Shown: positions 1 to 64,000 of the stretch, in pieces
Layout: every line of letters starts with the position of its first letter
Position numbering within the stretch: position 1 is the stretch's first letter
Origin: Cyanobium sp. C1_MAG_00004
GTDB taxonomy: Bacteria > Cyanobacteriota > Cyanobacteriia > PCC-6307 > Cyanobiaceae
Assembly: GCA_027486935.1 (NCBI GenBank)
Contig: JAIXOF010000134.1
Span: forward strand, 1-64,000
DNA: 64,000 bases
Reading direction: 5' to 3'
Made by a program: the position numbers and the translations under genes
The notes under the pieces: model-generated
What the model was told of the DNA's origin: nothing
Seen by the model: only the letters and a program-made list of their open reading frames with translations
Database searches by the model: none

Positions 1-294
1 CAACGGTTGGTCACCGCCCTGAGCGAATGCGGCGCCACCCCAGCCGCTGCCGATGTGATCGCGATCAGAACCCGACGCCACCACCCCTCGATGCTGGGGT
101 CTGTGGGCCATGGCCTGATCAATGGACTCTCAGCAGGGTTGAGCCTGCTGCTGGTGGGACTGGCCAGCCTGCTGATTCTGTTGGGCGGCCTGGGGTTGAT
201 GGTGCCCCTGGCCCCCGGCGGCGTTTTGCTGGTGCTGGCCTACGGGCTGGTGGAGCTGGCCCTGAGACTGCGACACCCCTTCGTCAACGGCTGA
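1..294 (+). CDS. C-terminal fragment of a membrane protein (cut by window edge)
   Basis: The reading frame is open to the left edge of the window, so only the last 97 codons are visible and the true start lies outside. The visible part has a short polar stretch with an RTRRHH basic patch, then two hydrophobic segments rich in Leu, Gly and Ala separated by a Pro/Gly turn (PLAPGG), and ends in HPFVNG. This is typical of the C-terminal membrane anchor of a larger protein. The last 11 bases overlap the 3' end of the convergent hydrolase gene. I do not recognise the family; a DUF4349-type anchored protein is only a guess. Confidence 0.5.
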   Translation, partial: QRLVTALSECGATPAAADVIAIRTRRHHPSMLGSVGHGLINGLSAGLSLLLVGLASLLILLGGLGLMVPLAPGGVLLVLAYGLVELALRLRHPFVNG

Positions 295-1789
295 CCAACG
301 GCTGGATCAGGGGTGCGGTCACGTCACGCAGAGGCATGGCCTTGTGACCCCAGCCATCGGTTGGCAGCGCCCCCCCCGAGGCAAACCAGGCCAGGATCAG
401 GGCATTGAGAGGCGAATCAGCGCTAGCCGCAGGGGCGCGCAGGTTGAAATGGTCTCCGCCTTCGACCAGCACCAGACGATTGCGGCCGATGCCGGTGTTG
501 GCGGCCAGCTTGCGCATGGGGTCGATGGCTTCGGGACCGACGGGCACCACCCAGTCTCTGGTGCCGCTGACCAGCAGCACGGTGCCATGCATGGCACGGG
601 CGGCACCGGGGGCAAACAGCAGCCGCATCGGAGGACTAACGGCCACAACCGACTGAACGCGCCGATCGGCCAGGCCAGCCTGGTCTGCAGCAGTCAGAAA
701 ACTGCACTGCAGCACCCAGCTCAGGTTGTGGGAGGAATCCTCGAGGTTGTTGCAGGTCTCCCGCAAACGCTCCGAGCTGGGTGTGACCCCGGCGAGCTGC
801 AGCACGGTTGTGGCGCCCCAGGAATGGCCGACAGCCAGCACCCGTGAGGTGTCGACCCCTGGGGGCAGACCAAGGCGACCGTCGGCAGCGGCATCGATCA
901 GGGCCGAGATGTCGCGGGGCCGCAGCTTCAGCTCGTCGGGCCCGGGTGGTGGCGTTTTGCCCGACAGCATGGCGTGTTGCTGGGCAGCATCACTGCCGGG
1001 GTGCTCAGGCAGCAGCACCGTGTAGCCATGGCTGGCCAAATGGTTGGCCCAGGCCTCGAAGCTGAGCGGACTGTCCCACAACCCGTGGGAGATCACTACC
1101 AGTTGGCCATTCGCCCCCGAGCTGGGCTCGATCACCACGACCGGCAAAGGAACGGTGCGATGGCTGACCGCCAGGGTCTGGGTGCGGCGGCGATAGGGCC
1201 GCGGGCCGGGAATGCTGAGCTGGTCATCCCTGGCGGGGGCTGTTGAGGCCAGCAGTGGCAGGGCCTCAGCCTGTTGACGCTGCAATCGCCTCAGGGCCGC
1301 AAGAAACCGACTCAGATCAACCGTCGCGGTCTTGCCCGGCACCGCCGCCAGCACATCGGCCAGGCTGAGTCGCCCTTGGTGGGCCGCGGTCTGCCGCAGC
1401 GCCTGCTCCAGTTCATCGCGGCCAACGGTCGGCGGCGCTGACAGCCCATCGACATCGCCAAAGGCTGCGATCAACAGCAAGGCCTGATCCACCAGGGAAC
1501 TGCCCTGGGCCACCCGCGCCAGTGAGGCCAACTGCAGCGGCAGGGCACTGTCCATGAACGACGCCAACTCGCGGCCGATCGCACCGTTGGTGGCACGGTC
1601 CAGCTCGGCCAGGTCGCTGCTGCCGGCTGCCATGGCGCGGGGGTCACGCAGGTCGGAGACCTTCAGGCTGAAGGTCTCCTGCATCATGGGCAACTTGATG
1701 CGGATGGTTTCGAGCGCCCGGGCCGGTTCAACCGCCAGCGCGGCCAGCAGCAGGGCTGCCAACAGGCGTGGGACTCGCCGCAGTTGCAT
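284..1789 (-). CDS. Secreted alpha/beta hydrolase with cyanobacterial N-terminal domain
   Basis: Predicted 501-residue serine hydrolase. Residues 1-25 form a signal peptide (twin Arg, Leu/Ala core, ending ARA), which decides the ATG at 1789 over the longer open frame upstream. Residues 26-190 look like the DUF1400-type domain found in front of cyanobacterial hydrolases. The alpha/beta fold follows, with an oxyanion HG near 234, nucleophile Ser about 323 in GHSWG, acid Asp about 411 in GTRDW and His about 447 in GGDHF, so the triad is complete. It is probably periplasmic or lipid-anchored. The substrate is not deducible; a dienelactone-hydrolase or platelet-activating-factor-hydrolase-like esterase is likely. 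It is divergent from the P-type ATPase-like gene, with 139 bp between them. Confidence 0.85.
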   Translation of the reverse strand: MQLRRVPRLLAALLLAALAVEPARALETIRIKLPMMQETFSLKVSDLRDPRAMAAGSSDLAELDRATNGAIGRELASFMDSALPLQLASLARVAQGSSLVDQALLLIAAFGDVDGLSAPPTVGRDELEQALRQTAAHQGRLSLADVLAAVPGKTATVDLSRFLAALRRLQRQQAEALPLLASTAPARDDQLSIPGPRPYRRRTQTLAVSHRTVPLPVVVIEPSSGANGQLVVISHGLWDSPLSFEAWANHLASHGYTVLLPEHPGSDAAQQHAMLSGKTPPPGPDELKLRPRDISALIDAAADGRLGLPPGVDTSRVLAVGHSWGATTVLQLAGVTPSSERLRETCNNLEDSSHNLSWVLQCSFLTAADQAGLADRRVQSVVAVSPPMRLLFAPGAARAMHGTVLLVSGTRDWVVPVGPEAIDPMRKLAANTGIGRNRLVLVEGGDHFNLRAPAASADSPLNALILAWFASGGALPTDGWGHKAMPLRDVTAPLIQPLVSR

Positions 1790-1928
1790 GGGGAAACTTG
1801 GCCGGGCAGGCGCATTCTGACTTTGCTTGGGACGGTGCCGGTCCAGGCGAGCGGATGTCAGACGCCTGCCGCAGGTCCAGAACGCCTTCGACGCTGCGAT
1901 GATGGACCCTGTCACGCCAGTTTGATCA

Positions 1929-4103
1929 ATGGCATCGTCTGCAGCCGCTGCAGCAGCCGCCACTGACCTGACCTGGAGCGTGGCCAGTGATCTTCCCGGT
2001 CGCCTCAGAATTCGAAGCGAGCAACTGGTGGCTTCGCCGCTGTTGCGCCACCACTGCACCCTGGTGCTGACGAGCTGCCACTGGCTTCTGCAGTTCAGGA
2101 TCAACCCGCTGGCCGGAAGTCTCTGCGTCGCCTACCCCAAGCACCGACGACGGGAACTGCAGCCTTTGCTCGAGCAGGCTCTGACCCTGGCCATCGCCGA
2201 CGGTGACCTGACAGCGCTGCCACCGGCTCCGTACGCAGGGCCACGGGTCAAACGGACGCTGGCCCATGGGGCGGCCTGCCTGGCCCTGATCAGCCTCGAA
2301 AGCGCGTTGGCCGTGCCAACGCTGGTGATGGTGGGCCTGAGCTCAATCCTGCTGTTGCCACTGGCCCGTGAAGTCCTGCAGCAACTGCAGCGTCGACGCC
2401 TGACCGTCCAGAGTCTGGAACTGGGTTTTTCAGGCGTGTTGGTCAGCCAGGGCCTGACCGCTGAAGCTCTGCTCGATCTGGCCTTCGGGGATGCGGTTGA
2501 AATCGCCCAGAGCGCCGTCGAGCGTGACGCGCTTGATCTGGATGCTGACCACCTGTTGCAACGCCTGGGTGAGCGGGTCAGCCTCAATGCGATCGACACC
2601 GACGGGTCACCCAGGCCTTGGCTGCTCAAGGATGTGGCCGTGGGCATCGCCATCCGAATCGACCGGCGCGAACACTGCCTACTGTCAGCGCGTCTGTTGA
2701 ATGGCGAACTGATCGTCGTCAACCGTCTGGTCGATGGCGACTGGCGTCCCCAGCGTCTGCTGCAGGGTGACCTGCTCGAGCCTGGAGCCCTGGTCATCAG
2801 CGGTGTGGCCGAAGCGCGGATCGAACACTGCATCCACACCGATCCTGCCTACAGATTGCTCAGGGAGCACTCGGCCAGGGCGCAGCACGAGCCCAAGGGG
2901 GCCGAACGTTGGCTGAAGCGGTACAAACAGGTGATGCCACCGCTGTTGCTGGGCCTGGGGGGGGCTTTGATTTCGATCGGCTCGACTGAAGCCGCCCTGG
3001 CTTCGTTTCAGTTCAACCCTCTCAGTGACTGGGAGGAGCAGAAACTGGCCTCACAACTGACAACGATTGCCGATCTGAATCTGCACAAGCTGCGCATTCG
3101 CAAGCCTGCTGCGATCGAGGAGATCGGCAAGATCCGCCATCTGATCATCAGCCGCAGCTGCCTGGACCGCATCGGCGGCATCCAGGTGCGGGAGCAGATC
3201 GCCAACCCGACCACCACTCCACCCGGTTCGCTCGTGCAACTGCTGGCGGGGATCCAACACTGGATCTGCGGCAACGATGGCGCTGCACTCTGGTCACAGC
3301 AACTGCAGAAGGTTGCTGACCCTGTCGCTGTCCAACACGTTGAGATCAGACACCTGAGCGAAGGATGGACGATCACCGCCCAAGACGGCCGCTGCTGGCA
3401 GCTGCGCCAACAGGCCATGGTCCCCGGCGAACGCTGCCACACCCATCTGAACCCGCTGGAAATCTGGAAGGACGACGTTCGACTGGGAACGGTGGAGCTG
3501 CTGAGCGAACCGGACCAGCATTGGCAGGACACCTGCCAGAGCCTGCAGGACCTGGGCGTCGAAATCCATCTGATCGCGGGCGAAGAGGTGGAACGGCTCG
3601 ATGAGATGGCCGTTGCCCTTGGCATCGACGCGCAGCACCGCTACGGATCCTGCAGCGCTCTTGATCGACTTGAACTGGTCCGCAGCTTTCAGCAACGTGG
3701 CGAAGCGGTGGGCTACGTCGGCTATGTGCTGCATGATCTGCCAGCCCTGGCCCAGGCAGACGTTTCGATCGGCCTCGATGTCGATGACGACAGCCGCTAC
3801 CTGGCCAACCTCTGCGACCTGTCGCTGGGTGCCGATGCCCTCTGGCTGCCGCGCTTGATCCTGATCAGCCGCCGCATGGAGCGGGTGTGTAACCAGAATT
3901 TCACTCTGTTGGGAGGCAGCCAACTGATCGCATCGCTGGCCACCGCTGCTGGCCTAATTGCACCTCTGCAAACGGTGCTGTTGAGCGATATTCCACTGCT
4001 GATGGCCGAGCTCAACAACCTGTTGGCCCTGCGGGCTCCTAGGCAGCTGGTTGCTCCTGGGCCTGGGCATTCAACAAGCCGCGGTGCAGCGGTGGCAAAA
4101 TGA
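1929..4103 (+). CDS. Degenerate P-type (P1B-like) ATPase, probably catalytically inactive
   Basis: The 724-residue protein keeps the fold order of heavy-metal P-type ATPases: two N-terminal hydrophobic helices (about 110-148), an actuator-like region (about 165-300), a membrane pair (335-360), phosphorylation/nucleotide domains and C-terminal helices (about 665-705). The signature residues have changed. The CPC membrane motif is replaced by FNPLSD (about 362). The DKTGT phosphorylation motif is DRIGGI (413-418). The hinge GDGIND reads GYVLHD, followed by a well conserved PALAQADVSIGLD (about 605-617). The TGE loop is not recognisable. The Asp survives, but Lys and both Thr are gone, so ATP-driven cycling is unlikely. 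The frame is intact over 2.1 kb, so it is not a simple pseudogene. Its 3' end overlaps the convergent antiporter gene by 65 bp. Confidence 0.8.
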   Translation: MASSAAAAAAATDLTWSVASDLPGRLRIRSEQLVASPLLRHHCTLVLTSCHWLLQFRINPLAGSLCVAYPKHRRRELQPLLEQALTLAIADGDLTALPPAPYAGPRVKRTLAHGAACLALISLESALAVPTLVMVGLSSILLLPLAREVLQQLQRRRLTVQSLELGFSGVLVSQGLTAEALLDLAFGDAVEIAQSAVERDALDLDADHLLQRLGERVSLNAIDTDGSPRPWLLKDVAVGIAIRIDRREHCLLSARLLNGELIVVNRLVDGDWRPQRLLQGDLLEPGALVISGVAEARIEHCIHTDPAYRLLREHSARAQHEPKGAERWLKRYKQVMPPLLLGLGGALISIGSTEAALASFQFNPLSDWEEQKLASQLTTIADLNLHKLRIRKPAAIEEIGKIRHLIISRSCLDRIGGIQVREQIANPTTTPPGSLVQLLAGIQHWICGNDGAALWSQQLQKVADPVAVQHVEIRHLSEGWTITAQDGRCWQLRQQAMVPGERCHTHLNPLEIWKDDVRLGTVELLSEPDQHWQDTCQSLQDLGVEIHLIAGEEVERLDEMAVALGIDAQHRYGSCSALDRLELVRSFQQRGEAVGYVGYVLHDLPALAQADVSIGLDVDDDSRYLANLCDLSLGADALWLPRLILISRRMERVCNQNFTLLGGSQLIASLATAAGLIAPLQTVLLSDIPLLMAELNNLLALRAPRQLVAPGPGHSTSRGAAVAK

Positions 4104-5466
4104 GGCTCTTGATCAGCATGCTGAGCACCACGGTGAAACAAACCACATCGACAATGAAGGTTTCAGAGACGGGGTGGATCACACGCTGAAAGGGGATACC
4201 ACTTGCCTCAATTAAATCTGGGATAGTGATCGCCAGTGCCATCGAAATCGCACCCTTGGGCGCCCACAGTGAAAGAAATTGGCGCTCGCGATTGCTCAAG
4301 AAATCAGAACCCCTGAAAAACAGATACACCGTCAAAGGCCTTAACAGCCAAACCACTGTCAGCAGAATCACAGCCGCGAACAGGGCTGGCAGGAAGCCAA
4401 CACTGAGATCAACAGCCAAACCTGCCATGAAAAAAATCAAAGACTCGGAAGCGATATTGATTGACTCGAGCTGGACCGAAAGAATTTCTTTCTCATCCCG
4501 ACTCTCCTCGCCCGAGAGGAGAATGCTGACCACAAATCCCATGACCAGGCTGCAGACCAACCCCCCTTGGCCAATCCAGGCATTGAAGCCATAACCGATC
4601 ATCACGAAACCGATCGCCAGATCGATCGACTGGGAGCGCTCGACAGCAAACCGCTTGATCGTGACCGTAAGCAAATAGCCAAGAACGGCTCCGATGACGA
4701 TGCCCTGCGAAATGCTGCCGACAAAAATATCGACGGCCCTGGATGCCATCGTGGTGGTGCCCTTGTTCGTGAAGAACTCGAATAAAGCCTGACCGATGAC
4801 AAGGGTCATGGCAGCACTGATCGCCGTTTCAAATTCGAGCACTCCCATGACCCGTTCACTGAAACGATCAACGCGCTTGACAATGAAAGTGAAAGCACCC
4901 CAATCCAACGGAGCGATGCAATAGGCCAGGGCCAACGCAATCAACAATGGCTGCTCACTGGTGATATAATCGGCATTAATCGCACTGAGGGCGTAGTACA
5001 TCACAGCCGAGCCAACGGCGATGACGATGAACACGCCAAAGACAGAGATCAGCACACTGGGAACAACAAATTCCTGGCGCTTAAAATAGCGACGACATAT
5101 CTTCACGCCGCTATAAAAAAGAAGCAAGCAAAGAGTGATAATATGAAGATCTTCAAAACCTTCGTGATCAAAAGCCGTATTGGACATCGGCTGAATCGCC
5201 ACGCCGGCCCCAAACAAAGCCAACGCTCCAGGGATACCGATGCGCAGGGCGTAGCGGTCAATGACGATGCTGAACACCAGGATCGCGCCAATGGCTGCCA
5301 ACTGAACAGGCAGGCTGCCAAGAGCATCCAGGCCGACTGCTTCAGCAACGCCAGCACCTTCACCAACGGGCAAAGCCTGCGGCAGCGGCGATTCAGAACC
5401 TGCAGCCAGGACGCCGAGCCAACCGCCTGGAATCAGCAACAGCAAAGGAGTCAGCAACAGATGCAT
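4039..5466 (-). CDS. CPA1-family Na+/H+ antiporter-like protein lacking the ND motif
   Basis: The 475-residue integral membrane protein has about a dozen hydrophobic segments and a likely N-terminal signal or extra helix. Sequence flow matches NhaP-type CPA1 exchangers. The APTDP-like ion-site helix appears as APLDW (185-189, Asp188 kept), and the following helix starts LEFETAISAA, where active CPA1 members have an EGESLLND-like motif. The Asn-Asp pair is Ser217-Ala218 here, so ion selectivity or activity may differ. A late WAPKGAISMALA segment matches the conserved W-x-P-R-G helix of the family. The gene is AT-richer than its neighbours. It is convergent with the P-type ATPase-like gene, overlapping by 65 bp. 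An alternative is a divergent monovalent cation channel or exchanger. Confidence 0.82.
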   Translation of the reverse strand: MHLLLTPLLLLIPGGWLGVLAAGSESPLPQALPVGEGAGVAEAVGLDALGSLPVQLAAIGAILVFSIVIDRYALRIGIPGALALFGAGVAIQPMSNTAFDHEGFEDLHIITLCLLLFYSGVKICRRYFKRQEFVVPSVLISVFGVFIVIAVGSAVMYYALSAINADYITSEQPLLIALALAYCIAPLDWGAFTFIVKRVDRFSERVMGVLEFETAISAAMTLVIGQALFEFFTNKGTTTMASRAVDIFVGSISQGIVIGAVLGYLLTVTIKRFAVERSQSIDLAIGFVMIGYGFNAWIGQGGLVCSLVMGFVVSILLSGEESRDEKEILSVQLESINIASESLIFFMAGLAVDLSVGFLPALFAAVILLTVVWLLRPLTVYLFFRGSDFLSNRERQFLSLWAPKGAISMALAITIPDLIEASGIPFQRVIHPVSETFIVDVVCFTVVLSMLIKSLILPPLHRGLLNAQAQEQPAA

Positions 5467-5507
5467 GGCGCACCAGATGCGGGGATTTCAATGCTAGATG
5501 CTGAACT

Positions 5508-6023
5508 TCAGGCGGCAATGACTGCGTCATCGCTGGTGACTTTCCAGCTCAGACGCTGGCCCGGCCGGTTGATGCGCCAGAAACGCAGACCCTGGCGCTC
5601 AAAGTAGGGAAGCTGACCGTCACCCACCACTGGAGGGAGACGTTTGAGCTGCAGCAGCTCAGCCAGCTCACGACTGTCGACCTCGATGCCGGTCCGGACC
5701 AGGCGCTCCAGGATCTCGAGTCGTTCCCGGAACAGGCGCAGGTCCGCATAGAGATCGGCTTTGTACCAGTTGCCATCGGTGGGAACCGGCAGATGATGCA
5801 CAGAAGGTTCATCCAGCACCAGCTCGGCCGCCACCGTCTCTGCTGGGTCTCCACCGGCACGATTCACCAGGGTGGCCGCATCGACTGAGCTCAGAAAGGT
5901 ACGCATGCCCCGACGGATCGGCTCAAGACCGAGCCGCCGGATCAGCAACAGCAGATCAACCCGGCCGATGCCGAGCTCGGCCTCAAGGCGCGACAGGGGA
6001 ATCAGCTCGTCGGTGGTGGCCAT
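5508..6023 (-). CDS. Conserved cyanobacterial hypothetical protein (HTH-like N-terminus)
   Basis: The 171-residue soluble protein starts at the ATG at 6023 (MATTDELIPLSRL), 8 bases after the stop of the SDR gene, so the two are probably co-transcribed. The N-terminal 50 residues (SRLEAELGIGRVDLLLLIRRLG) look like a MerR- or excisionase-type helix-turn-helix; the middle is helical and charged (LRLFRERLEILERLV). The C-terminus, WRINRPGQRLSWKV, has no motif I can name. No signal peptide or membrane segment is seen. The function is not recognised; a small DNA-binding or adaptor protein is possible. Confidence 0.65.
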   Translation of the reverse strand: MATTDELIPLSRLEAELGIGRVDLLLLIRRLGLEPIRRGMRTFLSSVDAATLVNRAGGDPAETVAAELVLDEPSVHHLPVPTDGNWYKADLYADLRLFRERLEILERLVRTGIEVDSRELAELLQLKRLPPVVGDGQLPYFERQGLRFWRINRPGQRLSWKVTSDDAVIAA

Positions 6024-6031
6024 GCCGTTGT

Positions 6032-6835
6032 TCAAAGACCGGGGCTGCTCTGCATGATGCCGCCATCGGCAAAGATCGTCGTGGCCGTGATGTAGCTGGC
6101 TGCATCGCTGGCCAGAAAGCCGACCACGCGAGCAATCTCTTCGGGCTGGGCCATGCGACCCAGAGGGATGGCCGCATTGAGCTTGGCCAGCAGCTCTGGG
6201 TTGTTCATGGTGGAGTCGTTGATCGGCGTGGCGACCGCACCCGGCCCCACGTTGACCACAGTGATGCCGTGGGGGGCCAGCTCCAGAGCAGCCGTGCGGG
6301 TCATCATGCGCACACCGCCCTTGGCGCAGCAATAGGGGGTGTTGTTGGGCATGGGCCAGTCCTCGTGGACCGAGGAGATGTTGATGATGCGCCCGCCGCC
6401 ACCCTGGGCAATCATCTGCTTGGCCGCAAACTGGGTTGCAAAGAACACACCCCGCAGGTTGACGTCCAGAACCTTGTCGTAGTCGTCAGGGGTTGTATCC
6501 AGAATCGAGGTGCGGGTCTCAATGCCGGCGTTGTTGACCATCACGTCGAGACGGCCGTAACGGCTGATAGCGGTATCGACCAGACGCTGCAAGTCGTCCA
6601 GCTTGGAGACGTCAGCCTGAACACCGAAGCTGCAGCCGCCATAGCTGCCGATCTCCTTTTCGATCTCTTCGGTGGCCTCAGGATGGGAGCGGTAGTCGAT
6701 CACCACCTTGGCGCCCAGCTGGGCCAGGCATTCGACGATCGACTTACCGATGCCGCTGTTGCCGCCCGTGACGATGGCCACCTTGCCCGCCAGCAGCGTG
6801 GAGAGGGTCTCCTGGGCATAGGGATTGGTGGTCAT
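6032..6835 (-). CDS. SDR-family oxidoreductase, glucose 1-dehydrogenase-like
   Basis: Classical short-chain dehydrogenase of about 267 residues. It has the dinucleotide site TGGNSGIG, the NNAG motif, catalytic Ser in NISSV, and Tyr/Lys in YCCAK (the usual YxxxK). The closest pattern is bacterial NAD(P)-dependent glucose 1-dehydrogenase, which converts beta-D-glucose to glucono-1,5-lactone, but substrate assignment in SDRs is weak. Start MTTNPYAQ at 6835 was chosen; an ATG seven codons upstream (6856) is also possible. The gene faces away from the RidA/cupin/gluconolactonase run, and the gluconolactonase-like gene there would use its presumed product, which supports the sugar role. It leads a two-gene unit with the hypothetical gene downstream. 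Confidence 0.85.
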   Translation of the reverse strand: MTTNPYAQETLSTLLAGKVAIVTGGNSGIGKSIVECLAQLGAKVVIDYRSHPEATEEIEKEIGSYGGCSFGVQADVSKLDDLQRLVDTAISRYGRLDVMVNNAGIETRTSILDTTPDDYDKVLDVNLRGVFFATQFAAKQMIAQGGGGRIINISSVHEDWPMPNNTPYCCAKGGVRMMTRTAALELAPHGITVVNVGPGAVATPINDSTMNNPELLAKLNAAIPLGRMAQPEEIARVVGFLASDAASYITATTIFADGGIMQSSPGL

Positions 6836-7001
6836 GGTTCGAACCCGTCCGTTCATGGGGGAGTGGCACCGAAGCTAAGGGCAACTGCAACAACCTGCTG
6901 CCATCTGAAACACCCCAGGACAGTGCTCCAACAGCGCTCCGACAGCGCTCCGTAACAGTGAGCTCACAGGCCGGCAGCTCTGCCTACGGTGCAAAAGACC
7001 A

Positions 7002-7421
7002 ATGCCCCGACCCGTCATGAGCGAGCCGCGGATCCGCAGAGCCATCCACAGCGACCGGTTTCCCAAGCCCGTGGCCTCCTACAGCCAGGGATTCCAGGTG
7101 GGCGACATGCTGTTCATCACCGGGCAGCTGCCGGTGGACCCAGCCACCAACCTGGTGGTGGGCAATGGCGACATCACCCTCGAGTCGCGTCAGGTGATGC
7201 GCAACATGATGGCCGTGCTCGACGAAGCCGGGTTCAGTGCCCAGGACGTGGTCAGCGCCACCGTCTATCTGACCGACATCAACACCCTCGACACCTTTGA
7301 TGCGGTCTGGCAGGAGTCCTTTCCCGATGCCAACGCCTACCCCTCGCGGGCGGTGGTGGAGGTGTCAGCCCTGGTGCTGGGGATCCAGCTCGAGATCTCG
7401 GCGATCGCGATCAAGCGATGA
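7002..7421 (+). CDS. RidA/YjgF/YER057c family enamine/imine deaminase
   Basis: The 139-residue protein has the RidA fold signature: KPVASYSQGFQVGDMLFITGQ near the N-terminus, a central YLTDI segment and the C-terminal PSRAVVEVSAL block, where the Arg is the substrate-binding residue of the family. RidA proteins hydrolyse reactive 2-aminoacrylate-type imines; members in catabolic clusters can have dedicated deaminase roles. It is the first gene of a seven-gene plus-strand run. The cupin start (7418) overlaps its stop as ATGA. A second in-frame ATG at 7017 (MSEPRIRR) could be the real start. Confidence 0.88.
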   Translation: MPRPVMSEPRIRRAIHSDRFPKPVASYSQGFQVGDMLFITGQLPVDPATNLVVGNGDITLESRQVMRNMMAVLDEAGFSAQDVVSATVYLTDINTLDTFDAVWQESFPDANAYPSRAVVEVSALVLGIQLEISAIAIKR

Positions 7422-7885
7422 CCATGGCCGACCCCTTCAGCCAGGCTCCCGCACCAGAAAAGTATTGGCACCTCTGGTGTGATGACGACGGCGTCAGCCG
7501 CCAGGTCCAGTGCACGATCGAGCAGTTCACGCTGGGCCAACTCGGTCCGGGCGACTCACCCCAGTTCTCCCGGGAGCTGTTCGATCAGGGCAATGCCTTT
7601 GTCACCTACCTGCCGGTGGGCTGGACGGCCGACTGGCACGAGAATCACATTCCCAAGTGGATCTATGTGCTGCGGGGTGCCTGGTCGGTCGAAAGCATGG
7701 ACGGCCATAAGGTGGTGATTCAGGCCGGTGAGTACTCGTTCGGGGGTGACCAGGGTTGCCAGGCAGGCCCAGGCGGCCGCCTCGGCCACCTCTCGGCCCA
7801 GGTGGGCGACGAGCCCTGTGTGCAGCTGATCATCCAGCGCAACGATGACCGCTGGCGCCAGGCCAGGCCAGGGTTCTTCGGCTGA
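7418..7885 (+). CDS. Cupin-domain protein
   Basis: The 155-residue single-domain protein has a cupin-like beta barrel: a metal-site-like segment WTADWHENHIPKWIYVLRG gives the G-(x)-H-x-H-like motif 1, and GEYSFGGDQG is in the position of motif 2, although the second His is absent. A C-terminal QLIIQ strand follows. Its start overlaps the RidA stop by 4 bases. In this context it may bind a sugar or organic acid, but the substrate is not deducible. A second ATG two codons downstream (7424) is equally possible. Confidence 0.7.
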   Translation: MTMADPFSQAPAPEKYWHLWCDDDGVSRQVQCTIEQFTLGQLGPGDSPQFSRELFDQGNAFVTYLPVGWTADWHENHIPKWIYVLRGAWSVESMDGHKVVIQAGEYSFGGDQGCQAGPGGRLGHLSAQVGDEPCVQLIIQRNDDRWRQARPGFFG

Positions 7886-7895
7886 AAGGCGCGCG

Positions 7896-8813
7896 ATGAA
7901 GCATCCCTCAGCCTGCACCGACAGCCTGGATCCACGCTTTGAGCAGCTGGTGCTGTTCAACGCCGAGCTGGAATTGTTGGCCGATGGCTTTCGCTGGGTC
8001 GAAGGACCGGTGTGGTTCGGCGATCACAACTGCCTCCTGTTCAACGACATCCCCAACAACCGCACCCTGCGCTGGAGTGAACAGCACGGCGTGTCGGTGT
8101 TCCGTCAGCCATCCGATTACGCCAATGGCCAGACCCGGGACCAGCAGGGTCGCCTGATCAGCTGCCACCACAGCAGCCGCAGGCTGACGCGACTGGAGTT
8201 CGACGGATCGGTCACCACCCTGGTGAGCCATGCCCGTGGGCACCGGCTCAATGCGCCCAACGATGTGGTCGTTAAGCGCGATGGCTCGATCTGGTTCAGC
8301 GACCCCCTCTACGGGCTGATGAACGACTACGAAGGAGGCCGGCAGAACTCCGAACAACCCCCGGCCCTCTACCGGCTCGATCCGGACAGCGGCACGGCAG
8401 TGGCGGTGGCCAGCGACTTTGACGGTCCCAATGGCCTGGCCTTCTCACCCGATGAACGGGTCCTCTATGTGGCCGAAACCGGTGCCCCCGGCGCGAGCGA
8501 GCCGCGTCAGCTGATTCGCCGCTTCGTCGTCGCAGACGACGGCTGCAGCCTCAGTGGCGGCGAGCCCTTTCACCAGATCAATCCAGGCTGGGCCGATGGT
8601 TTTCGGGTGGATCAGGAGGGCAACCTGTGGTGCAGCGCCGCCGACGGGGTGCATTGCATCGCTCCTGATGGCACGCTGATCGGCAAGGTGCGCGTGCCGG
8701 GGCGGGTCTCCAACCTCTGCTTCGGCGACCGACACCACAGCCGTCTGTTCATCTGCGCCTCCCACGCCATTTACAGCCTGTTCACCAACACCCGCGGCGC
8801 CGCTATCCCCTGA
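7896..8813 (+). CDS. SMP-30/gluconolactonase-family protein
   Basis: The 305-residue six-bladed beta-propeller hydrolase of the SMP-30/gluconolactonase/LRE family has typical blade motifs: the metal-site Glu in FRWVEGPVWF, an RLISCHHSSRRL segment, NAPNDVVVKRDGSIWFSDP with the metal-binding Asn/Asp, and DGPNGLAFSPDERVLYVAET. These enzymes open sugar lactones such as glucono-1,5-lactone to the aldonic acid. The start ATG at 7896 follows the cupin stop by 10 bases. The C-terminus reads LFTNTRGAAIP. The presence of a glucose-dehydrogenase-like SDR 1 kb upstream makes a glucose to gluconate route plausible. Confidence 0.9.
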   Translation: MKHPSACTDSLDPRFEQLVLFNAELELLADGFRWVEGPVWFGDHNCLLFNDIPNNRTLRWSEQHGVSVFRQPSDYANGQTRDQQGRLISCHHSSRRLTRLEFDGSVTTLVSHARGHRLNAPNDVVVKRDGSIWFSDPLYGLMNDYEGGRQNSEQPPALYRLDPDSGTAVAVASDFDGPNGLAFSPDERVLYVAETGAPGASEPRQLIRRFVVADDGCSLSGGEPFHQINPGWADGFRVDQEGNLWCSAADGVHCIAPDGTLIGKVRVPGRVSNLCFGDRHHSRLFICASHAIYSLFTNTRGAAIP

Positions 8814-8819
8814 ACCACC

Positions 8820-9080
8820 ATGGCCAACCCTTCACTCGAAACCTTTCTCCAACAGGTCAAGGCGGATCCAGCCCTGCTGAAGCAGATGCAGGACTGCGCC
8901 AACCTGGACGCCATCGCTGCCCTGGGGGCCGAACGGGGATTTGCCTTCACCGGGGTCGATCTGGTGCGTCACCAGGCCGAAGCCACCCTGCGGCTCAGCG
9001 AACCCGAGCTGCAGGCGGCCGCCGCCGGGGTGAGCCTTGCGGGGCACCTGTGGCTGATGCAGATCGTCTGGCCAGGCTGA
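8820..9080 (+). CDS. Nif11-like leader-peptide family protein
   Basis: The 86-residue protein has the Nif11 domain pattern: SLETFLQQVKADPALLKQMQ, then an Ala/Gly-rich linker and a second helix ending LSEPELQAAAAGVSLAGH. Such domains serve as leaders of ribosomal peptide natural products or as stand-alone proteins. Here the segment after the leader is only about 15 residues (GHLWLMQIVWPG end), contains no Cys and lacks a clear Gly-Gly cleavage site, and no lanthionine synthetase, protease or exporter gene is adjacent. A stand-alone Nif11 protein is therefore more likely. It sits between the gluconolactonase and GlcG genes, 6 bases after one and overlapping the other by 1 base. Confidence 0.78.
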   Translation: MANPSLETFLQQVKADPALLKQMQDCANLDAIAALGAERGFAFTGVDLVRHQAEATLRLSEPELQAAAAGVSLAGHLWLMQIVWPG

Positions 9081-9523
9081 TGCAAGCGACCCATCAACTC
9101 GACCTGGGCGATGGACGCCAGATCGTCGCGGCCGCCCACGGCGCTGCCAACGCCCATGGCGACACCAGCGGTGCAGCGAGGGTCAGCATCGCCGTGGTCG
9201 ATGCCGGCGGGCACCTGCTGACGCTGGATCGCCGCGACGGCGCCAGCGCGGCCAGTGCCGAAACGGCCATCGCCAAGGCCCGCATGGCCGCCCTCAACGG
9301 CAAGCCCACCGCCCCGCAGGAGCAGGCGATCAACGGCGAACGTCCGGCCCTGGCCCAGCTGGCCGGCATCTTCGGCCAGCCCGCGGTGGCCATGGCCGGT
9401 GGCATCCCGCTGATCCACAACGGACACTGCCTCGGGGCAGTCGGCGTCTCCGGCATGACGCCGAGCACCGACCTGGCCATCGCCGAGGCAGCGGCAGCCG
9501 CCCTGACCGAACTGGCACCATGA
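9080..9523 (+). CDS. GlcG/HbpS-family protein
   Basis: The 147-residue protein of the GlcG/HbpS (DUF336) family has the family blocks ARVSIAVVDAGGHLLTLDRRDGA, SAETAIAKARMAAL and a GGIPLIHNGHCLGAVGVSG C-terminal core. Family members bind heme or cobalamin or accompany glycolate and other organic acid catabolism genes. The start at 9080 overlaps the stop of the Nif11-like gene (TGATG); the frame is open upstream to 9050, but that would overlap the neighbour by 31 bases. The gene downstream begins inside its stop (9520). Confidence 0.85.
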   Translation: MQATHQLDLGDGRQIVAAAHGAANAHGDTSGAARVSIAVVDAGGHLLTLDRRDGASAASAETAIAKARMAALNGKPTAPQEQAINGERPALAQLAGIFGQPAVAMAGGIPLIHNGHCLGAVGVSGMTPSTDLAIAEAAAAALTELAP

Positions 9524-10506
9524 GTGGCGCCGCCGCGAGAGGGCCCCGGGTGTTGCAGTTCGGCTTCACCAGCACAGACGCTGCCCGGGCCGTCGACTTT
9601 TACGGCCAATCGCTCGGATTTGAAGCAAGGGAAACCCTGCAGATCGATGGGGGCGCCTACGGCCAGCTGCTGGGTCTGCCCCAGGGGCGCTTCCGCTTGA
9701 CGCGGCTGCAGCTGGGTCAGGAGACGCTCGAGATCCTCGAGGTGCCCAAGGCCGATGGCTCAGGCGCCCAACTCCAGGGGCGGGCGATACCAGCCGATTC
9801 ACGCAGCTGCGACCTCTGGTTTCAGCATCTGTGCCTGGTCACCAGCAACCTTGATGGCGCTCTGGAGCGCCTGCAGCCCGCGCTCGAGAGCGGTCTGGCC
9901 CGGGCGGTCTCGCGGGGACCCCAGACCCTGCCGGCCTGGAACAAGGCTGCCGCGGGCATCCGCGCCTTCAAGTTCAGGGATCCCGACGGGCACAACCTGG
10001 AACTGCTCGAGTTTCCAACAGACAAAGGCGATGCCCGCTGGCACGAGGGCTCGGGTCTGCTGGGCATCGACCACAGCGCCATCAGCATCAGCAACACGGC
10101 GCCGAGCTGCCGGTTCTATGACGATCTGCTGGGACTGCGCCTGGGGGGCGATGGCCTCAACAGCGGCCCCACCCAGGATGACCTCGACAATCTGGAGCAG
10201 ACCCAGGTGCGCATCACCGGCCACCGCTGCCCCCGGGGACCGGGAATCGAATGCCTCGAGTACCAGCCGCCGAACTGGGGCCGACCGATGCCGGCCGACC
10301 TGAACCCGGCGGACCTGGCCCACTGGCAGATCCGTCTGCAGGTCGACGATCTTGACCCCATTGCCACGCAGCTGGAGGCCTGTGGTGGGCGACTGCTGAG
10401 CCCTGGGGTGGTGCACCTGGGCGACCAGGGCGACGCTCTCGGCTTCAGCCGGGCTCTGCAGGTGGCCGATCCCGATGGCCACCGCCTGCAGCTGGTGCAG
10501 GCCTGA
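9520..10506 (+). CDS. VOC-superfamily protein, two glyoxalase-like domains
   Basis: The 328-residue protein is built of two vicinal-oxygen-chelate (glyoxalase/bleomycin-resistance/dioxygenase) halves. The first half has QFGFTSTDAARAVDFYGQSLGF and ends KFRDPDGHNLELLEF with the metal-ligand Glu. The second starts GIDHSAISISNTAPSCRFY and ends QVADPDGHRLQLVQA, where the ligand Glu is Gln. This is the usual length for ring-cleaving dioxygenases or fused lactoylglutathione lyase-like enzymes, but the reaction cannot be fixed from sequence. Its start overlaps the GlcG stop by 4 bases, and its stop overlaps the CAX start by 1 base. Confidence 0.8.
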   Translation: MSGAAARGPRVLQFGFTSTDAARAVDFYGQSLGFEARETLQIDGGAYGQLLGLPQGRFRLTRLQLGQETLEILEVPKADGSGAQLQGRAIPADSRSCDLWFQHLCLVTSNLDGALERLQPALESGLARAVSRGPQTLPAWNKAAAGIRAFKFRDPDGHNLELLEFPTDKGDARWHEGSGLLGIDHSAISISNTAPSCRFYDDLLGLRLGGDGLNSGPTQDDLDNLEQTQVRITGHRCPRGPGIECLEYQPPNWGRPMPADLNPADLAHWQIRLQVDDLDPIATQLEACGGRLLSPGVVHLGDQGDALGFSRALQVADPDGHRLQLVQA

Positions 10507-11621
10507 TGGCTCTGACGTCGTTGCTGCTGCCGCCGCCGCGCTGGCGGGTGCTGCTGCCGATCACCGCTCTGATGCTGTGGCCCGGTCTCGATGACCGGAT
10601 CGGCGGGCTGGGGGGCCATCTGCTGCTGTTTCTTCTCTGCGGCCTGGGCCTGCTGCCGCTGGCGATCGTGCTGAGCCAGCTGGTCGAAGCCCTGGTGAGC
10701 CACCTGGGCGCCAGGCTCGGCGGACTGATCAGCGTGATCTTTGGCAACGTCGTCGAGCTGCTGGTGGCGGTCAATGCCCTCAACAGCGGTCTCTACCCCC
10801 TGGTGGTGATCAGCATCGCCGGCTCGGTGATGATCAACTGCATGCCGGTGCTGGGGCTCGGCATCGTGCTGGCCACCCGCGGGGAGCAGCCCCAACGCAT
10901 CAACCCGCACAACCGGGATCTGCACACCCAGCAGCTGACAATGAGCGCGATCCTGCTAGCTCTGCCTTCGGTCTTCTACCAGCAGGTCATGGGTGCCGAT
11001 CTGCAGGGCAGCAGCCACCCTGACGGATTCAGCCTGTATTCGACCCTGGTCGCCCTACTGGCTCTGGCTTATTACTGCCTGGCCTTTGTGGTCACACTGC
11101 GGAGCCGCCAGCCGACGGCCCCAACGGCCACCGATGACGAACCCACGGCCTCCGAGGTGCCGTTGGCCGTGGTGGTGGTCGCCCTTGGTGTGGTGACGGT
11201 GCTGGTGGCGGGAATTTCAGACCGGCTGGTGGGCACCCTGGAACGCCTCGTTAGCCAATCCCACCTGAGTGAACTGTTCGTGGGTCTGTTTCTGTTGCCC
11301 CTGTTCGGCTGTCTGCCCGAAGCCCTGGTGGGACTCAAGGCCGCCTCACGGCGCCAGATGCAACTGCTGATGACCAGCACGGTCGAATCCAGCCTGCAGC
11401 TGCTGCTGTTTGTGCTGCCGCTGCTGGTGCTGATCGGCATCCCGATGGGGCGCTACCTGCATCTGAGCCTGCCTCCGGTGGCCCTTGCTTCGCTAGCGAT
11501 TGCGGTGGTGATGATCGACCGCATCACCGACAACCGAGAAGTCATCTGGTACGAAGGCCTTCAACTGCTAATCCTGTTCGCCGCCATGGTGGCTGGATCG
11601 CTGTTGCTGATCAGCCCCTGA
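10506..11621 (+). CDS. Ca2+/H+ antiporter of the CAX family
   Basis: The 371-residue inner-membrane exchanger has ten to eleven hydrophobic segments in two repeats. The first alpha repeat shows GNVVELLVAVNALNSG, close to the CAX consensus GNAVELIIA. The second has GCLPEALVGLKAA followed by ESSLQLLLFVLPLLV, keeping the essential Glu but with Cys-Leu-Pro in place of the usual Asn. It exports Ca2+ against the proton gradient, in the plasma or thylakoid membrane. It is last in the 7.0-11.6 kb run, and its 3' end overlaps the convergent glycogen debranching gene by 61 bp. Its functional link to the sugar genes upstream is unclear. Confidence 0.87.
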   Translation: MALTSLLLPPPRWRVLLPITALMLWPGLDDRIGGLGGHLLLFLLCGLGLLPLAIVLSQLVEALVSHLGARLGGLISVIFGNVVELLVAVNALNSGLYPLVVISIAGSVMINCMPVLGLGIVLATRGEQPQRINPHNRDLHTQQLTMSAILLALPSVFYQQVMGADLQGSSHPDGFSLYSTLVALLALAYYCLAFVVTLRSRQPTAPTATDDEPTASEVPLAVVVVALGVVTVLVAGISDRLVGTLERLVSQSHLSELFVGLFLLPLFGCLPEALVGLKAASRRQMQLLMTSTVESSLQLLLFVLPLLVLIGIPMGRYLHLSLPPVALASLAIAVVMIDRITDNREVIWYEGLQLLILFAAMVAGSLLLISP

Positions 11622-13729
11622 TGGCCCGTAATCAGCACCACCACTGAGCGGGGCCCCAGCTCGACCTGGGTCTGATCAACAGGCTCTGCCTGATCCCAGG
11701 GCACGATGTCATCGGGCGACGGCAACGTGGTGTCGATCCATCGGTGCCAGCACTGACTGCCGAAATCAGCCTCCGGCAGGGTAAAGGTCAGGGGTTCCCA
11801 CCAGGCATTGACCATCAGCGCGCAGCGGAAGCGGTGACTGGTGCTGGTCAGGGTCAGGGCCAGGGAGCGGGAGTCGTCACTGCGATCGGGCTGGCCGGGA
11901 ATGACCCCGTTCCAGCTGATCTGGTTGCGGTGCAACAGATCCGCCAGGCTGAACGCCCGATCATCCACGACAACGTCACGGCGCTGGCGGTAGGTCACCA
12001 GCTCACGCACAAAGCGATGAATGTCCTGGTGCTGCTCCAGCAGCCCCCAATCCAGCCAACTGATCGGGTTGTCCTGGCAGTAGGCATTGTTGTTGCCAGC
12101 CTGACTGCGGCAGATCTCATCACCCATGCCGAGCATCGGCGTGCCGGCTGAGAGCATCAACAACGCCAGAAAATTGCGGATCTGCCGTTGGCGCAGTGCC
12201 TGAATCTCAGGATCACTGCTGGGGCCCTCGACACCACAATTCCAGCTGGCGTTGTCGTCTGAGCCGTCGCGGTTGTCCTCGCCGTTGGCCTCGTTGTGCT
12301 TGTGGTTGTAGCTGACCAGATCGGCCAGGGTGAAACCGTCGTGGCAGGTGATGAAATTGATGCTGGCTTCGGCCTCGCGCTGCTTGGGGCCGTAGATGTC
12401 AGGACTGCCGATCAGCCGTTGACTGACCGCCGCAACCTGAGCGCCATCACCCTTGAGAAAGCGGCGCAGGTCATCGCGAAAACGACCATTCCACTCTTGC
12501 CAGCGGTCACCGACAAACGATCCGACCTGGTAGAGGCCGGCGGCATCCCAGGCCTCGGCGATCAGTTTGGTGCCGGCCAGGACAGGATCGGTGTCCAGGT
12601 CCCACAGGATCGGCGGCCGAGGCACCGGCTTGCCGCTTTCATCACGGGCCAGCACCGAAGCCAGATCAAAGCGAAAACCGTCGATGTGAAAGTGCTGGAC
12701 CCAATGGCGCAGGCTGTGCCGGATCAACCGACGCACCACCGGGTTGTTGCCGTTGAAGGTGTTGAAGCACCCCGTGACATCGAGATAGCGGGAGGGGTCA
12801 GCGGGGTCGAGCAGGTAGTAATCGCGATTGGCGAGACCGCGGTAGCTGAAGGTGGGGCCATCGGCGCCGGCTTCGGCGGTGTGGTTGAACACCACATCAA
12901 GAATCACCTCGATACCGGCCCGGTGCAGCGCCTTGACCATGTCGCGGAACTCGTCGAGCACCGCCAGCGCGTCACCGTCCTGGCGCCAGGCGCTGCTGTA
13001 GCCGTGGTGGGGCACCAGAAAGGAGATGGGCTGGTAACCCCAGTAGTTGGGCAGGCCCGCGGGTGCATCCTGGGGGTCGAACTGAAACACCGGCAGCAGT
13101 TCGACCGCGGTGATGCCCAGATCCTGGAGATAGGGAATCTTTTCGATCAGGCCCGCATAGGTCCCTGCCGTGTCGGGGTTCAGCCCTCCTGAGGGATGGG
13201 CGGTAAAGCCTTTGACATGCAGCTCGTAGATGATCGCTTCCCTGGCCGGGCGGTTGAGCGGCCGATCGCCTTGCCAGTCGTAGGCGTCGAGATCGGCGAC
13301 CACGGTCTTGATCGCGTTGGCCCAGCCCCGCTCGCCGCGCTGTTGCCCCTGGCTTCGGTCATAGCCGCGAGGTACCGCCAGGGCCTCGCCATAGGGATCC
13401 AGCAACAGGTGCCGGGGGTCACAGCGCAGTCCGCTCGATGGGGCATCCGGGCCGTGCACCCGGTAGCCGTAGTGCTGACCGGGCACCAGACCCGGCACCC
13501 AACCGTGCCAGTAATGGCCGCTGCGGTGGGCTTCAGCGTTAAGCGGCAGACAGGCCGAGGGCTCGGCCGCGTCGACCGTGTCGAACAGACACAGCTCGAC
13601 GGCGGTGGCATCGCGGGCATACAGGCTGAAGTTGACGCCATCCCCGCTGCGGCTGGCCCCCAGCGGGGCCGAGCGGCCCGGCGTCAGCCCCGGCGTCAGG
13701 TCAGAGGTGGTTGCCAGGGACGTCACCAT
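11561..13729 (-). CDS. glgX: Glycogen debranching enzyme (isoamylase-type, GH13)
   Basis: The approximately 722-residue GH13 enzyme hydrolyses alpha-1,6 branches of glycogen. An N-terminal CBM48-like domain (GRSAPLGASRSGDGVNFSLY) precedes the TIM barrel. Catalytic motifs are visible: VVFNHTAEA, nucleophile Asp in GFRFDLASV, acid/base Glu in LIAEAWDAAG and the transition-state Asp in ITCHDGFTLADLV. The open frame runs far upstream of any plausible start; ATGs at 13729, 13741 and 13789 are candidates, and 13729 fits family N-termini best. It is divergent from the CLC gene with only about 60 bp between starts, so both promoters must overlap coding sequence. The 3' end overlaps the CAX gene. Confidence 0.92.
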   Translation of the reverse strand: MVTSLATTSDLTPGLTPGRSAPLGASRSGDGVNFSLYARDATAVELCLFDTVDAAEPSACLPLNAEAHRSGHYWHGWVPGLVPGQHYGYRVHGPDAPSSGLRCDPRHLLLDPYGEALAVPRGYDRSQGQQRGERGWANAIKTVVADLDAYDWQGDRPLNRPAREAIIYELHVKGFTAHPSGGLNPDTAGTYAGLIEKIPYLQDLGITAVELLPVFQFDPQDAPAGLPNYWGYQPISFLVPHHGYSSAWRQDGDALAVLDEFRDMVKALHRAGIEVILDVVFNHTAEAGADGPTFSYRGLANRDYYLLDPADPSRYLDVTGCFNTFNGNNPVVRRLIRHSLRHWVQHFHIDGFRFDLASVLARDESGKPVPRPPILWDLDTDPVLAGTKLIAEAWDAAGLYQVGSFVGDRWQEWNGRFRDDLRRFLKGDGAQVAAVSQRLIGSPDIYGPKQREAEASINFITCHDGFTLADLVSYNHKHNEANGEDNRDGSDDNASWNCGVEGPSSDPEIQALRQRQIRNFLALLMLSAGTPMLGMGDEICRSQAGNNNAYCQDNPISWLDWGLLEQHQDIHRFVRELVTYRQRRDVVVDDRAFSLADLLHRNQISWNGVIPGQPDRSDDSRSLALTLTSTSHRFRCALMVNAWWEPLTFTLPEADFGSQCWHRWIDTTLPSPDDIVPWDQAEPVDQTQVELGPRSVVVLITGHQGLISNSDPATMAANRISS

Positions 13730-13787
13730 GGCCACAGCCATCTGCACCGATGATGGCTCAGGCCCCTCGTCACGGCAGCCGATCGCC

Positions 13788-15083
13788 ATGGTTCCTTCGT
13801 CAACGCCACCGATGCGCCGGTTGCGGTCCGGGGTGGTGCTGATCCTGCAGCTGGCCCTGGTGGGGGTGCTGGTGGGCCTGGCCTGCTGGCCCCTGAACCT
13901 GGTGGACCATTGGCAGGACCTGCTGCTGAACCGCCTGCCGGCGTTCACCGGCGTGGGCTGGACGCCCCTGCACATCGCCCAGGCCTGCGCACCCCTGGTG
14001 GTGACGCCGCTGCTGCTGGCCCTGCAGGCCCGGGCCTGGCGCCGGGGAGCCGGATCCGGCATCCCCCAGACCATGCTCAGCCTGGAGGATCCGGACCGCA
14101 GCCCCGAGCTGCTCGCCGCCGATGCCACCGTGCAGCGGCTGACGCTCTGGTCGATCGCCAGCCTGGCCCTGTTTCCGCTGGGCCGCGAGGGCCCTGTGGT
14201 GCAGGTGGGTGCCGCCGTCGCCCAGTCTTTGCGGCGGCGCTGGCCCAGGCTGCTGGGGGCGATCACCACGCGCAATCTGCTGGCCATCAGTGCCGGTGCC
14301 GGCCTGGCCGGCGGCTTTAACACCCCTCTGATGGGCGTGGTGTTCATGGCCGAAGAGCTGCTGGGCAGCTTTGGGCCCCAACTGATCTGGCCCGGGCTGG
14401 TGGTCTGTGCCCTGGCCGCCGAGATCAGCAACCTCGATGGCCAACACCAGTTCACCTTGGGCATCGTGACCCTCAACCCGATGGAGGACAACCAGATCCT
14501 GCTGGGGGCAGTGCTGGGGCTCTGCGGCGGGATTCTGGGTGGCTTGTTTGCCCGCCTTTTGTTCGAAAGCACCCGGCGGATCACCCCCCTGGTCCGCCAG
14601 CGTCCCTGGCGCGGCGGTCTGGTGCTGGGCGCATTGATCAGCGCTCTGGCCCTGATCACAGGCGGTGCCAGCGGCGGCGATGGCGAGGCATTGATGGCCT
14701 GGATGCTGGCCGACCCCAGCAACCATCAAGCCAGCCTGATCAACCTGGGGGCGCGGATCATCGGTCCCTGTCTGGCGCTGGGGGCCGGCGTCCCCGGCGG
14801 CCTGATCGACCCTGCCTTTGCGATCGGCGCTGTCACAGGCGACCTGCTGACCCAAGCCCTGGATTTGGGCACGCTGGGGGTGGCGATCGGCATGGCGGGC
14901 GGCCTGGCAGGGGCGACCCAGCTGCCCGTGATGAGCCTGGTGTTTGCCCTGCACATGGCCGGGGATCAGCAACTCATGGCCGGGGTGCTGACGGCCTCGG
15001 TGATCGGGGCCTATGCGGGCAAGGTGTGGATCCACAAACCGATTTATCACGCCCTGAGCGATCTGCTGCAGGAACGGCACTGA
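13788..15083 (+). CDS. CLC-family chloride channel/transporter
   Basis: The 431-residue membrane protein has the three CLC selectivity signatures: GSGIPQT, GREGPVVQVG, whose Glu is the gating glutamate of H+/Cl- exchangers, and the late motif GAGVPGGLIDPAFAIG, a variant of GxFxP. There are about ten hydrophobic segments and no C-terminal CBS domains. The start at 13788 (MVPSSTPP) was chosen; 13812 (MRRLRSG) would remove the short polar leader. Both starts lie opposite the 5' end of the debranching gene. It mediates anion flux and pH homeostasis; whether it is a channel or an exchanger is not settled by sequence. Confidence 0.9.
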   Translation: MVPSSTPPMRRLRSGVVLILQLALVGVLVGLACWPLNLVDHWQDLLLNRLPAFTGVGWTPLHIAQACAPLVVTPLLLALQARAWRRGAGSGIPQTMLSLEDPDRSPELLAADATVQRLTLWSIASLALFPLGREGPVVQVGAAVAQSLRRRWPRLLGAITTRNLLAISAGAGLAGGFNTPLMGVVFMAEELLGSFGPQLIWPGLVVCALAAEISNLDGQHQFTLGIVTLNPMEDNQILLGAVLGLCGGILGGLFARLLFESTRRITPLVRQRPWRGGLVLGALISALALITGGASGGDGEALMAWMLADPSNHQASLINLGARIIGPCLALGAGVPGGLIDPAFAIGAVTGDLLTQALDLGTLGVAIGMAGGLAGATQLPVMSLVFALHMAGDQQLMAGVLTASVIGAYAGKVWIHKPIYHALSDLLQERH

Positions 15084-15129
15084 CTCCTTAAGTTGGGCCC
15101 GTTGTGGCCGTCTAGAACGGCAACGAGCG

Positions 15130-15627
15130 ATGCCGATCACCATCGTCGAATTGATCGTGCCCAGTGGCCCCTCGACCCTGGCCGAAGCAAGCCTGCTGCT
15201 GATGCGCCTGTTCCTCGGCATCTGCTTCATCCGCCACGGCTGGCCGAAGCTGCGCAACCTCAAGACCTGGTCCGACGGTCTGAAAACCCCGATCTGGCTT
15301 TGCTTCCTGTCCGCTTTCTCGATGTGGGGCGCCGGCATCGCCCTGATCCCCGGCCTGCTCACCCCCCTGGCCGCCCTGGCGATCGCCATCTCGATGGCCT
15401 ACGCCATGGTGCTCGAGATCCGCGCGGGGTTTCCGTTCATCGCCCCAGACCCCTACCAGATTCCCCAGGGTGATTACGCCGGTCCGATGGGCGTGGGTGA
15501 ACCGCCCAGCTGGGAAAAAGCGGCCCTGTATGTGGTGATGTGCGCCGTGCTGGCCACCTGCGGCGGGGGGCTGTGGTCCCTCGACAACCTGCTGATCGCC
15601 GACCTGCTGCGCACCATGCTGGGCTGA
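15130..15627 (+). CDS. DoxX-family membrane protein
   Basis: The 165-residue protein has four hydrophobic helices and DoxX-family hallmarks: LLLMRLFLGICFIRHGWPKL at the N-terminus, then PGLLTPLAALAIAISMAYAMV. A periplasmic-looking loop with PDPYQIPQGDYAGPMG lies before the last helix. DoxX proteins are small quinone- or redox-associated membrane proteins of mostly unknown role. The gene follows the CLC gene by 46 bp, and its stop overlaps the start of the hydrolase gene (TGATG). Confidence 0.85.
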   Translation: MPITIVELIVPSGPSTLAEASLLLMRLFLGICFIRHGWPKLRNLKTWSDGLKTPIWLCFLSAFSMWGAGIALIPGLLTPLAALAIAISMAYAMVLEIRAGFPFIAPDPYQIPQGDYAGPMGVGEPPSWEKAALYVVMCAVLATCGGGLWSLDNLLIADLLRTMLG

Positions 15628-16232
15628 TGGCCCAACCGCCGCTGGTGTTGATCCACGGCCTGTGGGACACACCACGGCTGTTCAACAGGCTGGGGAATGC
15701 CCTCGCTGGCCGCAGGGACCCCCTGGTGATTCCGCACCTGCACCACGGACTGGGGCATGTGCCCCTGATCGAGCTGGCAGCGCGGCTGGATCAGCACATC
15801 AACCAGGCCCTGGGGCCTGCCACCACCCTGGACCTGCTGGGCTTTTCAATGGGTGGCCTGATCGGCCGCGCCTGGATCCAGGAGTTGGGGGGACACCAGC
15901 GCACGCGCCGGTTTCTGTGTGTGGGCAGCCCCCAGCGGGGGACATTGACGGCCCAACCGGTGCCCCGGGCCCTGCTGGCCGGGATTGCCGACATGAAGCT
16001 GGGCAGCCCCTTTGTGCGGGGGTTGCAGAGCAGCCTGCAACACCACCCAGAGCGGTTGGCCACGCTGGACTGCCGCAGTTTCTATTGCCGGTTCGATCTG
16101 ATGGTGATTCCCAGCTGGCGAGGTGTGCTGCCCGTGGGATCCGTTGAGGCTCTGCCGGCACGAACCCATCCAGGGCTGGTGAACGAACCCCGCTCGCTGG
16201 CCCGCCTGAGCGAGATCCTGCTGGGACCCTGA
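15627..16232 (+). CDS. Lipase-like alpha/beta hydrolase
   Basis: The 201-residue hydrolase starts at the ATG overlapping the DoxX stop. It has the oxyanion segment VLIHGLWDTP and a nucleophile elbow GFSMGG (Ser near 75), resembling PGAP1-like or triacylglycerol lipase-like proteins. It is about 50-80 residues shorter than typical lipases, and the acid and His (candidate His in PARTHPGLVNEP) are less certain. No signal peptide is seen, so it is probably cytoplasmic. Translational coupling with the DoxX gene is likely. Confidence 0.82.
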   Translation: MAQPPLVLIHGLWDTPRLFNRLGNALAGRRDPLVIPHLHHGLGHVPLIELAARLDQHINQALGPATTLDLLGFSMGGLIGRAWIQELGGHQRTRRFLCVGSPQRGTLTAQPVPRALLAGIADMKLGSPFVRGLQSSLQHHPERLATLDCRSFYCRFDLMVIPSWRGVLPVGSVEALPARTHPGLVNEPRSLARLSEILLGP

Positions 16233-16335
16233 AGCGGCACCACCCTGAGCATCGGTTGATTGCGAACCGGCTAGTCCCTGTGGCCGGCGGCAAGGTCAAT
16301 GGACACAATCGAAGTATTCCCTGTCCACTTCAAGG

Positions 16336-17041
16336 ATGTGCTTTTCAGCCTCGGCGAGCTTCACAGCCTCGGCCGTTCTGATGCCCCTGGGTCTGTACGC
16401 GACCCACATCGCCAAGCGAACGGACCAGAAGGACTACGTGCCGCTGGCCCTGACCCCCCTTTTTCTTTGGCGTGCAGCAATTCAGCGAAGGCCTGGTCTG
16501 GACTGGAATTGACAACGGCAAGGTCGAACCGCTGACGACCCTGGCCTCGCTCGCGTTTCTGTTCTTCGCCTACTGCTTCTGGATGATCTGGATCCCCTGG
16601 AGCGCCTGGTCCATCGCCCGCAGCACCGAAAGCAAAGCTCTGCTGCACCGCCTGAAATGGGTGGCGATCGTGGCGACGGTGCTGGGCATCGGCTTCTACC
16701 TGCCGGTGCTGTTCAACCCCCCAGCGGTTCAACCTTCGGTGCACAGCACCGGCCGACTGCTGTACGACATCAGCAACCTGCACAGCGCCTGGCACAACTT
16801 CGTCAACACCGAACCGGTCGGCGAGCTCGTCTACTGGGGCTTCATCATCCTGCCGCTGGTGGCCCTGCGCGACAAGGCCGTGAAGCTGTTCGGCATCCTG
16901 ATCTTCGTCTCGATCTTCCTGACCTGGTTCACCTACAGCAAGACGTTCAACTCGGTGTGGTGCTTCTACTGCGCCGTGTTGTCGATCTTCGTGATCTGGA
17001 TCATCAACCGGCCCCGTCTCAGCAGCCGCCAGGCCCCATGA
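16336..17041 (+). pseudogene. DUF6629-family membrane protein with a +1 frameshift
   Basis: The DUF6629 N-terminal signature MCFSASASF begins at the ATG at 16336 and reads on to PLALTPL. There the frame must move forward one base, inside a C6T5 run at 16454-16464, to continue as FFGVQQFSEGLVW and several membrane helices to the stop at 17041. Removing one T would restore a single frame of about 234 residues with seven hydrophobic segments. Without the shift, only a GTG-started fragment from 16472 (189 codons) would be made. The run could be a sequencing error, a true mutation or a site of +1 ribosomal slippage (CTT TTT C). Its stop overlaps the start of the next gene (ATGA). Confidence 0.8.
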
Positions 17042-17580
17042 TCGATGAGGCTCTTGGCGATCTGGCCAAGTGGCTGATGCAGGCCGATGTCGGACTCGGC
17101 CTGGTGGCCCTGGTGGGGTTGTCGATGTCGATCTCCCACCTGTTCGCCCTGGTGGCCAACCGGCTCACCCCCCGCCAGATCCTGATTCAGCTGATCCTGG
17201 ATGGATTGGTGTTGTCACTGGCCCTGGTGCTGGCCTGTTTGATCAACATGCTGTTGCTCGGCGCCTTCGCCGGCGCCGTACTCGATCCAGGCGAGCTGCT
17301 GGCCAAGCTTGGCCCTGCCCTGATCCCCGGGTTGTTCTATTGCTTTGTGGCAGCCCCTTACATCAGTGATCTGATCGCCAGTGTGATCTGGGCCATGATC
17401 CACCTCAACGTGGTCACCCTGTTGCACGTTCAGTTCGACGTGCCCTATGGCCAGGCGCTGCTGCTGGCCACACCGGGGTTTGTGGTGGCCTTACTGATGG
17501 TCATGGCCGTCTTTCACCAGGGCTGGCAGGGGGCGTACCGGCGACTGGCGAGCGAACTGGCCCCAAGCGCCGACTGCTGA
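17038..17580 (+). CDS. Hypothetical multi-pass membrane protein
   Basis: The 180-residue protein begins at the ATG overlapping the stop of the DUF6629 gene; the longer open frame upstream is antisense-like shadow. Four hydrophobic segments are seen (about 18-45, 50-80, 95-125, 140-165), with a short polar loop NRLTPRQ between the first two. It resembles YIP1-like four-helix proteins in layout only. Its stop overlaps the start of the next gene (TGATG). The gene order DUF6629, this gene, hydrolase-like gene suggests one transcript. The function is not recognised. Confidence 0.7.
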   Translation: MIDEALGDLAKWLMQADVGLGLVALVGLSMSISHLFALVANRLTPRQILIQLILDGLVLSLALVLACLINMLLLGAFAGAVLDPGELLAKLGPALIPGLFYCFVAAPYISDLIASVIWAMIHLNVVTLLHVQFDVPYGQALLLATPGFVVALLMVMAVFHQGWQGAYRRLASELAPSADC

Positions 17581-18674
17581 TGGCCCCCCTGCAGGCAATC
17601 CGCATCCAGCTGGCAGGTCTGCGGCGCCTGGGGCAACTGGTGGGCTGGCTGCTGTTGCTGAGCGGACTGAGCGCCGTGGCGATCGGCCTGCATGCGGGGC
17701 CCTTGCTGCTGACGGCCCTGTCGCCGCGGGATCTGGCACTGGTGCTGCAGGCGCTGGGCGTGCTGGGGCTCCTGTTGATCCCGATCAGCGGTGTGATCTC
17801 GGTGAGCTCCCAGTTCGCCTTCTGGAGAGGCTGGCTGGGGGGACTGCCGCAGCCCGCAGACCTGTTTGCTGACCCGGCTGGGGTAGCGGCCGGCGTCGGG
17901 CAGGCGAGCTGCACGATCGTCTACCTCGATGGCATTCACCAGAGTGAACGCGACCACCCTCCCCGGGTGGCGGCGTTTCTGGCCTTGCTGGAATCGCGTC
18001 TGCCCGCCCACATGGGCCTGTTCAAGGGGCTGGAGACCTACACGGTCACCCCGGCCAGGCTGGCCGACGACATCGGCGGCAGCTGGTTCTGGCGGCGCCT
18101 GTTCGCCCTGCAGGAGCACCACCCCAACGGCCTGATCAGCCTCATCTCTGCCGTTCTGGTGCAGGCCAACAACGTCATCAAAGTGGGCATCTCCTCGGAC
18201 CGGCGCTACGGGCCGATCCTCAATTACGAACTGGCGCTCAAGGTGGCCCAGCGGCTGGCAGAACAGGGTTTTCGCCCCGGCCAGGACCATGGCGGCCGGC
18301 CCCAGGAACTGGTGCTGCTGGGGTACAGCGGTGGCGGCGAGATGGCGCTGGGCATGGCTGATTACCTGCGGCGCATCTGCCAATGTCCGGTGCGCATCAT
18401 GACCTTCTGCGGGGTGTTCAGCGGCAACCAGTTGCTCGAACAGGTGGGCACGATCACCACGGTGGTCGGCGACCGCGACCCCGTCGCGGCATTCGGACGG
18501 ATCGCCTACCCCGGGCGTTCGCCGTTGCTGCCGCTGTCGAACTGGAACCGCGCCGTGGCCCGCGGGCAGGTGCAACGGCACTGCATCGACGGCCTGTCGC
18601 ACAACGGCCAGAGCGGTCCCTTCTCAGATCGCCACAGGGACGCGGTGATCGATGCCGTGATCAGCTACCTCTGA
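17580..18674 (+). CDS. Membrane-anchored alpha/beta-hydrolase-like protein
   Basis: The 364-residue protein has two N-terminal hydrophobic helices (about 18-45 and 55-80), then a soluble domain with an alpha/beta hydrolase-like nucleophile elbow GYSGGG (near residue 242), preceded by the strand ELVLLG. A late Asp in VVGDRDPVA and His in GLSHNGQSG sit where acid and catalytic His are expected. No family was recognised with confidence. It is translationally coupled to the membrane-protein gene upstream, and its 3' end overlaps the convergent hypothetical gene by 10 bases. Confidence 0.68.
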   Translation: MAPLQAIRIQLAGLRRLGQLVGWLLLLSGLSAVAIGLHAGPLLLTALSPRDLALVLQALGVLGLLLIPISGVISVSSQFAFWRGWLGGLPQPADLFADPAGVAAGVGQASCTIVYLDGIHQSERDHPPRVAAFLALLESRLPAHMGLFKGLETYTVTPARLADDIGGSWFWRRLFALQEHHPNGLISLISAVLVQANNVIKVGISSDRRYGPILNYELALKVAQRLAEQGFRPGQDHGGRPQELVLLGYSGGGEMALGMADYLRRICQCPVRIMTFCGVFSGNQLLEQVGTITTVVGDRDPVAAFGRIAYPGRSPLLPLSNWNRAVARGQVQRHCIDGLSHNGQSGPFSDRHRDAVIDAVISYL

Positions 18675-20119
18675 GCCCTCTCCTGGCTCGAGGCAGGGGC
18701 GGGCTGCAGACGATGCAACTGCTGAATCAGGGCAAATGGGCTGCACAGGGGCAGCGAAGCCTGCAGCCGGCGCCAGGCATCAGCAGAGCTGGTTCCATGA
18801 TGGGAAAAGTCCAGCGGCAGGGTGACCAGGGCCCGCCGGTAGGCCTCGAGCGCCGGCAGGGCAGAGGCATTCATGGCGCCTGCACCCTCCAAAGCGCTGC
18901 AACGGCGCAACAGCCGCTCGCGCCACAGGCCTGGCAGCACCAGGGGGAACAGGTCACAGCGGCCGCACAAAGCCTGTTGCAGGAGGGCGGTGCTGTCGAT
19001 GCAGAAGCCGAGACTGCCGTAGCCCCCGAGGCGCAGATGGCTTTCGCTGGCTTCGAGATTGTGCACATGGGCGATGAGCTGGCACAAGCCCATCAGCGCA
19101 GGGAGCTGAGCGTCTTCAAAAGGCTCGCCCAGGTAGCGAACCGTGCCGGTTTGGTGGTCGTTTTGCCAGGGACGCCGCAGATCATTGAGCCCATCCCAAC
19201 CGCATAGCCCTCCCGTCCCCTGGTACCACTGCAGGCGCAGGAGCTCGGGGCCGCAGCTGAGTTCCAGCTCAAGGGCGGTATGGGGCAGCAGCGACAGCAC
19301 CTCGTTGCCGTCGCGGTCGAGCAGACCGGTTCGCAGGGGCAGGGCCAGGGGGATCTGGCGGGGAACGTCGCCAGGCTCCACCAGGCAAGCCCCAAAGCCG
19401 AAGCTGGCGATGCTGCTGCGCAGACGCGCTCGCACGGTCCAGCCCTGGTCAGCGAACCAGGCCAGAAGCGAACCTCCGTCGCTGCAGCCCTCAAAGACAA
19501 AGAGGTCCCGGGTGATGACATTGGCGGCCAGCCGGTTCAACACCTGCGCCAGCAGGGCGTTGGCGCAACGCTGAGTTGGGCTCTGGCTGTAAGCCAGGCC
19601 GACATTGCTCCAACGCAGGCCCTGGCTGAGGTGCGCCCAACGCCCTGGGGTGTTGGTGGCCGTCGGTGCTGCAGCGGTCAAGGCGGGAACGCTGGCCCCA
19701 CCGGAAACAGCCTGCAGATCGGACAACCGGGATGGGAGCTCCAGGGTCACACCCAGCCAGTCAATGGCCTGGCGCTGCCACAGCTGCACCGCCGTGGGCG
19801 CGCCGCCCTCCCGCGGCGGCCAGAGATGGGCAAGATCATCAACCAGGGCCGCCAAAAACACCGGACTGATCAGTCCCTGTTGCAGCAGGGCACTGAGGCC
19901 CTGCAGACGGGGCGGCAACACCGCTGGCGCCAGACGCCAACGACGGGGCAACACCCACACCAGCGGATGCAGCACCGGATTGCCGAGATCGGCGAGCAGT
20001 CGGGTGATCAACTGCTCACGGCTCAGACCACTGCTCAGCAGGCTGCGCTCAAGGGCCTCATCGAGGCTGACCAGCGGCACGGGATCATGCCAGTCGGGTC
20101 CAAGGGCCAGCGGTTCCAA
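18665..20119 (-). CDS. Hypothetical protein, last gene of the oxidase/GMC array
   Basis: The 484-residue soluble protein matches no family I can name. It is Leu-rich and mostly helical, with a predicted beta-rich middle (TRDLFVFEGCSDGGSLLAWFADQGW, then LRLQWYQGTGGLCGWDGLNDLRRPW) and several Cys (for example GRCDLF, RRCSALEG). No signal peptide or membrane segment is seen. It starts 29 bases after the stop of the GMC oxidoreductase gene, on the same strand, which suggests a common transcript. If conserved next to GMC and GH63 genes elsewhere, it could be a partner of those enzymes; that is inference only. Confidence 0.6.
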   Translation of the reverse strand: MEPLALGPDWHDPVPLVSLDEALERSLLSSGLSREQLITRLLADLGNPVLHPLVWVLPRRWRLAPAVLPPRLQGLSALLQQGLISPVFLAALVDDLAHLWPPREGGAPTAVQLWQRQAIDWLGVTLELPSRLSDLQAVSGGASVPALTAAAPTATNTPGRWAHLSQGLRWSNVGLAYSQSPTQRCANALLAQVLNRLAANVITRDLFVFEGCSDGGSLLAWFADQGWTVRARLRSSIASFGFGACLVEPGDVPRQIPLALPLRTGLLDRDGNEVLSLLPHTALELELSCGPELLRLQWYQGTGGLCGWDGLNDLRRPWQNDHQTGTVRYLGEPFEDAQLPALMGLCQLIAHVHNLEASESHLRLGGYGSLGFCIDSTALLQQALCGRCDLFPLVLPGLWRERLLRRCSALEGAGAMNASALPALEAYRRALVTLPLDFSHHGTSSADAWRRLQASLPLCSPFALIQQLHRLQPAPASSQERAQR

Positions 20120-20148
20120 ACGCGAACACCTCCCTTAGGGCATTGACA

Positions 20149-21783
20149 TCAGCGACCGAGCCGTTCGCGCAGGTGATGGCCAACCCGAATGGCGTTGGCG
20201 ATCGCCGTCAGGGATGGATTCACTGCACCAATGCTGGGGAAGAAGCTGGTGTCGACCACATAAAGGTTGTCGAGCTCATGGGCTTTGCAGTTCACATCCA
20301 GAACTGAGCTGGCCGGATCGGTGCCAAACCGGCAGGTGCCAGCCTGGTGACCGACAGCAGCAATGCCCATGGCGTTCTTGATGTAAACCTGACGCTCGAC
20401 CAGGTGCTCCTTGAGATAGAGGCGATCCAACAGATTCTGCAACCTGTTCCAGAGGTGATCGGCCGCTGCCTGATTGTTGGGGGTGTACGCCAGATTGATG
20501 GCACCATCGGCTGTGATCGTGACCCGGTTATCAGGATCCGGCAGATCTTCGGTGGAGACCCAAAAATCAAGGGAGTGTTCAGCGATCTTGTCCATCGACC
20601 AATTGGGCATCAAAAATGTTTCCAATGGCGCATAACCCTTCATGATCGCGCCCCGCGTTTTGCCGGTCATCTGAATGTTGCCCATTGGATAGTCAAAATC
20701 GGCATCACCGAAATACCAATCGTTGACGGAGATCGTTTTCTGAAACACCGTCGGGTTGGGCTCATGGGACAGGGCGACAGCCGCCTTGCTGTTGTGGAAC
20801 ATGTAATTGCGACCGACCTGGTCGCTGCCATTGGCGAGGCCAAGGGGATGCCTGTCATTGGCGGACATCAGCAACAAGCGTGCTGTGTTGGCGGCTCCGC
20901 AGCTGACCACGACCAGATCGCCACTGACCCGCAACGGCTCACTATCACGAACCAAATGCACGGCCTGAACCGTCCGGCCACTGGGATCGGTTTCGAGCCG
21001 CCTGACCTCGGCCCGTGTCAACAGGGAGACATTCGCTGCAGCCAGTGCGGGCCTGACGCCGATCACGTCGGCATCGCTCTTGGCATGGACGAGGCAGGGG
21101 AACCCATCGCAACTGTTGCAGCGACGGCAACGGCTGAAGGGCAGATTGGCCTCATCCAGCATCACCCCGCTGGGTGCATGGAACGGATGCAATCCCGCTG
21201 CGCGCAGATCATCGGCAAGCCTGGCGATTCTGGGTTCATGCGAGATCGGCGCATGCGGGTAAGGAGCACTGGCCGGAGGCTCGGTTGGATCCTCACCCCG
21301 CAGGCCATGAACGTGATACATCTCCTCGGCCTTTTGGTACCAGGGCTCGAAGTCGCTGTAACGCAGGGGCCAGGCCGGCGAGATCCCGTCCACATGCGCA
21401 ACCTCTTCAAAATCGCGGGCGCGCAGGCGAAAATGGTGGGCGCCGTACATCTTGGTGGCGCCGCCGACAAAGTAATGACTACCGGGCTGGAATGGCTTGC
21501 CGTGCTTGTCGGTCCAGGTGTCCTTGGAGAGGTAGCGGCCCTGCTGGAACACCGCCTCAGCATCCCAGTTCTCGGGCTCCTGGGGTAGCCAGTCCCCGCG
21601 CTCGATCACCAAAATCCGCAGACCCGTGGGGGCCAGCACCCGCGCCAGGGTGCCCCCGCCGGCCCCACTGCCGATGATCACGACATCAAAGTGGTCACCG
21701 TTGCTCACCTGCAGCTGCCCAACCTTGGGCAAGGGCGAGGAGGTCCAGGACGGGCCGCTGAGTTCCTGCATGACGCTTGGCAA
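20149..21783 (-). CDS. GMC-family FAD oxidoreductase with Cys cluster
   Basis: The 544-residue flavoprotein of the glucose-methanol-choline family has an FAD site DVVIIGSGAGGGTLA (about 33-47) and a C-terminal NPSLTAIANAIRVGHHL block near the active-site His region (GHQAGTCRFG). A Cys cluster CRRCNSCDGFPC at 219-230 occupies the place of the CxxCxxC-type insert of some GMC enzymes and could bind a metal or Fe-S centre. No Tat or Sec signal is visible, so it is probably cytoplasmic. Substrates of the family are sugars, polyols or alcohols. It starts 18 bases after the GH63 gene. A second ATG at 21771 (MQELSG) is possible. Confidence 0.88.
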   Translation of the reverse strand: MPSVMQELSGPSWTSSPLPKVGQLQVSNGDHFDVVIIGSGAGGGTLARVLAPTGLRILVIERGDWLPQEPENWDAEAVFQQGRYLSKDTWTDKHGKPFQPGSHYFVGGATKMYGAHHFRLRARDFEEVAHVDGISPAWPLRYSDFEPWYQKAEEMYHVHGLRGEDPTEPPASAPYPHAPISHEPRIARLADDLRAAGLHPFHAPSGVMLDEANLPFSRCRRCNSCDGFPCLVHAKSDADVIGVRPALAAANVSLLTRAEVRRLETDPSGRTVQAVHLVRDSEPLRVSGDLVVVSCGAANTARLLLMSANDRHPLGLANGSDQVGRNYMFHNSKAAVALSHEPNPTVFQKTISVNDWYFGDADFDYPMGNIQMTGKTRGAIMKGYAPLETFLMPNWSMDKIAEHSLDFWVSTEDLPDPDNRVTITADGAINLAYTPNNQAAADHLWNRLQNLLDRLYLKEHLVERQVYIKNAMGIAAVGHQAGTCRFGTDPASSVLDVNCKAHELDNLYVVDTSFFPSIGAVNPSLTAIANAIRVGHHLRERLGR

Positions 21784-21801
21784 TCAATAGGGGGGTCTGA
21801 G

Positions 21802-24498
21802 CTATCCCGTCGGATAGCGGCTGAGCTGGTTGATCATCTTGGCCACCATCGCCGTCCAGCCGGTCTGGTGCGATGCGCCAATGCCGCGACCATGATCACC
21901 GTGAAAATATTCGTTGAACAGGATCAGATCGCGCCAGTGGGGGTCGTTCTGAAACAACGCAACGTCACCGTTGAACGGACGTCGTCCGTCAGCATCGCGC
22001 CGAAAGACATTGACCAGGCGCTGCTCAAGCTGCAGAGACACTTCCCACAGGTTCAGCCAGTTGCCAGACCGCGTCGGGAATTCAACCTTGAAGCTATCGC
22101 CGTAGTAGTGGGCGAACTTCTGCAGGGATTCAATCAACAGAAAGTTGGTGGGCATCCACACAGGACCGCGCCAGTTGGAATTGCCACCGAACATCGCCAC
22201 AGGGCTGTCTGCCGGCGAATAGGCCAGCACCTCATGGTCAGAACCCTCGGTGAACTGGTAAGGATTGGCGTCGTAAACCTTCGACAGGGCCCTCAGGCCG
22301 TAAGGCGAAAGAAACTCCTCTTCGTCGAACAATCGCTCGCAGATGCGGCGGAGTCGCTCTTCAGGAACCAAGGTGAAGAGCAAGCGATCGTTGCGCCATT
22401 GCCCCAGATTGGCGGCCAACCAGGTGGGGGTGGTGCGCTCGTGCACGAACCAGCCCATGCTCTTGAGCACGTCCAGAACCGGCAACCTTGAGACGGTCTC
22501 CACATCGAAGCTGGCAACGGCCAACAACGGAATCAGACCGGTCAACGAGCGCGTTCTCAGATAATCAGTTGTGCCATCGGGACGCTTGATGACGTCATAA
22601 TAAAAACCATCCTGCTCATCCCAGTTAACGTATCCACGTTGCCCAGGGGTGTTGAGGGTCAGGGCAAGCTGCACAAAGTCATAAACAAAGCGCTCACACA
22701 GATCAGAGTATTCAGGCTCCTCGGCCGAAAGCTCAACGGCAATCGCCAACAGATTGAGACTCAATGACGCCATCCAGGCTGTACCGTCGCACTGCTCAAT
22801 GCGACTGCCATCAGCCAGATGGAAGCGTCGATCAAAGATCGCAATGTTGTCGAGGCCGAGGAAGCCACCCTCGAACACATTGTCGCCGGAACGATCATTG
22901 CGGTTAGCCCACCAACCGTATTCCAGCATCAACTTTCTCAGCGATGAACGCAAAAAAGCAAGATCGGCCCGATCATGATTTTTGCGCTCAATCTGATAGA
23001 TCCGCATCGCCGCCCAGGCTCCGATCGGCGGGTTCGGATCCGACAGCGCCCATTCATACGCTGGTGTTTGCGCATTGGGCGCCGTGTAATGGGGCGTGCG
23101 CAACAGCATGCATTGCTGCTTGGCAGTCTGGGGATCGACGATCGCAAAGGCGACCGAGTGAAACATCAGATCCCACTGACAGAAATAGGGATACTCCCAG
23201 CAATCCGGCATCGAGATCACGTCGTGGGCGTGCAACCGGCTCCAGTGGGCAGTCTCCGTCTGCCAACGGTTTGCCGGAGGGGGAGGCTGGGTGGGATCGC
23301 CTTCGAGCCAGCGCGTCACACTCCAGCCGTAATACTTCTTGCCCCAGAACAAGCCAGCAATCGCCGCATGATGAATCAGACGATCATCGGCGCAGAGATT
23401 CGGTACGGCATGCTCCATGAACCCCTGCCACTCGCGCTCCCGTTGCGCCAACAGGTGTTCAAAGTCATTGCCAAAGGGATCCCGACTTGCATGGTCATCG
23501 GAGCGCAGGCGCAAACGCACCTGCCACTCCTCGCCGGAAGACAAGGTTCGTTGCAATACACGGGCAGCCTTTGTACCCCGTTGAGCTGGGTTGACGGCGT
23601 CCTCTTCACCATCAATCAGATAGCGATGAAAACCGTCTTTCTGATAGGGAGCTGTGTTGGGCTGCCCATAGAGTCGCTCCAGGTTAGTCTCGTTATCAGT
23701 GAACAACCAGGCACCGTGTTGATCACACTCAAGACCGTAAACGCCAAGCCCGGGAATATCAGAGGTCTGCAGCCGATCGCCTTGCAATGACAAAGGCAAT
23801 TCCCGTTCATCGGGATAGCCCCAGCTCCAAGTGTTGCGCAGCCATAGCGTGGGCAGCAGGGTCAGGGGGGCCGCATCGGGGCCACGGTTGATGACGCGGA
23901 TGTTGATCAGCAGATCGGTCGGCGAAGCCTTGGCGTATTCAATGAAGACGTCAAAATAGCGACTCTGATCAAAAATACCTGTATCAACCAATTCGAATTC
24001 GGGCTGATCACGACCGCGGCGAGCGTTTTCGTCGATCAACTGCTGATAAGGGAATGCAGCCTGGGGATATTTGTAAAGCCCACGCATGAAGCTATGGGTG
24101 GGGGTATTGGCGAGATGAAAGAAATACTCTTTCAGATCTTCGCCATGGTTCCCCTCAGGATTGCTGAGACCGTAGGGCCTCTCCTTGAGAATCGGATCTT
24201 GACCATTCCACAGTGCAAGGGAGAAACAGAGACGACACTGCTGATCACAGACACCAAGCAGACCATCCTCTCCCCAGCGGTAAGCCCGTGAGCGGGCGTG
24301 GTCATGGGGGAATGAGCGCCAGGCGTCACCATCGCTGGAATAGTCCTCACGCACAGTTCCCCATTGACGCTCTGGCAGATAACTGCCCCAGAGAGACCAG
24401 TCGCGGTGTCCATGGTCCCGTTCGGCCAGACGCCTCAGCTCTGAAGGCGCATCAGCCGGGGGTAACGGCACGGATGACGACATCGATGTCGAGGTCAT
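21802..24498 (-). CDS. GH63-like glycoside hydrolase (glucosidase)
   Basis: The 898-residue protein belongs to the MGH1/GH63 (mannosyl-oligosaccharide glucosidase-like) clan of (alpha/alpha)6-barrel hydrolases. An N-terminal beta domain (ERDWSLWGSYLPERQWGT, VREDYSSDGDAWRSFPHDHARSR) is followed by the barrel with CWEYPYFCQWDLMFHS, likely carrying the acid catalyst Asp, and the FGGNSNWRGPVWMPTNF segment typical of the family. It would remove terminal glucose from an alpha-glucoside. There is no signal peptide, so it acts in the cytoplasm. The ATG at 24498 overlaps the stop of the upstream GMC gene by 4 bases, showing translational coupling. Confidence 0.85.
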   Translation of the reverse strand: MTSTSMSSSVPLPPADAPSELRRLAERDHGHRDWSLWGSYLPERQWGTVREDYSSDGDAWRSFPHDHARSRAYRWGEDGLLGVCDQQCRLCFSLALWNGQDPILKERPYGLSNPEGNHGEDLKEYFFHLANTPTHSFMRGLYKYPQAAFPYQQLIDENARRGRDQPEFELVDTGIFDQSRYFDVFIEYAKASPTDLLINIRVINRGPDAAPLTLLPTLWLRNTWSWGYPDERELPLSLQGDRLQTSDIPGLGVYGLECDQHGAWLFTDNETNLERLYGQPNTAPYQKDGFHRYLIDGEEDAVNPAQRGTKAARVLQRTLSSGEEWQVRLRLRSDDHASRDPFGNDFEHLLAQREREWQGFMEHAVPNLCADDRLIHHAAIAGLFWGKKYYGWSVTRWLEGDPTQPPPPANRWQTETAHWSRLHAHDVISMPDCWEYPYFCQWDLMFHSVAFAIVDPQTAKQQCMLLRTPHYTAPNAQTPAYEWALSDPNPPIGAWAAMRIYQIERKNHDRADLAFLRSSLRKLMLEYGWWANRNDRSGDNVFEGGFLGLDNIAIFDRRFHLADGSRIEQCDGTAWMASLSLNLLAIAVELSAEEPEYSDLCERFVYDFVQLALTLNTPGQRGYVNWDEQDGFYYDVIKRPDGTTDYLRTRSLTGLIPLLAVASFDVETVSRLPVLDVLKSMGWFVHERTTPTWLAANLGQWRNDRLLFTLVPEERLRRICERLFDEEEFLSPYGLRALSKVYDANPYQFTEGSDHEVLAYSPADSPVAMFGGNSNWRGPVWMPTNFLLIESLQKFAHYYGDSFKVEFPTRSGNWLNLWEVSLQLEQRLVNVFRRDADGRRPFNGDVALFQNDPHWRDLILFNEYFHGDHGRGIGASHQTGWTAMVAKMINQLSRYPTG

Positions 24499-26012
24499 TG
24501 CAGGGAGCCCGACACGGCTTCGGCGATGCGCAGGGCGTTGGCAATCACCGTCAGGCCGAATCCCATCATCGGGCACGAAGGAAAGATGCTGGCATCAGCG
24601 ATGGTGAGGTTGATCAGCTCATGGCTACGGCCCTGCAGGTCCACCACCGATGTGGCTGGGTTCTCACCCATGCGGCAGGTGCCGCAGGCATGACCGACCG
24701 CCGACAGGGGCGCTTCGCCGCGGGGATGGGTGGGCGCCGCCTTGACGACCTGGGTCAGGGGATCGGCTTCGACGGCCTTGAGCACATCGATCCAGCGGTA
24801 CACCAACCGGTCATGGGCTTCCCGGTTGTTGGGCTCGTAATTGACCTGCAACATCCCGTCCCGCAGGGTGACGCGGTTGTGGGGCTCGGGCAGCACCGGA
24901 CTCATGGCCCACCAGGTGATCGAACGGGAGGCGAGTTGCTGCAGGCCGAAATCGGGCATCAACCGGGTGACCAGGGACAGGACCGGTGGCGACTCGGCAA
25001 ACAGGGCATCCTGCAGGACTCCACCCCCGTTCTGGATCGCCCCAAGTGGGAACGAGACGTTCTGATCTCCCCAGAGGAAGTCGGTAATGCCAAAGGAACG
25101 GCCATAGCGACCGGTGTTGGCGGCAGCGGCCAGCTGCAAGATGGAGGTCAGCTGCAGCTTCATCAGATTGCGGCCGACCTGATCGGATCCGTTGGCCAGT
25201 CCCCGCGGGTGGCGTTCACAACCAGAGCGCAGCAGGATCGCCGGGGTGTTGATCGCACCGGCAGCCAAAACGACCTGATCGGCGCTAAACAACCAGGCCT
25301 GGCCATCGATCGTGGCCTCAACGCCCCTGACCTCATGGCCGGCTGGATTGACGTGAAGGCGGCTGACGCGGGCACCGCCACGCACCACGACCGATGGGCA
25401 CTGGCGGGCAGGATCGACACCGAACAGCTCAGCATCGCCACTGGGATCGACCGGCGACTCTGACCAGCTGAGCGGCAAGGGATAGGGATGCACATCCTGG
25501 CGGGCCAGGCATCCCTGCAACTCGCTGAAGAAGGGTTCAAGCGGCCGGGGCGCATGGGGATAGGGCTGTCCTCTGTGGGGTGCCTGGGGGTCGGCACCCT
25601 GCTGACCATGAACGCGATACAGGGCTTCGGCCTTGTCGTACCAGGGCTCCAGTTCCGAGTAGTCCAGCCCCCATGACGGCGCCCGGCCCTCCTGCAGGGT
25701 CAACCCCTCGAATTCACGGGCCCGCATGCGCTCGAGCACACCGCCCCAGATCTTGGTGTTGCCTCCGAAGGCATAGATGGTCTGCGGCGAGAAGGGATCA
25801 CCATCGGTGCCGAACCACTGTTCAGCAGGGTGATAACGGTCCTTGCGGAACAGATCGACATCAGCCACATTCTGATCGACCAGTGGCATCGGGCCACCCC
25901 TCTCCAACAGGAGAACCCGATGGCCCCGCTGCCCCAGATCACTGGCAACGGTGGCTCCGGCAGCGCCACTGCCGATGACGATCACGTCGTAATGGCTGTC
26001 GTCAATGATCAT
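24495..26012 (-). CDS. GMC-family FAD oxidoreductase without Cys cluster
   Basis: The approximately 505-residue flavoprotein starts at the ATG at 26012 (MIIDDSHYDVIVIGSG), 19 bases after the stop of the cytochrome oxidase subunit III gene. The FAD motif GSGAAGATVASDL and a C-terminal GFGLTVIANALRIAEAV block identify the family. It is a paralogue of the enzyme at 20149-21783 (shared GGNTKIWGG versus GGATKMYGA, and the ANGSDQVGRN block), but the Cys-rich insert is replaced by a short segment (SWSESPVDPSGDAELFGVDP). It probably oxidises a sugar or polyol; the acceptor is unknown. Confidence 0.87.
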   Translation of the reverse strand: MIIDDSHYDVIVIGSGAAGATVASDLGQRGHRVLLLERGGPMPLVDQNVADVDLFRKDRYHPAEQWFGTDGDPFSPQTIYAFGGNTKIWGGVLERMRAREFEGLTLQEGRAPSWGLDYSELEPWYDKAEALYRVHGQQGADPQAPHRGQPYPHAPRPLEPFFSELQGCLARQDVHPYPLPLSWSESPVDPSGDAELFGVDPARQCPSVVVRGGARVSRLHVNPAGHEVRGVEATIDGQAWLFSADQVVLAAGAINTPAILLRSGCERHPRGLANGSDQVGRNLMKLQLTSILQLAAAANTGRYGRSFGITDFLWGDQNVSFPLGAIQNGGGVLQDALFAESPPVLSLVTRLMPDFGLQQLASRSITWWAMSPVLPEPHNRVTLRDGMLQVNYEPNNREAHDRLVYRWIDVLKAVEADPLTQVVKAAPTHPRGEAPLSAVGHACGTCRMGENPATSVVDLQGRSHELINLTIADASIFPSCPMMGFGLTVIANALRIAEAVSGSLQ

Positions 26013-26031
26013 GATGAGTGCGGGATCAGGG

Positions 26032-26637
26032 TCAGCTGCGTTGCCAGACGTAGATGAGAAGGAACAGAATGATCCAGATGACGTCAACGAAGTGCCAGAA
26101 CAGGGATGTGGCCTGAACCCCCTGTTCGCCGCCTTTGTAGTTGCCTGGAATGAAGGATTTGATCAGCATCAAGGTCATCAGGAACACGCCGGTGGCGACA
26201 TGCAGACCGTGGAAACCTGTCAGCAGATAGAAGGTGCCGCCAAAGGTCCCTGACGTGAAACCGAACTTGAGGCTGCTCCACTCGACCGCTTGGCCATAGA
26301 GGAAATAGGCCCCCAGCGCCATGGTGAGCAGCCAAAAGGCGCGAAAGCCCCAGAGACTGCCTTTGGCCATCGCCCGTTCGGCCAGATAGATCGTCCCTGA
26401 GCTGGAAACGAGCACAATCGAATTGATCAGCGGCATCTGCCATTCCAGGCCGTCAACTCCAGGGGGCAGCCAATCGAGGGCGCTGGTCTTGAGCAGGGCG
26501 TAGCCACTGAAGAAGGCCAGAAAGATGACACTCTCTGAGCAGAGAAAGATGATGAAGCCGGTGAGGTTGTGACTCTCGTGGCCCTCAGCATGGTGCCCCT
26601 CTGGAGCGGGGGTCGGCGTCGGATAAGCGGTGGTCAT
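26032..26637 (-). CDS. ctaE: Heme-copper oxidase subunit III (ARTO type)
   Basis: The 201-residue subunit III has five to seven hydrophobic helices. A His-rich N-terminus (EGHHAEGHESHN) precedes CSESVIFLAFFSGY, which carries the conserved Ser-Glu of the first helix; the TFYLLTGFHGLHVATGV and SLFWHFVDVIWIILF blocks are typical of CtaE. Its start overlaps the subunit I stop by 4 bases. It stabilises the oxidase and its proton uptake path. Gene order C-D-E matches the cyanobacterial alternative respiratory terminal oxidase operon (ctaEII in that nomenclature). Confidence 0.92.
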   Translation of the reverse strand: MTTAYPTPTPAPEGHHAEGHESHNLTGFIIFLCSESVIFLAFFSGYALLKTSALDWLPPGVDGLEWQMPLINSIVLVSSSGTIYLAERAMAKGSLWGFRAFWLLTMALGAYFLYGQAVEWSSLKFGFTSGTFGGTFYLLTGFHGLHVATGVFLMTLMLIKSFIPGNYKGGEQGVQATSLFWHFVDVIWIILFLLIYVWQRS

Positions 26638-28316
26638 CGTGCGGACTCCAGTTGTTCAGCTTGGATCAGGGCGGCTTCGATCTCGGCCTGATGCTCGACG
26701 AGAGGCTCACCGCTGCCATAGCCGTAAGGCCTGGACAGCACGACGGGAACGTGTTCACCGAAGTTGTCCTCAGCCGGTGGCGACGGCAGCAGCCATTCCA
26801 GGCCAATGGCATTCCACGGATTGTGGGTCGCCCTGGGGCCGCGAACCCAGGAGCTGACCATGTTCAACAGGAAGGGAATCACCGAAACACCGAGCAGGAA
26901 AGCCCCCAAACTGGCGATGACGTTCCAGAAGGTGAATTCGGGGTCGTAGCTGGAGACGCGGCGCGGCATCCCCATCAGGCCGAGGGGATGCATCGGCAAG
27001 AAGTTGAGGTTGGCCCCGACGAAGGTCAACAGGAAATGCACCTTGCCCAGCCCCTCATAGGGCATGCGACCGGTGAACTTGGGGAACCAGTGATAGATGG
27101 CCGCAAAAATACCCAGAACAGCCGCGCCATAAATGACGTAATGAAAATGGCCGACAACAAAATAGGTATTAGAGACATGGATATCGATCGGCACCGTCGC
27201 CAGCATGATGCCTGTGACGCCGGCAAAGACGAAGTTGAACAGACCACCCAGGCAGAACAGCATCGGTGTGGTCAGCCTGATCTTGCCCCGCCAGAGGGTG
27301 CCCAACCAGGCAAACACCTTCACACCGGTGGGAACAGCAATCAACATGGTGGTGAACATGAACAGATTGCGCATCCATTCAGGTACGCCACTGGGGAACA
27401 TGTGGTGCACCCAGACGACCAGGCCCAGACCAACGATGATGAACGAAGCCACGGCCACATAGACGTAACCGAACAGCGGCTTGCGGGAATAGACCGGGAA
27501 CAGCTCAGAGAAGATGCCGAAAACCGGCAGAATGATCACATAGACGGCCGGGTGGGAATAGAACCAAAAGAAGTGCTGATAGAGCACCGGATCACCACCA
27601 CCGGCGGGGTCATAAAAGCTGGTTCCAGCAACAAGATCCATCAGCAGCATGATCGCGCCGCCGGTCAGGGAGGGCAGGCCGATCAACTGGAGGCTCTGGG
27701 CAGCCAGGGCGGTCCAGCAGAACACCGGCATGCGGAACCAGCCCATGCCGGGGGCGCGCATGCGAATGATCGTGGTGACGAAGTTCACCGCCCCCATGAT
27801 CGACGAGACACCAGAAAGGGCCACGGCCGTGAGCCACAGACCCTGGCCACTGACCAGATGGCCCAGGGGGTTCTGAATGCTGACCGGCGGGTAGGACCAC
27901 CAACCCGAATAGGCCGGTCCACCGGGCACAAAGAAACTGCTCATCAGCAGCACGCCGAAAATCGGCACCAACCAGAAGGCCACGGCATTGAGCCGGGGAA
28001 ACGCCATGTCAGGCGCACCGATCATGGTGGGAATCAACAGATTGTTGAGCCCATTGAGCACCGGAAAGACGAACAGGAACAGCATCACCGTCCCATGCAT
28101 CGTGTAGATGCCGTTGTAAACGGTGCGATCCACCAGATCGGCTTCGGGCGTGATCAGTTCACCGCGAATGATCATGGCCAGCAGGCCACCGACCAGAAAG
28201 AAGAAGAAGGCCAGCACGATGTACTGGATGCCGATCACCTTGGCGTCGGTGTTGAACGTGAAGTAACGGGTCCAGGAGGGCTTGGGCTCGCTGGCCGGGA
28301 AGGTGGCAAGGGTCAT
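26634..28316 (-). CDS. ctaD: Heme-copper oxidase subunit I, A2 type
   Basis: The 560-residue catalytic subunit reduces O2 to water while pumping protons. Ligands are in place: His74 (MHGT, low-spin heme), His254 and Tyr258 region, the His304-His305 CuB pair (WVHHMF), and the FHYV histidines (about 390-392). The key motif reads YSHPAVY (253-259), with Tyr-Ser before His and Ala where A1 enzymes have Glu in GHPEVY, so it is an A2-type enzyme with the alternative proton channel. The start ATG at 28316 lies 3 bases from the subunit II stop. It corresponds to ctaDII of ARTO. Confidence 0.94.
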   Translation of the reverse strand: MTLATFPASEPKPSWTRYFTFNTDAKVIGIQYIVLAFFFFLVGGLLAMIIRGELITPEADLVDRTVYNGIYTMHGTVMLFLFVFPVLNGLNNLLIPTMIGAPDMAFPRLNAVAFWLVPIFGVLLMSSFFVPGGPAYSGWWSYPPVSIQNPLGHLVSGQGLWLTAVALSGVSSIMGAVNFVTTIIRMRAPGMGWFRMPVFCWTALAAQSLQLIGLPSLTGGAIMLLMDLVAGTSFYDPAGGGDPVLYQHFFWFYSHPAVYVIILPVFGIFSELFPVYSRKPLFGYVYVAVASFIIVGLGLVVWVHHMFPSGVPEWMRNLFMFTTMLIAVPTGVKVFAWLGTLWRGKIRLTTPMLFCLGGLFNFVFAGVTGIMLATVPIDIHVSNTYFVVGHFHYVIYGAAVLGIFAAIYHWFPKFTGRMPYEGLGKVHFLLTFVGANLNFLPMHPLGLMGMPRRVSSYDPEFTFWNVIASLGAFLLGVSVIPFLLNMVSSWVRGPRATHNPWNAIGLEWLLPSPPAEDNFGEHVPVVLSRPYGYGSGEPLVEHQAEIEAALIQAEQLESAR

Positions 28317-28319
28317 GGC

Positions 28320-29264
28320 TCAGCCGTCATGGGGCAGGGTGTTGGATCCAGGCACATTGACCTGTGGTGGCGGAGCCGGTGGCACCGTGGCCCAGCCAGC
28401 CTTGGTGGATTGGCCACGCTGGGCAAATTCACGCGAGGCATCGCTGATGCCGCTCTGCAGGGGTTGGCGGGCGGCAGCCTGCAGCCAGGCCTGATGGTCA
28501 GCGGCGCTTTCCACCACCACATCGGCCTGGTTGGCCGCAAACCAGGTGCCGCTGAACTGAGAATCCCGCAGCCGGTAGCGGCCCTCGCGCGTCGGGGTGA
28601 GATTGAAGTCGATCGCCCGACCGGGGATCACGTCCTGCTTGACGCGAAATGCGGGGATGTAGATGCCGTGCAGCACATCGTCGGAAACGAGCCGGAACGT
28701 CACCGGCTGGTTGACGGCCAGATGCAATTCGGTGGCGGCGACATCGGCACCTGGGTAGCGGAATTCCCATGACCACTGGCGAGCGATCACCTCGACCTGC
28801 TCGGCGGGGAGACGATCGCCTGGATAACCACCCGCGTCTTCGACCGGGCTGCGCAGGTGAATGTGCTCCATCGGGCCGAGCATGCCCAGGGTGGTGTTGA
28901 CGCGCATGGCGTAGACCGCGATCGCCATCACCAGAACCAGGGGGATGGCGGTCCAGATCACTTCAAGCCGGGTGTTGCCCTCGATCGGCTCGGCATCACT
29001 TTCGTCGTACTTGTCGGCGCGGTGCATCAGCAGCACCCAGGCCATGACAGAGACAACGCCGCCAAACACAAAGGTGCCGACGGCGGTTTCAAAACTGAAC
29101 AGCCCATCCACCAGGGGGGCAGCGGTGGAAGCCTGGACGGGGAGCCAGCGGTAGGCCTGCTGGCCCATCCAGACGCTGAGCACGACGAGCAGGGCCACCC
29201 AAGCGGCGAGAGCCACAACGGACAACGGGCTGAACCGGGGACCCTGGGCCTGAGACGGAGTCAT
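28320..29264 (-). CDS. ctaC: Heme-copper oxidase subunit II lacking the CuA site
   Basis: The 314-residue subunit has two N-terminal membrane helices (about 15-36 and 60-82, and a further hydrophobic stretch at 101-119) and a periplasmic or lumenal cupredoxin domain. The cupredoxin block DVLHGIYIPAFRVKQDVIPG keeps the first CuA His (199), but the CxxxCxxxH site is destroyed: Asp234, Ser238 and Phe242 replace Cys, Cys and His, and Asn245 sits at the Met position. It therefore cannot hold CuA, as in ctaCII of cyanobacterial ARTO and quinol oxidases. A quinol is the likely donor. Its C-terminal tail is Pro-rich. Confidence 0.92.
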   Translation of the reverse strand: MTPSQAQGPRFSPLSVVALAAWVALLVVLSVWMGQQAYRWLPVQASTAAPLVDGLFSFETAVGTFVFGGVVSVMAWVLLMHRADKYDESDAEPIEGNTRLEVIWTAIPLVLVMAIAVYAMRVNTTLGMLGPMEHIHLRSPVEDAGGYPGDRLPAEQVEVIARQWSWEFRYPGADVAATELHLAVNQPVTFRLVSDDVLHGIYIPAFRVKQDVIPGRAIDFNLTPTREGRYRLRDSQFSGTWFAANQADVVVESAADHQAWLQAAARQPLQSGISDASREFAQRGQSTKAGWATVPPAPPPQVNVPGSNTLPHDG

Positions 29265-29887
29265 GGCAGGGCCTCCTTGAGATCGACACCGGAAGCCAAC
29301 AATTGGTCAGCGGTGATGTGCACGCCAAACTCACCGGCCAGTTCGGCACCAAGGGTGCCGTGCAGCCCGATCACCAGAAAGAGACCGAGCCCGACCAGCA
29401 GATACAGCCATTGCACCTGGCGACCCATGTTGCGGCGCCACTGAAAGCGCTGGTAGCCGCGCCAGATGGTCATGGCGACGATCACCAGCAGGATGGCGAC
29501 ACCACCGACGCCATGCAACAGCATCGTCTCCATGCTTTGCAGGCCGATGGTGCTGGTGACCCCGGGCAGGGGCTCGGCCAGCAGCATCTCGTAGAAGCCG
29601 GCGGCCACCGTCAGAAACGTGACGGCGGCACAGGCCAGCAGGTTGTACCAGCCCACATCGTGAAAGCCGGCTCGGGTGATCGGCAGGGCCAGCAGCCGAA
29701 ACACCCGCTTTTCAAGTGGGTAGAGGGCGCCAGCAATGTCAAAGGCGATCGCAATCACAAACAGGCCGATCGTCAGATGGACCAGGTTGGGGTGGATCGG
29801 CACGGCATAGGGCAGACCATTGGCGCCCAGCTGACCACTCAGCTGCTCGATCGGCGCATCAGGAGTGACAAACAGCGTTGATGCCAT
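29261..29887 (-). CDS. DUF2231-type membrane protein (oxidase-associated)
   Basis: The 208-residue protein has four hydrophobic helices and the DUF2231 opening motif VPIHPNLVHLTIGLFVIAIAFD. A second His-containing helix (LLHGVGGVAILLV) also fits a heme- or quinone-binding layout, though ligands are not established. It overlaps ctaC by 4 bases and follows the other DUF2231 gene by 3 bases. Similar pairs accompany cyanobacterial oxidase genes. It may assist assembly or electron delivery, which is inference. Confidence 0.82.
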   Translation of the reverse strand: MASTLFVTPDAPIEQLSGQLGANGLPYAVPIHPNLVHLTIGLFVIAIAFDIAGALYPLEKRVFRLLALPITRAGFHDVGWYNLLACAAVTFLTVAAGFYEMLLAEPLPGVTSTIGLQSMETMLLHGVGGVAILLVIVAMTIWRGYQRFQWRRNMGRQVQWLYLLVGLGLFLVIGLHGTLGAELAGEFGVHITADQLLASGVDLKEALP

Positions 29888-29890
29888 GGT

Positions 29891-30388
29891 TCAGACCAGT
29901 CCTGCGCGGGCGGCTTCGACAACGGGCACCGTGTGCAGGCCGTAAACCCAGATCAACTGATTGCCCAGCATCACCTGCACGACAATCAGGGCCGAGAGCA
30001 CCCCACCGGCCCCCAGAAAGCTGAGGGGCAGCTGCTGGGGATCGCGACTGCGAATCACGTAACGCCAACCTGAAAGAAGGGACAGCACACCGGCCAGGGA
30101 CCAGCCGATGGTGCTGTGCAGGTTGAGGATGTCGCTGGAGGCGCCATAGGGGTTGGCCAGGCCCGCCTCGACTTGGCCAAAGATGATGGCCACAAAGATC
30201 GCCACCGTGGCGAAAAGAAGGTTCCAGAAGCTGACCTCAAACAGCTGCACCTTGCGAAAGGCGACGCCGATCAGATCGAACACGAAGCTGATCAACCCCA
30301 TCGCGATCACAAAATGGACGACGATCGGGTGAATCGTGTCCATCCAGGGAAGGTTGTGATCGTTGAGCGGCGGCAGCAGCTCGATCAT
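29891..30388 (-). CDS. DUF2231-type membrane protein, first gene of the array
   Basis: The approximately 165-residue protein starts at the ATG at 30388 (MIELLPPLNDHN), chosen over an upstream extension in the same frame because it leads directly into TIHPIVVHFVIAMGLISFVFD, the DUF2231 hallmark. Four hydrophobic helices are visible, with His in ILNLHSTIGWSL. It is the first gene of the minus-strand array containing the oxidase, with about 170 bp of divergent intergenic DNA upstream that should hold the promoter. Confidence 0.82.
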   Translation of the reverse strand: MIELLPPLNDHNLPWMDTIHPIVVHFVIAMGLISFVFDLIGVAFRKVQLFEVSFWNLLFATVAIFVAIIFGQVEAGLANPYGASSDILNLHSTIGWSLAGVLSLLSGWRYVIRSRDPQQLPLSFLGAGGVLSALIVVQVMLGNQLIWVYGLHTVPVVEAARAGLV

Positions 30389-30558
30389 CGTTCCTGAACA
30401 CAAGCTAGCGAGCACATCCTGGGGACCCCTGGTTAAGGCTGCGCCGCTCTGTGATGGATTGCCACAGAAGCGATCAGCAAACACGCACCGATCACCTGGA
30501 GACCGGTGCCGACACCAATGCCACTTATGGTGAGCCCCGTCTTAATCCTTGAACTCAC
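30389..30558. promoter_or_regulatory. Divergent intergenic region, oxidase array and HdeD-like gene
   Basis: About 170 bp without a gene lies between the minus-strand DUF2231 start (30388) and the plus-strand GTG (30559). It is the only clear intergenic space upstream of the nine-gene array, so its promoter must lie here or in the coding sequence just inside. No operator or riboswitch fold could be recognised by eye. Confidence 0.4.
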
Positions 30559-31077
30559 GTGTCGGTTCCGGCCTCTCCCACCCTGCGCTGGCTCACCGCC
30601 GCCCTGCTGTTCGCGGCAGCTGGGTTGTCCATCGTGGTGCCCTTTGTTTCGGCCACCTTGCTGACGATCGCCATCGGGGCTGTGGCCGTGATCGCTGGAG
30701 TCAGCCAGGTGCTGCGCCTCACCGGCGAAAACGACCTCAAGGGCAAGGTCTTCCGGCTGCTGTCGGGGCTCCTTTATCTGGGTGGCGGCGTCTGGGTTCT
30801 GGCGTTCCCAGTCGACAGCGAAGTGAGCCTGACCCTGTTCGTGGGCTTTCTGCTGGCCTTTGAAGGGGTGATGGAACTGGCCGCCGCTGCCACCGGCAAC
30901 GGTCCTGCCCGTGGGCTTGTGTTGATCGACGGCATCGTCACGGCCGTTCTGGGGGGGATGCTGATCGCCGAATGGCCCACTGACAGCATCTGGGCCATCG
31001 GCACGCTGTTCGGCATCGGTCTGGCGTTCTCGGCGATCAACCTGATCTCGGCACCTCAGCCCGGGGCCAATCCGTAA
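30559..31077 (+). CDS. HdeD/DUF308-family membrane protein
   Basis: The 172-residue protein with six hydrophobic helices, in repeats typical of DUF308/HdeD (acid-resistance membrane protein family), starts at a GTG (30559). Motifs are FAAAGLSIVVPFVSATLLT and FLLAFEGVMELAAA, followed by a final AEWPTDSIWAIGTLFGIGL repeat. The role in cyanobacteria is unknown. It is divergent from the oxidase array, and its 3' end overlaps the convergent 5-oxoprolinase by 22 bases. Confidence 0.82.
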   Translation: MSVPASPTLRWLTAALLFAAAGLSIVVPFVSATLLTIAIGAVAVIAGVSQVLRLTGENDLKGKVFRLLSGLLYLGGGVWVLAFPVDSEVSLTLFVGFLLAFEGVMELAAAATGNGPARGLVLIDGIVTAVLGGMLIAEWPTDSIWAIGTLFGIGLAFSAINLISAPQPGANP

Positions 31078-34000
31078 CCCCCTCCTCCGGGGGTCTCGAT
31101 GCGAAGACCGTCACCGGGCTGCAGCTCCAACGCACAGCAGCCCGGCAGTACCTGCTCGCTGCCATCCGCACGCAGCAGCAGATTGAACCCGCACTGCCCC
31201 GGCTGTCCCGCCGCCAACCCCAGAGGCGGCACCAGCCTGGAGCCACTGATCAGCGACAGCGCAACGGGCTCCAGAAACCTGAGCTGACGAACCACCCCGT
31301 CGCCACCAGACCACTGCCCCCGCCCGCCTGAGCCCTGGCGGATGGCAAAGCGCTCGAGCCGCACCGGCAGCCGCGTTTCGAGCACCTCCGGATCGGTGAG
31401 GCGCGAATTGGTCATGTTGGTCTGCACCGCCCCACAGCCATCGAAACCCGGCCCCGCTCCCGCACCGCCTCCGATCGTTTCGTAGTACTGAACCCGATCG
31501 TTGCCGAAGGTCAGGTTGTTCATCGTGCCCTGGGCTCCGGCCATCGCCCCCAGTGCCGCAAACAGGGCATTGGCCAGAGCCTGAGAGATCTCGACATTGC
31601 CGGCGACGACCGCTGCCGGCGCTGTCGGGTTGAGCAGCGATCCTGACGGCACCACCAGCTCAATCGGTTCAAAACAGCCGGCATTGAGCGGAATCGACTC
31701 GCCCACCAGGGTGCGCAGCACATAAAGCACCACAGCCCGGGTGACTGCCAGCGGAGCGTTGAGATTGCCCGAATGCTGGCCCGAAGTGCCCGAGCAATCG
31801 ATCCGCAGACGCTGACGGCGGCGGTCGACCTGCACGGCCACGGCGATGCAGCCGCCGTGATCGAGAGCAACGCTGCAGGCCCCATCCTGCAGACGGCCGA
31901 TCAGCCGGCGCACGGCAGCCGCCGCATTGGTCTGGACATGGCCCATGTAGGCGAGCACCTGGGCGAGGCCCTGGCGCGCGATCAGATCGGCCAGGGCCTC
32001 GACACCGCGGCGGTTGGCCGCCACCTGGGCCTGCAGGTCGGCCAGCAGCAGATCGGGGTTGCGCACCGGATGGGGGCCGGCGGCAAACCGTTGCCGCCAC
32101 AACGGCTCGTCAAGGGCGCCCTGCTCCAGCAGGAACAGGTTGTCGAGCAGCAGTCCCTCGTCGTCAATGCTGCGGCTGAGGGCCGGCATCGACCCCGGCG
32201 TGATCCCGCCCACATCGGCATGGTGACCGCGGCAGGCGACAAACAGCACCGGCGGGCTGTCGGGGGAAGCGCCAGGGGCAAACACCGGGGTGATGGCGGT
32301 GATGTCCGGCAGGTGGGTACCGCCGTTGTAAGGGTTGTTGGCGACCACCACATCACCGTCACGCAGGCGGCGGCGTTGACCGCTGGCGATCGCCGCCAGC
32401 AGGCTGGTCACGCTCTCGCCCATCGATCCCAGGTGCACCGGGATGTGGGGTGCATTGGCCACCAGGCGGCCGCCCCCATCAAACAGCGCACAGGAAAAGT
32501 CGAGCCGTTCGCGCATGTTGAGCGAGCGGGCGCTCTGTTGCAGCTGCTGGCCCATCTGCACAGCGATCGCCGCAAAGCGGTGGTGGTACAGCTCGAGCTG
32601 CACCGGATCCACCGCGTTTGCCGGTTGCCGTTGCTGCCCTGGCAAGCCGCCCGCGCCCTGGGGGGCCGCGGTGACCTCGAGCAACAGGGCGCCACCCGCC
32701 AGGATCTGCAGCTGCCAACCGGGCTCGAGCACCAGGGTGGTAGTGGCATCGAGCACCAGCGCCGGCCCCTGTAGCCGCTGGCCGCTGGGCAGCTGGGAAC
32801 GCCACAGCAACGGCACGCTCTGCCAGGTGCCGCCTGTCCAGAGCGGGGCGCTGGCAGGCAGCCGGGGCGAAGCGGGTGCCTGCCACACACCGGTGCCCTG
32901 AGGCTCGATCGCCTGCAGCTCCAGCAGCAGCCGTTCGACCACCAGGGGCCCCGGGGCGGGGCGGTAGCCATAGCGCTGCTGATGGCTCGCGGCGTAGGCC
33001 TCGCTGAGCGCATCCGTCAGTGCTGCGGGTTCAAGCCCCGCCGGCCAGGGCAGTTCAAGGCCCCGTTCCTGGGCCGGCTGGCGCAGCTCCAACCGCAGCT
33101 GCAGCGCGGGCGGGCCCGCCGCCGGCACCATCTGGGCCAGCTGGGCGCTGCCCTGGGACTGCAGCTCGCTGACCATGTCCTGCAGGGCGACCAGGGTCCG
33201 GGGGTTCAGGGGCAGGGCCACCACTCGTTCGAGCAGCAACGACTGGGGCGCCTGGCCGATCCCATAGGCCGACAGCACCCCCGCCAGCGGATGGATCAGC
33301 ACCCGCTGCATGCCCAGTTCGGCCGCCAGACGGCAGGCGTGCTGGGCTGCCGCACCGCCGTAACTGACCAGCAGGGCCGCGCGGGGGTCGTGCCCCTGCT
33401 CGATCGAGATGCGCCGGATCGCCGCGGCCATGGTCTCGACCGCGATCTGCAGGGCCCCTTCGGCCAGCTCTTCGACGCTGGCCGCCAGGCCCGCCCGGGC
33501 CATGGACGCCTGCAAGTCGGCAAAGCCCCGTTGCACGGCCGTGGGGTCCAGGGGCTGATCGCCATCGGGACCAAACAGGGCCGGCAAGGCGCCGGCGGGC
33601 AGCCGACCCAGCAGCACATTGGCGTCGGTGATGGTCAACGGTCCGCCGCGCCGGTAGGCCGCCGGCCCGGGATCGGCCCCGGCCGAAGCGGGGCCCACCT
33701 GCAGACGATCGCCGTCAAACTGCAGGATCGAGCCCCCACCGGCGGCCACGGTGTGAATGGGCAACATCGGAGCCTGCAGGTGCAGTCCCGCGATCGCCGT
33801 CTCTGAGCTGCGCTGCCAGTGCAGTGCGCCGTCGCTGCAGCCGGCGTGGAACACATCGGTCGAGGTGCCACCCATGTCGAACCCCACCACCGGCTGCAGC
33901 GGCAACCCGGCCTGCTGCAAGGCCTCGCGGGCCACGGCAATCGCCCCCACCATGCCGCCGGCGGGGCCCGACAAAATCGTGTCCTTGGCCAGCAACCAGG

Positions 34001-34757
34001 ACCGCGGCGCCAGGGCCCCACTCGAACGCATCACCCGCAGGGGGATCCGATCACCCAGGGCCAGCTGCACCTGATCGAGGTAACGCCCCAACACCGGTGC
34101 CACCGCCGCCTCCACCAGGGTGGTCTGGCCGCGGGGCACGAGCCGCGGCAACGGACTGAGGCGATGGGACAGGCTGAGGGTCTGGGGCCCCAGTGGCGCC
34201 AACCAGTCAGCCAGCCGCAGCTCATGGTCAGGGTTGCGGGTGCTGTGCAGCAGGGCAATGGCAACACTGCTGTAGCCATCGGCGATGGCATCGCTCACGG
34301 CCAGGTGCAAGCGCCGATCAAGCACCAGCGGTTCGAGCTCGACACCGTCGGGTCCCAGGCGCCCATCCACCTCGACCACCCGCACCACCAGGGGCTCGGG
34401 GCGTTGCACCGCCAAGGCAAACAGCTCGGGCCGGTGCAGATCGCCGATGCGCAGCAGATCTTCAAAGCCGCGGTTGATCAACAGCAGCACCGGCGTGCCG
34501 GCCCCCTCGAGCAGGGCGTTGGTGGCCACGGTGGTCCCGAGCCTCAGATCAGCGACCCGGCCGGCCGGACCGATCAGGTCGGCCATGGCCTGCACCGCCG
34601 GATCACCGGGCACCCCCGGCTGCACCGACAGCACCTTGCGGGCCAAGATCTGCCCCCGGGGGCTCAGGGCCACCACATCGGTGAAGGTGCCGCCCCGATC
34701 GATCCAGATGCGCCAGCCGCCGGCAGCTGCCGGGCCGGGTTCAGCGGTAGTTCTCAA
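31056..34757 (-). CDS. oplaH: 5-oxoprolinase/hydantoinase, fused A and B subunits
   Basis: The 1233-residue fusion of hydantoinase A-like (about 1-660) and hydantoinase B-like (about 690-1225) domains is the architecture of ATP-dependent 5-oxoprolinase. It opens 5-oxoproline to glutamate in glutathione turnover. The N-terminus has [13 protein letters not shown] (phosphate-binding motif), [12 protein letters not shown] and later a [13 protein letters not shown] ATPase motif. The B half shows [26 protein letters not shown] and [12 protein letters not shown]. The 5' end overlaps the stop of yajQ by 17 bases. N-methylhydantoinase activity is the alternative assignment. Confidence 0.9.
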
Positions 34758-35232
34758 ACTGAAGCGGCACCTCGACGTCCTGGGCCTTGAGCAGCTGGAT
34801 TGCAGCCTGCAGATCGTCCTTGCTCTTGCCGGTGACCCGCAGGCTCTCGCCCTGGATCGCCACGGTCACTTTCTTGAGCTCATCGCGCAAGGTCTTGCTG
34901 AGCTTCTTGGCCAACTCCTGGGACAGGCCCTTGCGCAGCTTGACCACCTGCTTGACGCGGTTGCCGCTGACGGGCTCGGGGGCCTGAAAGTCGAAGATCT
35001 TGAGCGAGAGGTTGCGCTTGGTGGCTTTCTGCCGCAGCACGTCTTCAACGGCCTGCAGGGTCATGTCACTGGCGGTGGTGATCACCAGGGACGTCTCCTC
35101 GATCTCGATCTCGGTGCCCGAGTCCTTGAGGTCGTAGCGCTGGGACACATCGCGGCGCACCTGATCAACGGCATTGACCAGCTCCTGGCGGTCAAAATCG
35201 CTGACGCAGTCAAAGCTGAACGTGTCGGCCAT
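34741..35232 (-). CDS. yajQ: YajQ-family nucleotide-binding protein
   Basis: The 163-residue protein is of the usual length for the YajQ family. The N-terminus is SFDFV-like (MADTFSFDCVSDFDRQELVNAVDQ), followed by RYDLKDSGTEIE, and the conserved C-terminal QGESLRVTGKSKDDLQAAI and LQFENYR. Two ferredoxin-like halves are expected. Family members bind cyclic di-GMP or nucleic acid and modulate transcription in other bacteria; the role in cyanobacteria is open. The 5-oxoprolinase gene begins inside its 3' end. Confidence 0.93.
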   Translation of the reverse strand: MADTFSFDCVSDFDRQELVNAVDQVRRDVSQRYDLKDSGTEIEIEETSLVITTASDMTLQAVEDVLRQKATKRNLSLKIFDFQAPEPVSGNRVKQVVKLRKGLSQELAKKLSKTLRDELKKVTVAIQGESLRVTGKSKDDLQAAIQLLKAQDVEVPLQFENYR

Positions 35233-35317
35233 GGGAATAGAAGCGGTGGGACCTGCCTGGCGGCGACCCGTCTGACTGGGGCCAGCGTAGAAAAGGAAGC
35301 CGCCCCTGCCTCAAGCC

Positions 35318-35740
35318 ATGTCCGCCCAACCCGACCCCCAGCTCGCCTGGGCACTGCTGCTGGCTGCCGGCGTTGTGGTGGCGAGCCTGGTGCCCCTGGG
35401 GGCTGCCCGCTCCCAGGCCGATTTCAGCCTGGCCGACCTGGGGGCACCGCGGGCGATGTTCGAGCGTCTGCCGGCCTGGGGCAAACGGGCCAACTGGGCC
35501 CATCAAAACAGCTTTGAAGCTTTCACCCTGTTTGCGCCCGCCTGCCTGCTGGCCCTGGTCACCGGGGTGCACGGCACGCTGGCCGGCGCCCTGGCCCTGG
35601 CCTGGCCGGTGTTGCGCTTGGCTTACATCGGCGCCTACGTGGCCGATCTGCCCCCCCTGCGCAGCGTGTGCTGGGCCGGGGCCATGGTCAGCACTGGCTT
35701 GCTCTACCTCGAAGGCCTGCGGGCAGTGCTGGGCAGCTGA
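35318..35740 (+). CDS. MAPEG-family membrane protein
   Basis: The 140-residue protein with four hydrophobic helices has the MAPEG pattern: an N-terminal helix, then RANWAHQNSFEAFTLFAPACLLA, which carries the family motif around ANxxxNxxE-like residues, and WPVLRLAYIGAYV. Microsomal glutathione S-transferase-like proteins conjugate or carry eicosanoid- or lipid-like compounds; substrates in bacteria are unknown. It is divergent from yajQ by 85 bp. Confidence 0.88.
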   Translation: MSAQPDPQLAWALLLAAGVVVASLVPLGAARSQADFSLADLGAPRAMFERLPAWGKRANWAHQNSFEAFTLFAPACLLALVTGVHGTLAGALALAWPVLRLAYIGAYVADLPPLRSVCWAGAMVSTGLLYLEGLRAVLGS

Positions 35741-35786
35741 GGCAGACCAGCGCTCTGGGCGAACGCCAGCTGTTAGTCCAGCGCTA

Positions 35787-36299
35787 TCAGTCGAAGAACA
35801 TCAGGCTGACGACCTTGCCCATGTCTTCGGCCACGCGGACGCTGGCCAACAGGGTCTCGCTGTCGTGAAAGGCGTAACAGATCAGCTGATCGCAACGGCT
35901 GATGATGTCCTGGTTGCAGAGGCTGCTGGCCATGGGCAGCGGCAGCTCGTCGTGCTCTGGTTTCTCGACCAGATGCAGCACCCGCTCGAGCTGCTCGCGC
36001 GACTCACCGGGCTGACGCTCGAGGCTCTGGGGCAGCAGCACGGTCAGACGGGACGGATCGATCTCGAGCACGCTGCGAATCACCGCCGCATTAACACCCT
36101 GGGCCCCAGAGGTAATCAGATTGTGTCCCTCCTGGGCCAGGGACCGGGCCACGAGCTCGACCAGATGGATCGAGACCACGGGCACATGGCGACTGCCAAG
36201 GATGGCGATACGACGCTTGCCGCGGTCCTGCAGCAGGGCTAGCTCCTGGGCCAGGGTGTCCACCCGATCCAACGCCGGGAGATCGAGAGACCGAGCCAC
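35787..36299 (-). CDS. DprA/LOG-like Rossmann-fold protein
   Basis: The 170-residue protein resembles the nucleotide-binding core of DprA/SLOG-superfamily proteins: RRIAILGSRHVPVVSIHLVELVA, then NLITSGAQGVNAAVIRSVL and DQLICYAFHDSETLLASVRVAEDMGKVVSLMFFD. It lacks the usual C-terminal DprA extension, so it is shorter than DprA (about 290-370 residues). It may bind nucleotides or single-stranded DNA ligands. Similar short proteins are widespread in cyanobacteria. The precise role is not known. Confidence 0.72.
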   Translation of the reverse strand: MARSLDLPALDRVDTLAQELALLQDRGKRRIAILGSRHVPVVSIHLVELVARSLAQEGHNLITSGAQGVNAAVIRSVLEIDPSRLTVLLPQSLERQPGESREQLERVLHLVEKPEHDELPLPMASSLCNQDIISRCDQLICYAFHDSETLLASVRVAEDMGKVVSLMFFD

Positions 36300-36354
36300 C
36301 GCCAGCGCGCAACCTGCACGTCGAAGCTAGCAGCGCTGCCAGGGGCCCACGGGC

Positions 36355-37467
36355 TCAGACGGGCAGGGGCAACCCCAAACGGGTGAACAGGGGGCCGAAG
36401 TCGCAATGCTCGTCCACCAGACGCATCGCGTAGGTGGCCTTGACTCCTTCGTGCAGGCGCACATGGCCAAACGCATGCTCGATCACCTCGACGGTGGTGA
36501 GGGTGTCGTGCTCGACCTTGAGCAACGGGACCTCCAGCTCTTCGGCGCGGTTGATCAGCTGGGGCAGCGGCTCACCCACCCCCGTGAGGATCAGGCACTG
36601 GGTGGAGGCTTCCAGGGCCGCCAGCTGGATGTCGGTGCGGTCGGCACCGGTGACGACGGCCATGTTGCGGCGGCGGCGGAAGAACTCCATCGCGGCATTG
36701 ACGTTCATCGCCCCGATCGAGAGGGTCTCGACCAAAAGATCGAGCCGGTCCTGACAGCAGAGGACCCGGGCATCGAGCCGAGCCACCAGCTCCTCGACGG
36801 TGACGCTGCGCAGCAGCGGACTGCGGGGCAGCACCCCGTAGACCGGGATGCCCAGTCGGGCCAGGGCGGGGCAGACCTGGGCGCGGATGGCCTCGACGTC
36901 CTCGGGGGCGACGGCATTGAGCACGACCCCCGCCAGCAGGTCACCCAATTGGGCCCTGGCCTCAAGCAACGGCTCAACGCTGCGGGCGTCGCTCCAGGCG
37001 TGCACCAGCAGCACAGGAGCCTGAAGGTCTTGGGCCAGCTGCACCAGGCTGAGGCCATACAGCAGTCCCTCACTGAGCGTGCCGGCTGCTTCCAGCAGCA
37101 CCAATGCATCGGGCCCGAGGTCCTGCAGCTGCTGACGCACCGCCTGACAGGCGCTGTGGTCAGCTGGGCCGGCATCACCGTGCAGCAGCCGCTGGGTCGC
37201 CGAGTCGGCATCGAGCTGATGCAGCGAGGGCAGCAGGTGCTCAGGCGGCAGGCCGAGAATCGATCCGATGAAGCGCACATCGTCATCGATCAGCGCGTCC
37301 TGGCCGGCCGAGCCGGCGGTTTCCACGCTGGTGGCCAGAGGTTTCCCGACCCGCACACCCCGATCAGCGGCCAGCAGCTGCCGCAGCAGCCCCAGCACCA
37401 CCGCTGATTTGCCACCGAAGGCCTCGCAGGAACCGATCAGGAGGGTGGTCGGGAGATCTGGCTGCAT
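36355..37467 (-). CDS. Phosphotransacetylase-like protein (BioD-like plus DRTGG domain)
   Basis: The 370-residue soluble protein has an N-terminal BioD/CobQ-like P-loop (TLLIGSCEAFGGKSAVVLGLL) and a second part with a DRTGG-type motif region (SIGAMNVNAAMEFFRRRRNMAVVTGADRTDIQLAALE). This pair is the N-terminal half of large phosphate acetyltransferases and occurs as a stand-alone family in cyanobacteria, where catalysis of acetyl-P transfer is not expected because the C-terminal PTA domain is missing. A regulatory role is possible. It is 54 bases downstream of the start of the EbsA-like gene's 3' neighbour, on the same strand. Confidence 0.82.
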   Translation of the reverse strand: MQPDLPTTLLIGSCEAFGGKSAVVLGLLRQLLAADRGVRVGKPLATSVETAGSAGQDALIDDDVRFIGSILGLPPEHLLPSLHQLDADSATQRLLHGDAGPADHSACQAVRQQLQDLGPDALVLLEAAGTLSEGLLYGLSLVQLAQDLQAPVLLVHAWSDARSVEPLLEARAQLGDLLAGVVLNAVAPEDVEAIRAQVCPALARLGIPVYGVLPRSPLLRSVTVEELVARLDARVLCCQDRLDLLVETLSIGAMNVNAAMEFFRRRRNMAVVTGADRTDIQLAALEASTQCLILTGVGEPLPQLINRAEELEVPLLKVEHDTLTTVEVIEHAFGHVRLHEGVKATYAMRLVDEHCDFGPLFTRLGLPLPV

Positions 37468-37501
37468 CAGGGATCTCCCGAACCCATCGGTTCAGTTCAA
37501 T

Positions 37502-37912
37502 TTAGGAGGCGGGTTCCTCGCCCAGGATCAACCAACGCCAGAAACTGTCGGGCAGGTCAGGGCCATGGGGGTTGCCACTGGCGCCTGCCAGCCAGACCAG
37601 CAGCCGCTGGGCCGGCACCGTGAAGGTGTAATGAACCGCCGGCGAGCGGGGAAAACTGAGGTCGCAGCTGCTGGGTTCGGCTGGGGCTGCCGCCCCGCTC
37701 CAGCGCAGCAGGTAGGGATGGCTGCGGCCGTCCTGCAGCGGCCGTTCACCAATGAACTGGCCCTGCAGCAGGATCTGCAGAGCCGGTTCCAGACCCGCAC
37801 CCAGGTTGCCCAGATAGGGGGCAAACAGGGGAACCAGGGCCGCCACCGAGGGCACTGCTGCAGAACTGGGGCTGGAACCGGCGTCCACCGCTCTGGTCAC
37901 GATCTGTCCCAT
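37502..37912 (-). CDS. EbsA-like small protein (type IV pilus/biofilm)
   Basis: The 136-residue protein has the pattern PLFAPYLGNLGAGLEPALQILL, GQFIGERPLQDG, HPYLLRW and a SPAVHYTFTVPAQRLLVWLA end, which matches cyanobacterial EbsA, a small protein required for type IV pilus assembly and biofilm self-suppression in Synechococcus elongatus. The match is from memory of the pattern, not an alignment. No signal peptide is seen. It sits upstream of the phosphotransacetylase-like gene on the same strand, 34 bp apart, and is divergent from the SDR gene by 32 bp. Confidence 0.5.
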   Translation of the reverse strand: MGQIVTRAVDAGSSPSSAAVPSVAALVPLFAPYLGNLGAGLEPALQILLQGQFIGERPLQDGRSHPYLLRWSGAAAPAEPSSCDLSFPRSPAVHYTFTVPAQRLLVWLAGASGNPHGPDLPDSFWRWLILGEEPAS

Positions 37913-37944
37913 GCTGGCGCCCCAGCTCCCTGCTGCGCCAGTCC

Positions 37945-38667
37945 ATGCACCAACGCGAGATCACGGTGGCCGTGACCGGCGCCAGCGGCGCCCTGGGCCG
38001 GGCCCTGCTGCAGCGCTGGCATCGCCGCGGGGCACGGCTGATCGCCCTGACCCACAGCCAGGCACCGCTTGAGCTGCAGGCCGATGACGGCAGCTCAATC
38101 CCGTTGCGGCAGCTGTGCTGGCAGGTGGGACAGGAACAGGCTCTGCTGAGCCAGCTGCAGGAGGTCGATGTGCTGGTGCTCAACCATGGCATCAACCTGC
38201 AACAGCAGCGCAGTGTTGAAGCCACGGCCCAGAGCCTCGAGGTCAATGCCCTGAGCAGCTGGCGGTTGCTCGAGGGGTTTGCTGCCCAGGTGGCTGCCCG
38301 CAGCGCCGCCACAGGCGCCGCCCGCCCCCGGCCCGAGATCTGGGTCAACACCTCAGAAGCCGAGATCGAACCGGCCTTCAGCCCCCTGTATGAGATCAGC
38401 AAACGGCTGCTGGGGCAGTTGCTGAGCCTGCGCAGCCTGGATCTGTCAGGCCAGGTGCGGCTGCGCCGCCTGGTGCTGGGCCCGTTTCGCTCGGCGCTGA
38501 ACCCGGTGGGGCTGATGCCGGTGGGATTCGTCGCCGATCAGGTGCTGCTGCAGGCCTCGTGGGGGTGCAACCTGATCGTGGTCACCCCCAACCCGCTGAT
38601 TTATGTGGTGATGCCCCTGACCACCCTGGGGCGCTGGGCCTACAACAGCCTGCTGACCCGGCCCTAG
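37945..38667 (+). CDS. SDR-family NAD(P)-dependent oxidoreductase
   Basis: The 240-residue short-chain dehydrogenase-like protein has a dinucleotide motif [14 protein letters not shown] (residues 9-22) and LNHGINLQQ in the NNAG place. The catalytic Tyr/Lys motif appears as YEISKRLLG (Tyr with Lys four residues later), preceded by a Ser/Thr in VNTSEAEIE. It ends with a hydrophobic C-terminal stretch ([19 protein letters not shown]). The substrate is unknown. Its stop overlaps the convergent map gene by 4 bases. Confidence 0.78.
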
Positions 38668-39527
38668 AAGCTGCGATCGGTGAGGATCTCGCAACCGTCG
38701 CTGGTGACGGCGATGGTGTGCTCCCACTGGGCCGAGAGGCTGCCGTCGACCGTGACCACAGTCCAGCGGTCCCGCAGGGTGCGGCAGGCCTTGCTGCCGG
38801 CGTTGAGGATCGGCTCGACCGCCAGGGTCATGCCGGGCCGCAGCTTCATGTTGGGCAGATCGGCGGTGCGGTAGTTGAACACCGAAGGCTCTTCGTGCAG
38901 GTTGCGACCGACACCGTGACCGGTGTAGTCCTCCACAACCGCGAAACCATGGGCTTCGACGTGGTCCTGCACGGCCCCAGCGATGTCCAGCAGGGTGTTG
39001 CCGGCCTTGATGCGGGCCAGGCCCTTCATCAGCGATTCCTGGGCCACCCTGGCCAGATCCCTGGCGTGTTCTGGGGTCTCATCACCGACGCAGATCGTGA
39101 TGCAGCTGTCGCCGTGGTAGCCGTCGAAATAGGCGCCCGTATCAACCTTGAGCAGGTCGCCGGCCTTGATCACCCGCTTGCTGCTGGGAATGCCGTGCAC
39201 CACCTCGTTGTTGATCGAGGCGCAGATGCTGGCTGGGAAACCGTGATACCCCTTGAAGCTGGGGGTGGCACCCAGATCGCGGATGCGGCGCTCGGCATGG
39301 GCATCCAAATCACCGGTGGTCATGCCTGGGGCGACCAGCTGCTCGATCTCGCGCAGCACGGTGGCGACGATGCGGCTGGCCCTGGCCATGGTGGCGAGTT
39401 CACGGGCCGATTTGATCTCGACCCCACGGCGCGATTTCTGAATGCGGGGACCCGTCTCGGTCACCACCGCTGAGCCGGCTGCGGTCGTCCCGCGTGTGCT
39501 GGCCAACAGATCCGCAAACAGATTCAT
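38664..39527 (-). CDS. map: Type I methionine aminopeptidase
   Basis: The 287-residue enzyme removes the N-terminal Met of nascent proteins. All metal ligands are visible in their usual motifs: [16 protein letters not shown] (two Asp), [12 protein letters not shown] (His), AVEPILNAG (Glu) and WEHTIAV (Glu). An N-terminal extension of about 35 residues (before [14 protein letters not shown]) is longer than the E. coli enzyme, as in cyanobacterial homologues. It is convergent with the SDR gene and divergent from the next plus-strand gene. Confidence 0.95.
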
Positions 39528-39616
39528 GTCCGACCCACAAACCGCATTGGCAGCAAGCTAACAACGCCGCACCGAGCCTGCCGCGCGGCGCACCTCACCG
39601 CTGCCTTCCCCCTTGC

Positions 39617-39970
39617 GTGACCGTGTCAGAGGACGCCGCCGCCCGCCCCCGTCGCCCGACGCGCCCATGGGCGGCTCGACTGCGCGACCTGCACGCCAGC
39701 CTGGCTCCGTTCGTCCTGTTGCCCCTGCTGCTGACCGTGAGCAGCGGCGTCGGTTACCGGCTGCTGCGCGACTGGGGCGGCCTGGATCGCCAGGCCAGCC
39801 ATGTGCTGATGGTGCTGCACGAGGGCGAGTGGCTGCGCCGCTGGCTGGGGCCAACGGGCGAAACCCTGTATGTGCTGCTCAACGGCCTGGGGCTGCTGTG
39901 GATGCTGGCCACCGGCGCCGCCCTGGCCTGGCGGCGGCTGCGGCGACAGCTGGAACGGGGGGCACCCTGA
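39617..39970 (+). CDS. Small PepSY-associated membrane-helix protein
   Basis: The approximately 117-residue protein has two hydrophobic helices. It starts at GTG 39617 (VTVSEDAA), or the GTG two codons on; the open frame upstream is not supported. The pattern [35 protein letters not shown] and [24 protein letters not shown] fits the PepSY-associated membrane helices of heme/iron-reductase-like proteins. Only the membrane part is present, without a PepSY domain. It is 41 bases upstream of rplS. Confidence 0.7.
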
Positions 39971-40011
39971 GCCGGTACACTGGTGGTTTGGCCAGGGAAA
40001 CGGGGGCAGCA

Positions 40012-40512
40012 ATGGCAGAGACGCCGACACCAGAGTCGACCCAAGAGGACGCGGTGAGCACCATCGACACAGCCGTGGAGAGCGGTAGCGACACCAGCGC
40101 TGTTGCCACAGCCGTGGCCGAACAGCCAGCGGCAGCCAAGGCCATCACCGGCAAACTGAGCGCCCAGGATCTGATCCGGGCCTTCGAGGCCGAGCAGCTC
40201 AAGAGCGACCTGCCCGAGATTTACGTGGGCGACACCGTCAAGGTGGGCGTGCGCATCCGCGAAGGCAACAAGGAGCGGGTTCAGCCCTATGAGGGCGTGG
40301 TCATCGCCAAGCGCCACGGTGGTCTCAACGAGACCATCACGGTCCGACGCATCTTCCAGGGCGTCGGTGTCGAGCGGGTGTTCATGTTGCACAGCCCCCA
40401 GGTGGCTTCCGTCAAGGTCGAACGACGCGGTAAGGTGCGCCGGGCGAAGCTGTTCTATCTGCGCGACCGGGTGGGTAAAGCCACTCGCGTGAAGCAGCGC
40501 TTCGACCGCTGA
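40012..40512 (+). CDS. rplS: 50S ribosomal protein L19
   Basis: The 166-residue protein has an L19 core at about 48-166: [43 protein letters not shown], and a C-terminal [21 protein letters not shown]. The N-terminal 45 residues are an acidic Ala/Thr/Ser-rich extension ([16 protein letters not shown]) absent from E. coli L19. The ATG at 40012 is preceded by a candidate -10-like TACACT at 39976-39981, which would give a short 5' leader. It is needed at the 30S-50S interface. A tRNA-Trp gene follows 61 bases downstream. Confidence 0.96.
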
Positions 40513-40573
40513 TTCACAGCCCTGGGGTTTCCCCATCTGTGCTTCATCTGTGCTTCCAGGAGGCATCGGCCCT

Positions 40574-40646
40574 GCGCCGTTAGTTCAGTTGGTAGAACGC
40601 AGGTCTCCAAAACCTGATGTCGGGGGTTCAAGTCCTCCACGGCGCG
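40574..40646 (+). tRNA. trnW: tRNA-Trp (CCA)
   Basis: The 73-base cloverleaf has acceptor stem GCGCCGT/ACGGCGC with discriminator G, a D-loop GTTCAGTTGGTAGAAC, anticodon loop CTCCAAA reading CCA, and T-arm GGGGGTTCAAGTCCTCC. The 3' CCA is not encoded. It sits between rplS and the hyper-conserved protein gene. Confidence 0.95.
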
Positions 40647-40682
40647 TTCGATGCCTCCACCTGCTGTTTCGTGGTTCCGAAC

Positions 40683-40871
40683 ATGGAGTTGGATCTACAA
40701 CCCGGTGATGTGGTCAAGGTGCTGGAGTCGGCTGCGCTTGGTTGGGTGCGGGCCCGGGTGATCCGTGTCAAATCGGGTGGTCGCGTGGTCGTTCAAAGCG
40801 ACCAGGGACGTGAATTCACGGCCCGCGGCAACCAGGTGCGCCTGATCGAACCAGCCGGATTCAGACCCTGA
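40683..40871 (+). CDS. Prochlorococcus/Synechococcus hyper-conserved protein (PSHCP)
   Basis: The 62-residue basic protein begins MELDLQPGDVVKVLESAALG and ends RLIEPAGFRP. The ATG at 40683 is chosen because it gives exactly the 62-residue length of the hyper-conserved protein found almost unchanged in Prochlorococcus and marine Synechococcus. The SH3/Tudor-like beta barrel (GWVRARVIRVKSGGRVVVQSD) and reported nucleic-acid binding suggest a role in translation or RNA handling. Its position between tRNA-Trp and tRNA-Asp/gltX fits that. It is strong evidence for the picocyanobacterial lineage of this window. Confidence 0.9.
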   Translation: MELDLQPGDVVKVLESAALGWVRARVIRVKSGGRVVVQSDQGREFTARGNQVRLIEPAGFRP

Positions 40872-40887
40872 TCCAGGGATGATCGAC

Positions 40888-40922
40888 GTCCCTCCAGCCA
40901 ACGATTCAGTTGACGGAGGGAC
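40888..40922 (+). terminator. Strong stem-loop after the hyper-conserved protein gene
   Basis: An inverted repeat pairs GTCCCTCC (40888-40895) with GGAGGGAC (40915-40922), with a further CAAC/GTTG inner stem around a short loop. It lies just after the PSHCP stop and before tRNA-Asp. No T-run follows directly, so it may be a factor-assisted terminator or an RNA-processing or stability hairpin. Confidence 0.45.
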
Positions 40923-40983
40923 CGCCGATCACGGATACTTTTGAAGTCGTCCAGACGACACCAGCCAGGCCAAAAGCCTTTCT

Positions 40984-41057
40984 GGGACTGTAGTTCAATC
41001 GGTTAGAGCACCGCCCTGTCACGGCGGAAGTTGCGGGTTCGAGCCCCGTCAGTCCCG
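40984..41057 (+). tRNA. trnD: tRNA-Asp (GTC)
   Basis: The 74-base cloverleaf has acceptor GGGACTG/CAGTCCC with discriminator G, D-arm GTTCAATCGGTTAGAGC, anticodon loop CTGTCAC reading GTC, and T-arm TGCGGGTTCGAGCCCCG. The 3' CCA is not encoded. gltX starts 27 bases downstream, so the two may share a transcript. Confidence 0.95.
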
Positions 41058-41084
41058 TTTCCAATTCGAATCGTTTCCGTCCCC

Positions 41085-42548
41085 ATGGTGGCCGCTTCCG
41101 ATTCCCACGTGCGCGTTCGCCTGGCCCCAAGCCCGACAGGCACCCTGCACATCGGCACGGCCCGCACAGCCGTGTTCAATTGGCTGTTCGCACGGCGACA
41201 GGGCGGCAGCTTTCTGCTGCGCATCGAAGACACCGACAGGGCGCGCAGCAAAGACGAATACACCGCCAACATCCTTGAGGGTCTGCAATGGCTGGGGCTC
41301 AACTGGGATGAGGAGCCCGTCATTCAGAGCGCCCGCATCGAGCGCCACCGCACCGCAATTCAACAGTTGCTGGACAGCGGCCATGCCTACCGCTGCTACG
41401 CCAGCGACGACGAGTTGACCGCCATGCGCGAGGCCCAGGCTGCTGCCAAGCAGGCCCCGCGCTACGACAACCGCCACCGCAACCTCAGTCCCGAGCAGCA
41501 GCAGGCCTACATCACCGAGGGCCGGGAGGCGGTGGTGCGCTTCAGGATCGACGACAACGCCGTGATCACCTGGAACGACCTGGTGCGCGGCCCGATGCGC
41601 TGGAGCGGCAGCGATCTGGGCGGCGACATGGTGATCGCCCGCCGCGCTCCCACAGACCAGATCGGCGATCCCCTTTACAACCTGGTGGTGGTGGTGGATG
41701 ACGCTGCCATGGCGATCAGCCACGTGATCCGCGGCGAGGACCACATCGCCAACACCGCCAAGCAATTGCTGCTCTACGAGGCCCTGGGCGAACCGGCGCC
41801 GGTGTTTGCCCACACCCCGTTGATCCTCAACCAGGAGGGCAAAAAGCTCTCCAAGCGCGATGGGGTCACCTCGGTCAGCGACTTCAGGGAGATGGGCTAC
41901 ACGGCCGAGGCCCTGGCCAATTACATGACCCTGCTGGGCTGGTCGCCGCCTGAGGGCATGGGCGAGCGCTTCAGCCTGGCCGAGGCCGCAACGGTGTTTG
42001 GTTTTGACCGGGTCAACAAGGCCGGAGCCCGCTTTGACTGGGACAAGCTCAACTGGCTGAACGGCCAGGTGCTGCATGCCCTGCCGCCCAAGACCCTGCG
42101 GGACCAGCTGGCGCCCCTTTGGGCCCAACGGGGATGGGGAACCGCTGGCCCCACAGCCGACCCCCAGTGGCAACTGGACCTGACCACCCTGCTGGGTCCC
42201 TCGCTGACCCTGTTGGCCGACGGGCTCGACCAGGCCCAGCCCTTTTTCTGCTGCCCAGAGCTCAACGAGGCCGCCCGCGCCCAGCTCGACCTTGAAGGTG
42301 CCAGGCCGGGTCTGGCTGCCCTGCTTGCAGCCCTGGAACAGCTCCCTGCCGAGGCCCCCCTGGACACTGCTACAGCCCAGCAGTTGCTGGGCGATGCGGT
42401 CACCGCGGCCGGGATCAAAAAGGGCCTGCTGATGAAATCCCTGCGCGCGGCCCTGCTAGGCAGCCTCCAGGGTCCAGACCTGCAGGAAACCTGGCTACTG
42501 CTGCACCGGCTCGGCGAGGACAGAACCCGCATCGCCCGCTGCCTGTGA
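41085..42548 (+). CDS. gltX: Glutamyl-tRNA synthetase
   Basis: The 487-residue class I synthetase charges tRNA-Glu, and in cyanobacteria also supplies Glu-tRNA for tetrapyrrole synthesis and for the GatCAB route. The HIGH-like motif is in [15 protein letters not shown] (residues 13-27), and KLSKRDG gives the KMSKS-like loop (about 250). The start ATG at 41085 follows tRNA-Asp. The C-terminal anticodon-binding domain is complete. The 3' end overlaps the convergent antiporter gene by 54 bp. Confidence 0.96.
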
Positions 42549-43763
42549 GCCGGCCTCTGCGGCATCAGCCGCAGGCGCAACCAGCCCCAACCGCGTCGCC
42601 AGGGGACCGGCACTGAGCCCCTGCAGGCCCACGGTCATCAGGATCGTCAGGAACACCAGGCCCTGCAGCCGGCCGGCGCCGATGACCCCGGCTTCCTCAA
42701 GCCGGATCGAGAACAGGGCCGCCACAGCTGCGGTCACGATGCCCCGGGGCGCCAGCCAGGCCATCAGCAGCTTTTCAGACCAGGAGAATGGCAGGCCCCA
42801 GGTGGCCAGGCCGATCGCCAGGGGCCGCTGCACCAGCATCAGCGCCAACACGCAGGCCACACCGCCCCAGCCCAGGGGGCTGAGTTCGGCCCAGCTGACA
42901 TCGGCCGCCAGCAGTGGAAACAGCATCGTGATCGCCAACATCGCCAGCTGACGAATCAGGTCGTCGAGTTCGCTGGCCTCGGTGTCAAGGCGGCGGCCCA
43001 CCACCACCCCTGCCGCCACCGCTGCCGGCAGGCCCGATTCGGGCAACACCTGTTCGCAGAGCGAAAACATCAGAAACACCACCCCCAGGCTCAGCTGCAG
43101 CCGCAGGGGCGCCGCCGAGGCCTCGGGGATGCGCCGCAGGGCTGCCGTCAGCAACCAGCCACAGGCGGCGCCCACGGCCACCCCACCCAGCAACCGTTCG
43201 AGCAGCCCCAGCACCAGCTCGCGCCAGCCGTGCAGATTGCCAAGCACCAGCTCGAGCAGCAGCAGGGCCAGCACCGCGCCGATGGGCTCGAGCACCAGAC
43301 CCTCGCCTTCGAGCACCTCGCCCAGGGGCGCCCGCAACCGGATCTGCTGCACCAGGGGGTTGACCACCGTGGGACCGGTGGCCAGCACGATGGCGCTGAA
43401 CACCGCCGCCAGGGGCCAGCTCAGCCCCGCCAGGGTGTGGGCCGCCAGCAGACCGCCGGCCACCGCCAGCACCAACCGCACCACCACGATGCGCAGCACC
43501 GTGAGCTTGAGCGCATCGCCCGGCAGCTTCAGGTTGATGCCCCCGTCAAACAGCACCAGGCTGACCAACAGACCCACCACCGTTTCAAGGCCGATGCCCA
43601 GGTCGAGGGGCTCGACCAGATGAAGACCCGAGCGACCGATCAACAGGCCGGCCGACAGCAGCAGCACCACACCGGGCAGACCGCTCAGCCAGGCGAGGGC
43701 CTGGGCCATCGCGCCGGCAAAGACCGTGACCCCCCAAAGGACGCCCAGCCGCTCAGGGGTCAT
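42495..43763 (-). CDS. CPA1-family cation:proton antiporter
   Basis: The 422-residue membrane protein has about 11-12 hydrophobic segments. The ion-site helix motif reads [10 protein letters not shown] (about 128-137), and the following helix [13 protein letters not shown] (152-164), close to cyanobacterial NhaS2-type proteins that have EGEG and an acidic residue before I-G. Here that position is Glu159-Pro160 rather than Asn-Asp. A late [16 protein letters not shown] helix is typical of the family. It exchanges Na+ or K+ for H+. It starts just inside the small hypothetical gene upstream (stop/start overlap). Confidence 0.88.
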
Positions 43764-44002
43764 TCCTCGAGGCCGTTGTATTGGGGCTCAACCCGGATGG
43801 CGATCACGGCGCTGGGCCGCAGCACCAGGTACTCGCCCTCCATCTCTGAGATCGGCACGTTGACAAAGGCATCGGCCGCCGAGGCCGTCAGCACACCGCC
43901 ATACCACTGTTGAAAGGCCTCCAGGCTGGCGAAATGCACCACTTCGCTCTGGCCGCCGCTCAGATGCAGGTGGATGGCATAACGACGCGGGGTACGGGCC
44001 AT
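43760..44002 (-). CDS. Small conserved cyanobacterial hypothetical protein
   Basis: The 80-residue soluble protein starts at the ATG at 44002 (MARTPRRYAIHLHLS). The sequence alternates short strands (SEVVHFASLEAFQQWYGG, FVNVPISEMEGEYLVLRPSAVIAIRVEP), suggesting a small alpha/beta domain. Its stop overlaps the start of the antiporter gene (ATGA), and its 5' end overlaps the DUF1643 gene by 43 bases, giving a three-gene minus-strand unit. No known domain was recognised. Confidence 0.65.
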   Translation of the reverse strand: MARTPRRYAIHLHLSGGQSEVVHFASLEAFQQWYGGVLTASAADAFVNVPISEMEGEYLVLRPSAVIAIRVEPQYNGLEE

Positions 44003-44628
44003 GGGCCGTCGGCATGGTGCCCACACAATGGCCCATGGCCACAGCTTTGGGCCAGGGCCAGCCGCTGGGGCTGCAGGGCTGCGGCGGCATAGAGCGGATG
44101 GCGGGGCTGCCCCTGCGCCGTCAGGCCCAGGCCCAGCAGCCGGTTCGCAAGCCGGGGCTCAGCCACCAGGGCCTGCTGCAACAGCGCCAGCACCTGCCGG
44201 TCGCGACCGCGCCAGGCACCCAGGTTGCCCCAACCCAGCCAGATGGCGGCGGCCTGCCCGTTCAGGGCCCGTTGCAGCCAGAGGTCGTTGTCTGGTCCCA
44301 CCGGATCGGCAGCCCGCTTCAGCAGCGCCGGGCTGGGGCTGATGCGGGCAAACAGGTTGAGCACCGTCACTGAGCCAAACCCCCACTGACGCGCGAAACC
44401 CACGATCCGGCGCAGGGTCGGATCGTCCCGCTCAGCATCGGCGCGGGATGGGTTCAGCCCGATGAACACCAGGGGCGGCAACCCTGGCTGCCACTGACGC
44501 TGCAGTGACCAGCGGTAGTGGCGGCAGGGACTCAAGGCTGCCTCCGCGTTGAGGAAAGGCTGCAAGCTCACACCGGGATCAGCCGCGACGCGGCGGCGAC
44601 ACCAGCTCAGGCTCAGTGAGGGTGACAC
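43960..44628 (-). CDS. DUF1643-family protein
   Basis: The 222-residue protein begins at a GTG (44628). The DUF1643 pattern is clear: LVFIGLNPSRADAERDDPTLRRIVGFARQWGFGSVTVLNLFA, then GPDNDLWLQ and IWLGWGNLGAW. The family is soluble with unknown function and often occurs beside mobile or defence genes, though here the neighbours look like housekeeping genes. Its 3' end overlaps the 5' end of the small hypothetical gene. It is divergent from the MNT-HEPN pair by 35 bp. Confidence 0.82.
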   Translation of the reverse strand: MSPSLSLSWCRRRVAADPGVSLQPFLNAEAALSPCRHYRWSLQRQWQPGLPPLVFIGLNPSRADAERDDPTLRRIVGFARQWGFGSVTVLNLFARISPSPALLKRAADPVGPDNDLWLQRALNGQAAAIWLGWGNLGAWRGRDRQVLALLQQALVAEPRLANRLLGLGLTAQGQPRHPLYAAAALQPQRLALAQSCGHGPLCGHHADGPWPVPRVVMPSTCI

Positions 44629-44663
44629 GCATGGCTCAAGGAGGGGAGCCCTAACCTGGCCCC

Positions 44664-45002
44664 ATGCCCACTCTGGCCGCCATTCGCGAGCAGCGCCGCA
44701 GCGAGCGCCTCAGCGTCCTGCGCCAGGGAGTCAGGGCTTTGGCAGCCGCCTCCCCGCAAACCCAGGTGTGGCTGTTCGGCTCCCTGGCCCGCGGCGACTG
44801 GGATGCCTATTCCGATGTCGACCTGCTGGCGATTGCTCCGGCCAAACCGGAGGCTGAAGCCCTGGCCGATGCCCTGCTGGCAGCCCAGCTGGGCGATGAC
44901 GTGCTGGCCATGACCCTGGATCGCTGGGAGCAACTGCTCAGCAGCGAGGAGCCCTACTGGCGTGAAATCAGGCAGGAAGCCATCCGCCTCGATGCGCCAT
45001 GA
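44664..45002 (+). CDS. MNT-type nucleotidyltransferase (antitoxin-like)
   Basis: The 112-residue minimal nucleotidyltransferase has the signature GSLARGDWDAYSDVDLLAI (GS...DxD, residues 40-56). In MNT-HEPN modules such proteins AMPylate the partner HEPN ribonuclease and neutralise it. The stop overlaps the start of the HEPN gene (ATGA), as usual for this module. The C-terminal DDVLAMTLDRWEQLLSSEEPYWREI is typical. The operon lies immediately upstream of polA, only 21 bases from its GTG. Confidence 0.85.
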   Translation: MPTLAAIREQRRSERLSVLRQGVRALAAASPQTQVWLFGSLARGDWDAYSDVDLLAIAPAKPEAEALADALLAAQLGDDVLAMTLDRWEQLLSSEEPYWREIRQEAIRLDAP

Positions 45003-45391
45003 CCCCGCGCGCCGAAGCCTGGCTGCGGCAGGCCCGGAACGACCTGGAGGCCGCTCAGGTCACCGCCCAGGCCGGCTTTCATGCCCAGGCCTGCTATCTG
45101 GCAGGCCAGGCTGCTGAAAAAGCCCTCAAAGCCGCCATCGTCGCGACCGGCAGCACACCGCCCCACAGCCACTCCCTGGAGCGCCTGGTGACGTTGCTGC
45201 GCGAGCAGGGCATCAGCACCGAACCGCTGGAAGGCCTTCACCTCAAGGCCCTGACCCGCATGAACAGCGAGACCCGTTACCCCCACGGCGATGAAGCACC
45301 GGCCGATCTGTTTGATGCCAACGACACAGCACAGGCCCTGCTGACCGCCGAGCGGGTTGTGCAGATCGCAGCCGCACATCTGGCAGGCTGA
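44999..45391 (+). CDS. HEPN-domain protein (toxin-like partner)
   Basis: The 130-residue four-helix HEPN protein begins MTPRAEAWLRQARNDLEAAQ and has HAQACYLAGQAAEKALKA, the usual substrate-helix motif, then SHSLERLVTLL. The C-terminal catalytic motif reads RMNSETRYPHG, the TRYP-type variant rather than RX4-6H, so RNase activity is uncertain. It is coupled to the MNT gene by a 4-base overlap. The pair may be a toxin-antitoxin module or a regulatory nucleotidyl-transfer system. Confidence 0.85.
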   Translation: MTPRAEAWLRQARNDLEAAQVTAQAGFHAQACYLAGQAAEKALKAAIVATGSTPPHSHSLERLVTLLREQGISTEPLEGLHLKALTRMNSETRYPHGDEAPADLFDANDTAQALLTAERVVQIAAAHLAG

Positions 45392-45412
45392 AGGCCCCTT
45401 GGAACCAGCCCA

Positions 45413-48400
45413 GTGGCCGCCCAGCCAGCATCCGACAGACCGCTGCTGCTGCTGATCGACGGCCACTCGCTGGCATTTCGCAGCTTCTATGCGTTCAGCA
45501 AAGGGGGCGAAGGGGGCCTGAGCACCAAAGCGGGCGTGCCCACCAGCGTCACCTACGGCTTTCTCAAGGCTCTGCTCGACAACTGCAAAGGCCTCAGGCC
45601 CCAGGGGCTGGTGGTGGCCTTCGACACGGCTGAGCCCACCTTCAGGCACGAGGCCGACGCGGCCTACAAGGCCCACCGCGACGAAGCGCCCGAGCACTTT
45701 TTTGCCGATCTGGCCAATCTGCAGCAGATCCTGCAGCAGAGCCTCGACATCCCGCTGGCGATGGCGCCCGGCTACGAGGCCGACGACGTGCTGGGCACCC
45801 TGGCCAACCGCGCTGCCGACGAAGGCTGGCGGGTGCGCATCCTTTCGGGCGATCGCGACCTGTTTCAGCTGGTCGACGACCAGCGCGACATCGCCGTGCT
45901 CTACATGGGGGGCGGCCCCTATGCCAAAAACAGCGGCCCCGCCGAGATGCGCCGCGACGGGGTGATCGCCAAGCTCGGCGTGACCCCCGAAGAGGTCGTC
46001 GATCTCAAGGCCCTCACCGGCGACACCAGCGACAACATTCCGGGGGTCAAAGGGGTCGGTCCCAAGACGGCGATCACCCTGCTGGCGGCCCACACCACCC
46101 TGGACGGCGTCTACCAGGCCCTTGAGCAGCTGCAGGCCGCCGGTCCCAAGGCCAAGGACCCCAAGGGCGCCCTCAAAGGGGCCCTGATCGACAAGCTCGC
46201 CAGTGGCAAGGACGACGCCTACCGCTCGCGCCATCTGGCCGAGATTTTGATCGACATCCCCCTGCCCACAGAACCAAGGCTCGAGTTGGGCAGCGTCGAT
46301 GCCACGTCGTTGGCCGCATCGCTCGAAGAGCTGGAGCTGTATTCGCTGGCCAAACAGGTGGGCACCTTCGCCCAGCTGTTCTCGGCCGCCTCGTCGCAAC
46401 CGGCGCCGGAGCCCAGTGATGCTGCGAGCCCCAAAGGCGCCGCGGCCATCACAGCCGCCAACGACAGCGCTACCGCTGCAGCAGCCGACGCACAGCCAGA
46501 CCCATCATCTGCAGCACCGGCACTCGAGCCCCAGCTGATCACCACACCGGAGGCGCTTGAGCAGTTGATGGCCCGGCTGCTGGCGGCCACCGACCCGGCC
46601 GCGCCGGTGGCCATCGACACCGAGACCACCAGCCTCAACCCCTTCAAAGCCGAGCTGGTGGGCGTGGGCGTCGCCTGGGGCGAGGGCCCTGCAGACCTGG
46701 CTTACATCCCGATCGGGCACCAGCCCCCGGTCGCTGAGGACCTGTTGAGCGAACCACCCCCGGCCCCAAACCAGCTGCCGCTGGACCAGGTGCTGGCGGC
46801 GCTGGCCCCCTGGCTGGGCAGCCCCCAGCACCCCAAGACGCTGCAGAACGCCAAGTACGACCGGCTGATCCTGCTGCGCCATGGCCTGCCCCTGGGTGGG
46901 GTGGTGGTTGACACGCTGCTGGCCGATTACCTGCGCGATGCCAACGCCAAACACGGGCTCGAGGTGCTGGCCGAGCGCAACTTTGGTTTCGTGCCCACCA
47001 GCTACAGCGAGCTGGTGCCCAAGGGGACCACGTTTGCCGCGGTCCCGATCGAAGAGGCCGCCCAGTACTGCGGCATGGACGTGCACCTAACCCGCCGGCT
47101 GGCTCCGCTGCTGCGTCAGCAGCTCGAAGCGCTGGGCCCCGCGCTGCTGCCCCTGCTGGAGCAGGTGGAGCAACCGCTCGAGCCGGTGCTGGCGCTGATG
47201 GAGGCGACCGGCATCCGCATCGACATCGACTACCTCAAGGAGCTGTCAGGTGAACTGTCGACAACCCTGACGCGCCTGGAGACCGAGGCCAAGGCTGCGG
47301 CTGGAGTCGACTTCAACCTGGCCAGCCCCAAGCAACTGGGTGAGCTGCTGTTCGAAACCCTGGGGCTCGATCGCAAAAAATCGCGCAAGACCAAAACCGG
47401 CTGGAGCACCGACGCCGCCGTGCTCGAGAAACTCGAGGCCGACCACCCGGTGGTGCCGCTGGTGCTCGAGCACCGCACCCTGAGCAAGCTCAAGAGCACC
47501 TATGTCGATGCCCTGCCGCTGCTGGTCGAGCCCGAGACCGGGCGCGTGCACACCGATTTCAACCAGGCCGTCACCGCCACCGGGCGCCTGAGCAGCAGCA
47601 ATCCGAACCTGCAGAACATCCCCGTACGCACCGAGTTCTCGCGGCGCATCCGCAAGGCGTTTCTGCCCCAGGAGGGCTGGCAATTGCTAAGCGCCGACTA
47701 TTCGCAGATCGAGCTGCGCATCCTGGCGCACCTGTCGCAAGAAGAGGTGCTGGTCAACGCCTACCAACAGGGTGACGATGTGCACCAACTCACCGCCCGC
47801 CTGCTACTCGACAAGGCCGAGGGCGAGGCGGTCAGCAGCGACGAGCGCCGCCTGGGCAAAACGATCAACTTCGGGGTGATCTACGGCATGGGCGCCCAAC
47901 GCTTTGCCCGCGAGACCGGGGTGAGCCAGGCCCAGGCCAAGGAGTTCCTGCAGCGCTACAAGCAGCGCTACCCCAAGGTGTTCGCCTTCTTGGAATTGCA
48001 GGAGCGGCTGGCCCTGGCGCGCGGTTACGTGGAGACACTCATGGGCCGGCGCCGGCCGTTTGCCTTTGACCCGGCGGGCCTGGGCCGGCTCAAGGGGCTC
48101 GACCCGCTGACGCTCGATCTGGACGCGGCCCGCCGCGCCGGCATGGAAGCCCAGCAGCTGCGGGCGGCCGCCAATGCCCCGATCCAGGGCTCAAGTGCCG
48201 ACATCATCAAGCTGGCGATGGTGCAATTGCACCAGGCGCTGGCCGACTCGGCTCTGCCGGCCCGGCTGCTGCTGCAGGTGCACGACGAACTGGTGCTCGA
48301 GGCCGCACCCGAGGCCATGGATCAGGTGCGCGCCCTGGTCAAACAGACCATGGAGCAGGCCGTCACCCTGTCGGTGCCTCTGCTGGTTGAGACCGGCGTC

Positions 48401-48427
48401 GGCGCCAACTGGATGAACGCCAAGTAA
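45413..48427 (+). CDS. polA: DNA polymerase I
   Basis: The 1004-residue enzyme starts at a GTG (45413). Domains in order: 5'-3' exonuclease (about 1-310: DGHSLAFRSFYAF, GDRDLFQLV), a low-complexity Ala/Ser/Pro linker (about 325-360), 3'-5' exonuclease with DTETTSLNPF, and the family A polymerase with SADYSQIELRILAHLS (motif A), TINFGVIYGMG and VHDELVLEA (motif C). All catalytic Asp residues are present. It fills gaps in repair and Okazaki processing. It lies 21 bases after the HEPN gene, so read-through from the MNT-HEPN unit is possible. Confidence 0.97.
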   Translation: MAAQPASDRPLLLLIDGHSLAFRSFYAFSKGGEGGLSTKAGVPTSVTYGFLKALLDNCKGLRPQGLVVAFDTAEPTFRHEADAAYKAHRDEAPEHFFADLANLQQILQQSLDIPLAMAPGYEADDVLGTLANRAADEGWRVRILSGDRDLFQLVDDQRDIAVLYMGGGPYAKNSGPAEMRRDGVIAKLGVTPEEVVDLKALTGDTSDNIPGVKGVGPKTAITLLAAHTTLDGVYQALEQLQAAGPKAKDPKGALKGALIDKLASGKDDAYRSRHLAEILIDIPLPTEPRLELGSVDATSLAASLEELELYSLAKQVGTFAQLFSAASSQPAPEPSDAASPKGAAAITAANDSATAAAADAQPDPSSAAPALEPQLITTPEALEQLMARLLAATDPAAPVAIDTETTSLNPFKAELVGVGVAWGEGPADLAYIPIGHQPPVAEDLLSEPPPAPNQLPLDQVLAALAPWLGSPQHPKTLQNAKYDRLILLRHGLPLGGVVVDTLLADYLRDANAKHGLEVLAERNFGFVPTSYSELVPKGTTFAAVPIEEAAQYCGMDVHLTRRLAPLLRQQLEALGPALLPLLEQVEQPLEPVLALMEATGIRIDIDYLKELSGELSTTLTRLETEAKAAAGVDFNLASPKQLGELLFETLGLDRKKSRKTKTGWSTDAAVLEKLEADHPVVPLVLEHRTLSKLKSTYVDALPLLVEPETGRVHTDFNQAVTATGRLSSSNPNLQNIPVRTEFSRRIRKAFLPQEGWQLLSADYSQIELRILAHLSQEEVLVNAYQQGDDVHQLTARLLLDKAEGEAVSSDERRLGKTINFGVIYGMGAQRFARETGVSQAQAKEFLQRYKQRYPKVFAFLELQERLALARGYVETLMGRRRPFAFDPAGLGRLKGLDPLTLDLDAARRAGMEAQQLRAAANAPIQGSSADIIKLAMVQLHQALADSALPARLLLQVHDELVLEAAPEAMDQVRALVKQTMEQAVTLSVPLLVETGVGANWMNAK

Positions 48428-48445
48428 AAAGGTGCTTGAGCCTTG

Positions 48446-49366
48446 TCAGAGCAACCACTGAATCTGGCTGCAGCTGCCTAGGGGTGAGGTCCGCAGGGCA
48501 GCCAGCAGGGTCTGAAAGGCTGTGGCAAAAGAGGGATCGCTCAGGACGTCGCGATGACCGACCACGGCCGCCACATCGCTGATACCCAGGTCGTACGGCA
48601 AGGCCTGCAGCTGCCAACGGAGCCCGATTTCGCTCAGCCGCTGGGGAGGACCGTAGGAGAGGCTGTGGCCGTCGCGGGCGACCCCCTCCCAGCGCTCCTG
48701 GTCGTAGTCGGTGCCGGCATAGGGGCAGCTGGCCAGGCCATGGGCCTGAAGTGCCTGGTTGAGCAGCGGGGCCGTCCCCATCGGCAGTGCTGGCGAGGGA
48801 TATCGGGCCAGATCATCGGGACTCAGCGGCGAACTGGAGGCGAGCTGATGCTCCTGGTGGGCCAGCAGTTTGAGAGGGAAACGAAACAGGGGCAAGCAGA
48901 GCAAGCGTTGGCCCAAAGGCTGACGCTGAGGAACAAGCCTCCCCAATGGAATATCCAGTAGCGGCTGGAATTCCAGCAGGCTGCCGATCCAGACATCCAG
49001 AAGGCGACTCTCGAGGAGAGACATGATGCGCGAACTGTTCATCGAAACCAGAGGGAATTGGCGCCAACCCCGGGGAAGCGTCAGTGGATCGACTTGCCAT
49101 CCCCTCGACATTCGGAACTGACCACGCCTTGTCCTTAGCTTCTGCGCACCTTCACGGAGAGCCTCAAGAACATCCAGATTTTGCTGTGGCATATAAGCAT
49201 CACCAACCCTCTCAAAGTCCAAGTCCAAGCAAGAACTCAAAGCTCTATAGCGTCGCGAACAATTGCTCTGACTGACACCAAGCGCCTCACTCGCCTTGAC
49301 CGTACTGTTAAAAAGCTGAAGGCAATCAAGAATATCAAGATCGCTAAAGCTATTCTCGTCAATCAC
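48446..49366 (-). CDS. LysR-like transcriptional regulator
   Basis: The 306-residue protein starts at a GTG (49366), the only usable start before an upstream stop. Residues 8-55 form a LysR-type winged helix (DLDILDCLQLFNSTVKASEALGVSQSNCSRRYRALSS), and the rest resembles a periplasmic-binding-like effector domain. The effector and target are unknown. The 5' third is AT-richer than the 3' part and than the flanking genes, so the gene sits at the edge of a compositionally unusual region. It is convergent with polA. Confidence 0.75.
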   Translation of the reverse strand: MIDENSFSDLDILDCLQLFNSTVKASEALGVSQSNCSRRYRALSSCLDLDFERVGDAYMPQQNLDVLEALREGAQKLRTRRGQFRMSRGWQVDPLTLPRGWRQFPLVSMNSSRIMSLLESRLLDVWIGSLLEFQPLLDIPLGRLVPQRQPLGQRLLCLPLFRFPLKLLAHQEHQLASSSPLSPDDLARYPSPALPMGTAPLLNQALQAHGLASCPYAGTDYDQERWEGVARDGHSLSYGPPQRLSEIGLRWQLQALPYDLGISDVAAVVGHRDVLSDPSFATAFQTLLAALRTSPLGSCSQIQWLL

Positions 49367-50262
49367 GAGCTTACGGCTAACGAAACAACAAATTGCGCTT
49401 TCTGAACTATAGATCAGCCGACGACCTCATGGGGCCACCGCGATAAAAAATGCAAAAAATGCATATACGAGACAAATGCCAATCCTGGGTCGAGCCAGAA
49501 TCCATTTGACGCATAGCAATATCTTCGTAGCGCATGGCGTCCTACCCCTGCCGCCCACCGCGCCAAAAGCCTTTGGAGAACTTGCACCCATCAGGCGCAC
49601 CCAACAAAGCAAACCAGAACAAACCTGCATAACAGCAGATCCAAATGTGCAGCAACTAGACAGGGTGGCAACCACAATCAAGAACGATGCTCCCATCTCA
49701 GACCAGACAAGGAGACGCCATCACCCTGTTGGCAGCGAGCACTTCGGCTGTCCAACAAGACGCCCGATCAGCGATGAGAAGCCACTGAAAAAAAAGACTA
49801 ACGACAGTTTGCCATTAGCTTGGACCCTCACAAATTGACTGTTAACATGGGCAAACTTGTCGACCTCACTTGCACAAAATCATAGGCCCGATCAAACACC
49901 AAACCAGCAACTACAGCGAACAGATCAGCACCCAGAGTCCCATTTTACAATCACCAAAAGCTGATTCTGTGCCACCAAGTGGCATTGGATAGCAGGGAAA
50001 CGCCGCAAAAGGTGGCCAACACAATCAGATGCGCGACCACTACACAAAATTTCGAGTCGAAGCCATGGCTCCTGCAACGTTGCCCTCGGCTGGCTCATGA
50101 TCAACACGGTCTGGATTCCTTCCGACGGCACCCAGGCAACCCCAAACTCGAGTGATGGGGCACCTAGCCCCCGTGGAACCTGGCATGGCTGGTCATGAAG
50201 ACCTTGTGGCCTTCAGGGGCTGCTTTCACCAGCCGAGAGCGGCATGGCCACGGGTCTGCTGG
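49367..50262. other. AT-richer region without a supported gene
   Basis: About 0.9 kb between the LysR-like gene and the vapC remnant holds several short open frames on both strands but none with a recognisable domain, ribosome-binding context or codon pattern. It is clearly AT-richer than the surrounding DNA (A-runs near 49446-49460, around 49790). It may be the remains of lost or acquired genes. No hairpin or repeat of note was found by eye. Confidence 0.5.
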
Positions 50263-50492
50263 ATGAGGTTGCTGCTGGACACCAAGGCGCTTTCAGAACC
50301 GATGCACCAATCCACCAATCCCCCAATCCTGGGGTTCTGGCGCGACCGAATCGCCAGGCCGCCCTCTGGCGCGGGCATCAGAGGGCCCGCCTTGAGGCGA
50401 TTGGCGCCTGCCAACAACTGGTGCTGATCACGCGCAGCACCCAGGACTTCGTCGAAGGTCAAGGCCTAGCAGCGCAGAACTGGTCCTGCTGA
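50263..50492 (+). pseudogene. Remnant of a VapC/FitB-type PIN-domain toxin gene
   Basis: The frame from the ATG at 50263 begins MRLLLDTKALSEP, the canonical start of FitB-like PIN toxins with the first acidic catalytic residue. A different frame further on ends [14 protein letters not shown], matching the typical C-terminal LVTRNTRDF of VapC. Between them only about 50 codons remain of the usual 80-90, with a frame change. This is a decayed toxin gene; no intact antitoxin gene is seen upstream. Confidence 0.65.
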
Positions 50493-50545
50493 GGATCCAA
50501 GCAGCCTGCGCCTACGGTGCCCCCATTCGGCCCCCTTTCCACCCT

Positions 50546-52030
50546 GTGACCCTGCGGTTCACCAACACCCTGACCCGACGCATCGAGCCGTTCGAGCCCC
50601 TGGTGCCAGGTCAGGTGGGCATCTACTGCTGTGGGGTCACGGTCTACGACCTCTGCCACCTGGGCCATGCCCGCAGCTACATCAACTGGGATGTGCTGCG
50701 GCGATATCTGATCTGGCGCGGCTATGCGGTGACGTTCGTGCAGAACTTCACCGACATCGACGACAAGATCCTCAAGCGCGCCGCCGACGAAGGCAGCACC
50801 ATGGAGACGGTGAGTGAGCGCAACATCGAGGCGTTCTTCACCGACATGGATGCGCTCAACATCCTTCGGGCCGACCGCATGCCCCGGGCGACCCGCTGCC
50901 TGGATGGCATTCGCGCCCTGATCGGCGAGCTCGAGGCCAAAGGGGCCGCCTATTCAGCCGATGGCGATGTCTACTTCGCCGTGATGAAGCGACCCGACTA
51001 CGGCAAGTTGAGCGGCCGCGACCTGGCCGAACAGCAGCAGGGCGCCAGCGGCCGCACCGCCACCACCGAAGAAGCGCGCAAACAGCACCCCTTTGATTTT
51101 GCTCTCTGGAAAGGGGCCAAGCCCGGGGAGCCCAGCTTTGACTCGCCCTGGGGGCCCGGCCGGCCGGGTTGGCACATCGAGTGCTCGGCCATGGTGCGCG
51201 AGGAACTGGGCGAAACGATCGACATCCATCTGGGCGGCGCTGACCTGGTTTTTCCGCACCACGAGAACGAGATCGCCCAATCAGAAGCCGCCACGGGCAA
51301 AACCCTGGCAAGCACCTGGCTGCACAACGGCATGGTGAACGTCGATGGCGAAAAGATGAGCAAATCGCTCGGCAACTTCACCACCATCCGCGCCCTGCTG
51401 GACAGCGGCGTCAGCCCGATGACCCTGCGGCTGTTCGTGCTGCAGGCCCATTACCGCAAACCGCTCGATTTCACCGCCGAGGCACTCGATGCCGCGGCCA
51501 CCGGTTGGAAAGGTCTCAACAGCGCCCTTGGACTGACCACTGAAGAGGGCAGCACCCCTTCGACAGGCGAGGCAATCCAGGCCCAGGGCGAACCCGAGGG
51601 GTCTGCCGAACTGGCCGAGATGCGCGAGCGCTTCATCGCCGCCATGGACGATGACCTGAACACCTCGGCAGCGCTGGCCGTGCTGTTTGAGCTGGCGAAG
51701 CCCTTGCGGGCCCTCGCCAATCGGCTGGAGCGGGGCGACGCGGCGGCCGCCGCCGAACTGCAGACCCCACAGATCCAGCAGCGCGCGGCCGTGTTGGGCG
51801 AGCTGGCCGGGGTGCTTGGGCTCAAGCAGGAAAGTGCCGCCACCCCAGCGAGCAGTTCGACGGCGAGCGGCCCCACAGAAGCCGAGATCGAGGCACAAAT
51901 CGAACAGCGCCGTGCCGCCAAATCTGCCAAAGACTTTGCAACCGCCGATCAAATCCGCGCCCAGCTGCTGGACGTGGGCATCGAACTGATCGACAAGCCC
52001 GGCGGCGTGACCGACTGGATCCGGCGCTGA
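50546..52030 (+). CDS. cysS: Cysteinyl-tRNA synthetase
   Basis: The 494-residue class I synthetase starts at GTG 50546. It has the Zn/Cys and HIGH-like region [40 protein letters not shown], and KMSKSLGNF (about 270). An expected DALR-type C-terminal domain precedes the final [18 protein letters not shown] motif. It charges tRNA-Cys. A short Thr/Ser-rich linker near 425-440 ([13 protein letters not shown]) separates the core from the C-terminal tail. Confidence 0.96.
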
Positions 52031-52033
52031 CCG

Positions 52034-53332
52034 TCAACACGCCTCTGTCTCCTGAGGCCGCCGATTCGCCACCAACGCCAGCAGCGCCGAAACCAACAGC
52101 ACCCCTGCCAGAGAGGCCAACGCCAGACTGTCGCCGTGGGGCCTGAGCATCATCTGCCCCATCACAAACGGGGCCAGAAAGCCGCCGATGCTGCCGAACG
52201 AGTTGATCGCCGCAATGCCCCCGGCGGCAGCCCTACCCCCTAGAAACTGCAGCGGCATGGCCCAGGCAGGTCCCAGGCTCGAAAAGGCCGCCGCAGTGGC
52301 GATGCTGATCAACACCAGACGCACTGCCCCCTCGGCGGGCAGCGAGACCATCAGGGCAAGAGCTGCGACTGCCAACGGCACGGCCACAAACAGGCGCTTG
52401 TCGGCATGGCGGTCCGCAGCCCTGCCCACCAACACCATCACCACCACTGCCAGGCCATAGGGAATGGCGCTGAGCAAATTCACCAGCACCGGCGAAGGGG
52501 AGCTCTGGCCCAGGGCATCGCCAACGAAGCGCGGGATCCAGAAACTGAAGCCGTAAAAGCTGGTGGCGATGCCCAGATAGAGAACGCTCAACAGCCACAG
52601 ACGGCGGTCAGCCCACAGGGCACCCAGACCATGGACCTGGCCAGCGCTGGCCAGGCTTTGCGCCCGTTCCTTCTGCAACACCTCCTCGAGGGCTTCGGCC
52701 TCGTCGGGCTTGAGCCAGCGGGCCTGATCGGGCCTGTTGGGGAGCCATCGCCACACCGCAACGGACAGCACGATGGCTGGCAACGCTTCCAAAAGGAACA
52801 GCCAACGCCAACCGGCCAGTCCCCAAAAACCGTCGATCGAGAGCAGGGCGGCCGACACGGGACCGCCCAACAGACCAGCCACCGGAATCGCCAGCATGAA
52901 CCCCGCCAGGGTGCGGGCCCGCTGCGCCTCAGGCACCCACTGACTCAGATACAGAATGATCCCGGGGAAAAACCCCGCCTCGGCCACCCCCAACAGAAGC
53001 CGAAGTCCATTGAACTGGGCTGCTGTGGTCATGAACGCCATCAATGCGGCAACCACACCCCAGCTCAGCAGGATGCGGCTGATCCAGCGCCGCGCCCCCA
53101 CCCGATCGAGCACCAGATTGCTGGGGATCTCAAACAGCACATAGCCAAGAAAAAAGATGCCAGCCGCAAAGCCATAGGAGGCGCTGTTGAGACCCAGGTC
53201 CCTGGAGACCCCTACAGCAGCAAAGGAGACATTGACGCGATCGAGATAGGCGATCACGTAGAGCAAGAACAGAAAAGGAAGCAGGTGGCGCCGCAGTGCC
53301 GCCAGAGCCCGATTCAGGGCGTCGGTGTTCAT
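52034..53332 (-). CDS. MFS transporter, anion:cation symporter-like
   Basis: The 432-residue carrier has 12 hydrophobic helices. The N-terminal half shows YVIAYLDRVNVSFAAVGVSRDLGL and then VLDRVGARRWISRIL, which fit the ACS (tartrate, hexuronate or phthalate) subfamily of the major facilitator superfamily. It probably imports an organic acid or sugar acid with H+. It is convergent with cysS (3 bases apart), with no operon partner on its strand nearby. The substrate is not determinable. Confidence 0.88.
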   Translation of the reverse strand: MNTDALNRALAALRRHLLPFLFLLYVIAYLDRVNVSFAAVGVSRDLGLNSASYGFAAGIFFLGYVLFEIPSNLVLDRVGARRWISRILLSWGVVAALMAFMTTAAQFNGLRLLLGVAEAGFFPGIILYLSQWVPEAQRARTLAGFMLAIPVAGLLGGPVSAALLSIDGFWGLAGWRWLFLLEALPAIVLSVAVWRWLPNRPDQARWLKPDEAEALEEVLQKERAQSLASAGQVHGLGALWADRRLWLLSVLYLGIATSFYGFSFWIPRFVGDALGQSSPSPVLVNLLSAIPYGLAVVVMVLVGRAADRHADKRLFVAVPLAVAALALMVSLPAEGAVRLVLISIATAAAFSSLGPAWAMPLQFLGGRAAAGGIAAINSFGSIGGFLAPFVMGQMMLRPHGDSLALASLAGVLLVSALLALVANRRPQETEAC

Positions 53333-53378
53333 GGATCAGCAGCCGAGACGGCTTCAGCAGTGAGAATTTTTGCAGTGC

Positions 53379-53396
53379 GAGCGGCTTAGTCCGCTC
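53379..53396 (-). terminator. Small stem-loop between two minus-strand genes
   Basis: GAGCGG at 53379-53384 pairs with CCGCTC at 53391-53396 around a 6-base loop, in the 70-bp gap between a small hypothetical gene and the MFS carrier gene. There is no T-run on the minus strand after it, so terminator function is weakly supported. Confidence 0.3.
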
Positions 53397-53402
53397 CTCC
53401 AA

Positions 53403-53645
53403 CTAATCGGAGGGCCGTTGCTGATCGCCCATCATCTTTTCGATCTTGCGGATGCGGGTCAGGGTCGTGCTCCACACCTCGAGCTCAAAGGCGCGGCCCT
53501 GATCGCCCGCCTCGACCGCAGCACGGCACTGCTCGACCAGCGCATCGATATCCTGCCGCTGCTCGAACGCCTCCCACAGAGCACGCTCATGCCGGGCCCG
53601 CTCGATGAAGTTCCAGCGCTGCAGCCAACCAGGCAGACCCGACAC
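53403..53645 (-). CDS. Small conserved hypothetical protein
   Basis: The 80-residue soluble charged helical protein starts at the GTG at 53645 (VSGLPGWLQRWNFIERARHER). It continues ALWEAFEQRQDIDALVEQCRAAVEAG and ends MMGDQQRPSD. The same frame is open far upstream without plausible protein sequence, so this start is a choice. The helical, repeat-free composition and reasonable codon use suggest a real small protein. The function is unknown. It is divergent from the secreted protein gene. Confidence 0.5.
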   Translation of the reverse strand: MSGLPGWLQRWNFIERARHERALWEAFEQRQDIDALVEQCRAAVEAGDQGRAFELEVWSTTLTRIRKIEKMMGDQQRPSD

Positions 53646-53705
53646 ACACGAGGTGCAACTGGGGTCAGTTAAACCCAGAATCGCCAGTGAGATGCCGTTG
53701 ACCCG

Positions 53706-54503
53706 ATGCCCCCCCGCACCATGCGTCGCCTGTGGGTCCTGAGCGCCGGGTTGCTGCTCACAGCACCCCTCGGCCAGGGCATCGTTCTGCAGCCGCCCAC
53801 GGCCATGGCCCAGGGACCAGCCCAGGCACCAGCTCAAGCCCAAACCAAACGCCAGCCCTTGGCTGCGCCGCAAAGCAGCGAAGCCGACACCCGCACCTAC
53901 ATCGGCACCTGGGCGCTGGGAGACAGCAACAACAACCTGTTCAACGTGCGGATCGAGCCGGGCGGCAAGGCGGTGAGCACCTCGGGCATCGACGGCACCC
54001 CGGCCGCCGGCGGGCGCCAGAGCAATGCCGACCAGCTGCGCGAACTGGGCCGGTGGCAGCCCTGGGGCAATGGCGTGCGCATCGACTACAGCGACGGCTG
54101 GAGCGACTGGATCTATGTCAGCCCCGAAGGCCTGAGCCATGCGGCCTGGCAACCGGGTCAGAGCCGCGGCAGCGTGCCGTTCAACTTTGGACCAGCCGTC
54201 AAACTGACAGGCCCGCTGGCCCAGATCGTCGGCGTCTACAGCTTTCCACCGGCCCAGGCCGAGCTCAGGCCCTACACCGCCACCCTGCTCTCCAACGGCC
54301 AGGCCTTTAACGACATCGACGCCCGCACCGGCGGCGTCTGGACCCTGGAGGGCAACACGGTGGTGATCGACTGGATCAGCGGCTGGCGCACCACCATGAG
54401 CCTCAACCCAGCCACGCCGCTGCAGTTGCGCCACTGGGCACCGGGAGCCGACCGCAAGGGTCCCGAAACCGGTGGCACGCGTCAGGGCAAACGGGTCGAG
54501 TGA
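53706..54503 (+). CDS. Secreted hypothetical protein with two similar repeats
   Basis: The 265-residue protein has an N-terminal signal peptide (RRLWVLSAGLLLTAPLGQG, cleavage near AMAQ), then an Ala/Gln/Pro-rich linker and two related domains: GTWALGDSNNNLFNVRI...WGNGVRIDYSDGWSDWIYV and GVYSFPPAQ...LEGNTVVIDWISGWRTTMSL. Each contains a D-x-S/I-G-W-x motif (DYSDGW, DWISGW). Probably periplasmic or extracellular. The family is not recognised, and there is no obvious enzyme motif. Confidence 0.72.
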   Translation: MPPRTMRRLWVLSAGLLLTAPLGQGIVLQPPTAMAQGPAQAPAQAQTKRQPLAAPQSSEADTRTYIGTWALGDSNNNLFNVRIEPGGKAVSTSGIDGTPAAGGRQSNADQLRELGRWQPWGNGVRIDYSDGWSDWIYVSPEGLSHAAWQPGQSRGSVPFNFGPAVKLTGPLAQIVGVYSFPPAQAELRPYTATLLSNGQAFNDIDARTGGVWTLEGNTVVIDWISGWRTTMSLNPATPLQLRHWAPGADRKGPETGGTRQGKRVE

Positions 54504-54509
54504 ACGACG

Positions 54510-54549
54510 CAAGCGGCTGGATCGACAAGCAAGCGGCTGGACCGACACC
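54510..54549. repeat. 20-bp direct repeat, two units
   Basis: Two adjacent 20-base units (54510-54529 and 54530-54549) share CAAGCGGCTGG and ATCGAC/ACCGAC with three mismatches at most. They lie just after the stop of the secreted protein gene and run into the 12-bp array. Confidence 0.8.
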
Positions 54550-54619
54550 TTGCAAATGCCCTTGCAAATGCCCTTGCAACTGCCCTTGCAAGTGCCCTTG
54601 CAACTGCCCTTGCAACTGA
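54548..54619. repeat. 12-bp tandem repeat, about six copies
   Basis: Units of the form CCTTGCAAATGC / CCTTGCAACTGC / CCTTGCAAGTGC repeat at 54548, 54560, 54572, 54584, 54596 and 54608, with single-base variation at one position. The period of 12 keeps frame, so a read-through would be a CKGI/CKGS-type repeat on the minus strand, but no gene is supported there. The array sits in the 300-bp space before dxr. Confidence 0.9.
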
Positions 54620-54804
54620 TTACATGCAATCGATGCCAATGCATGCGGTGACCGATTCGCCCAGCCGGGGGTCCAGCGGCAACCACGATTGCCCTGGCGC
54701 GTGCGGCACTGTTGGTGGAGCCAACGCTTCAGGGTCAACTGCAACAGGCCCTAACCACTGGTGCAATGGGACACTGGTGGCCTTAAACGCCAAGGAGCCA
54801 CGCC
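54620..54804 (+). promoter_or_regulatory. Leader region of dxr
   Basis: About 185 bp with no gene lies between the tandem repeat and the dxr start. It should hold the dxr promoter. A GAGCC-like ribosome-binding context (AAGGAG at 54790-54795) precedes the GTG at 54805. No riboswitch could be recognised. Confidence 0.45.
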
Positions 54805-56031
54805 GTGAAAGCCCTCTCCGTGCTTGGCTCCACCGGCTCGATCGGCACCCAGACCCTGGAGCTGGCTGAGGAGTTTCCCGATCGCTTCAAGGTGGTGGCC
54901 CTCACCGCCGGCAACAACCTGGATCTGTTGGTGCAGCAGATCTGCCGCCACGCCCCCGAAGCGGTGGCCGTGTCAGACCCCGAGCGGGTGGCCGCCTTGC
55001 GCGAGCGGCTGGACGCCCTTGACCCCGCCAAGCGCCCCGCCCGCCTGCCCGAGTTGTTGGGGGGCAACGAGGGCCTGTGTGCGGCGGCGGCCTGGTCCTC
55101 GGCCGATCTGGTGGTGACCGGCATCGTTGGCTGCGCCGGTCTGTTGCCCACCCTGGCCGCCATCAAGGCCGGCAAGGACCTGGCCCTGGCCAACAAGGAG
55201 ACCTTGATCGCCGCCGGCCCGGTGGTGCTGCCCGAGCTCGAAAAAAGCGGCTCGCGCCTGCTGCCCGCCGACTCTGAGCATTCAGCGATTTTTCAATGCC
55301 TGCAGGGCACCCCCTATGCCGAGACCGCACGGCTGAGCACCGGTGTGCCCACCCCGGGCCTGCGGCGCATTCAGCTGACCGCCAGCGGCGGCGCCTTCAG
55401 GGACTGGGCCCCTGAAGACCTGATCAAGGCGACGGTGGCCGATGCCACCAGCCATCCCAACTGGAGCATGGGGCGCAAGATCACCGTCGACAGCGCCTCC
55501 CTGATGAACAAAGGCCTCGAAGTGATCGAGGCCCACTATCTGTTCGGCCTCGATTACGACCAGATCGAGATCGTCATCCACCCCCAGTCGATCATCCACT
55601 CGATGGTGGAACTGGCCGACAGCTCGGTGCTGGCCCAGCTGGGCTGGCCCGACATGAAGCTGCCGATCCTGTATTGCCTGAGCTGGCCCGAGCGGCTCGA
55701 GACCCCGTGGCGCCGGCTCGATCTGACCGAGGTGGGCTCGCTGACGTTCCGCAAGCCCGACCCGGCCCGCTACCCCTGCATGGCGCTGGCCTATGCCGCG
55801 GGCCGCGCCGGCGGCACCATGCCGGCGGTGATGAACGCCGCCAACGAGCAGGCCGTGGCGCTCTTCTTGGACGAGCAGATCCATTTCCTCGACATTCCCA
55901 AGTTGATCGACGGGGTGTGTGATCGCCACCGGGTCGATCTGATGGGCGCTCCCTCTCTGGACGACGTGCTGGCGGTCGACGCCTGGGCCCGCCAGGCGGT
56001 GCGTGAGGCTGCAGCCCTGGTGGCGGCTTGA
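54805..56031 (+). CDS. dxr: 1-deoxy-D-xylulose 5-phosphate reductoisomerase
   Basis: The 408-residue enzyme, with a GTG start behind AAGGAG, carries out the second step of the MEP isoprenoid pathway and makes MEP using NADPH. Motifs are [13 protein letters not shown] (NADPH site), [34 protein letters not shown] (substrate/metal) and [17 protein letters not shown]. Length and order match the family. The ferredoxin-like gene starts inside its stop. Confidence 0.97.
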
Positions 56032-56375
56032 GTCCCTGCGTCAGCCATCACCTGCTGCTGTGTGCCACCCCGACCAAGGCGCTCTGCAGCCCCGACCCCC
56101 AGGTCGGAGCTGCCAGCTGGGACGCCCTGAAGCGCCTGGTGCGCGAACGGGGCCTCGAGGACCCAGACAGGCCCGGCGGCATCGTGCTGCGCAGCAAGGC
56201 CGATTGCCTGCGCATCTGCGCCCAGGGGCCGGTGCTGCTGATCTGGCCCGATGGAATCGTGTACGGCGGCGTCACACCCGAGCGCATCGCCCGCATCATT
56301 GACGAGCACGTCATCGGCGGGACCCCGATCGATCCCTGGGTCGTGCAGCGCTACAGCCTGAACGCAACGGCCTGA
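56028..56375 (+). CDS. Thioredoxin-fold [2Fe-2S] ferredoxin-like protein
   Basis: The 115-residue protein starts at a TTG overlapping the dxr stop. It has [12 protein letters not shown] and, later, [23 protein letters not shown], the four-Cys layout of the small thioredoxin-like [2Fe-2S] ferredoxin family (related to the NuoE fold). It may carry electrons in MEP-pathway or other redox steps; the overlap with dxr supports co-translation, as MEP enzymes later in the pathway need reduced ferredoxin. This role is inference. Confidence 0.85.
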
Positions 56376-56419
56376 GTTTCTCAGATATTGAGTTTCTCGG
56401 ATATTGAGTTCCTCGGAAT
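56374..56419. repeat. 16-bp tandem repeat, nearly three copies
   Basis: GAGTTTCTCAGATATT (56374-56389), GAGTTTCTCGGATATT (56390-56405) and a diverged third unit GAGTTCCTCGGAAT (56406-56419). The array sits between the ferredoxin-like gene and the convergent YheT-like gene. Its AT-richer composition stands out. Confidence 0.88.
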
Positions 56420-56432
56420 GCGTTTCCTGGCC

Positions 56433-57479
56433 TCAAGGGCCCAGTTGCTGCTCCAGCCAGGCCGCGGTCAACTGATCACTCCAACTGGCAGGCAGCCCGC
56501 CAAGGGCACGGTCGCCGGCACCATGGAAGCCGTTGTGGCCCCCCTGGGGGGTCAACACCACCGTTCCGCCACCTGGGAAGGCGCCGCGCCAGGCCGCCGC
56601 GAGGGCCTGCGCCGGGGCGGCGGGCACCCAGGGGTCATCGGCGGCCTGCAGCAGCAGCCAGGGGGGCAGCACGGGCAGGGCCAGCAGCTGCGGCAGGGGG
56701 CTGGCGGCGGCGTAGTACTGCTCAACAGAGCCAAAGCCCCAGCGCGGGGCGGTGATCGCCCCATCAAAGCCCGCCAGGCTCCAGGCGGGAACTGCCGCCA
56801 GGGCATGGCGCTCGGCCGGCGACAGGCCGGCGGGGTCGGCGGCGACCTGCTGCCGCAGGCGGCGCAGCACCACCTGCAGGTAAAGCCGGTTACGGTGGCG
56901 CTGCATGTGATCGCAACTGGCGGCCAGGTCCAGCGGCGCGCTTAGGGCCACCAGTCCATCGAGGCCACCGGGGTTGGCGAGCAACGCATTGAGCAGCACC
57001 GTGCCCCCCAGCGACAGCCCCACCCCAAACAGGGGCACGCCACCGGCCAGCTCACGGGCCCGGTCCAGCACCGGCAGCAGGTCACTGGTGCAGCAGGCGG
57101 CATAGCTGCCCGCGGCCAGGGCCCGTCCGGCCCCGGCGCCGCGCAGATTGAGCCGCAGCACCGCCAGCCCCCGTTGCAGCAGCAGCGCCGCCAGGCGCCT
57201 GACCCCGACGCTGTCGCTGCTGCCCCCCAGGCCATGCACCAGCAGCACCAGCGCCCGGGGCTGGTCCTGGTCCTGGGCCTGCGATGGACGGGCCAGCCAC
57301 CCCAGCAGGGCCCCGCCTTGGACCGGCACCAAGACCTGCTGCTGGTCTTGCTGCTGGGCCTGCAGCTGGACCTTGGGCAGGGCCAGGTGCTGGGGGCGGA
57401 TGCTGTCCCGCAGGGTCTGCAGGTCGCCGCCAAGCCAGGGAAACCGGGGGCGAAAGGGAGCCAGACCCAGGGGCCCCAT
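56433..57479 (-). CDS. YheT-like alpha/beta hydrolase
   Basis: The 348-residue hydrolase starts at the ATG at 57479; the longer upstream frame overlaps pntB and is not used. The N-terminus FRPRFPWLGGDLQTLRDSI and a VHGLGGSSDS oxyanion segment match YheT/embryogenesis-associated EMB8-like proteins. The nucleophile elbow is GVGLSLGGTVLL (Ser), and a GGHNGFHG His motif lies near the end. The Asp is probably in ADDPWVP. It may act on lipids. It follows pntB by 4 bases on the same strand, so it is the last gene of the pnt unit. Confidence 0.85.
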   Translation of the reverse strand: MGPLGLAPFRPRFPWLGGDLQTLRDSIRPQHLALPKVQLQAQQQDQQQVLVPVQGGALLGWLARPSQAQDQDQPRALVLLVHGLGGSSDSVGVRRLAALLLQRGLAVLRLNLRGAGAGRALAAGSYAACCTSDLLPVLDRARELAGGVPLFGVGLSLGGTVLLNALLANPGGLDGLVALSAPLDLAASCDHMQRHRNRLYLQVVLRRLRQQVAADPAGLSPAERHALAAVPAWSLAGFDGAITAPRWGFGSVEQYYAAASPLPQLLALPVLPPWLLLQAADDPWVPAAPAQALAAAWRGAFPGGGTVVLTPQGGHNGFHGAGDRALGGLPASWSDQLTAAWLEQQLGP

Positions 57480-57483
57480 CAAT

Positions 57484-58953
57484 TCAGACCGCCGCTGGGG
57501 TCTTTTTACCCACCCCCAGCTCCCGCAGCTCGCTGACCAGACCGGCCAGCACCGCTTTGGCATCGCCAAAGACCATGGCGGTCTGGGGCAGCTCGAACAG
57601 GGCATTCTTGATGCCGGCATAGCCGGCGCCCAGGCTGCGCTTGACCACGAACACCTGGCGCGCCTGATCGACCTCGAGCACGGGCATGCCGAACAGGGGG
57701 CTGGTCGGATCACTCTTGGCGTCGGGATTGACCACATCGTTGGCCCCCAGCACGATCACCACATCGGTGCGGGGAAACTCGGGGTTGATCGAATCCATCT
57801 CGATCAACTGCTCGTAGGGCACATCGGCCTCGGCCAGCAGCACGTTCATGTGGCCGGGCATGCGGCCCGCCACCGGATGAATGGCGTAGCTCACCTCGGC
57901 GCCGTTGGCCTCGAGCAGCTTGGCCAGCTCCCGCAGGGTGTGCTGGGCCTGGGCCACCGCCAGGCCATAGCCGGGCACGAACACGACCCGTTCGGCCGTC
58001 TCGAGGGCCATGGCGCATTCTTCGGCTGAACAGCTGGTGATGCGGCTGTACCCCGCTTCATCACCGCCGCCGCCGACGTGACCGCCGCCCGCCGCACCCA
58101 GGGCACCGCCGAACAGCACGCTGACCAGCGAGCGGTTCATGGCCGTGCACATCACCTGGGTCAGGATCAGGCCCGCCGCGCCCACCATGGCGCCGGCGAC
58201 GATCAGCAGCTGGCTGCCGACCACGAAACCGGCCGCAGCCGCGGCCACGCCCGAATAGCTGTTGAGCAGCGAGATCACCACCGGCATGTCGGCCCCGCCG
58301 ATCGGCAGGGTCACGCCGATGCCCAACAGGGTCGAGGCGCCCACCAGCAGCCACAGGGGCAAGCCCGAGGGATCGCCGATCAGCAGCACCCCGGCCACCA
58401 GGGCCATGGCGGCGAGGCTGATGTTGACCCCATGGCGCAGCTGGCTCTGGGTCCAGCCCGGGGTTTCGATCCAGCCCTGCAGCTTGCCCATGGCCACGAT
58501 CGAACCGCTGAAGGTGATCGCGCCGACGAACACCGAGATCACGATCGAGATCAGCGACACCAGATCGCCCGCACCCTGAGCAGCCGCACCGTCAGCAGCA
58601 GCTGCGCCGCCGCTCTGGAACAGCGCCACGGCAACGGCCACCAACAGGGAGGCCATGCCACCGCAGCCGTTGAACAGGGCCACGGTCTCGGGCATGGCGG
58701 TCATCGGCACCCGCTGGGCCATCAGCAGCCCCGCCAGCCCGCCGATGGCGCTGCCGGCGGCGATCCACAGCCAGGCCTGGGGGCTCAGCTGCTGCTGGAG
58801 CAACAGGCCGACGACAGCCAGCCCCATGGCCAGGGCCGCCAGGCCATTGGCCGCCCGGGCCGAGCGCACCTTGGACAGGCCCTTGAGCCCCAGCGCCAAC
58901 AACAGCACCGCCACCAGATCGATGGCGTAGCTCAACACGGATGTGGTGGTCAT
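57484..58953 (-). CDS. pntB: NAD(P) transhydrogenase subunit beta
   Basis: The 489-residue membrane subunit has about nine hydrophobic helices (1-270) and the NADP(H)-binding domain (about 300-489). Motifs are VIVLGANDVVNPDAKSDP and VPGYGLAVAQAQHTLREL. It couples proton flow to hydride transfer from NADH to NADP+. Its start overlaps the stop of the small alpha subunit by 4 bases, and the third gene of the set lies upstream, giving the split three-gene cyanobacterial pnt arrangement. Confidence 0.95.
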   Translation of the reverse strand: MTTTSVLSYAIDLVAVLLLALGLKGLSKVRSARAANGLAALAMGLAVVGLLLQQQLSPQAWLWIAAGSAIGGLAGLLMAQRVPMTAMPETVALFNGCGGMASLLVAVAVALFQSGGAAAADGAAAQGAGDLVSLISIVISVFVGAITFSGSIVAMGKLQGWIETPGWTQSQLRHGVNISLAAMALVAGVLLIGDPSGLPLWLLVGASTLLGIGVTLPIGGADMPVVISLLNSYSGVAAAAAGFVVGSQLLIVAGAMVGAAGLILTQVMCTAMNRSLVSVLFGGALGAAGGGHVGGGGDEAGYSRITSCSAEECAMALETAERVVFVPGYGLAVAQAQHTLRELAKLLEANGAEVSYAIHPVAGRMPGHMNVLLAEADVPYEQLIEMDSINPEFPRTDVVIVLGANDVVNPDAKSDPTSPLFGMPVLEVDQARQVFVVKRSLGAGYAGIKNALFELPQTAMVFGDAKAVLAGLVSELRELGVGKKTPAAV

Positions 58954-59264
58954 GGCTGGGAGCTCGAGGGTTTGCGGCTGGAGGATTTGGGCCCGAACAT
59001 CGCCAGCATCCGATCGGTGACGACAAAACCGCCGATCACGTTGAACAGGGCAAAGGCCAACGAGGCCGCCCCCAGCACCAGCAGGGCCGGGTTGCCATCG
59101 GCCTGGGCGATCAGCGTCAGCGAGGCCAGCACGGTGATGCCACTGATCGCATTGGCGCCGCTCATCAGCGGGGTGTGCAGGGTGGGCGGCACCTTGCCGA
59201 TCAGTTCAAAGCCCAGCAGGCCGCCCAGCAGCAGCACCCACAGGGCCTGGGAGAAGGAGCTCAT
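58950..59264 (-). CDS. pntA2: NAD(P) transhydrogenase subunit alpha, membrane part
   Basis: The 104-residue protein carries the C-terminal membrane helices of PntA as a separate polypeptide (SQALWVLLLGGLLGFELIGKVPPTLHTPLMSGANAISG). Four helices are visible. It is flanked by 2-bp spacing from pntA1 and a 4-base overlap with pntB. This split of the E. coli single alpha chain into two genes is common in cyanobacteria. Confidence 0.92.
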   Translation of the reverse strand: MSSFSQALWVLLLGGLLGFELIGKVPPTLHTPLMSGANAISGITVLASLTLIAQADGNPALLVLGAASLAFALFNVIGGFVVTDRMLAMFGPKSSSRKPSSSQP

Positions 59265-59266
59265 GG

Positions 59267-60463
59267 TCAGACGGGAGCAAGGGACGGAGCGGGCGCATCG
59301 GCGGCCGGCAGCAGGTCGGGCCGCAGGCAGCGGCCGCCATGGCTGATCAGGCAGCCCGCCAGGATCGGATCCTCCGGATCAATCTGCAGCTCGCCACTGG
59401 CCAGCAGATGCTTCAGCAACGCCAGCAGGTTGCGGGCGTAGAGGGCACTGGCATGGTTGGCGACGCTGCTGGGCAACTGATCGGCGCCGATCAGCTGCAC
59501 GCCGTGACGCCAGACCGTCTCGCCGGGCACCGTGCCCTCGCAGTTGCCCCCCTGGGCCACCGCCAGATCGACGATCACCGAGCCCGGTTTCATGCCGGCC
59601 AGCATGCCGTCGCTGATCAGCCGCGGAGCCGGCTTGCCCGGCACCTGGGCTGTGCAGATCACCAGATCGGCCAAGGCCAGCTGTTCGCTCAGCTGCTGGC
59701 GCTGGGCCGCCAGAAACGCCTCGGACGCCGCCAGGGCGTAGCCGCCGGCTTCGGCGGGCCGCTCCTGCTCGGCCGGTGGATCGATGAACCGCCCCCCCAA
59801 CGAGGCGACCTGCTCCTTGGCGGCGGGACGCACGTCAGAGACGTAAACCACCGCCCCCAGCCGGCGCGCCGTGGCGACCGCCTGCAAACCGGCGACGCCG
59901 GCGCCAAGCACCAGGGCCCGGGCCGGCTGAATCGTGCCGGCGGCCGTCATCAGCATCGGCACGTAGCGGTCCAGGGCCGCCGCAGCCAGCAACACGGCCT
60001 TGTAGCCGGCGATGTTGGCCTGGGACGACAGCACGTCCATGCTCTGGGCGCGGCTGATGCGGGGCAGCAGCTCCATCGCCACTGCCGAGACCTGGCCGCC
60101 GGCCAGCAGATTGAGCCGCTCGGCCGCGCCATAGGGCTCGAGCAGCCCCACCAGCAGGGCACCGGCTTTGAGCTGGCGCAGCTGCTCAGCAGCCGGCGGC
60201 GCCACGGTCAACACCACATCGGCCCCAGCCCAGTCGAGCTGGTCTGCGGCGACCACCCGGGCACCGGCCTCGGTGTACAGGGCATCGCCGTAGCCGGCGG
60301 GCTGGCCGGCACCGGCCTCGACCAGGGGCGCCAGACCAACCGCCACCAGAGCCCGGATGGTCTCGGGGGTTGCCGCAACGCGGCGCTCCCCTGCGCGCCG
60401 CTCACAGGGCACCAACACACTCAGCACACCGTCACCTCCCGCCCCCGCATGCACGGGGTCCAT
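59267..60463 (-). CDS. pntA1: NAD(P) transhydrogenase subunit alpha, NAD-binding part
   Basis: The 398-residue soluble NAD(H)-binding subunit has VPCERRAGERRVAATPETI near the N-terminus and GAGVAGLQAVATARRLGAVVYVSDVRP in the Rossmann domain, resembling alanine dehydrogenase/PntA. A late KPGSVIVDLAVAQGGNCEGT is the typical PntA motif. The first ATG at 60463 is used; a GTG eight codons later is also possible. It is the first gene of the pntA1-pntA2-pntB-yheT unit. Confidence 0.93.
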   Translation of the reverse strand: MDPVHAGAGGDGVLSVLVPCERRAGERRVAATPETIRALVAVGLAPLVEAGAGQPAGYGDALYTEAGARVVAADQLDWAGADVVLTVAPPAAEQLRQLKAGALLVGLLEPYGAAERLNLLAGGQVSAVAMELLPRISRAQSMDVLSSQANIAGYKAVLLAAAALDRYVPMLMTAAGTIQPARALVLGAGVAGLQAVATARRLGAVVYVSDVRPAAKEQVASLGGRFIDPPAEQERPAEAGGYALAASEAFLAAQRQQLSEQLALADLVICTAQVPGKPAPRLISDGMLAGMKPGSVIVDLAVAQGGNCEGTVPGETVWRHGVQLIGADQLPSSVANHASALYARNLLALLKHLLASGELQIDPEDPILAGCLISHGGRCLRPDLLPAADAPAPSLAPV

Positions 60464-60556
60464 TTGTCTTCCATTTGGAAGCGCCGGGGCATGAACGGCA
60501 ATCGTTTGCAGCCGATTGTGCGCACACCCCCACCGGCCACACCCCGCAGACGCCGC

Positions 60557-60718
60557 TCAGAACAGGGGCAGCAATTCCTGCTCCAGGCAGACCGCCTGCG
60601 GCCAGGCCCCCTGATGGCGCAGCTGGCGGGCCCGCAGGATCATCGGATCGATGTCGCATTCGAGCTGCCAGCACTGTTCAAGCAGGCGGCGACGTTCACC
60701 GGGATCGAGGTGGTCCAT
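60557..60718 (-). CDS. Small hypothetical protein upstream of pnt
   Basis: A 53-residue frame starts at the ATG at 60718 (MDHLDPGERRRLLEQCWQLE) and stops at 60557, reading ...CDIDPMILRARQLRHQGAWPQ and LEQELLPLF. It is helical, charged and has codon use like its neighbours. It is the same strand as pntA1 and lies 93 bases upstream of it. It is divergent from the helicase gene. There is no known domain; the coding status is inferred. Confidence 0.42.
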   Translation of the reverse strand: MDHLDPGERRRLLEQCWQLECDIDPMILRARQLRHQGAWPQAVCLEQELLPLF

Positions 60719-60794
60719 GGGGTGAGCCGTGTTGGCCAGAAGTTAGGAAGGCCGCCGGCTGTGCCCATAGGCCAGAACACTCAATAATGCGGCG

Positions 60795-62267
60795 ATGGTC
60801 CCCGTCTCCTTTGACCTGAGCCGACCGCTGCCGCTGCAGCCGCGCCAGTGGCAGAGCCAACTGATCCAGCTGCTGCGCGCCCGCCTGGGCCAGGGGGGGC
60901 CGCAGGGACAGGACGTGTTGATCCATGCCGGCCCGGGGGCGGGCAAGACCCTGGGGGCCCTGCTGGCGATCTGGCGCCTGCAACAAGACCGGCGGATCGG
61001 ACGATTCGTAGTGTTCTGCCACCGCAACGCCATCGCCGCCCAGTGGCTCAAGGCAGCAGCCCGACTCGAGCTGAACCTGGTCGAGTGGTCGCTCGACGCC
61101 GCCGATGCCCTGGACGGGGCAGCAGCCGATCAGGGTCTGCTGCTGAGCTATCAGACGGCAGCGCTGCATCAGACCCGGTTGCAGGGCCTGCTGCAGCGCT
61201 GGGCGACCACCCCGTGGATGGCGATCGCCGACGAGGTTCACCATCTGGGGGTCGATCCCGACGAACCCGAGGCCGCCGCCTGGGGCCATGCCTTCAGCAC
61301 CCTCAGCGGCTCAGCCGCCCTGCGGCTGGGACTAACCGGCACCCCGTTCAGGGCTGACCAGCTGGCGTTCTGCGCGGCCCGGCGGCAACCGCGCCGCGAT
61401 GGGGACCAGATCACCTGGCAGATCGTGCCCGACCTGTGCGTCGAACCGCGGCAACTGATCGATGCCGGCGATGTGCGGCCCCTCGAATTTCGCTTTCAGG
61501 ATGGCTGGGTCGACCACGCCCGCCCCGATGCCCCCGCCGAGCCCGAGGCCGAACGGTCGTGCCTGTCGGCCGAAACCCGCGAAAGCTGGCGGGCCCGCAA
61601 CCTGCGCCGGGCGATCCGGCTGGGAGATACCAGCAGCATTGCGCTGCGGGTTCTGCTGCAGGCCCGCAAAGGCCTGGCCCGGGTGCGGGAGCAGCATGCC
61701 GAGGCCGGTGGTCTGGTGTTCGCCCGGGACATCGCCCATGCCCGCCAGATCGCCCAGCTGCTGCAGGACGAAGGCGATCAGGTGCTGCTGGTCCATTCGC
61801 TCGACCCGGAGGCGGGCGAGCGTCTGCGCCGTTTTCACCAGGGACAGGGGGACTGGCTGGTCAGCATCGACATGTGTTCGGAGGGATTCGACGCGCCACG
61901 GCTGCGGGTGGTGGCCTACCTGAGCACCGTGGTGACCCGCAGCCGCTTTGTGCAAGCCATCACCCGGGCCGTGCGGCTCGAGGGCGAGCGCTGCGCCCAG
62001 GAGGCGATCCCCAGGGATGCCTCGCTCGTGTTTGCCCCCGCCGACCCCCTGCTGCTCAGCCATGCCCGCAGCTGGTCGATCAGCGAGCCCTACCTGCTGC
62101 GGGGCACCACACCCGCCCCGCTGACTGACCCTTTGGGCGGCAGCGGTGGACGGGGATCCCTACCTCTGGCAGCGGTCGACCAGGGGACCGGCGCCGTGAT
62201 CGCCCTGGGGGGCCCCCAGTTGCCGGGGTTTGTGGGCAGCAACACGCAGCACAGGCGACCAGCCTGA
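60795..62267 (+). CDS. SF2 DEAD/DEAH-box helicase
   Basis: The 490-residue ATP-dependent helicase is of the superfamily 2 type. It has Walker A AGPGAGKT (about 47), Walker B DEVH in MAIADEVHHLG, motif III LTGTPFRAD, and the C-terminal domain with IDMCSEGFDAPRLRVV (motif V) and QAITRAVR (motif VI). The layout fits XPB/RecQ-like minimal helicases. The last 70 residues are Gly/Pro-rich and low in structure. It could act in DNA repair or RNA handling; the gene has no operon partner except the small downstream gene. Confidence 0.85.
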   Translation: MVPVSFDLSRPLPLQPRQWQSQLIQLLRARLGQGGPQGQDVLIHAGPGAGKTLGALLAIWRLQQDRRIGRFVVFCHRNAIAAQWLKAAARLELNLVEWSLDAADALDGAAADQGLLLSYQTAALHQTRLQGLLQRWATTPWMAIADEVHHLGVDPDEPEAAAWGHAFSTLSGSAALRLGLTGTPFRADQLAFCAARRQPRRDGDQITWQIVPDLCVEPRQLIDAGDVRPLEFRFQDGWVDHARPDAPAEPEAERSCLSAETRESWRARNLRRAIRLGDTSSIALRVLLQARKGLARVREQHAEAGGLVFARDIAHARQIAQLLQDEGDQVLLVHSLDPEAGERLRRFHQGQGDWLVSIDMCSEGFDAPRLRVVAYLSTVVTRSRFVQAITRAVRLEGERCAQEAIPRDASLVFAPADPLLLSHARSWSISEPYLLRGTTPAPLTDPLGGSGGRGSLPLAAVDQGTGAVIALGGPQLPGFVGSNTQHRRPA

Positions 62268-62354
62268 GCCGAAGATCTGCGACGTTGTGTCAACCAACAC
62301 CGCCAGATGGCACGCTGCCAGCCACCCTGGTCCCAGCACCTGGGGACGGTGACC

Positions 62355-62603
62355 ATGGACGCAGCCATCGAACGCCGACTGACCGTGGCCGTGAGCTGGG
62401 CTCTGGCCCGGCACGCCACCCTTGATGCCTTCGAATTGTTTGAGGAAAGCTTCGCCCTCAACGAAGAGTTCCGTGAGTGGCTGCTCTGCCTTGAGGAACA
62501 CCCCGACCTGCTGGAAGCCAGCGTGCTGATGGTGCCCTCCAACCTCAGGGAGCTGTTCCACAAAGCCTGCAGACCCGAAACCGACGGACTGCTGGAGATC
62601 TGA
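62355..62603 (+). CDS. Small hypothetical protein
   Basis: The approximately 82-residue soluble helical protein starts at the ATG at 62355 (MDAAIERRLTVAVSW). The sequence FELFEESFALNEEFREWLLCLEEHPDLLEA is acidic and helical; a Cys occurs twice. No domain is recognised. A GTG two codons upstream (62349) is an alternative start. It is separated from the helicase by 87 bp on the same strand. Confidence 0.6.
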   Translation: MDAAIERRLTVAVSWALARHATLDAFELFEESFALNEEFREWLLCLEEHPDLLEASVLMVPSNLRELFHKACRPETDGLLEI

Positions 62604-62829
62604 ACAGCCCCGACCCGCACTCCTGAACGACTGGGCTCAAATCTAAAGCAAATCTGAAGCGCCGCCCACAGTTGGGCTGAAGCTTTGCTTTTCTTGAGCA
62701 AAAACCAACGGCGGGCGCCAGGCCCGCCAACAACGACGCGCCCCAAGGGACCCAAAGGGTCGACGGCTGCTCGTCAAACCACAACCCGATCCACTAGGCT
62801 TAACTCATAGTCATTCCGCATTAGGGACC
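62604..62829 (+). promoter_or_regulatory. Intergenic leader of the thioredoxin reductase gene
   Basis: About 225 bp without a gene between the small hypothetical gene and the reductase start. A TAGGCT/TAACTC-type AT-rich stretch around 62795-62810 and ATTAGGGACC before the ATG at 62830 could hold a promoter and ribosome site. Nothing else is recognisable. Confidence 0.4.
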
Positions 62830-64000
62830 ATGGGTGTGGAAAATCTGGTGATCGTCGGCTCAGGGCCCGCCGGGTACACCGCAGCCATCTATGCCGCCCG
62901 GGCCAACCTCAACCCCCTGCTGATCACCGGCTTTCAGGACGGCGGCATCCCGGGAGGTCAGCTGATGACCACCACCCATGTCGAGAACTTCCCCGGGTTC
63001 CCGGACGGCATCCTGGGGCCCGACCTGATGGACCGGATGAAGGCCCAGGCGGTCCGCTGGGGCACCCGGTTGATCGAGGCCGATGCTGAAGCGATCGACC
63101 TCTGCCAGCGCCCGTATCGGATCACCGCCGAAGGACAGGTGTTTGAGACCCAGTCGGTGATCCTGGCCACCGGTGCCAGCGCCAACCGCCTGGGCCTGCC
63201 CAGCGAGGAGCGCTTCTGGAGCCGGGGCATCAGCGCCTGCGCCATCTGTGATGGCGCCACACCCCAGTTCAGAAACGAACCGGTGGCCGTGGTCGGCGGC
63301 GGTGATTCCGCCTGTGAAGAGGCGGTCTACCTGACCAAGTACGGCAGCCACGTGCACCTGATCGTGCGCGGCGACCGCCTGCGGGCCAGCGCAGCCATGG
63401 CCGACCGGGTGCTCGCCAACCCCGCCATCACCGTGCACTGGAACCGCCAGGTGGCCGATGCCCAAGGAAATGACTGGCTGGACGCGATCCTGCTGCGGGA
63501 CGGCGACGCGGGCGCCAACGAAGAGCTGGCCGTCAAGGGCCTGTTCTATGCGATTGGCCACACCCCCAACACCCGCCTGGTGGCCGGCCAGCTCGAGCTG
63601 GATGCCAAGGGCTACCTGGTGACCCTGCCCGGCCGGCCGGAAACCAGCAAAGAAGGCGTTTACGCCGCCGGCGATGTGGCGGATGCCGAATGGCGCCAGG
63701 GCATCACCGCCGCAGGCAGCGGCTGCCAGGCCGCCCTCGCCGCCGAGCGCTGGCTCAGCCATCACCAGCTGGCCGTGACCGTCAGCCGCGAACCCGTCGA
63801 TCCCCAGGAGGTCGGTGAGCCCATCCGCACCGCCGTCAGCGACGAGGTCAATTTTGACGCCAACGCCCTCTGGCAGAAGGGCAGCTACGCCCTGCGCAAG
63901 CTGTATCACGACAGCAACAAACCGCTGCTGGTCGTCTACACCTCACCCACCTGTGGTCCCTGCCACGTGCTCAAGCCCCAGCTCAAACGGGTGCTCGACG
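62830..64000 (+). CDS. NADPH thioredoxin reductase fused to thioredoxin (NTRC-type), cut by window
   Basis: The frame from ATG 62830 is open to the window edge (390 codons). The N-terminal part is a thioredoxin reductase: [23 protein letters not shown], redox centre [26 protein letters not shown] and [23 protein letters not shown]. From about residue 335 a linker leads to a thioredoxin domain with [12 protein letters not shown]. This is the NTRC architecture of cyanobacteria and plastids, which reduces 2-Cys peroxiredoxin and other targets in the dark. The C-terminal end of the thioredoxin domain lies outside the window. Confidence 0.93.

Follow-up and report, generated by a model that had tools for sequence, protein, structure and literature searches.

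Why does the genome of a Cyanobium species carry a long, undamaged gene for an ion pump whose catalytic residues appear to be gone? We addressed this question in a window of 64,000 nucleotides (the whole stretch of DNA analyzed here) from Cyanobium sp. C1_MAG_00004, in which a sequence-only reading had pointed to the open reading frame at positions 1929-4103 as a P-type ATPase-like protein with altered catalytic signatures, retained as a pseudoenzyme rather than decaying. Gene calls were made with a simple codon-usage script instead of a standard gene caller.

A P1B-type ATPase fold with no intact catalytic signature

The open reading frame was found to be a single frame on the forward strand with no stop codon and no frameshift, and the reported intact frame of 2.1 kb was thus confirmed at 724 amino acids. 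The NCBIfam model ATPase-IB_hvy, for heavy-metal P-type ATPases, matched the protein with E=1e-13, its score of 51 bits lying below the curated cut-off (346), and the Pfam families HMA_2 and E1-E2_ATPase were both detected below threshold. Its relatives in the PDB by sequence were mostly P1B pumps, with the match spanning the P domain and the last helices. The likeness to P-type ATPases is far beyond chance. We then placed the catalytic sites by alignment with 28 intact relatives.

Positions 1929-4103, forward strand: P1B-type ATPase pseudoenzyme (close to certain) of 724 amino acids, assigned from sequence, alignment, tree, omega and model.
Positions 2733-2741, forward strand: TGE site, reading D269-G270-D271 in the alignment.
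Positions 3012-3029, forward strand: TM4 motif site, reading F362-NPLSD (residues 362-367), where intact relatives read FDLGTG.
Positions 3150-3164, forward strand: DKTGT site, reading S408-R409-S410-C411-L412, with Ser at the catalytic Asp (alignment and AF2 model).
Positions 3666-3668, forward strand: P-domain Lys site, reading R580 in the alignment.
Positions 3720-3737, forward strand: GDGxND site, reading GYVLHD from G598 to D603 in the alignment.

The N-domain HP motif reads GN (G448-N449) and the TGD motif reads AGE at residues 550-552. Among the features of a working pump, the protein retains the fold and an HMA-like N terminus, while DKTGT, TGE, GDGxND, the P-domain Lys, HP and CPC or another TM4 metal motif are all absent. 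The claim that every catalytic signature is altered therefore stood insofar as no catalytic signature is intact, but it had counted the absence of CPC, which is not a valid yardstick: TM4 of the closest intact pumps reads FDLGTG, likewise without CPC, and so a missing CPC is in itself no loss. FNPLSD was rightly placed at the TM4 site. The reading of GDGIND as GYVLHD agreed with the alignment, and the PALAQADVSIGLD block was well conserved in the alignment with intact relatives, as had been noted. The position of the phosphorylated Asp had to be revised. DRIGGI, previously taken for the DKTGT site, starts at residue 413, five residues past the true site, which excludes Asp413 as the catalytic position; the counterpart of the phosphorylated Asp is Ser408, at which a strand of the AF2 model (residues 402-408) ends, and the alignment and model together ruled out the earlier mapping. 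The TGE site, which had been described as not visible, was located as DGD. We are close to certain that the product is a P1B-type ATPase pseudoenzyme, with the loss of activity predicted from sequence.

The HMA-like N-terminal domain is unusually conserved

An AF2 model based on 30 family members had a pLDDT of 82 and a pTM of 0.76. The best PDB matches of the model were LpCopA and ZntA, with the top-ranked structures in E2P-type states and nearly the whole chain aligned.

Positions 1965-2183, forward strand: N-terminal HMA-like domain (residues 13-85), with R25, R27 and R57 invariant and no CxxC.

In the model this domain has the order strand-strand-helix-strand-strand-helix, and the three arginines were invariant across the 30 aligned rows, CxxC being absent from the domain in the pseudoenzyme. 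These features make it a candidate CoBaHMA (conserved-basic HMA-like) domain, a type defined by an HMA-like fold in which basic residues are conserved and the metal-binding CxxC is missing. Identity in the HMA-like domain was higher in the pseudoenzyme than in the intact pump, both across genera (0.49 versus 0.36) and within the genus (0.70 versus 0.50), whereas in every other domain it was lower in the pseudoenzyme. This inversion suggested that the N-terminal domain may bear much of the function that the pseudoenzyme has retained. A conserved HMA-like domain is compatible with the roles proposed earlier, which were metal or lipid sensing or a scaffold.

The pseudoenzymes form one clade under purifying selection

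Genus-level searches recovered orthologues at 56-62% identity. In a profile search, family members were found in 28 of 400 Cyanobiaceae genomes, several of which are single-contig assemblies; in this and the other searches of the 400 genomes, scoring was confined to the top few candidates of each genome, and copy numbers are lower bounds. We read 41 members, comprising 24 of branch A (including that of the window), 12 of branch B and 5 of branch C. The complete members all had open frames and came from many genera. In all 41, the catalytic Asp is replaced by Ser or Thr and both the HP pair and the P-domain Lys are lost, whereas neither G270 nor D603 varies. Single ancestral residues persist in some: 10 branch A members retain the first Asp of GDGxND, which is usually lost, and two retain the Glu of TGE. 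A separate motif, F-[NDTS]-P, is conserved in TM4, and its proline (Pro364) is present in 41 of 41.

The 41 sequences formed one branch with an SH-aLRT support of 100, and subsets of them also formed one branch in two other trees. Catalytic loss is therefore most simply older than the split between branches A and B. Across the class, a search of 390 genomes detected no pseudoenzyme outside the Cyanobiaceae, with scores falling from 656 to 269 bits; the next matches outside the family all retained DKTGT among those read. One scan of the genome contigs returned the named family members and otherwise weak partial matches only. We also observed a second pseudo-P-ATPase in the window's own genome (L042:2070-4229, contig C60), which belongs to branch B, is 27% identical to the window gene and is divergent from a GDT1-family exchanger gene.

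These data bear on whether the gene is a pseudogene that has yet to acquire its first stop codon. The alteration of every catalytic motif and a rate of evolution above that of the intact pump are what decay would predict. However, the complete members are open across many genera, the same replacements occur throughout a deep clade, and Nei-Gojobori omega for close pairs was 0.137-0.195 in branch A and 0.05-0.24 in branch B, compared with 0.09-0.13 for the intact pump of the same genomes. Branch A is under purifying selection, somewhat relaxed relative to the intact pump. With omega well below 1 and conservation across genera, we ruled out decay, to which we assign almost no probability. Both checks proposed with the pseudoenzyme claim came out in its favor: dN/dS was far from neutral (0.14-0.20 for close pairs of branch A versus 0.09-0.13), and the search for close relatives with an intact DKTGT found none among the 41 clade members.

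We also considered whether the protein might still hydrolyze ATP or phosphate esters through another nucleophile. The invariance of Asp603 and the constant Ser or Thr at the nucleophile site would be in keeping with this, but the members lack the HP motif of the nucleotide-binding domain, the P-domain Lys and, in most cases, the first Asp of GDGxND, and we know of no HAD-fold enzyme with Ser as nucleophile. We regard residual hydrolysis as very unlikely.

The pseudoenzyme accompanies an intact pump

An intact HMA_2-type pump was found in 30 of the 400 Cyanobiaceae genomes, and all 28 genomes with a pseudoenzyme were among these 30 (Fisher p about 5e-41, a value that overstates independence because the genomes are related). 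In the 29th genome, an open pseudoenzyme start of 328 residues lies beside the pump and is ended by the contig end, and in the 30th the contig stops just past the pump. At 26 loci, pump and pseudoenzyme lay next to each other in the same orientation, in most cases separated by a small HMA-like gene.

The intact pump of the window's own genome is located on another contig, C84 (L043:6859-9336), and scored 480 bits with ATPase-IB_hvy, above the cut-off of 346. The last 265 bases of C84 (L043:9587-9851) match window positions 1-265 with four mismatches, which are probably strain variation that broke the assembly. We infer from this overlap that C84 and the window contig are neighbors in the genome, and it ruled out an orphan pseudoenzyme lacking a pump partner. 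The small gene between pump and pseudoenzyme spans the join.

Positions 1-294, forward strand: C-terminal part of a small protein with HMA-like and transmembrane parts, the N-terminal part being on C84 (L043:9341-9850).

In a model of this small protein (pLDDT 88, pTM 0.57), membrane helices follow an HMA-like domain. The intact pump of the locus shares with the pseudoenzyme full-length homology, an HMA-like N terminus, a TM4 without CPC and, in relatives, an adjacent position. It differs in that all its catalytic motifs are present and that it is more conserved everywhere but in the HMA-like domain.

From co-occurrence and adjacency, the pseudoenzyme likely works with the adjacent intact pump as its partner or regulator. 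The competing explanation is that the protein has become a passive membrane component (ion-binding, channel-like or a scaffold) whose action does not depend on the pump cycle, the shared locus reflecting only a common pathway. Linkage differs among branches: branch B is mostly unlinked to the pump, and branch C is distant from it and directly beside an Na_Ca_ex gene, as an independent role would allow, and the TM4 motif with its constant proline also fits such a role. On the other hand, branch A nearly always adjoins the pump, and no sampled genome has a pseudoenzyme without a pump. We consider an independent role unlikely, although it deserves to be kept in mind.

The clade may derive from an ancestral pump pair

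Two HMA_2-type pumps were found together at six loci outside the Cyanobiaceae (L161, L162, L163, L164, L166 and L169). In each pair, GDGxND is replaced by GEGxND in one pump, which also differs in its TM4 motif, and both keep DKTGT. These tandem pairs of other cyanobacteria resemble our locus in that two related pumps, one of them variant, are encoded together; they differ in that DKTGT is intact in both and the variant lies upstream, not downstream, of the standard pump. The pseudoenzyme clade grouped with the second, GEG-type pumps in two of three trees, with support of 83 and 99, but not in the third, and grouping it with the Cyanobiaceae pump was not rejected (AU p=0.25). An ancestral pump pair whose second member lost catalysis in the Cyanobiaceae is plausible but unproven. 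At another locus (L172:6854-9025), a script scan showed a second pump beside an intact one, with DKTGT kept and neither GDGxND nor GEGxND; this gene has a TAG inside its search match.

The gene neighborhood suggests a possible role in calcium or carbonate handling

The genes flanking the pseudoenzyme in the window were as follows.

Positions 287-1789, reverse strand: alpha/beta hydrolase, between the small gene and the pseudoenzyme here and not seen there in relatives.
Positions 4039-5466, reverse strand: Na_H_Exchanger family antiporter, convergent with and overlapping the 3' end of the pseudoenzyme gene; the same neighbor occurs in three genus mates.
Positions 5508-6029, reverse strand: conserved neighbor with no Pfam match, whose family recurs at 19 of 48 stretches.
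Positions 10506-11621, forward strand: Na_Ca_ex family exchanger, with relatives directly beside pseudoenzymes or intact pumps elsewhere.

NhaP-type proteins are expected to carry an Asn-Asp motif, which is missing from the antiporter; the site reads LEFETAISAA. The pattern E-T-x-[IMV]-S-A was present in 10 of 10 family members read from two genera, and the antiporter is therefore a conserved variant too.

Across the 48 stretches, the recurrent neighbors were DUF5132-like (25), ArsA_HSP20-like (24), DUF1345 (19) and small HMA-like (19) proteins, an HMA-like protein with a DUF454-like end (18), beta-carbonic anhydrase (17), the antiporter (10), an HMA-like glycine-zipper protein (10), GDT1 (9) and Na_Ca_ex (7). 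The sequence-only reading had overlooked this wider cluster, the intact partner pump and the second pseudo-paralogue. Na_Ca_ex directly adjoins branch C copies in four genomes (L113:7632-12234, L116:8029-10419, L119:7965-10229 and L120:6152-8407); it also adjoins intact pumps in two other families and is one gene away in a third. A branched-chain-type ABC transporter lies upstream of branch C copies in the three longer of these stretches, and L113 has two branch C copies in tandem. Flanking the intact pump on the other strand, the gene at L043:5308-6378 encodes a protein that ends in an ArsA_HSP20 domain.

A few kb upstream of the pump gene on C84, the gene at L043:3505-4485 lies beside a beta-carbonic anhydrase gene and encodes a protein with an HMA-like N terminus and, in addition, three stretches of glycine zipper. 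This architecture resembles that of calcyanin and makes the protein a candidate calcyanin. The gene was found in 16 of the 400 Cyanobiaceae genomes, of which 15 also carry the pump pair; many genomes with the pair lacked it at the threshold used. It is also present outside the Cyanobiaceae, where the grouping of its genomes fits that of the carriers of ccyA (calcyanin), a candidate match. The published glycine-zipper protein GlzT is apparently a different, two-helix protein. From these neighbors we hypothesize that the pump and pseudoenzyme handle calcium or carbonate. V-type Ca2+-ATPases have been suggested for other carbonate-forming bacteria, but no functional equivalents were found in Cyanobacteriota (PMC11773610).

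The cargo might instead be a transition metal (Mn2+, Zn2+ or Cd2+), with the pseudoenzyme as an accessory, an arrangement like that of the CtpC-PacL effluxosome of mycobacteria. GDT1 proteins are able to move Mn2+, and the intact pump clears the ATPase-IB_hvy cut-off (480 versus 346 bits). The small DUF5132-like membrane protein at 25 of the 48 stretches also recalls PacL (PMC9374683, PMC13043812). However, TM4 of the pump lacks CPC (FDLGTG) and the HMA-like domain of the pseudoenzyme lacks CxxC, and the carbonic anhydrase, Na_Ca_ex and glycine-zipper neighbors fit calcium or carbonate better. A transition metal is a possible cargo, if a less probable one.

A probable non-pumping partner of the intact pump

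We favor, with moderate confidence, a pseudoenzyme that does not itself pump but acts alongside the intact pump as its partner or regulator, probably in Ca2+ or carbonate handling. The protein retains the predicted pump fold but would be unable to form the aspartyl-phosphate, and it would therefore not pump by a P-type cycle. It would be the dedicated partner of the one intact HMA_2-type P-ATPase encoded alongside, and may associate in the membrane with that pump and the small HMA-like companion. The conserved N-terminal HMA-like domain could bind a ligand or the membrane surface and thereby control or localize the pump. To judge by the neighboring genes, the cargo would be a divalent ion, probably Ca2+, and the carbonic anhydrase, cation exchangers and calcyanin-like protein may point to Ca2+ sequestration or intracellular carbonate. 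A more specific proposal, that picocyanobacteria have a two-subunit P-type ATPase in which an intact pump is joined by a dead, ligand-sensing pump that gates Ca2+ loading for intracellular carbonate, is tentative, and we think it rather doubtful in this full form.

A dead pump that lies almost always beside a living one would offer a natural model for the regulation of P-type ATPases by a look-alike. If the calcium link is true, the locus also supplies candidates for the transport step of intracellular carbonate formation in cyanobacteria.

Comparison with known systems

Pseudokinases and other pseudoenzymes are well known. In the literature searched, with subscription journals mostly outside its coverage, we found no prior description of a conserved bacterial P-type ATPase pseudoenzyme. 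The pseudoenzyme shares with LpCopA (3RFU/4BBJ) and ZntA (4UMW) the fold over nearly the whole chain, the order of the A, P and N domains and the TM5-6 end; unlike them, it has no catalytic Asp, TGE, HP or GDGxND, its HMA-like domain has no CxxC and its TM4 has no CPC. The apicomplexan guanylate cyclases likewise have a P-type ATPase module, P4-ATPase-like, coupled to another activity, but they are eukaryotic fusion proteins of another P-type class (PMC6592433, PMC7858053). One of these sources reports that the activity of the P4-ATPase-like domain is essential (PMC7858053). The nearest functional parallel is the mycobacterial CtpC-PacL1 effluxosome. There, too, a P1B pump depends on a small membrane protein encoded by an adjacent gene, but this obligatory partner is a DUF1490 protein, not a pseudoenzyme of pump fold, and the reports mention no pseudoenzyme (PMC9374683, PMC13043812).

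Follow-up and report, generated by a model that had tools for sequence, protein, structure and literature searches.

The question raised by this locus is whether nine closely spaced genes form a single functional unit. In the window, a stretch of 64,000 nucleotides from a Cyanobium sp. contig, all nine genes were found on the minus strand, running from 30388 to 18665 (Table 1), with successive intergenic gaps of 3, -4, 3, -4, 19, -4, 18, and 29 bases. The ATG start of the GH63 gene shares 4 bases with the stop of GMC1. The Pfam domains occur in the order DUF2231, DUF2231, COX2, COX1, COX3, GMC, MGH1-like/GH63, and GMC, followed by a 484-residue protein with no family. A terminator scan gave 19 matches against 8.5 expected; nearly all were intragenic, and none was accepted as a real terminator. 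The original prediction had described this array, its coordinates, its tight spacing, and its CuA-less oxidase correctly, and had proposed that the whole, if conserved together elsewhere, was one sugar-oxidation and respiration unit. That proposal did not hold. It was concluded that the array consists of three adjoining units: a six-gene ARTO operon, a GH63-GMC2 pair, and one unrelated gene. The first two are not chance groupings because they are conserved in many genomes, while the 484-residue gene may have come to lie beside them by chance.

Table 1. Genes of the nine-gene array, in order of transcription
Feature	Coordinates	Strand	Evidence
DUF2231 membrane protein a, gene 1 of the ARTO operon	29891..30388	-	PF09990, E 6.8e-34
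DUF2231 membrane protein b	29261..29887	-	PF09990, E 6.5e-37
ctaC, ARTO subunit II, CuA ligands absent	28320..29264	-	PF00116/PF02790; ligand block replaced
ctaD, ARTO subunit I	26634..28316	-	PF00115, E 5e-154; YSHPAVY motif
ctaE, ARTO subunit III	26032..26637	-	PF00510, E 1e-31
GMC1, GMC-fold flavoprotein, sixth and last ARTO operon gene	24495..26012	-	PF05199/PF00732; 116/116 co-occurrence; catalytic Asn replaced by Gly, Cys cluster absent
GH63/MGH1-like glycoside hydrolase	21802..24498	-	PF22422 (63.1 bits) and PF03200 (31.5 bits), both above cut-off
GMC2, FAD-glucose-dehydrogenase-like GMC, strict GH63 partner	20149..21783	-	His and Asn intact; C-x2-C-x2-C-x4-C
484-residue protein without family, probably outside the system	18665..20119	-	Pfam, genome occurrence, fold search

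The type of oxidase was deduced from subunit II. In the ARTO CtaC sequences inspected, the C-E-C-H-M block of CuA ligands was replaced by RDSxxSGTxFAxxQ, and among 40 ARTO sequences no CtaC column held Cys at a frequency of at least 95%. A second heme-copper oxidase in the same genome has kept CuA, with CAELCGPYHGGM. The lack of CuA ligands in subunit II, together with the two genes preceding ctaC-D-E, here both encoding DUF2231 proteins, fits a type-1 ARTO, or quinol-type heme-copper oxidase, which would draw its electrons from plastoquinol. The YSHPAVY motif was found in 40 of 40 ARTO CtaD sequences and is not distinctive of ARTO, since it is also present in the other oxidase of this genome. 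The type-1 ARTO (Qox) operon of Anabaena PCC 7120, alr2729-alr2730-coxB3-coxA3-coxC3, has five genes (PMC6616624), and its CuA-less bo3-type oxidase genes stand in the same order as here, with two genes ahead of them. This order also matches that of the two mapped DUF2231-ctaCDE loci of a cyanobacterial family designated f32, with alr2729 and alr2730 in the positions that the DUF2231 genes take there. The window and most sampled cyanobacterial ARTO operons differ from the Anabaena operon as described in adding a sixth gene, GMC1. Four His residues were invariant in each DUF2231 protein (H20, H25, H91, and H152 in protein a, n=38 sequences; H32, H37, H125, and H190 in protein b, n=35). Heme binding would suit this pattern; a literature search for DUF2231 found nothing related.

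The linkage of GMC1 to the oxidase was first seen in a search for GMC1 relatives, where the gene lay immediately 3' of ctaE at all eight cyanobacterial loci found. The family was then sampled as 251 Cyanobiaceae genomes, searched with GMC1 and with ARTO ctaC. ARTO ctaC was separated from other ctaC by score, full-length ARTO matches giving at least 286 bits and others at most 172, with three split or partial matches falling in between. GMC1 was matched in 120 genomes and ARTO ctaC in 116, all of them within the 120. The start of GMC1 was 2.27-2.45 kb past ctaC in 112 of the 116, a spacing equal to the combined length of ctaD and ctaE and placing GMC1 directly after ctaE. In the remaining four, GMC1 followed an insertion (two genomes, 4.7 and 6.5 kb) or was on a separate contig (two genomes). 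Of the four genomes with GMC1 only, G103, G105, and G226 are assemblies in 240-390 contigs, and the match in G220 was deduced to be GMC2 because it had 40% identity, covered part of the query, and overlapped the GMC2 site.

The same arrangement was found across the class. Among 129 listed genomes with an ARTO-level ctaC, all except one outside Cyanobiaceae, GMC1 lay downstream in the same orientation, at a distance of 2-6 kb, in 99, spanning 14 families, and elsewhere in the assembly in ten. For the other 20, ten of which belong to family f32, GMC1 was not among the matches listed. The order DUF2231-DUF2231-ctaC-ctaD-ctaE-GMC1 recurred among 40 mapped loci, and both mapped f32 loci had the five-gene DUF2231-DUF2231-ctaCDE form without GMC1. 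Outside Cyanobiaceae the gene following GMC1 varied by lineage and was often on the opposite strand, and GMC1 is therefore deduced to be the end of the operon. Two small genomes (G228 and G172, 1.7 and 2.0 Mb) have kept ARTO and GMC1, and neither gave a GH63 match. These six genes, probably co-transcribed to judge by their spacing, are a conserved ARTO operon across cyanobacteria. The f32 loci indicate that GMC1 is dispensable for oxidase activity as such. No mention of GMC1 in an ARTO operon was found in the open-access papers searched.

The GMC1 sequence itself proved informative as to function. It is one of four GMC genes in the genome and passed the curated cut-offs for GMC_oxred_N and GMC_oxred_C (35.9 and 63.8 bits), and its closest solved relatives were FAD-glucose and fructose dehydrogenases. 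The column of the catalytic Asn contained 21 Gly, 21 Ser, and 1 Pro in 43 ARTO-linked GMC1 sequences, the column of the catalytic His contained His in only 8 of the 43, with Tyr, Asn, and Ser common, and the four Cys columns were gaps in all 43. The window copy retains the His and has Gly in place of the Asn. The catalytic His paired with Asn or His, the mark of a GMC oxidoreductase, is thus lacking in GMC1, and, as read from the alignment, this loss is clade-wide, against 13 GMC2 sequences that keep both residues. Without the conserved pair, GMC1 is a poor candidate for a sugar dehydrogenase. No membrane segment was predicted in GMC1, which would be a cytosolic protein and would bind FAD.

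Loss of the active site does not appear to reflect decay. In GMC1, 115 positions were near-invariant, which indicates constraint, and the residues specific to GMC1 among the conserved ones include W314, D335, F338, E340, W367, H400, D401, and R402. These residues would suit a GMC1 whose active site has been rebuilt so that it still dehydrogenates some other metabolite, with electrons passing to plastoquinone for the CuA-less oxidase of the same operon. This is possible but doubtful, as neither GMC position carries a conserved catalytic base and a membrane segment is not predicted. Alternatively, GMC1 may be a factor for ARTO assembly, stability, or cofactor maturation with a vestigial flavin. 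Its presence in every sampled Cyanobiaceae genome that has ARTO and the loss of the ancestral pair would fit such a role, which is nonetheless unlikely given that family f32 makes ARTO without GMC1.

In the GMC tree, a branch supported at 100/98 separated GMC1 from the other sequences. Mantel comparison of GMC1 distances with those of ctaC and ctaD gave r 0.88 and 0.86, respectively, with 0 of 2000 permutations as high, and the reference comparison of ctaC with ctaD gave r 0.90; in related genomes, such a correlation partly reflects shared species history, which weakens the case made from it. GMC1 is most plausibly a flavoprotein partner dedicated to ARTO, and not a canonical alcohol or sugar oxidiser, because its sequence is strongly conserved and has evolved in step with ctaC and ctaD. 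Two further points stand against the reading of GMC1 as a partner flavoprotein: GMC1 may oxidise a substrate by way of other residues, the window copy having still its His, and family f32 has the five-gene ARTO.

The GH63 and GMC2 genes behaved differently. Window-type GH63 was found in 79 and GMC2 in 75 of the 251 Cyanobiaceae genomes, GMC2 being immediately behind GH63 in 75 of 75 and never found without it in the sampled genomes. GH63 was directly 3' of GMC1 in about 60 of the Cyanobiaceae genomes sampled. Ten others, from genera g5 and g35, had it 13-22 kb upstream of GMC1, and at L120, the sole mapped locus of this distant type, the pair was whole and separate from ARTO. Judged by this distribution, GH63-GMC2 is a strict pair that evolves separately from ARTO, a separable picocyanobacterial module; from the gene spacing, it is probably co-transcribed with ARTO in many Cyanobiaceae. 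Conservation beyond this strain had been set as the check, with neighbours confined to the strain named as the finding that would speak against a unit, and both links extend further, that of oxidase and GMC across the class and that of GH63 within the family. The linkage of oxidase, GMC, and glucosidase had been thought non-standard. This does not hold for GMC1, which commonly follows the oxidase in cyanobacterial ARTO operons.

GMC2 was aligned near full-length with FAD-glucose dehydrogenase (6a2u) and the fructose dehydrogenase large subunit (7w2j) at E 4.5e-37. Like them, it has the catalytic His and Asn, kept in 13 of 13 sequences as expected of an FAD-glucose dehydrogenase, and a Cys-rich segment in the corresponding region. 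The motif C-x2-C-x2-C-x4-C, present in 13 of 13, suggests an Fe-S cluster like that of FAD-glucose dehydrogenase, although its spacing differs from that of the solved enzyme. Unlike those systems, the array has no gene for a small subunit or for a cytochrome c, Pfam domains of gamma and multiheme cytochrome c subunits being absent from all nine array products. GMC1 differs from both enzymes in lacking the catalytic Asn and the Cys segment. The GH63 protein shares its two domains, which place it in the GH63/MGH1-like family, with the mannosylglycerate/glucosylglycerate hydrolases (PMC6608630) and eukaryotic glucosidase I. It differs from them in its length of about 900 residues, and its best solved relative matched at only E 0.003-0.007, with an alignment limited to C-terminal pieces and too partial for the catalytic Asp/Glu, which in glucosylglycerate hydrolase are Asp182 and Glu419. 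The AlphaFold2 model, from a five-row alignment, had a pLDDT of 35.

These data bear on the chain that had been proposed from alpha-glucoside to O2, in which GH63 releases glucose, both GMC proteins oxidise it, and quinol feeds the CuA-less oxidase. The tight gene order, the best PDB matches of both GMC proteins to FAD-glucose and fructose dehydrogenases, and the catalytic pair of GMC2 agree with the chain. It is nevertheless highly improbable: GMC1 has lost the pair, many genomes have GMC1 after ARTO with GH63 not adjoining, ten have the two 13-22 kb apart, and the array encodes neither the gamma nor the cytochrome c subunit known from FAD-glucose dehydrogenase. The step assigned to GMC1 is thus unsupported. 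That of GMC2 is no more than possible: GMC2 is the sugar-type enzyme, but it belongs with GH63, in a module that can be parted from the oxidase.

The 484-residue protein had been put forward as a specific partner of the system and was rejected as such. Its gene was present in 44 of the 251 Cyanobiaceae genomes and came straight after GMC2 at L008 and in four of the sampled genomes, with a fifth, partial case possible; outside those genomes it was far from ARTO. In three other genomes examined, the gene converged with orthologues of the genes at 17580-18674 and 17041-17580, the pair it likewise faces in the window. The protein matched no Pfam family, and its AlphaFold2 model (pLDDT 77.5) matched no solved fold.

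The scheme preferred here, in which the ARTO operon has GMC1 as its partner flavoprotein and stands beside a separately evolving GH63-GMC2 pair and an unrelated gene, is considered probable. Since the FAD-binding fold appears to be retained and the alcohol-oxidising active site of GMC proteins lost, GMC1 most likely carries electrons into or out of ARTO or the quinone pool, or has a part in tuning or assembling the oxidase, and is not likely to oxidise sugar. GH63-GMC2 would most likely hydrolyse an intracellular alpha-glucoside and then oxidise a product. All electron routes and substrates in this scheme are ones that we infer. A role of GMC1 and the DUF2231 proteins in the ferric reduction reported for ARTO may also be considered. 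A Synechocystis 6803 ARTO mutant had reduced ferric reduction and iron uptake, as reviewed (PMC7676907), ARTO is known in picocyanobacteria, its genes being enriched in low-iron Prochlorococcus (PMC10119275), and the four invariant His of each DUF2231 protein could serve here. The chance of such a role appears small, as iron is not directly linked to GMC1 or DUF2231 and GMC1 is apparently cytosolic. Likewise rather unlikely, if conceivable, is a six-subunit oxidase of GMC1, two DUF2231 proteins, and CtaCDE with direct electron exchange between it and ferric iron or a flavin carrier in the cytosol, where the DUF2231 His could bind heme.

ARTO is widespread in cyanobacteria and tied to iron reduction and low-iron ocean populations (PMC7676907, PMC10119275). 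GMC1 is an overlooked part of it, present with ARTO class-wide, absent from one family, and devoid of the active site of its superfamily. The simple sugar-respiration reading is corrected by this outcome, and GH63-GMC2 is defined as a separate picocyanobacterial module. If the six-subunit reading were true, ARTO in most cyanobacteria would not be a simple plastoquinol oxidase.

Upstream of the ARTO operon, and in the same orientation, is a fused gene of the 5-oxoprolinase/hydantoinase type. A divergently oriented DUF308 gene separates the two, and this neighborhood of ARTO was seen again in several relatives (loci L007-L009). Downstream, the 484-residue gene faces a convergent gene and shares 10 bases with its 3' end; the convergent gene is itself preceded by a membrane-protein gene. 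The same three-gene arrangement is also present, apart from ARTO, at three loci of relatives (L081, L076, and L082).

Coordinates of the features described
Feature	Location	Position	Strand
Membrane-protein gene	window	17041-17580	
Convergent gene	window	17580-18674	
Three-gene arrangement with 484-residue gene	window	17041-20119	
DUFa and DUFb region	window	29261-30388	-
5-Oxoprolinase/hydantoinase-type gene	window	31056-34757	-
Second GH63 copy	G000:C170 (same genome)	1525-4167	
Degenerate ARTO copy	L014 (Cyanobium sp. FGCU6)	10130-11809	

The second GH63 copy is a paralogue with 46% identity, and many family members also have related second copies. In the second ARTO copy of Cyanobium sp. 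FGCU6, ctaC is absent, as is most of ctaD, and DUF2231 continues into the remaining ctaD fragment. An additional open reading frame of 175 to 181 residues was observed between ctaC and ctaD of the ARTO operon in two genomes of family f23 (L102 and L103).

Four histidines are invariant across ARTO loci in each of the DUF2231 proteins, namely, H20, H25, H91, and H152 in DUFa and H32, H37, H125, and H190 in DUFb. Judged from sequence, this pattern would be as expected of a heme-binding membrane cytochrome.
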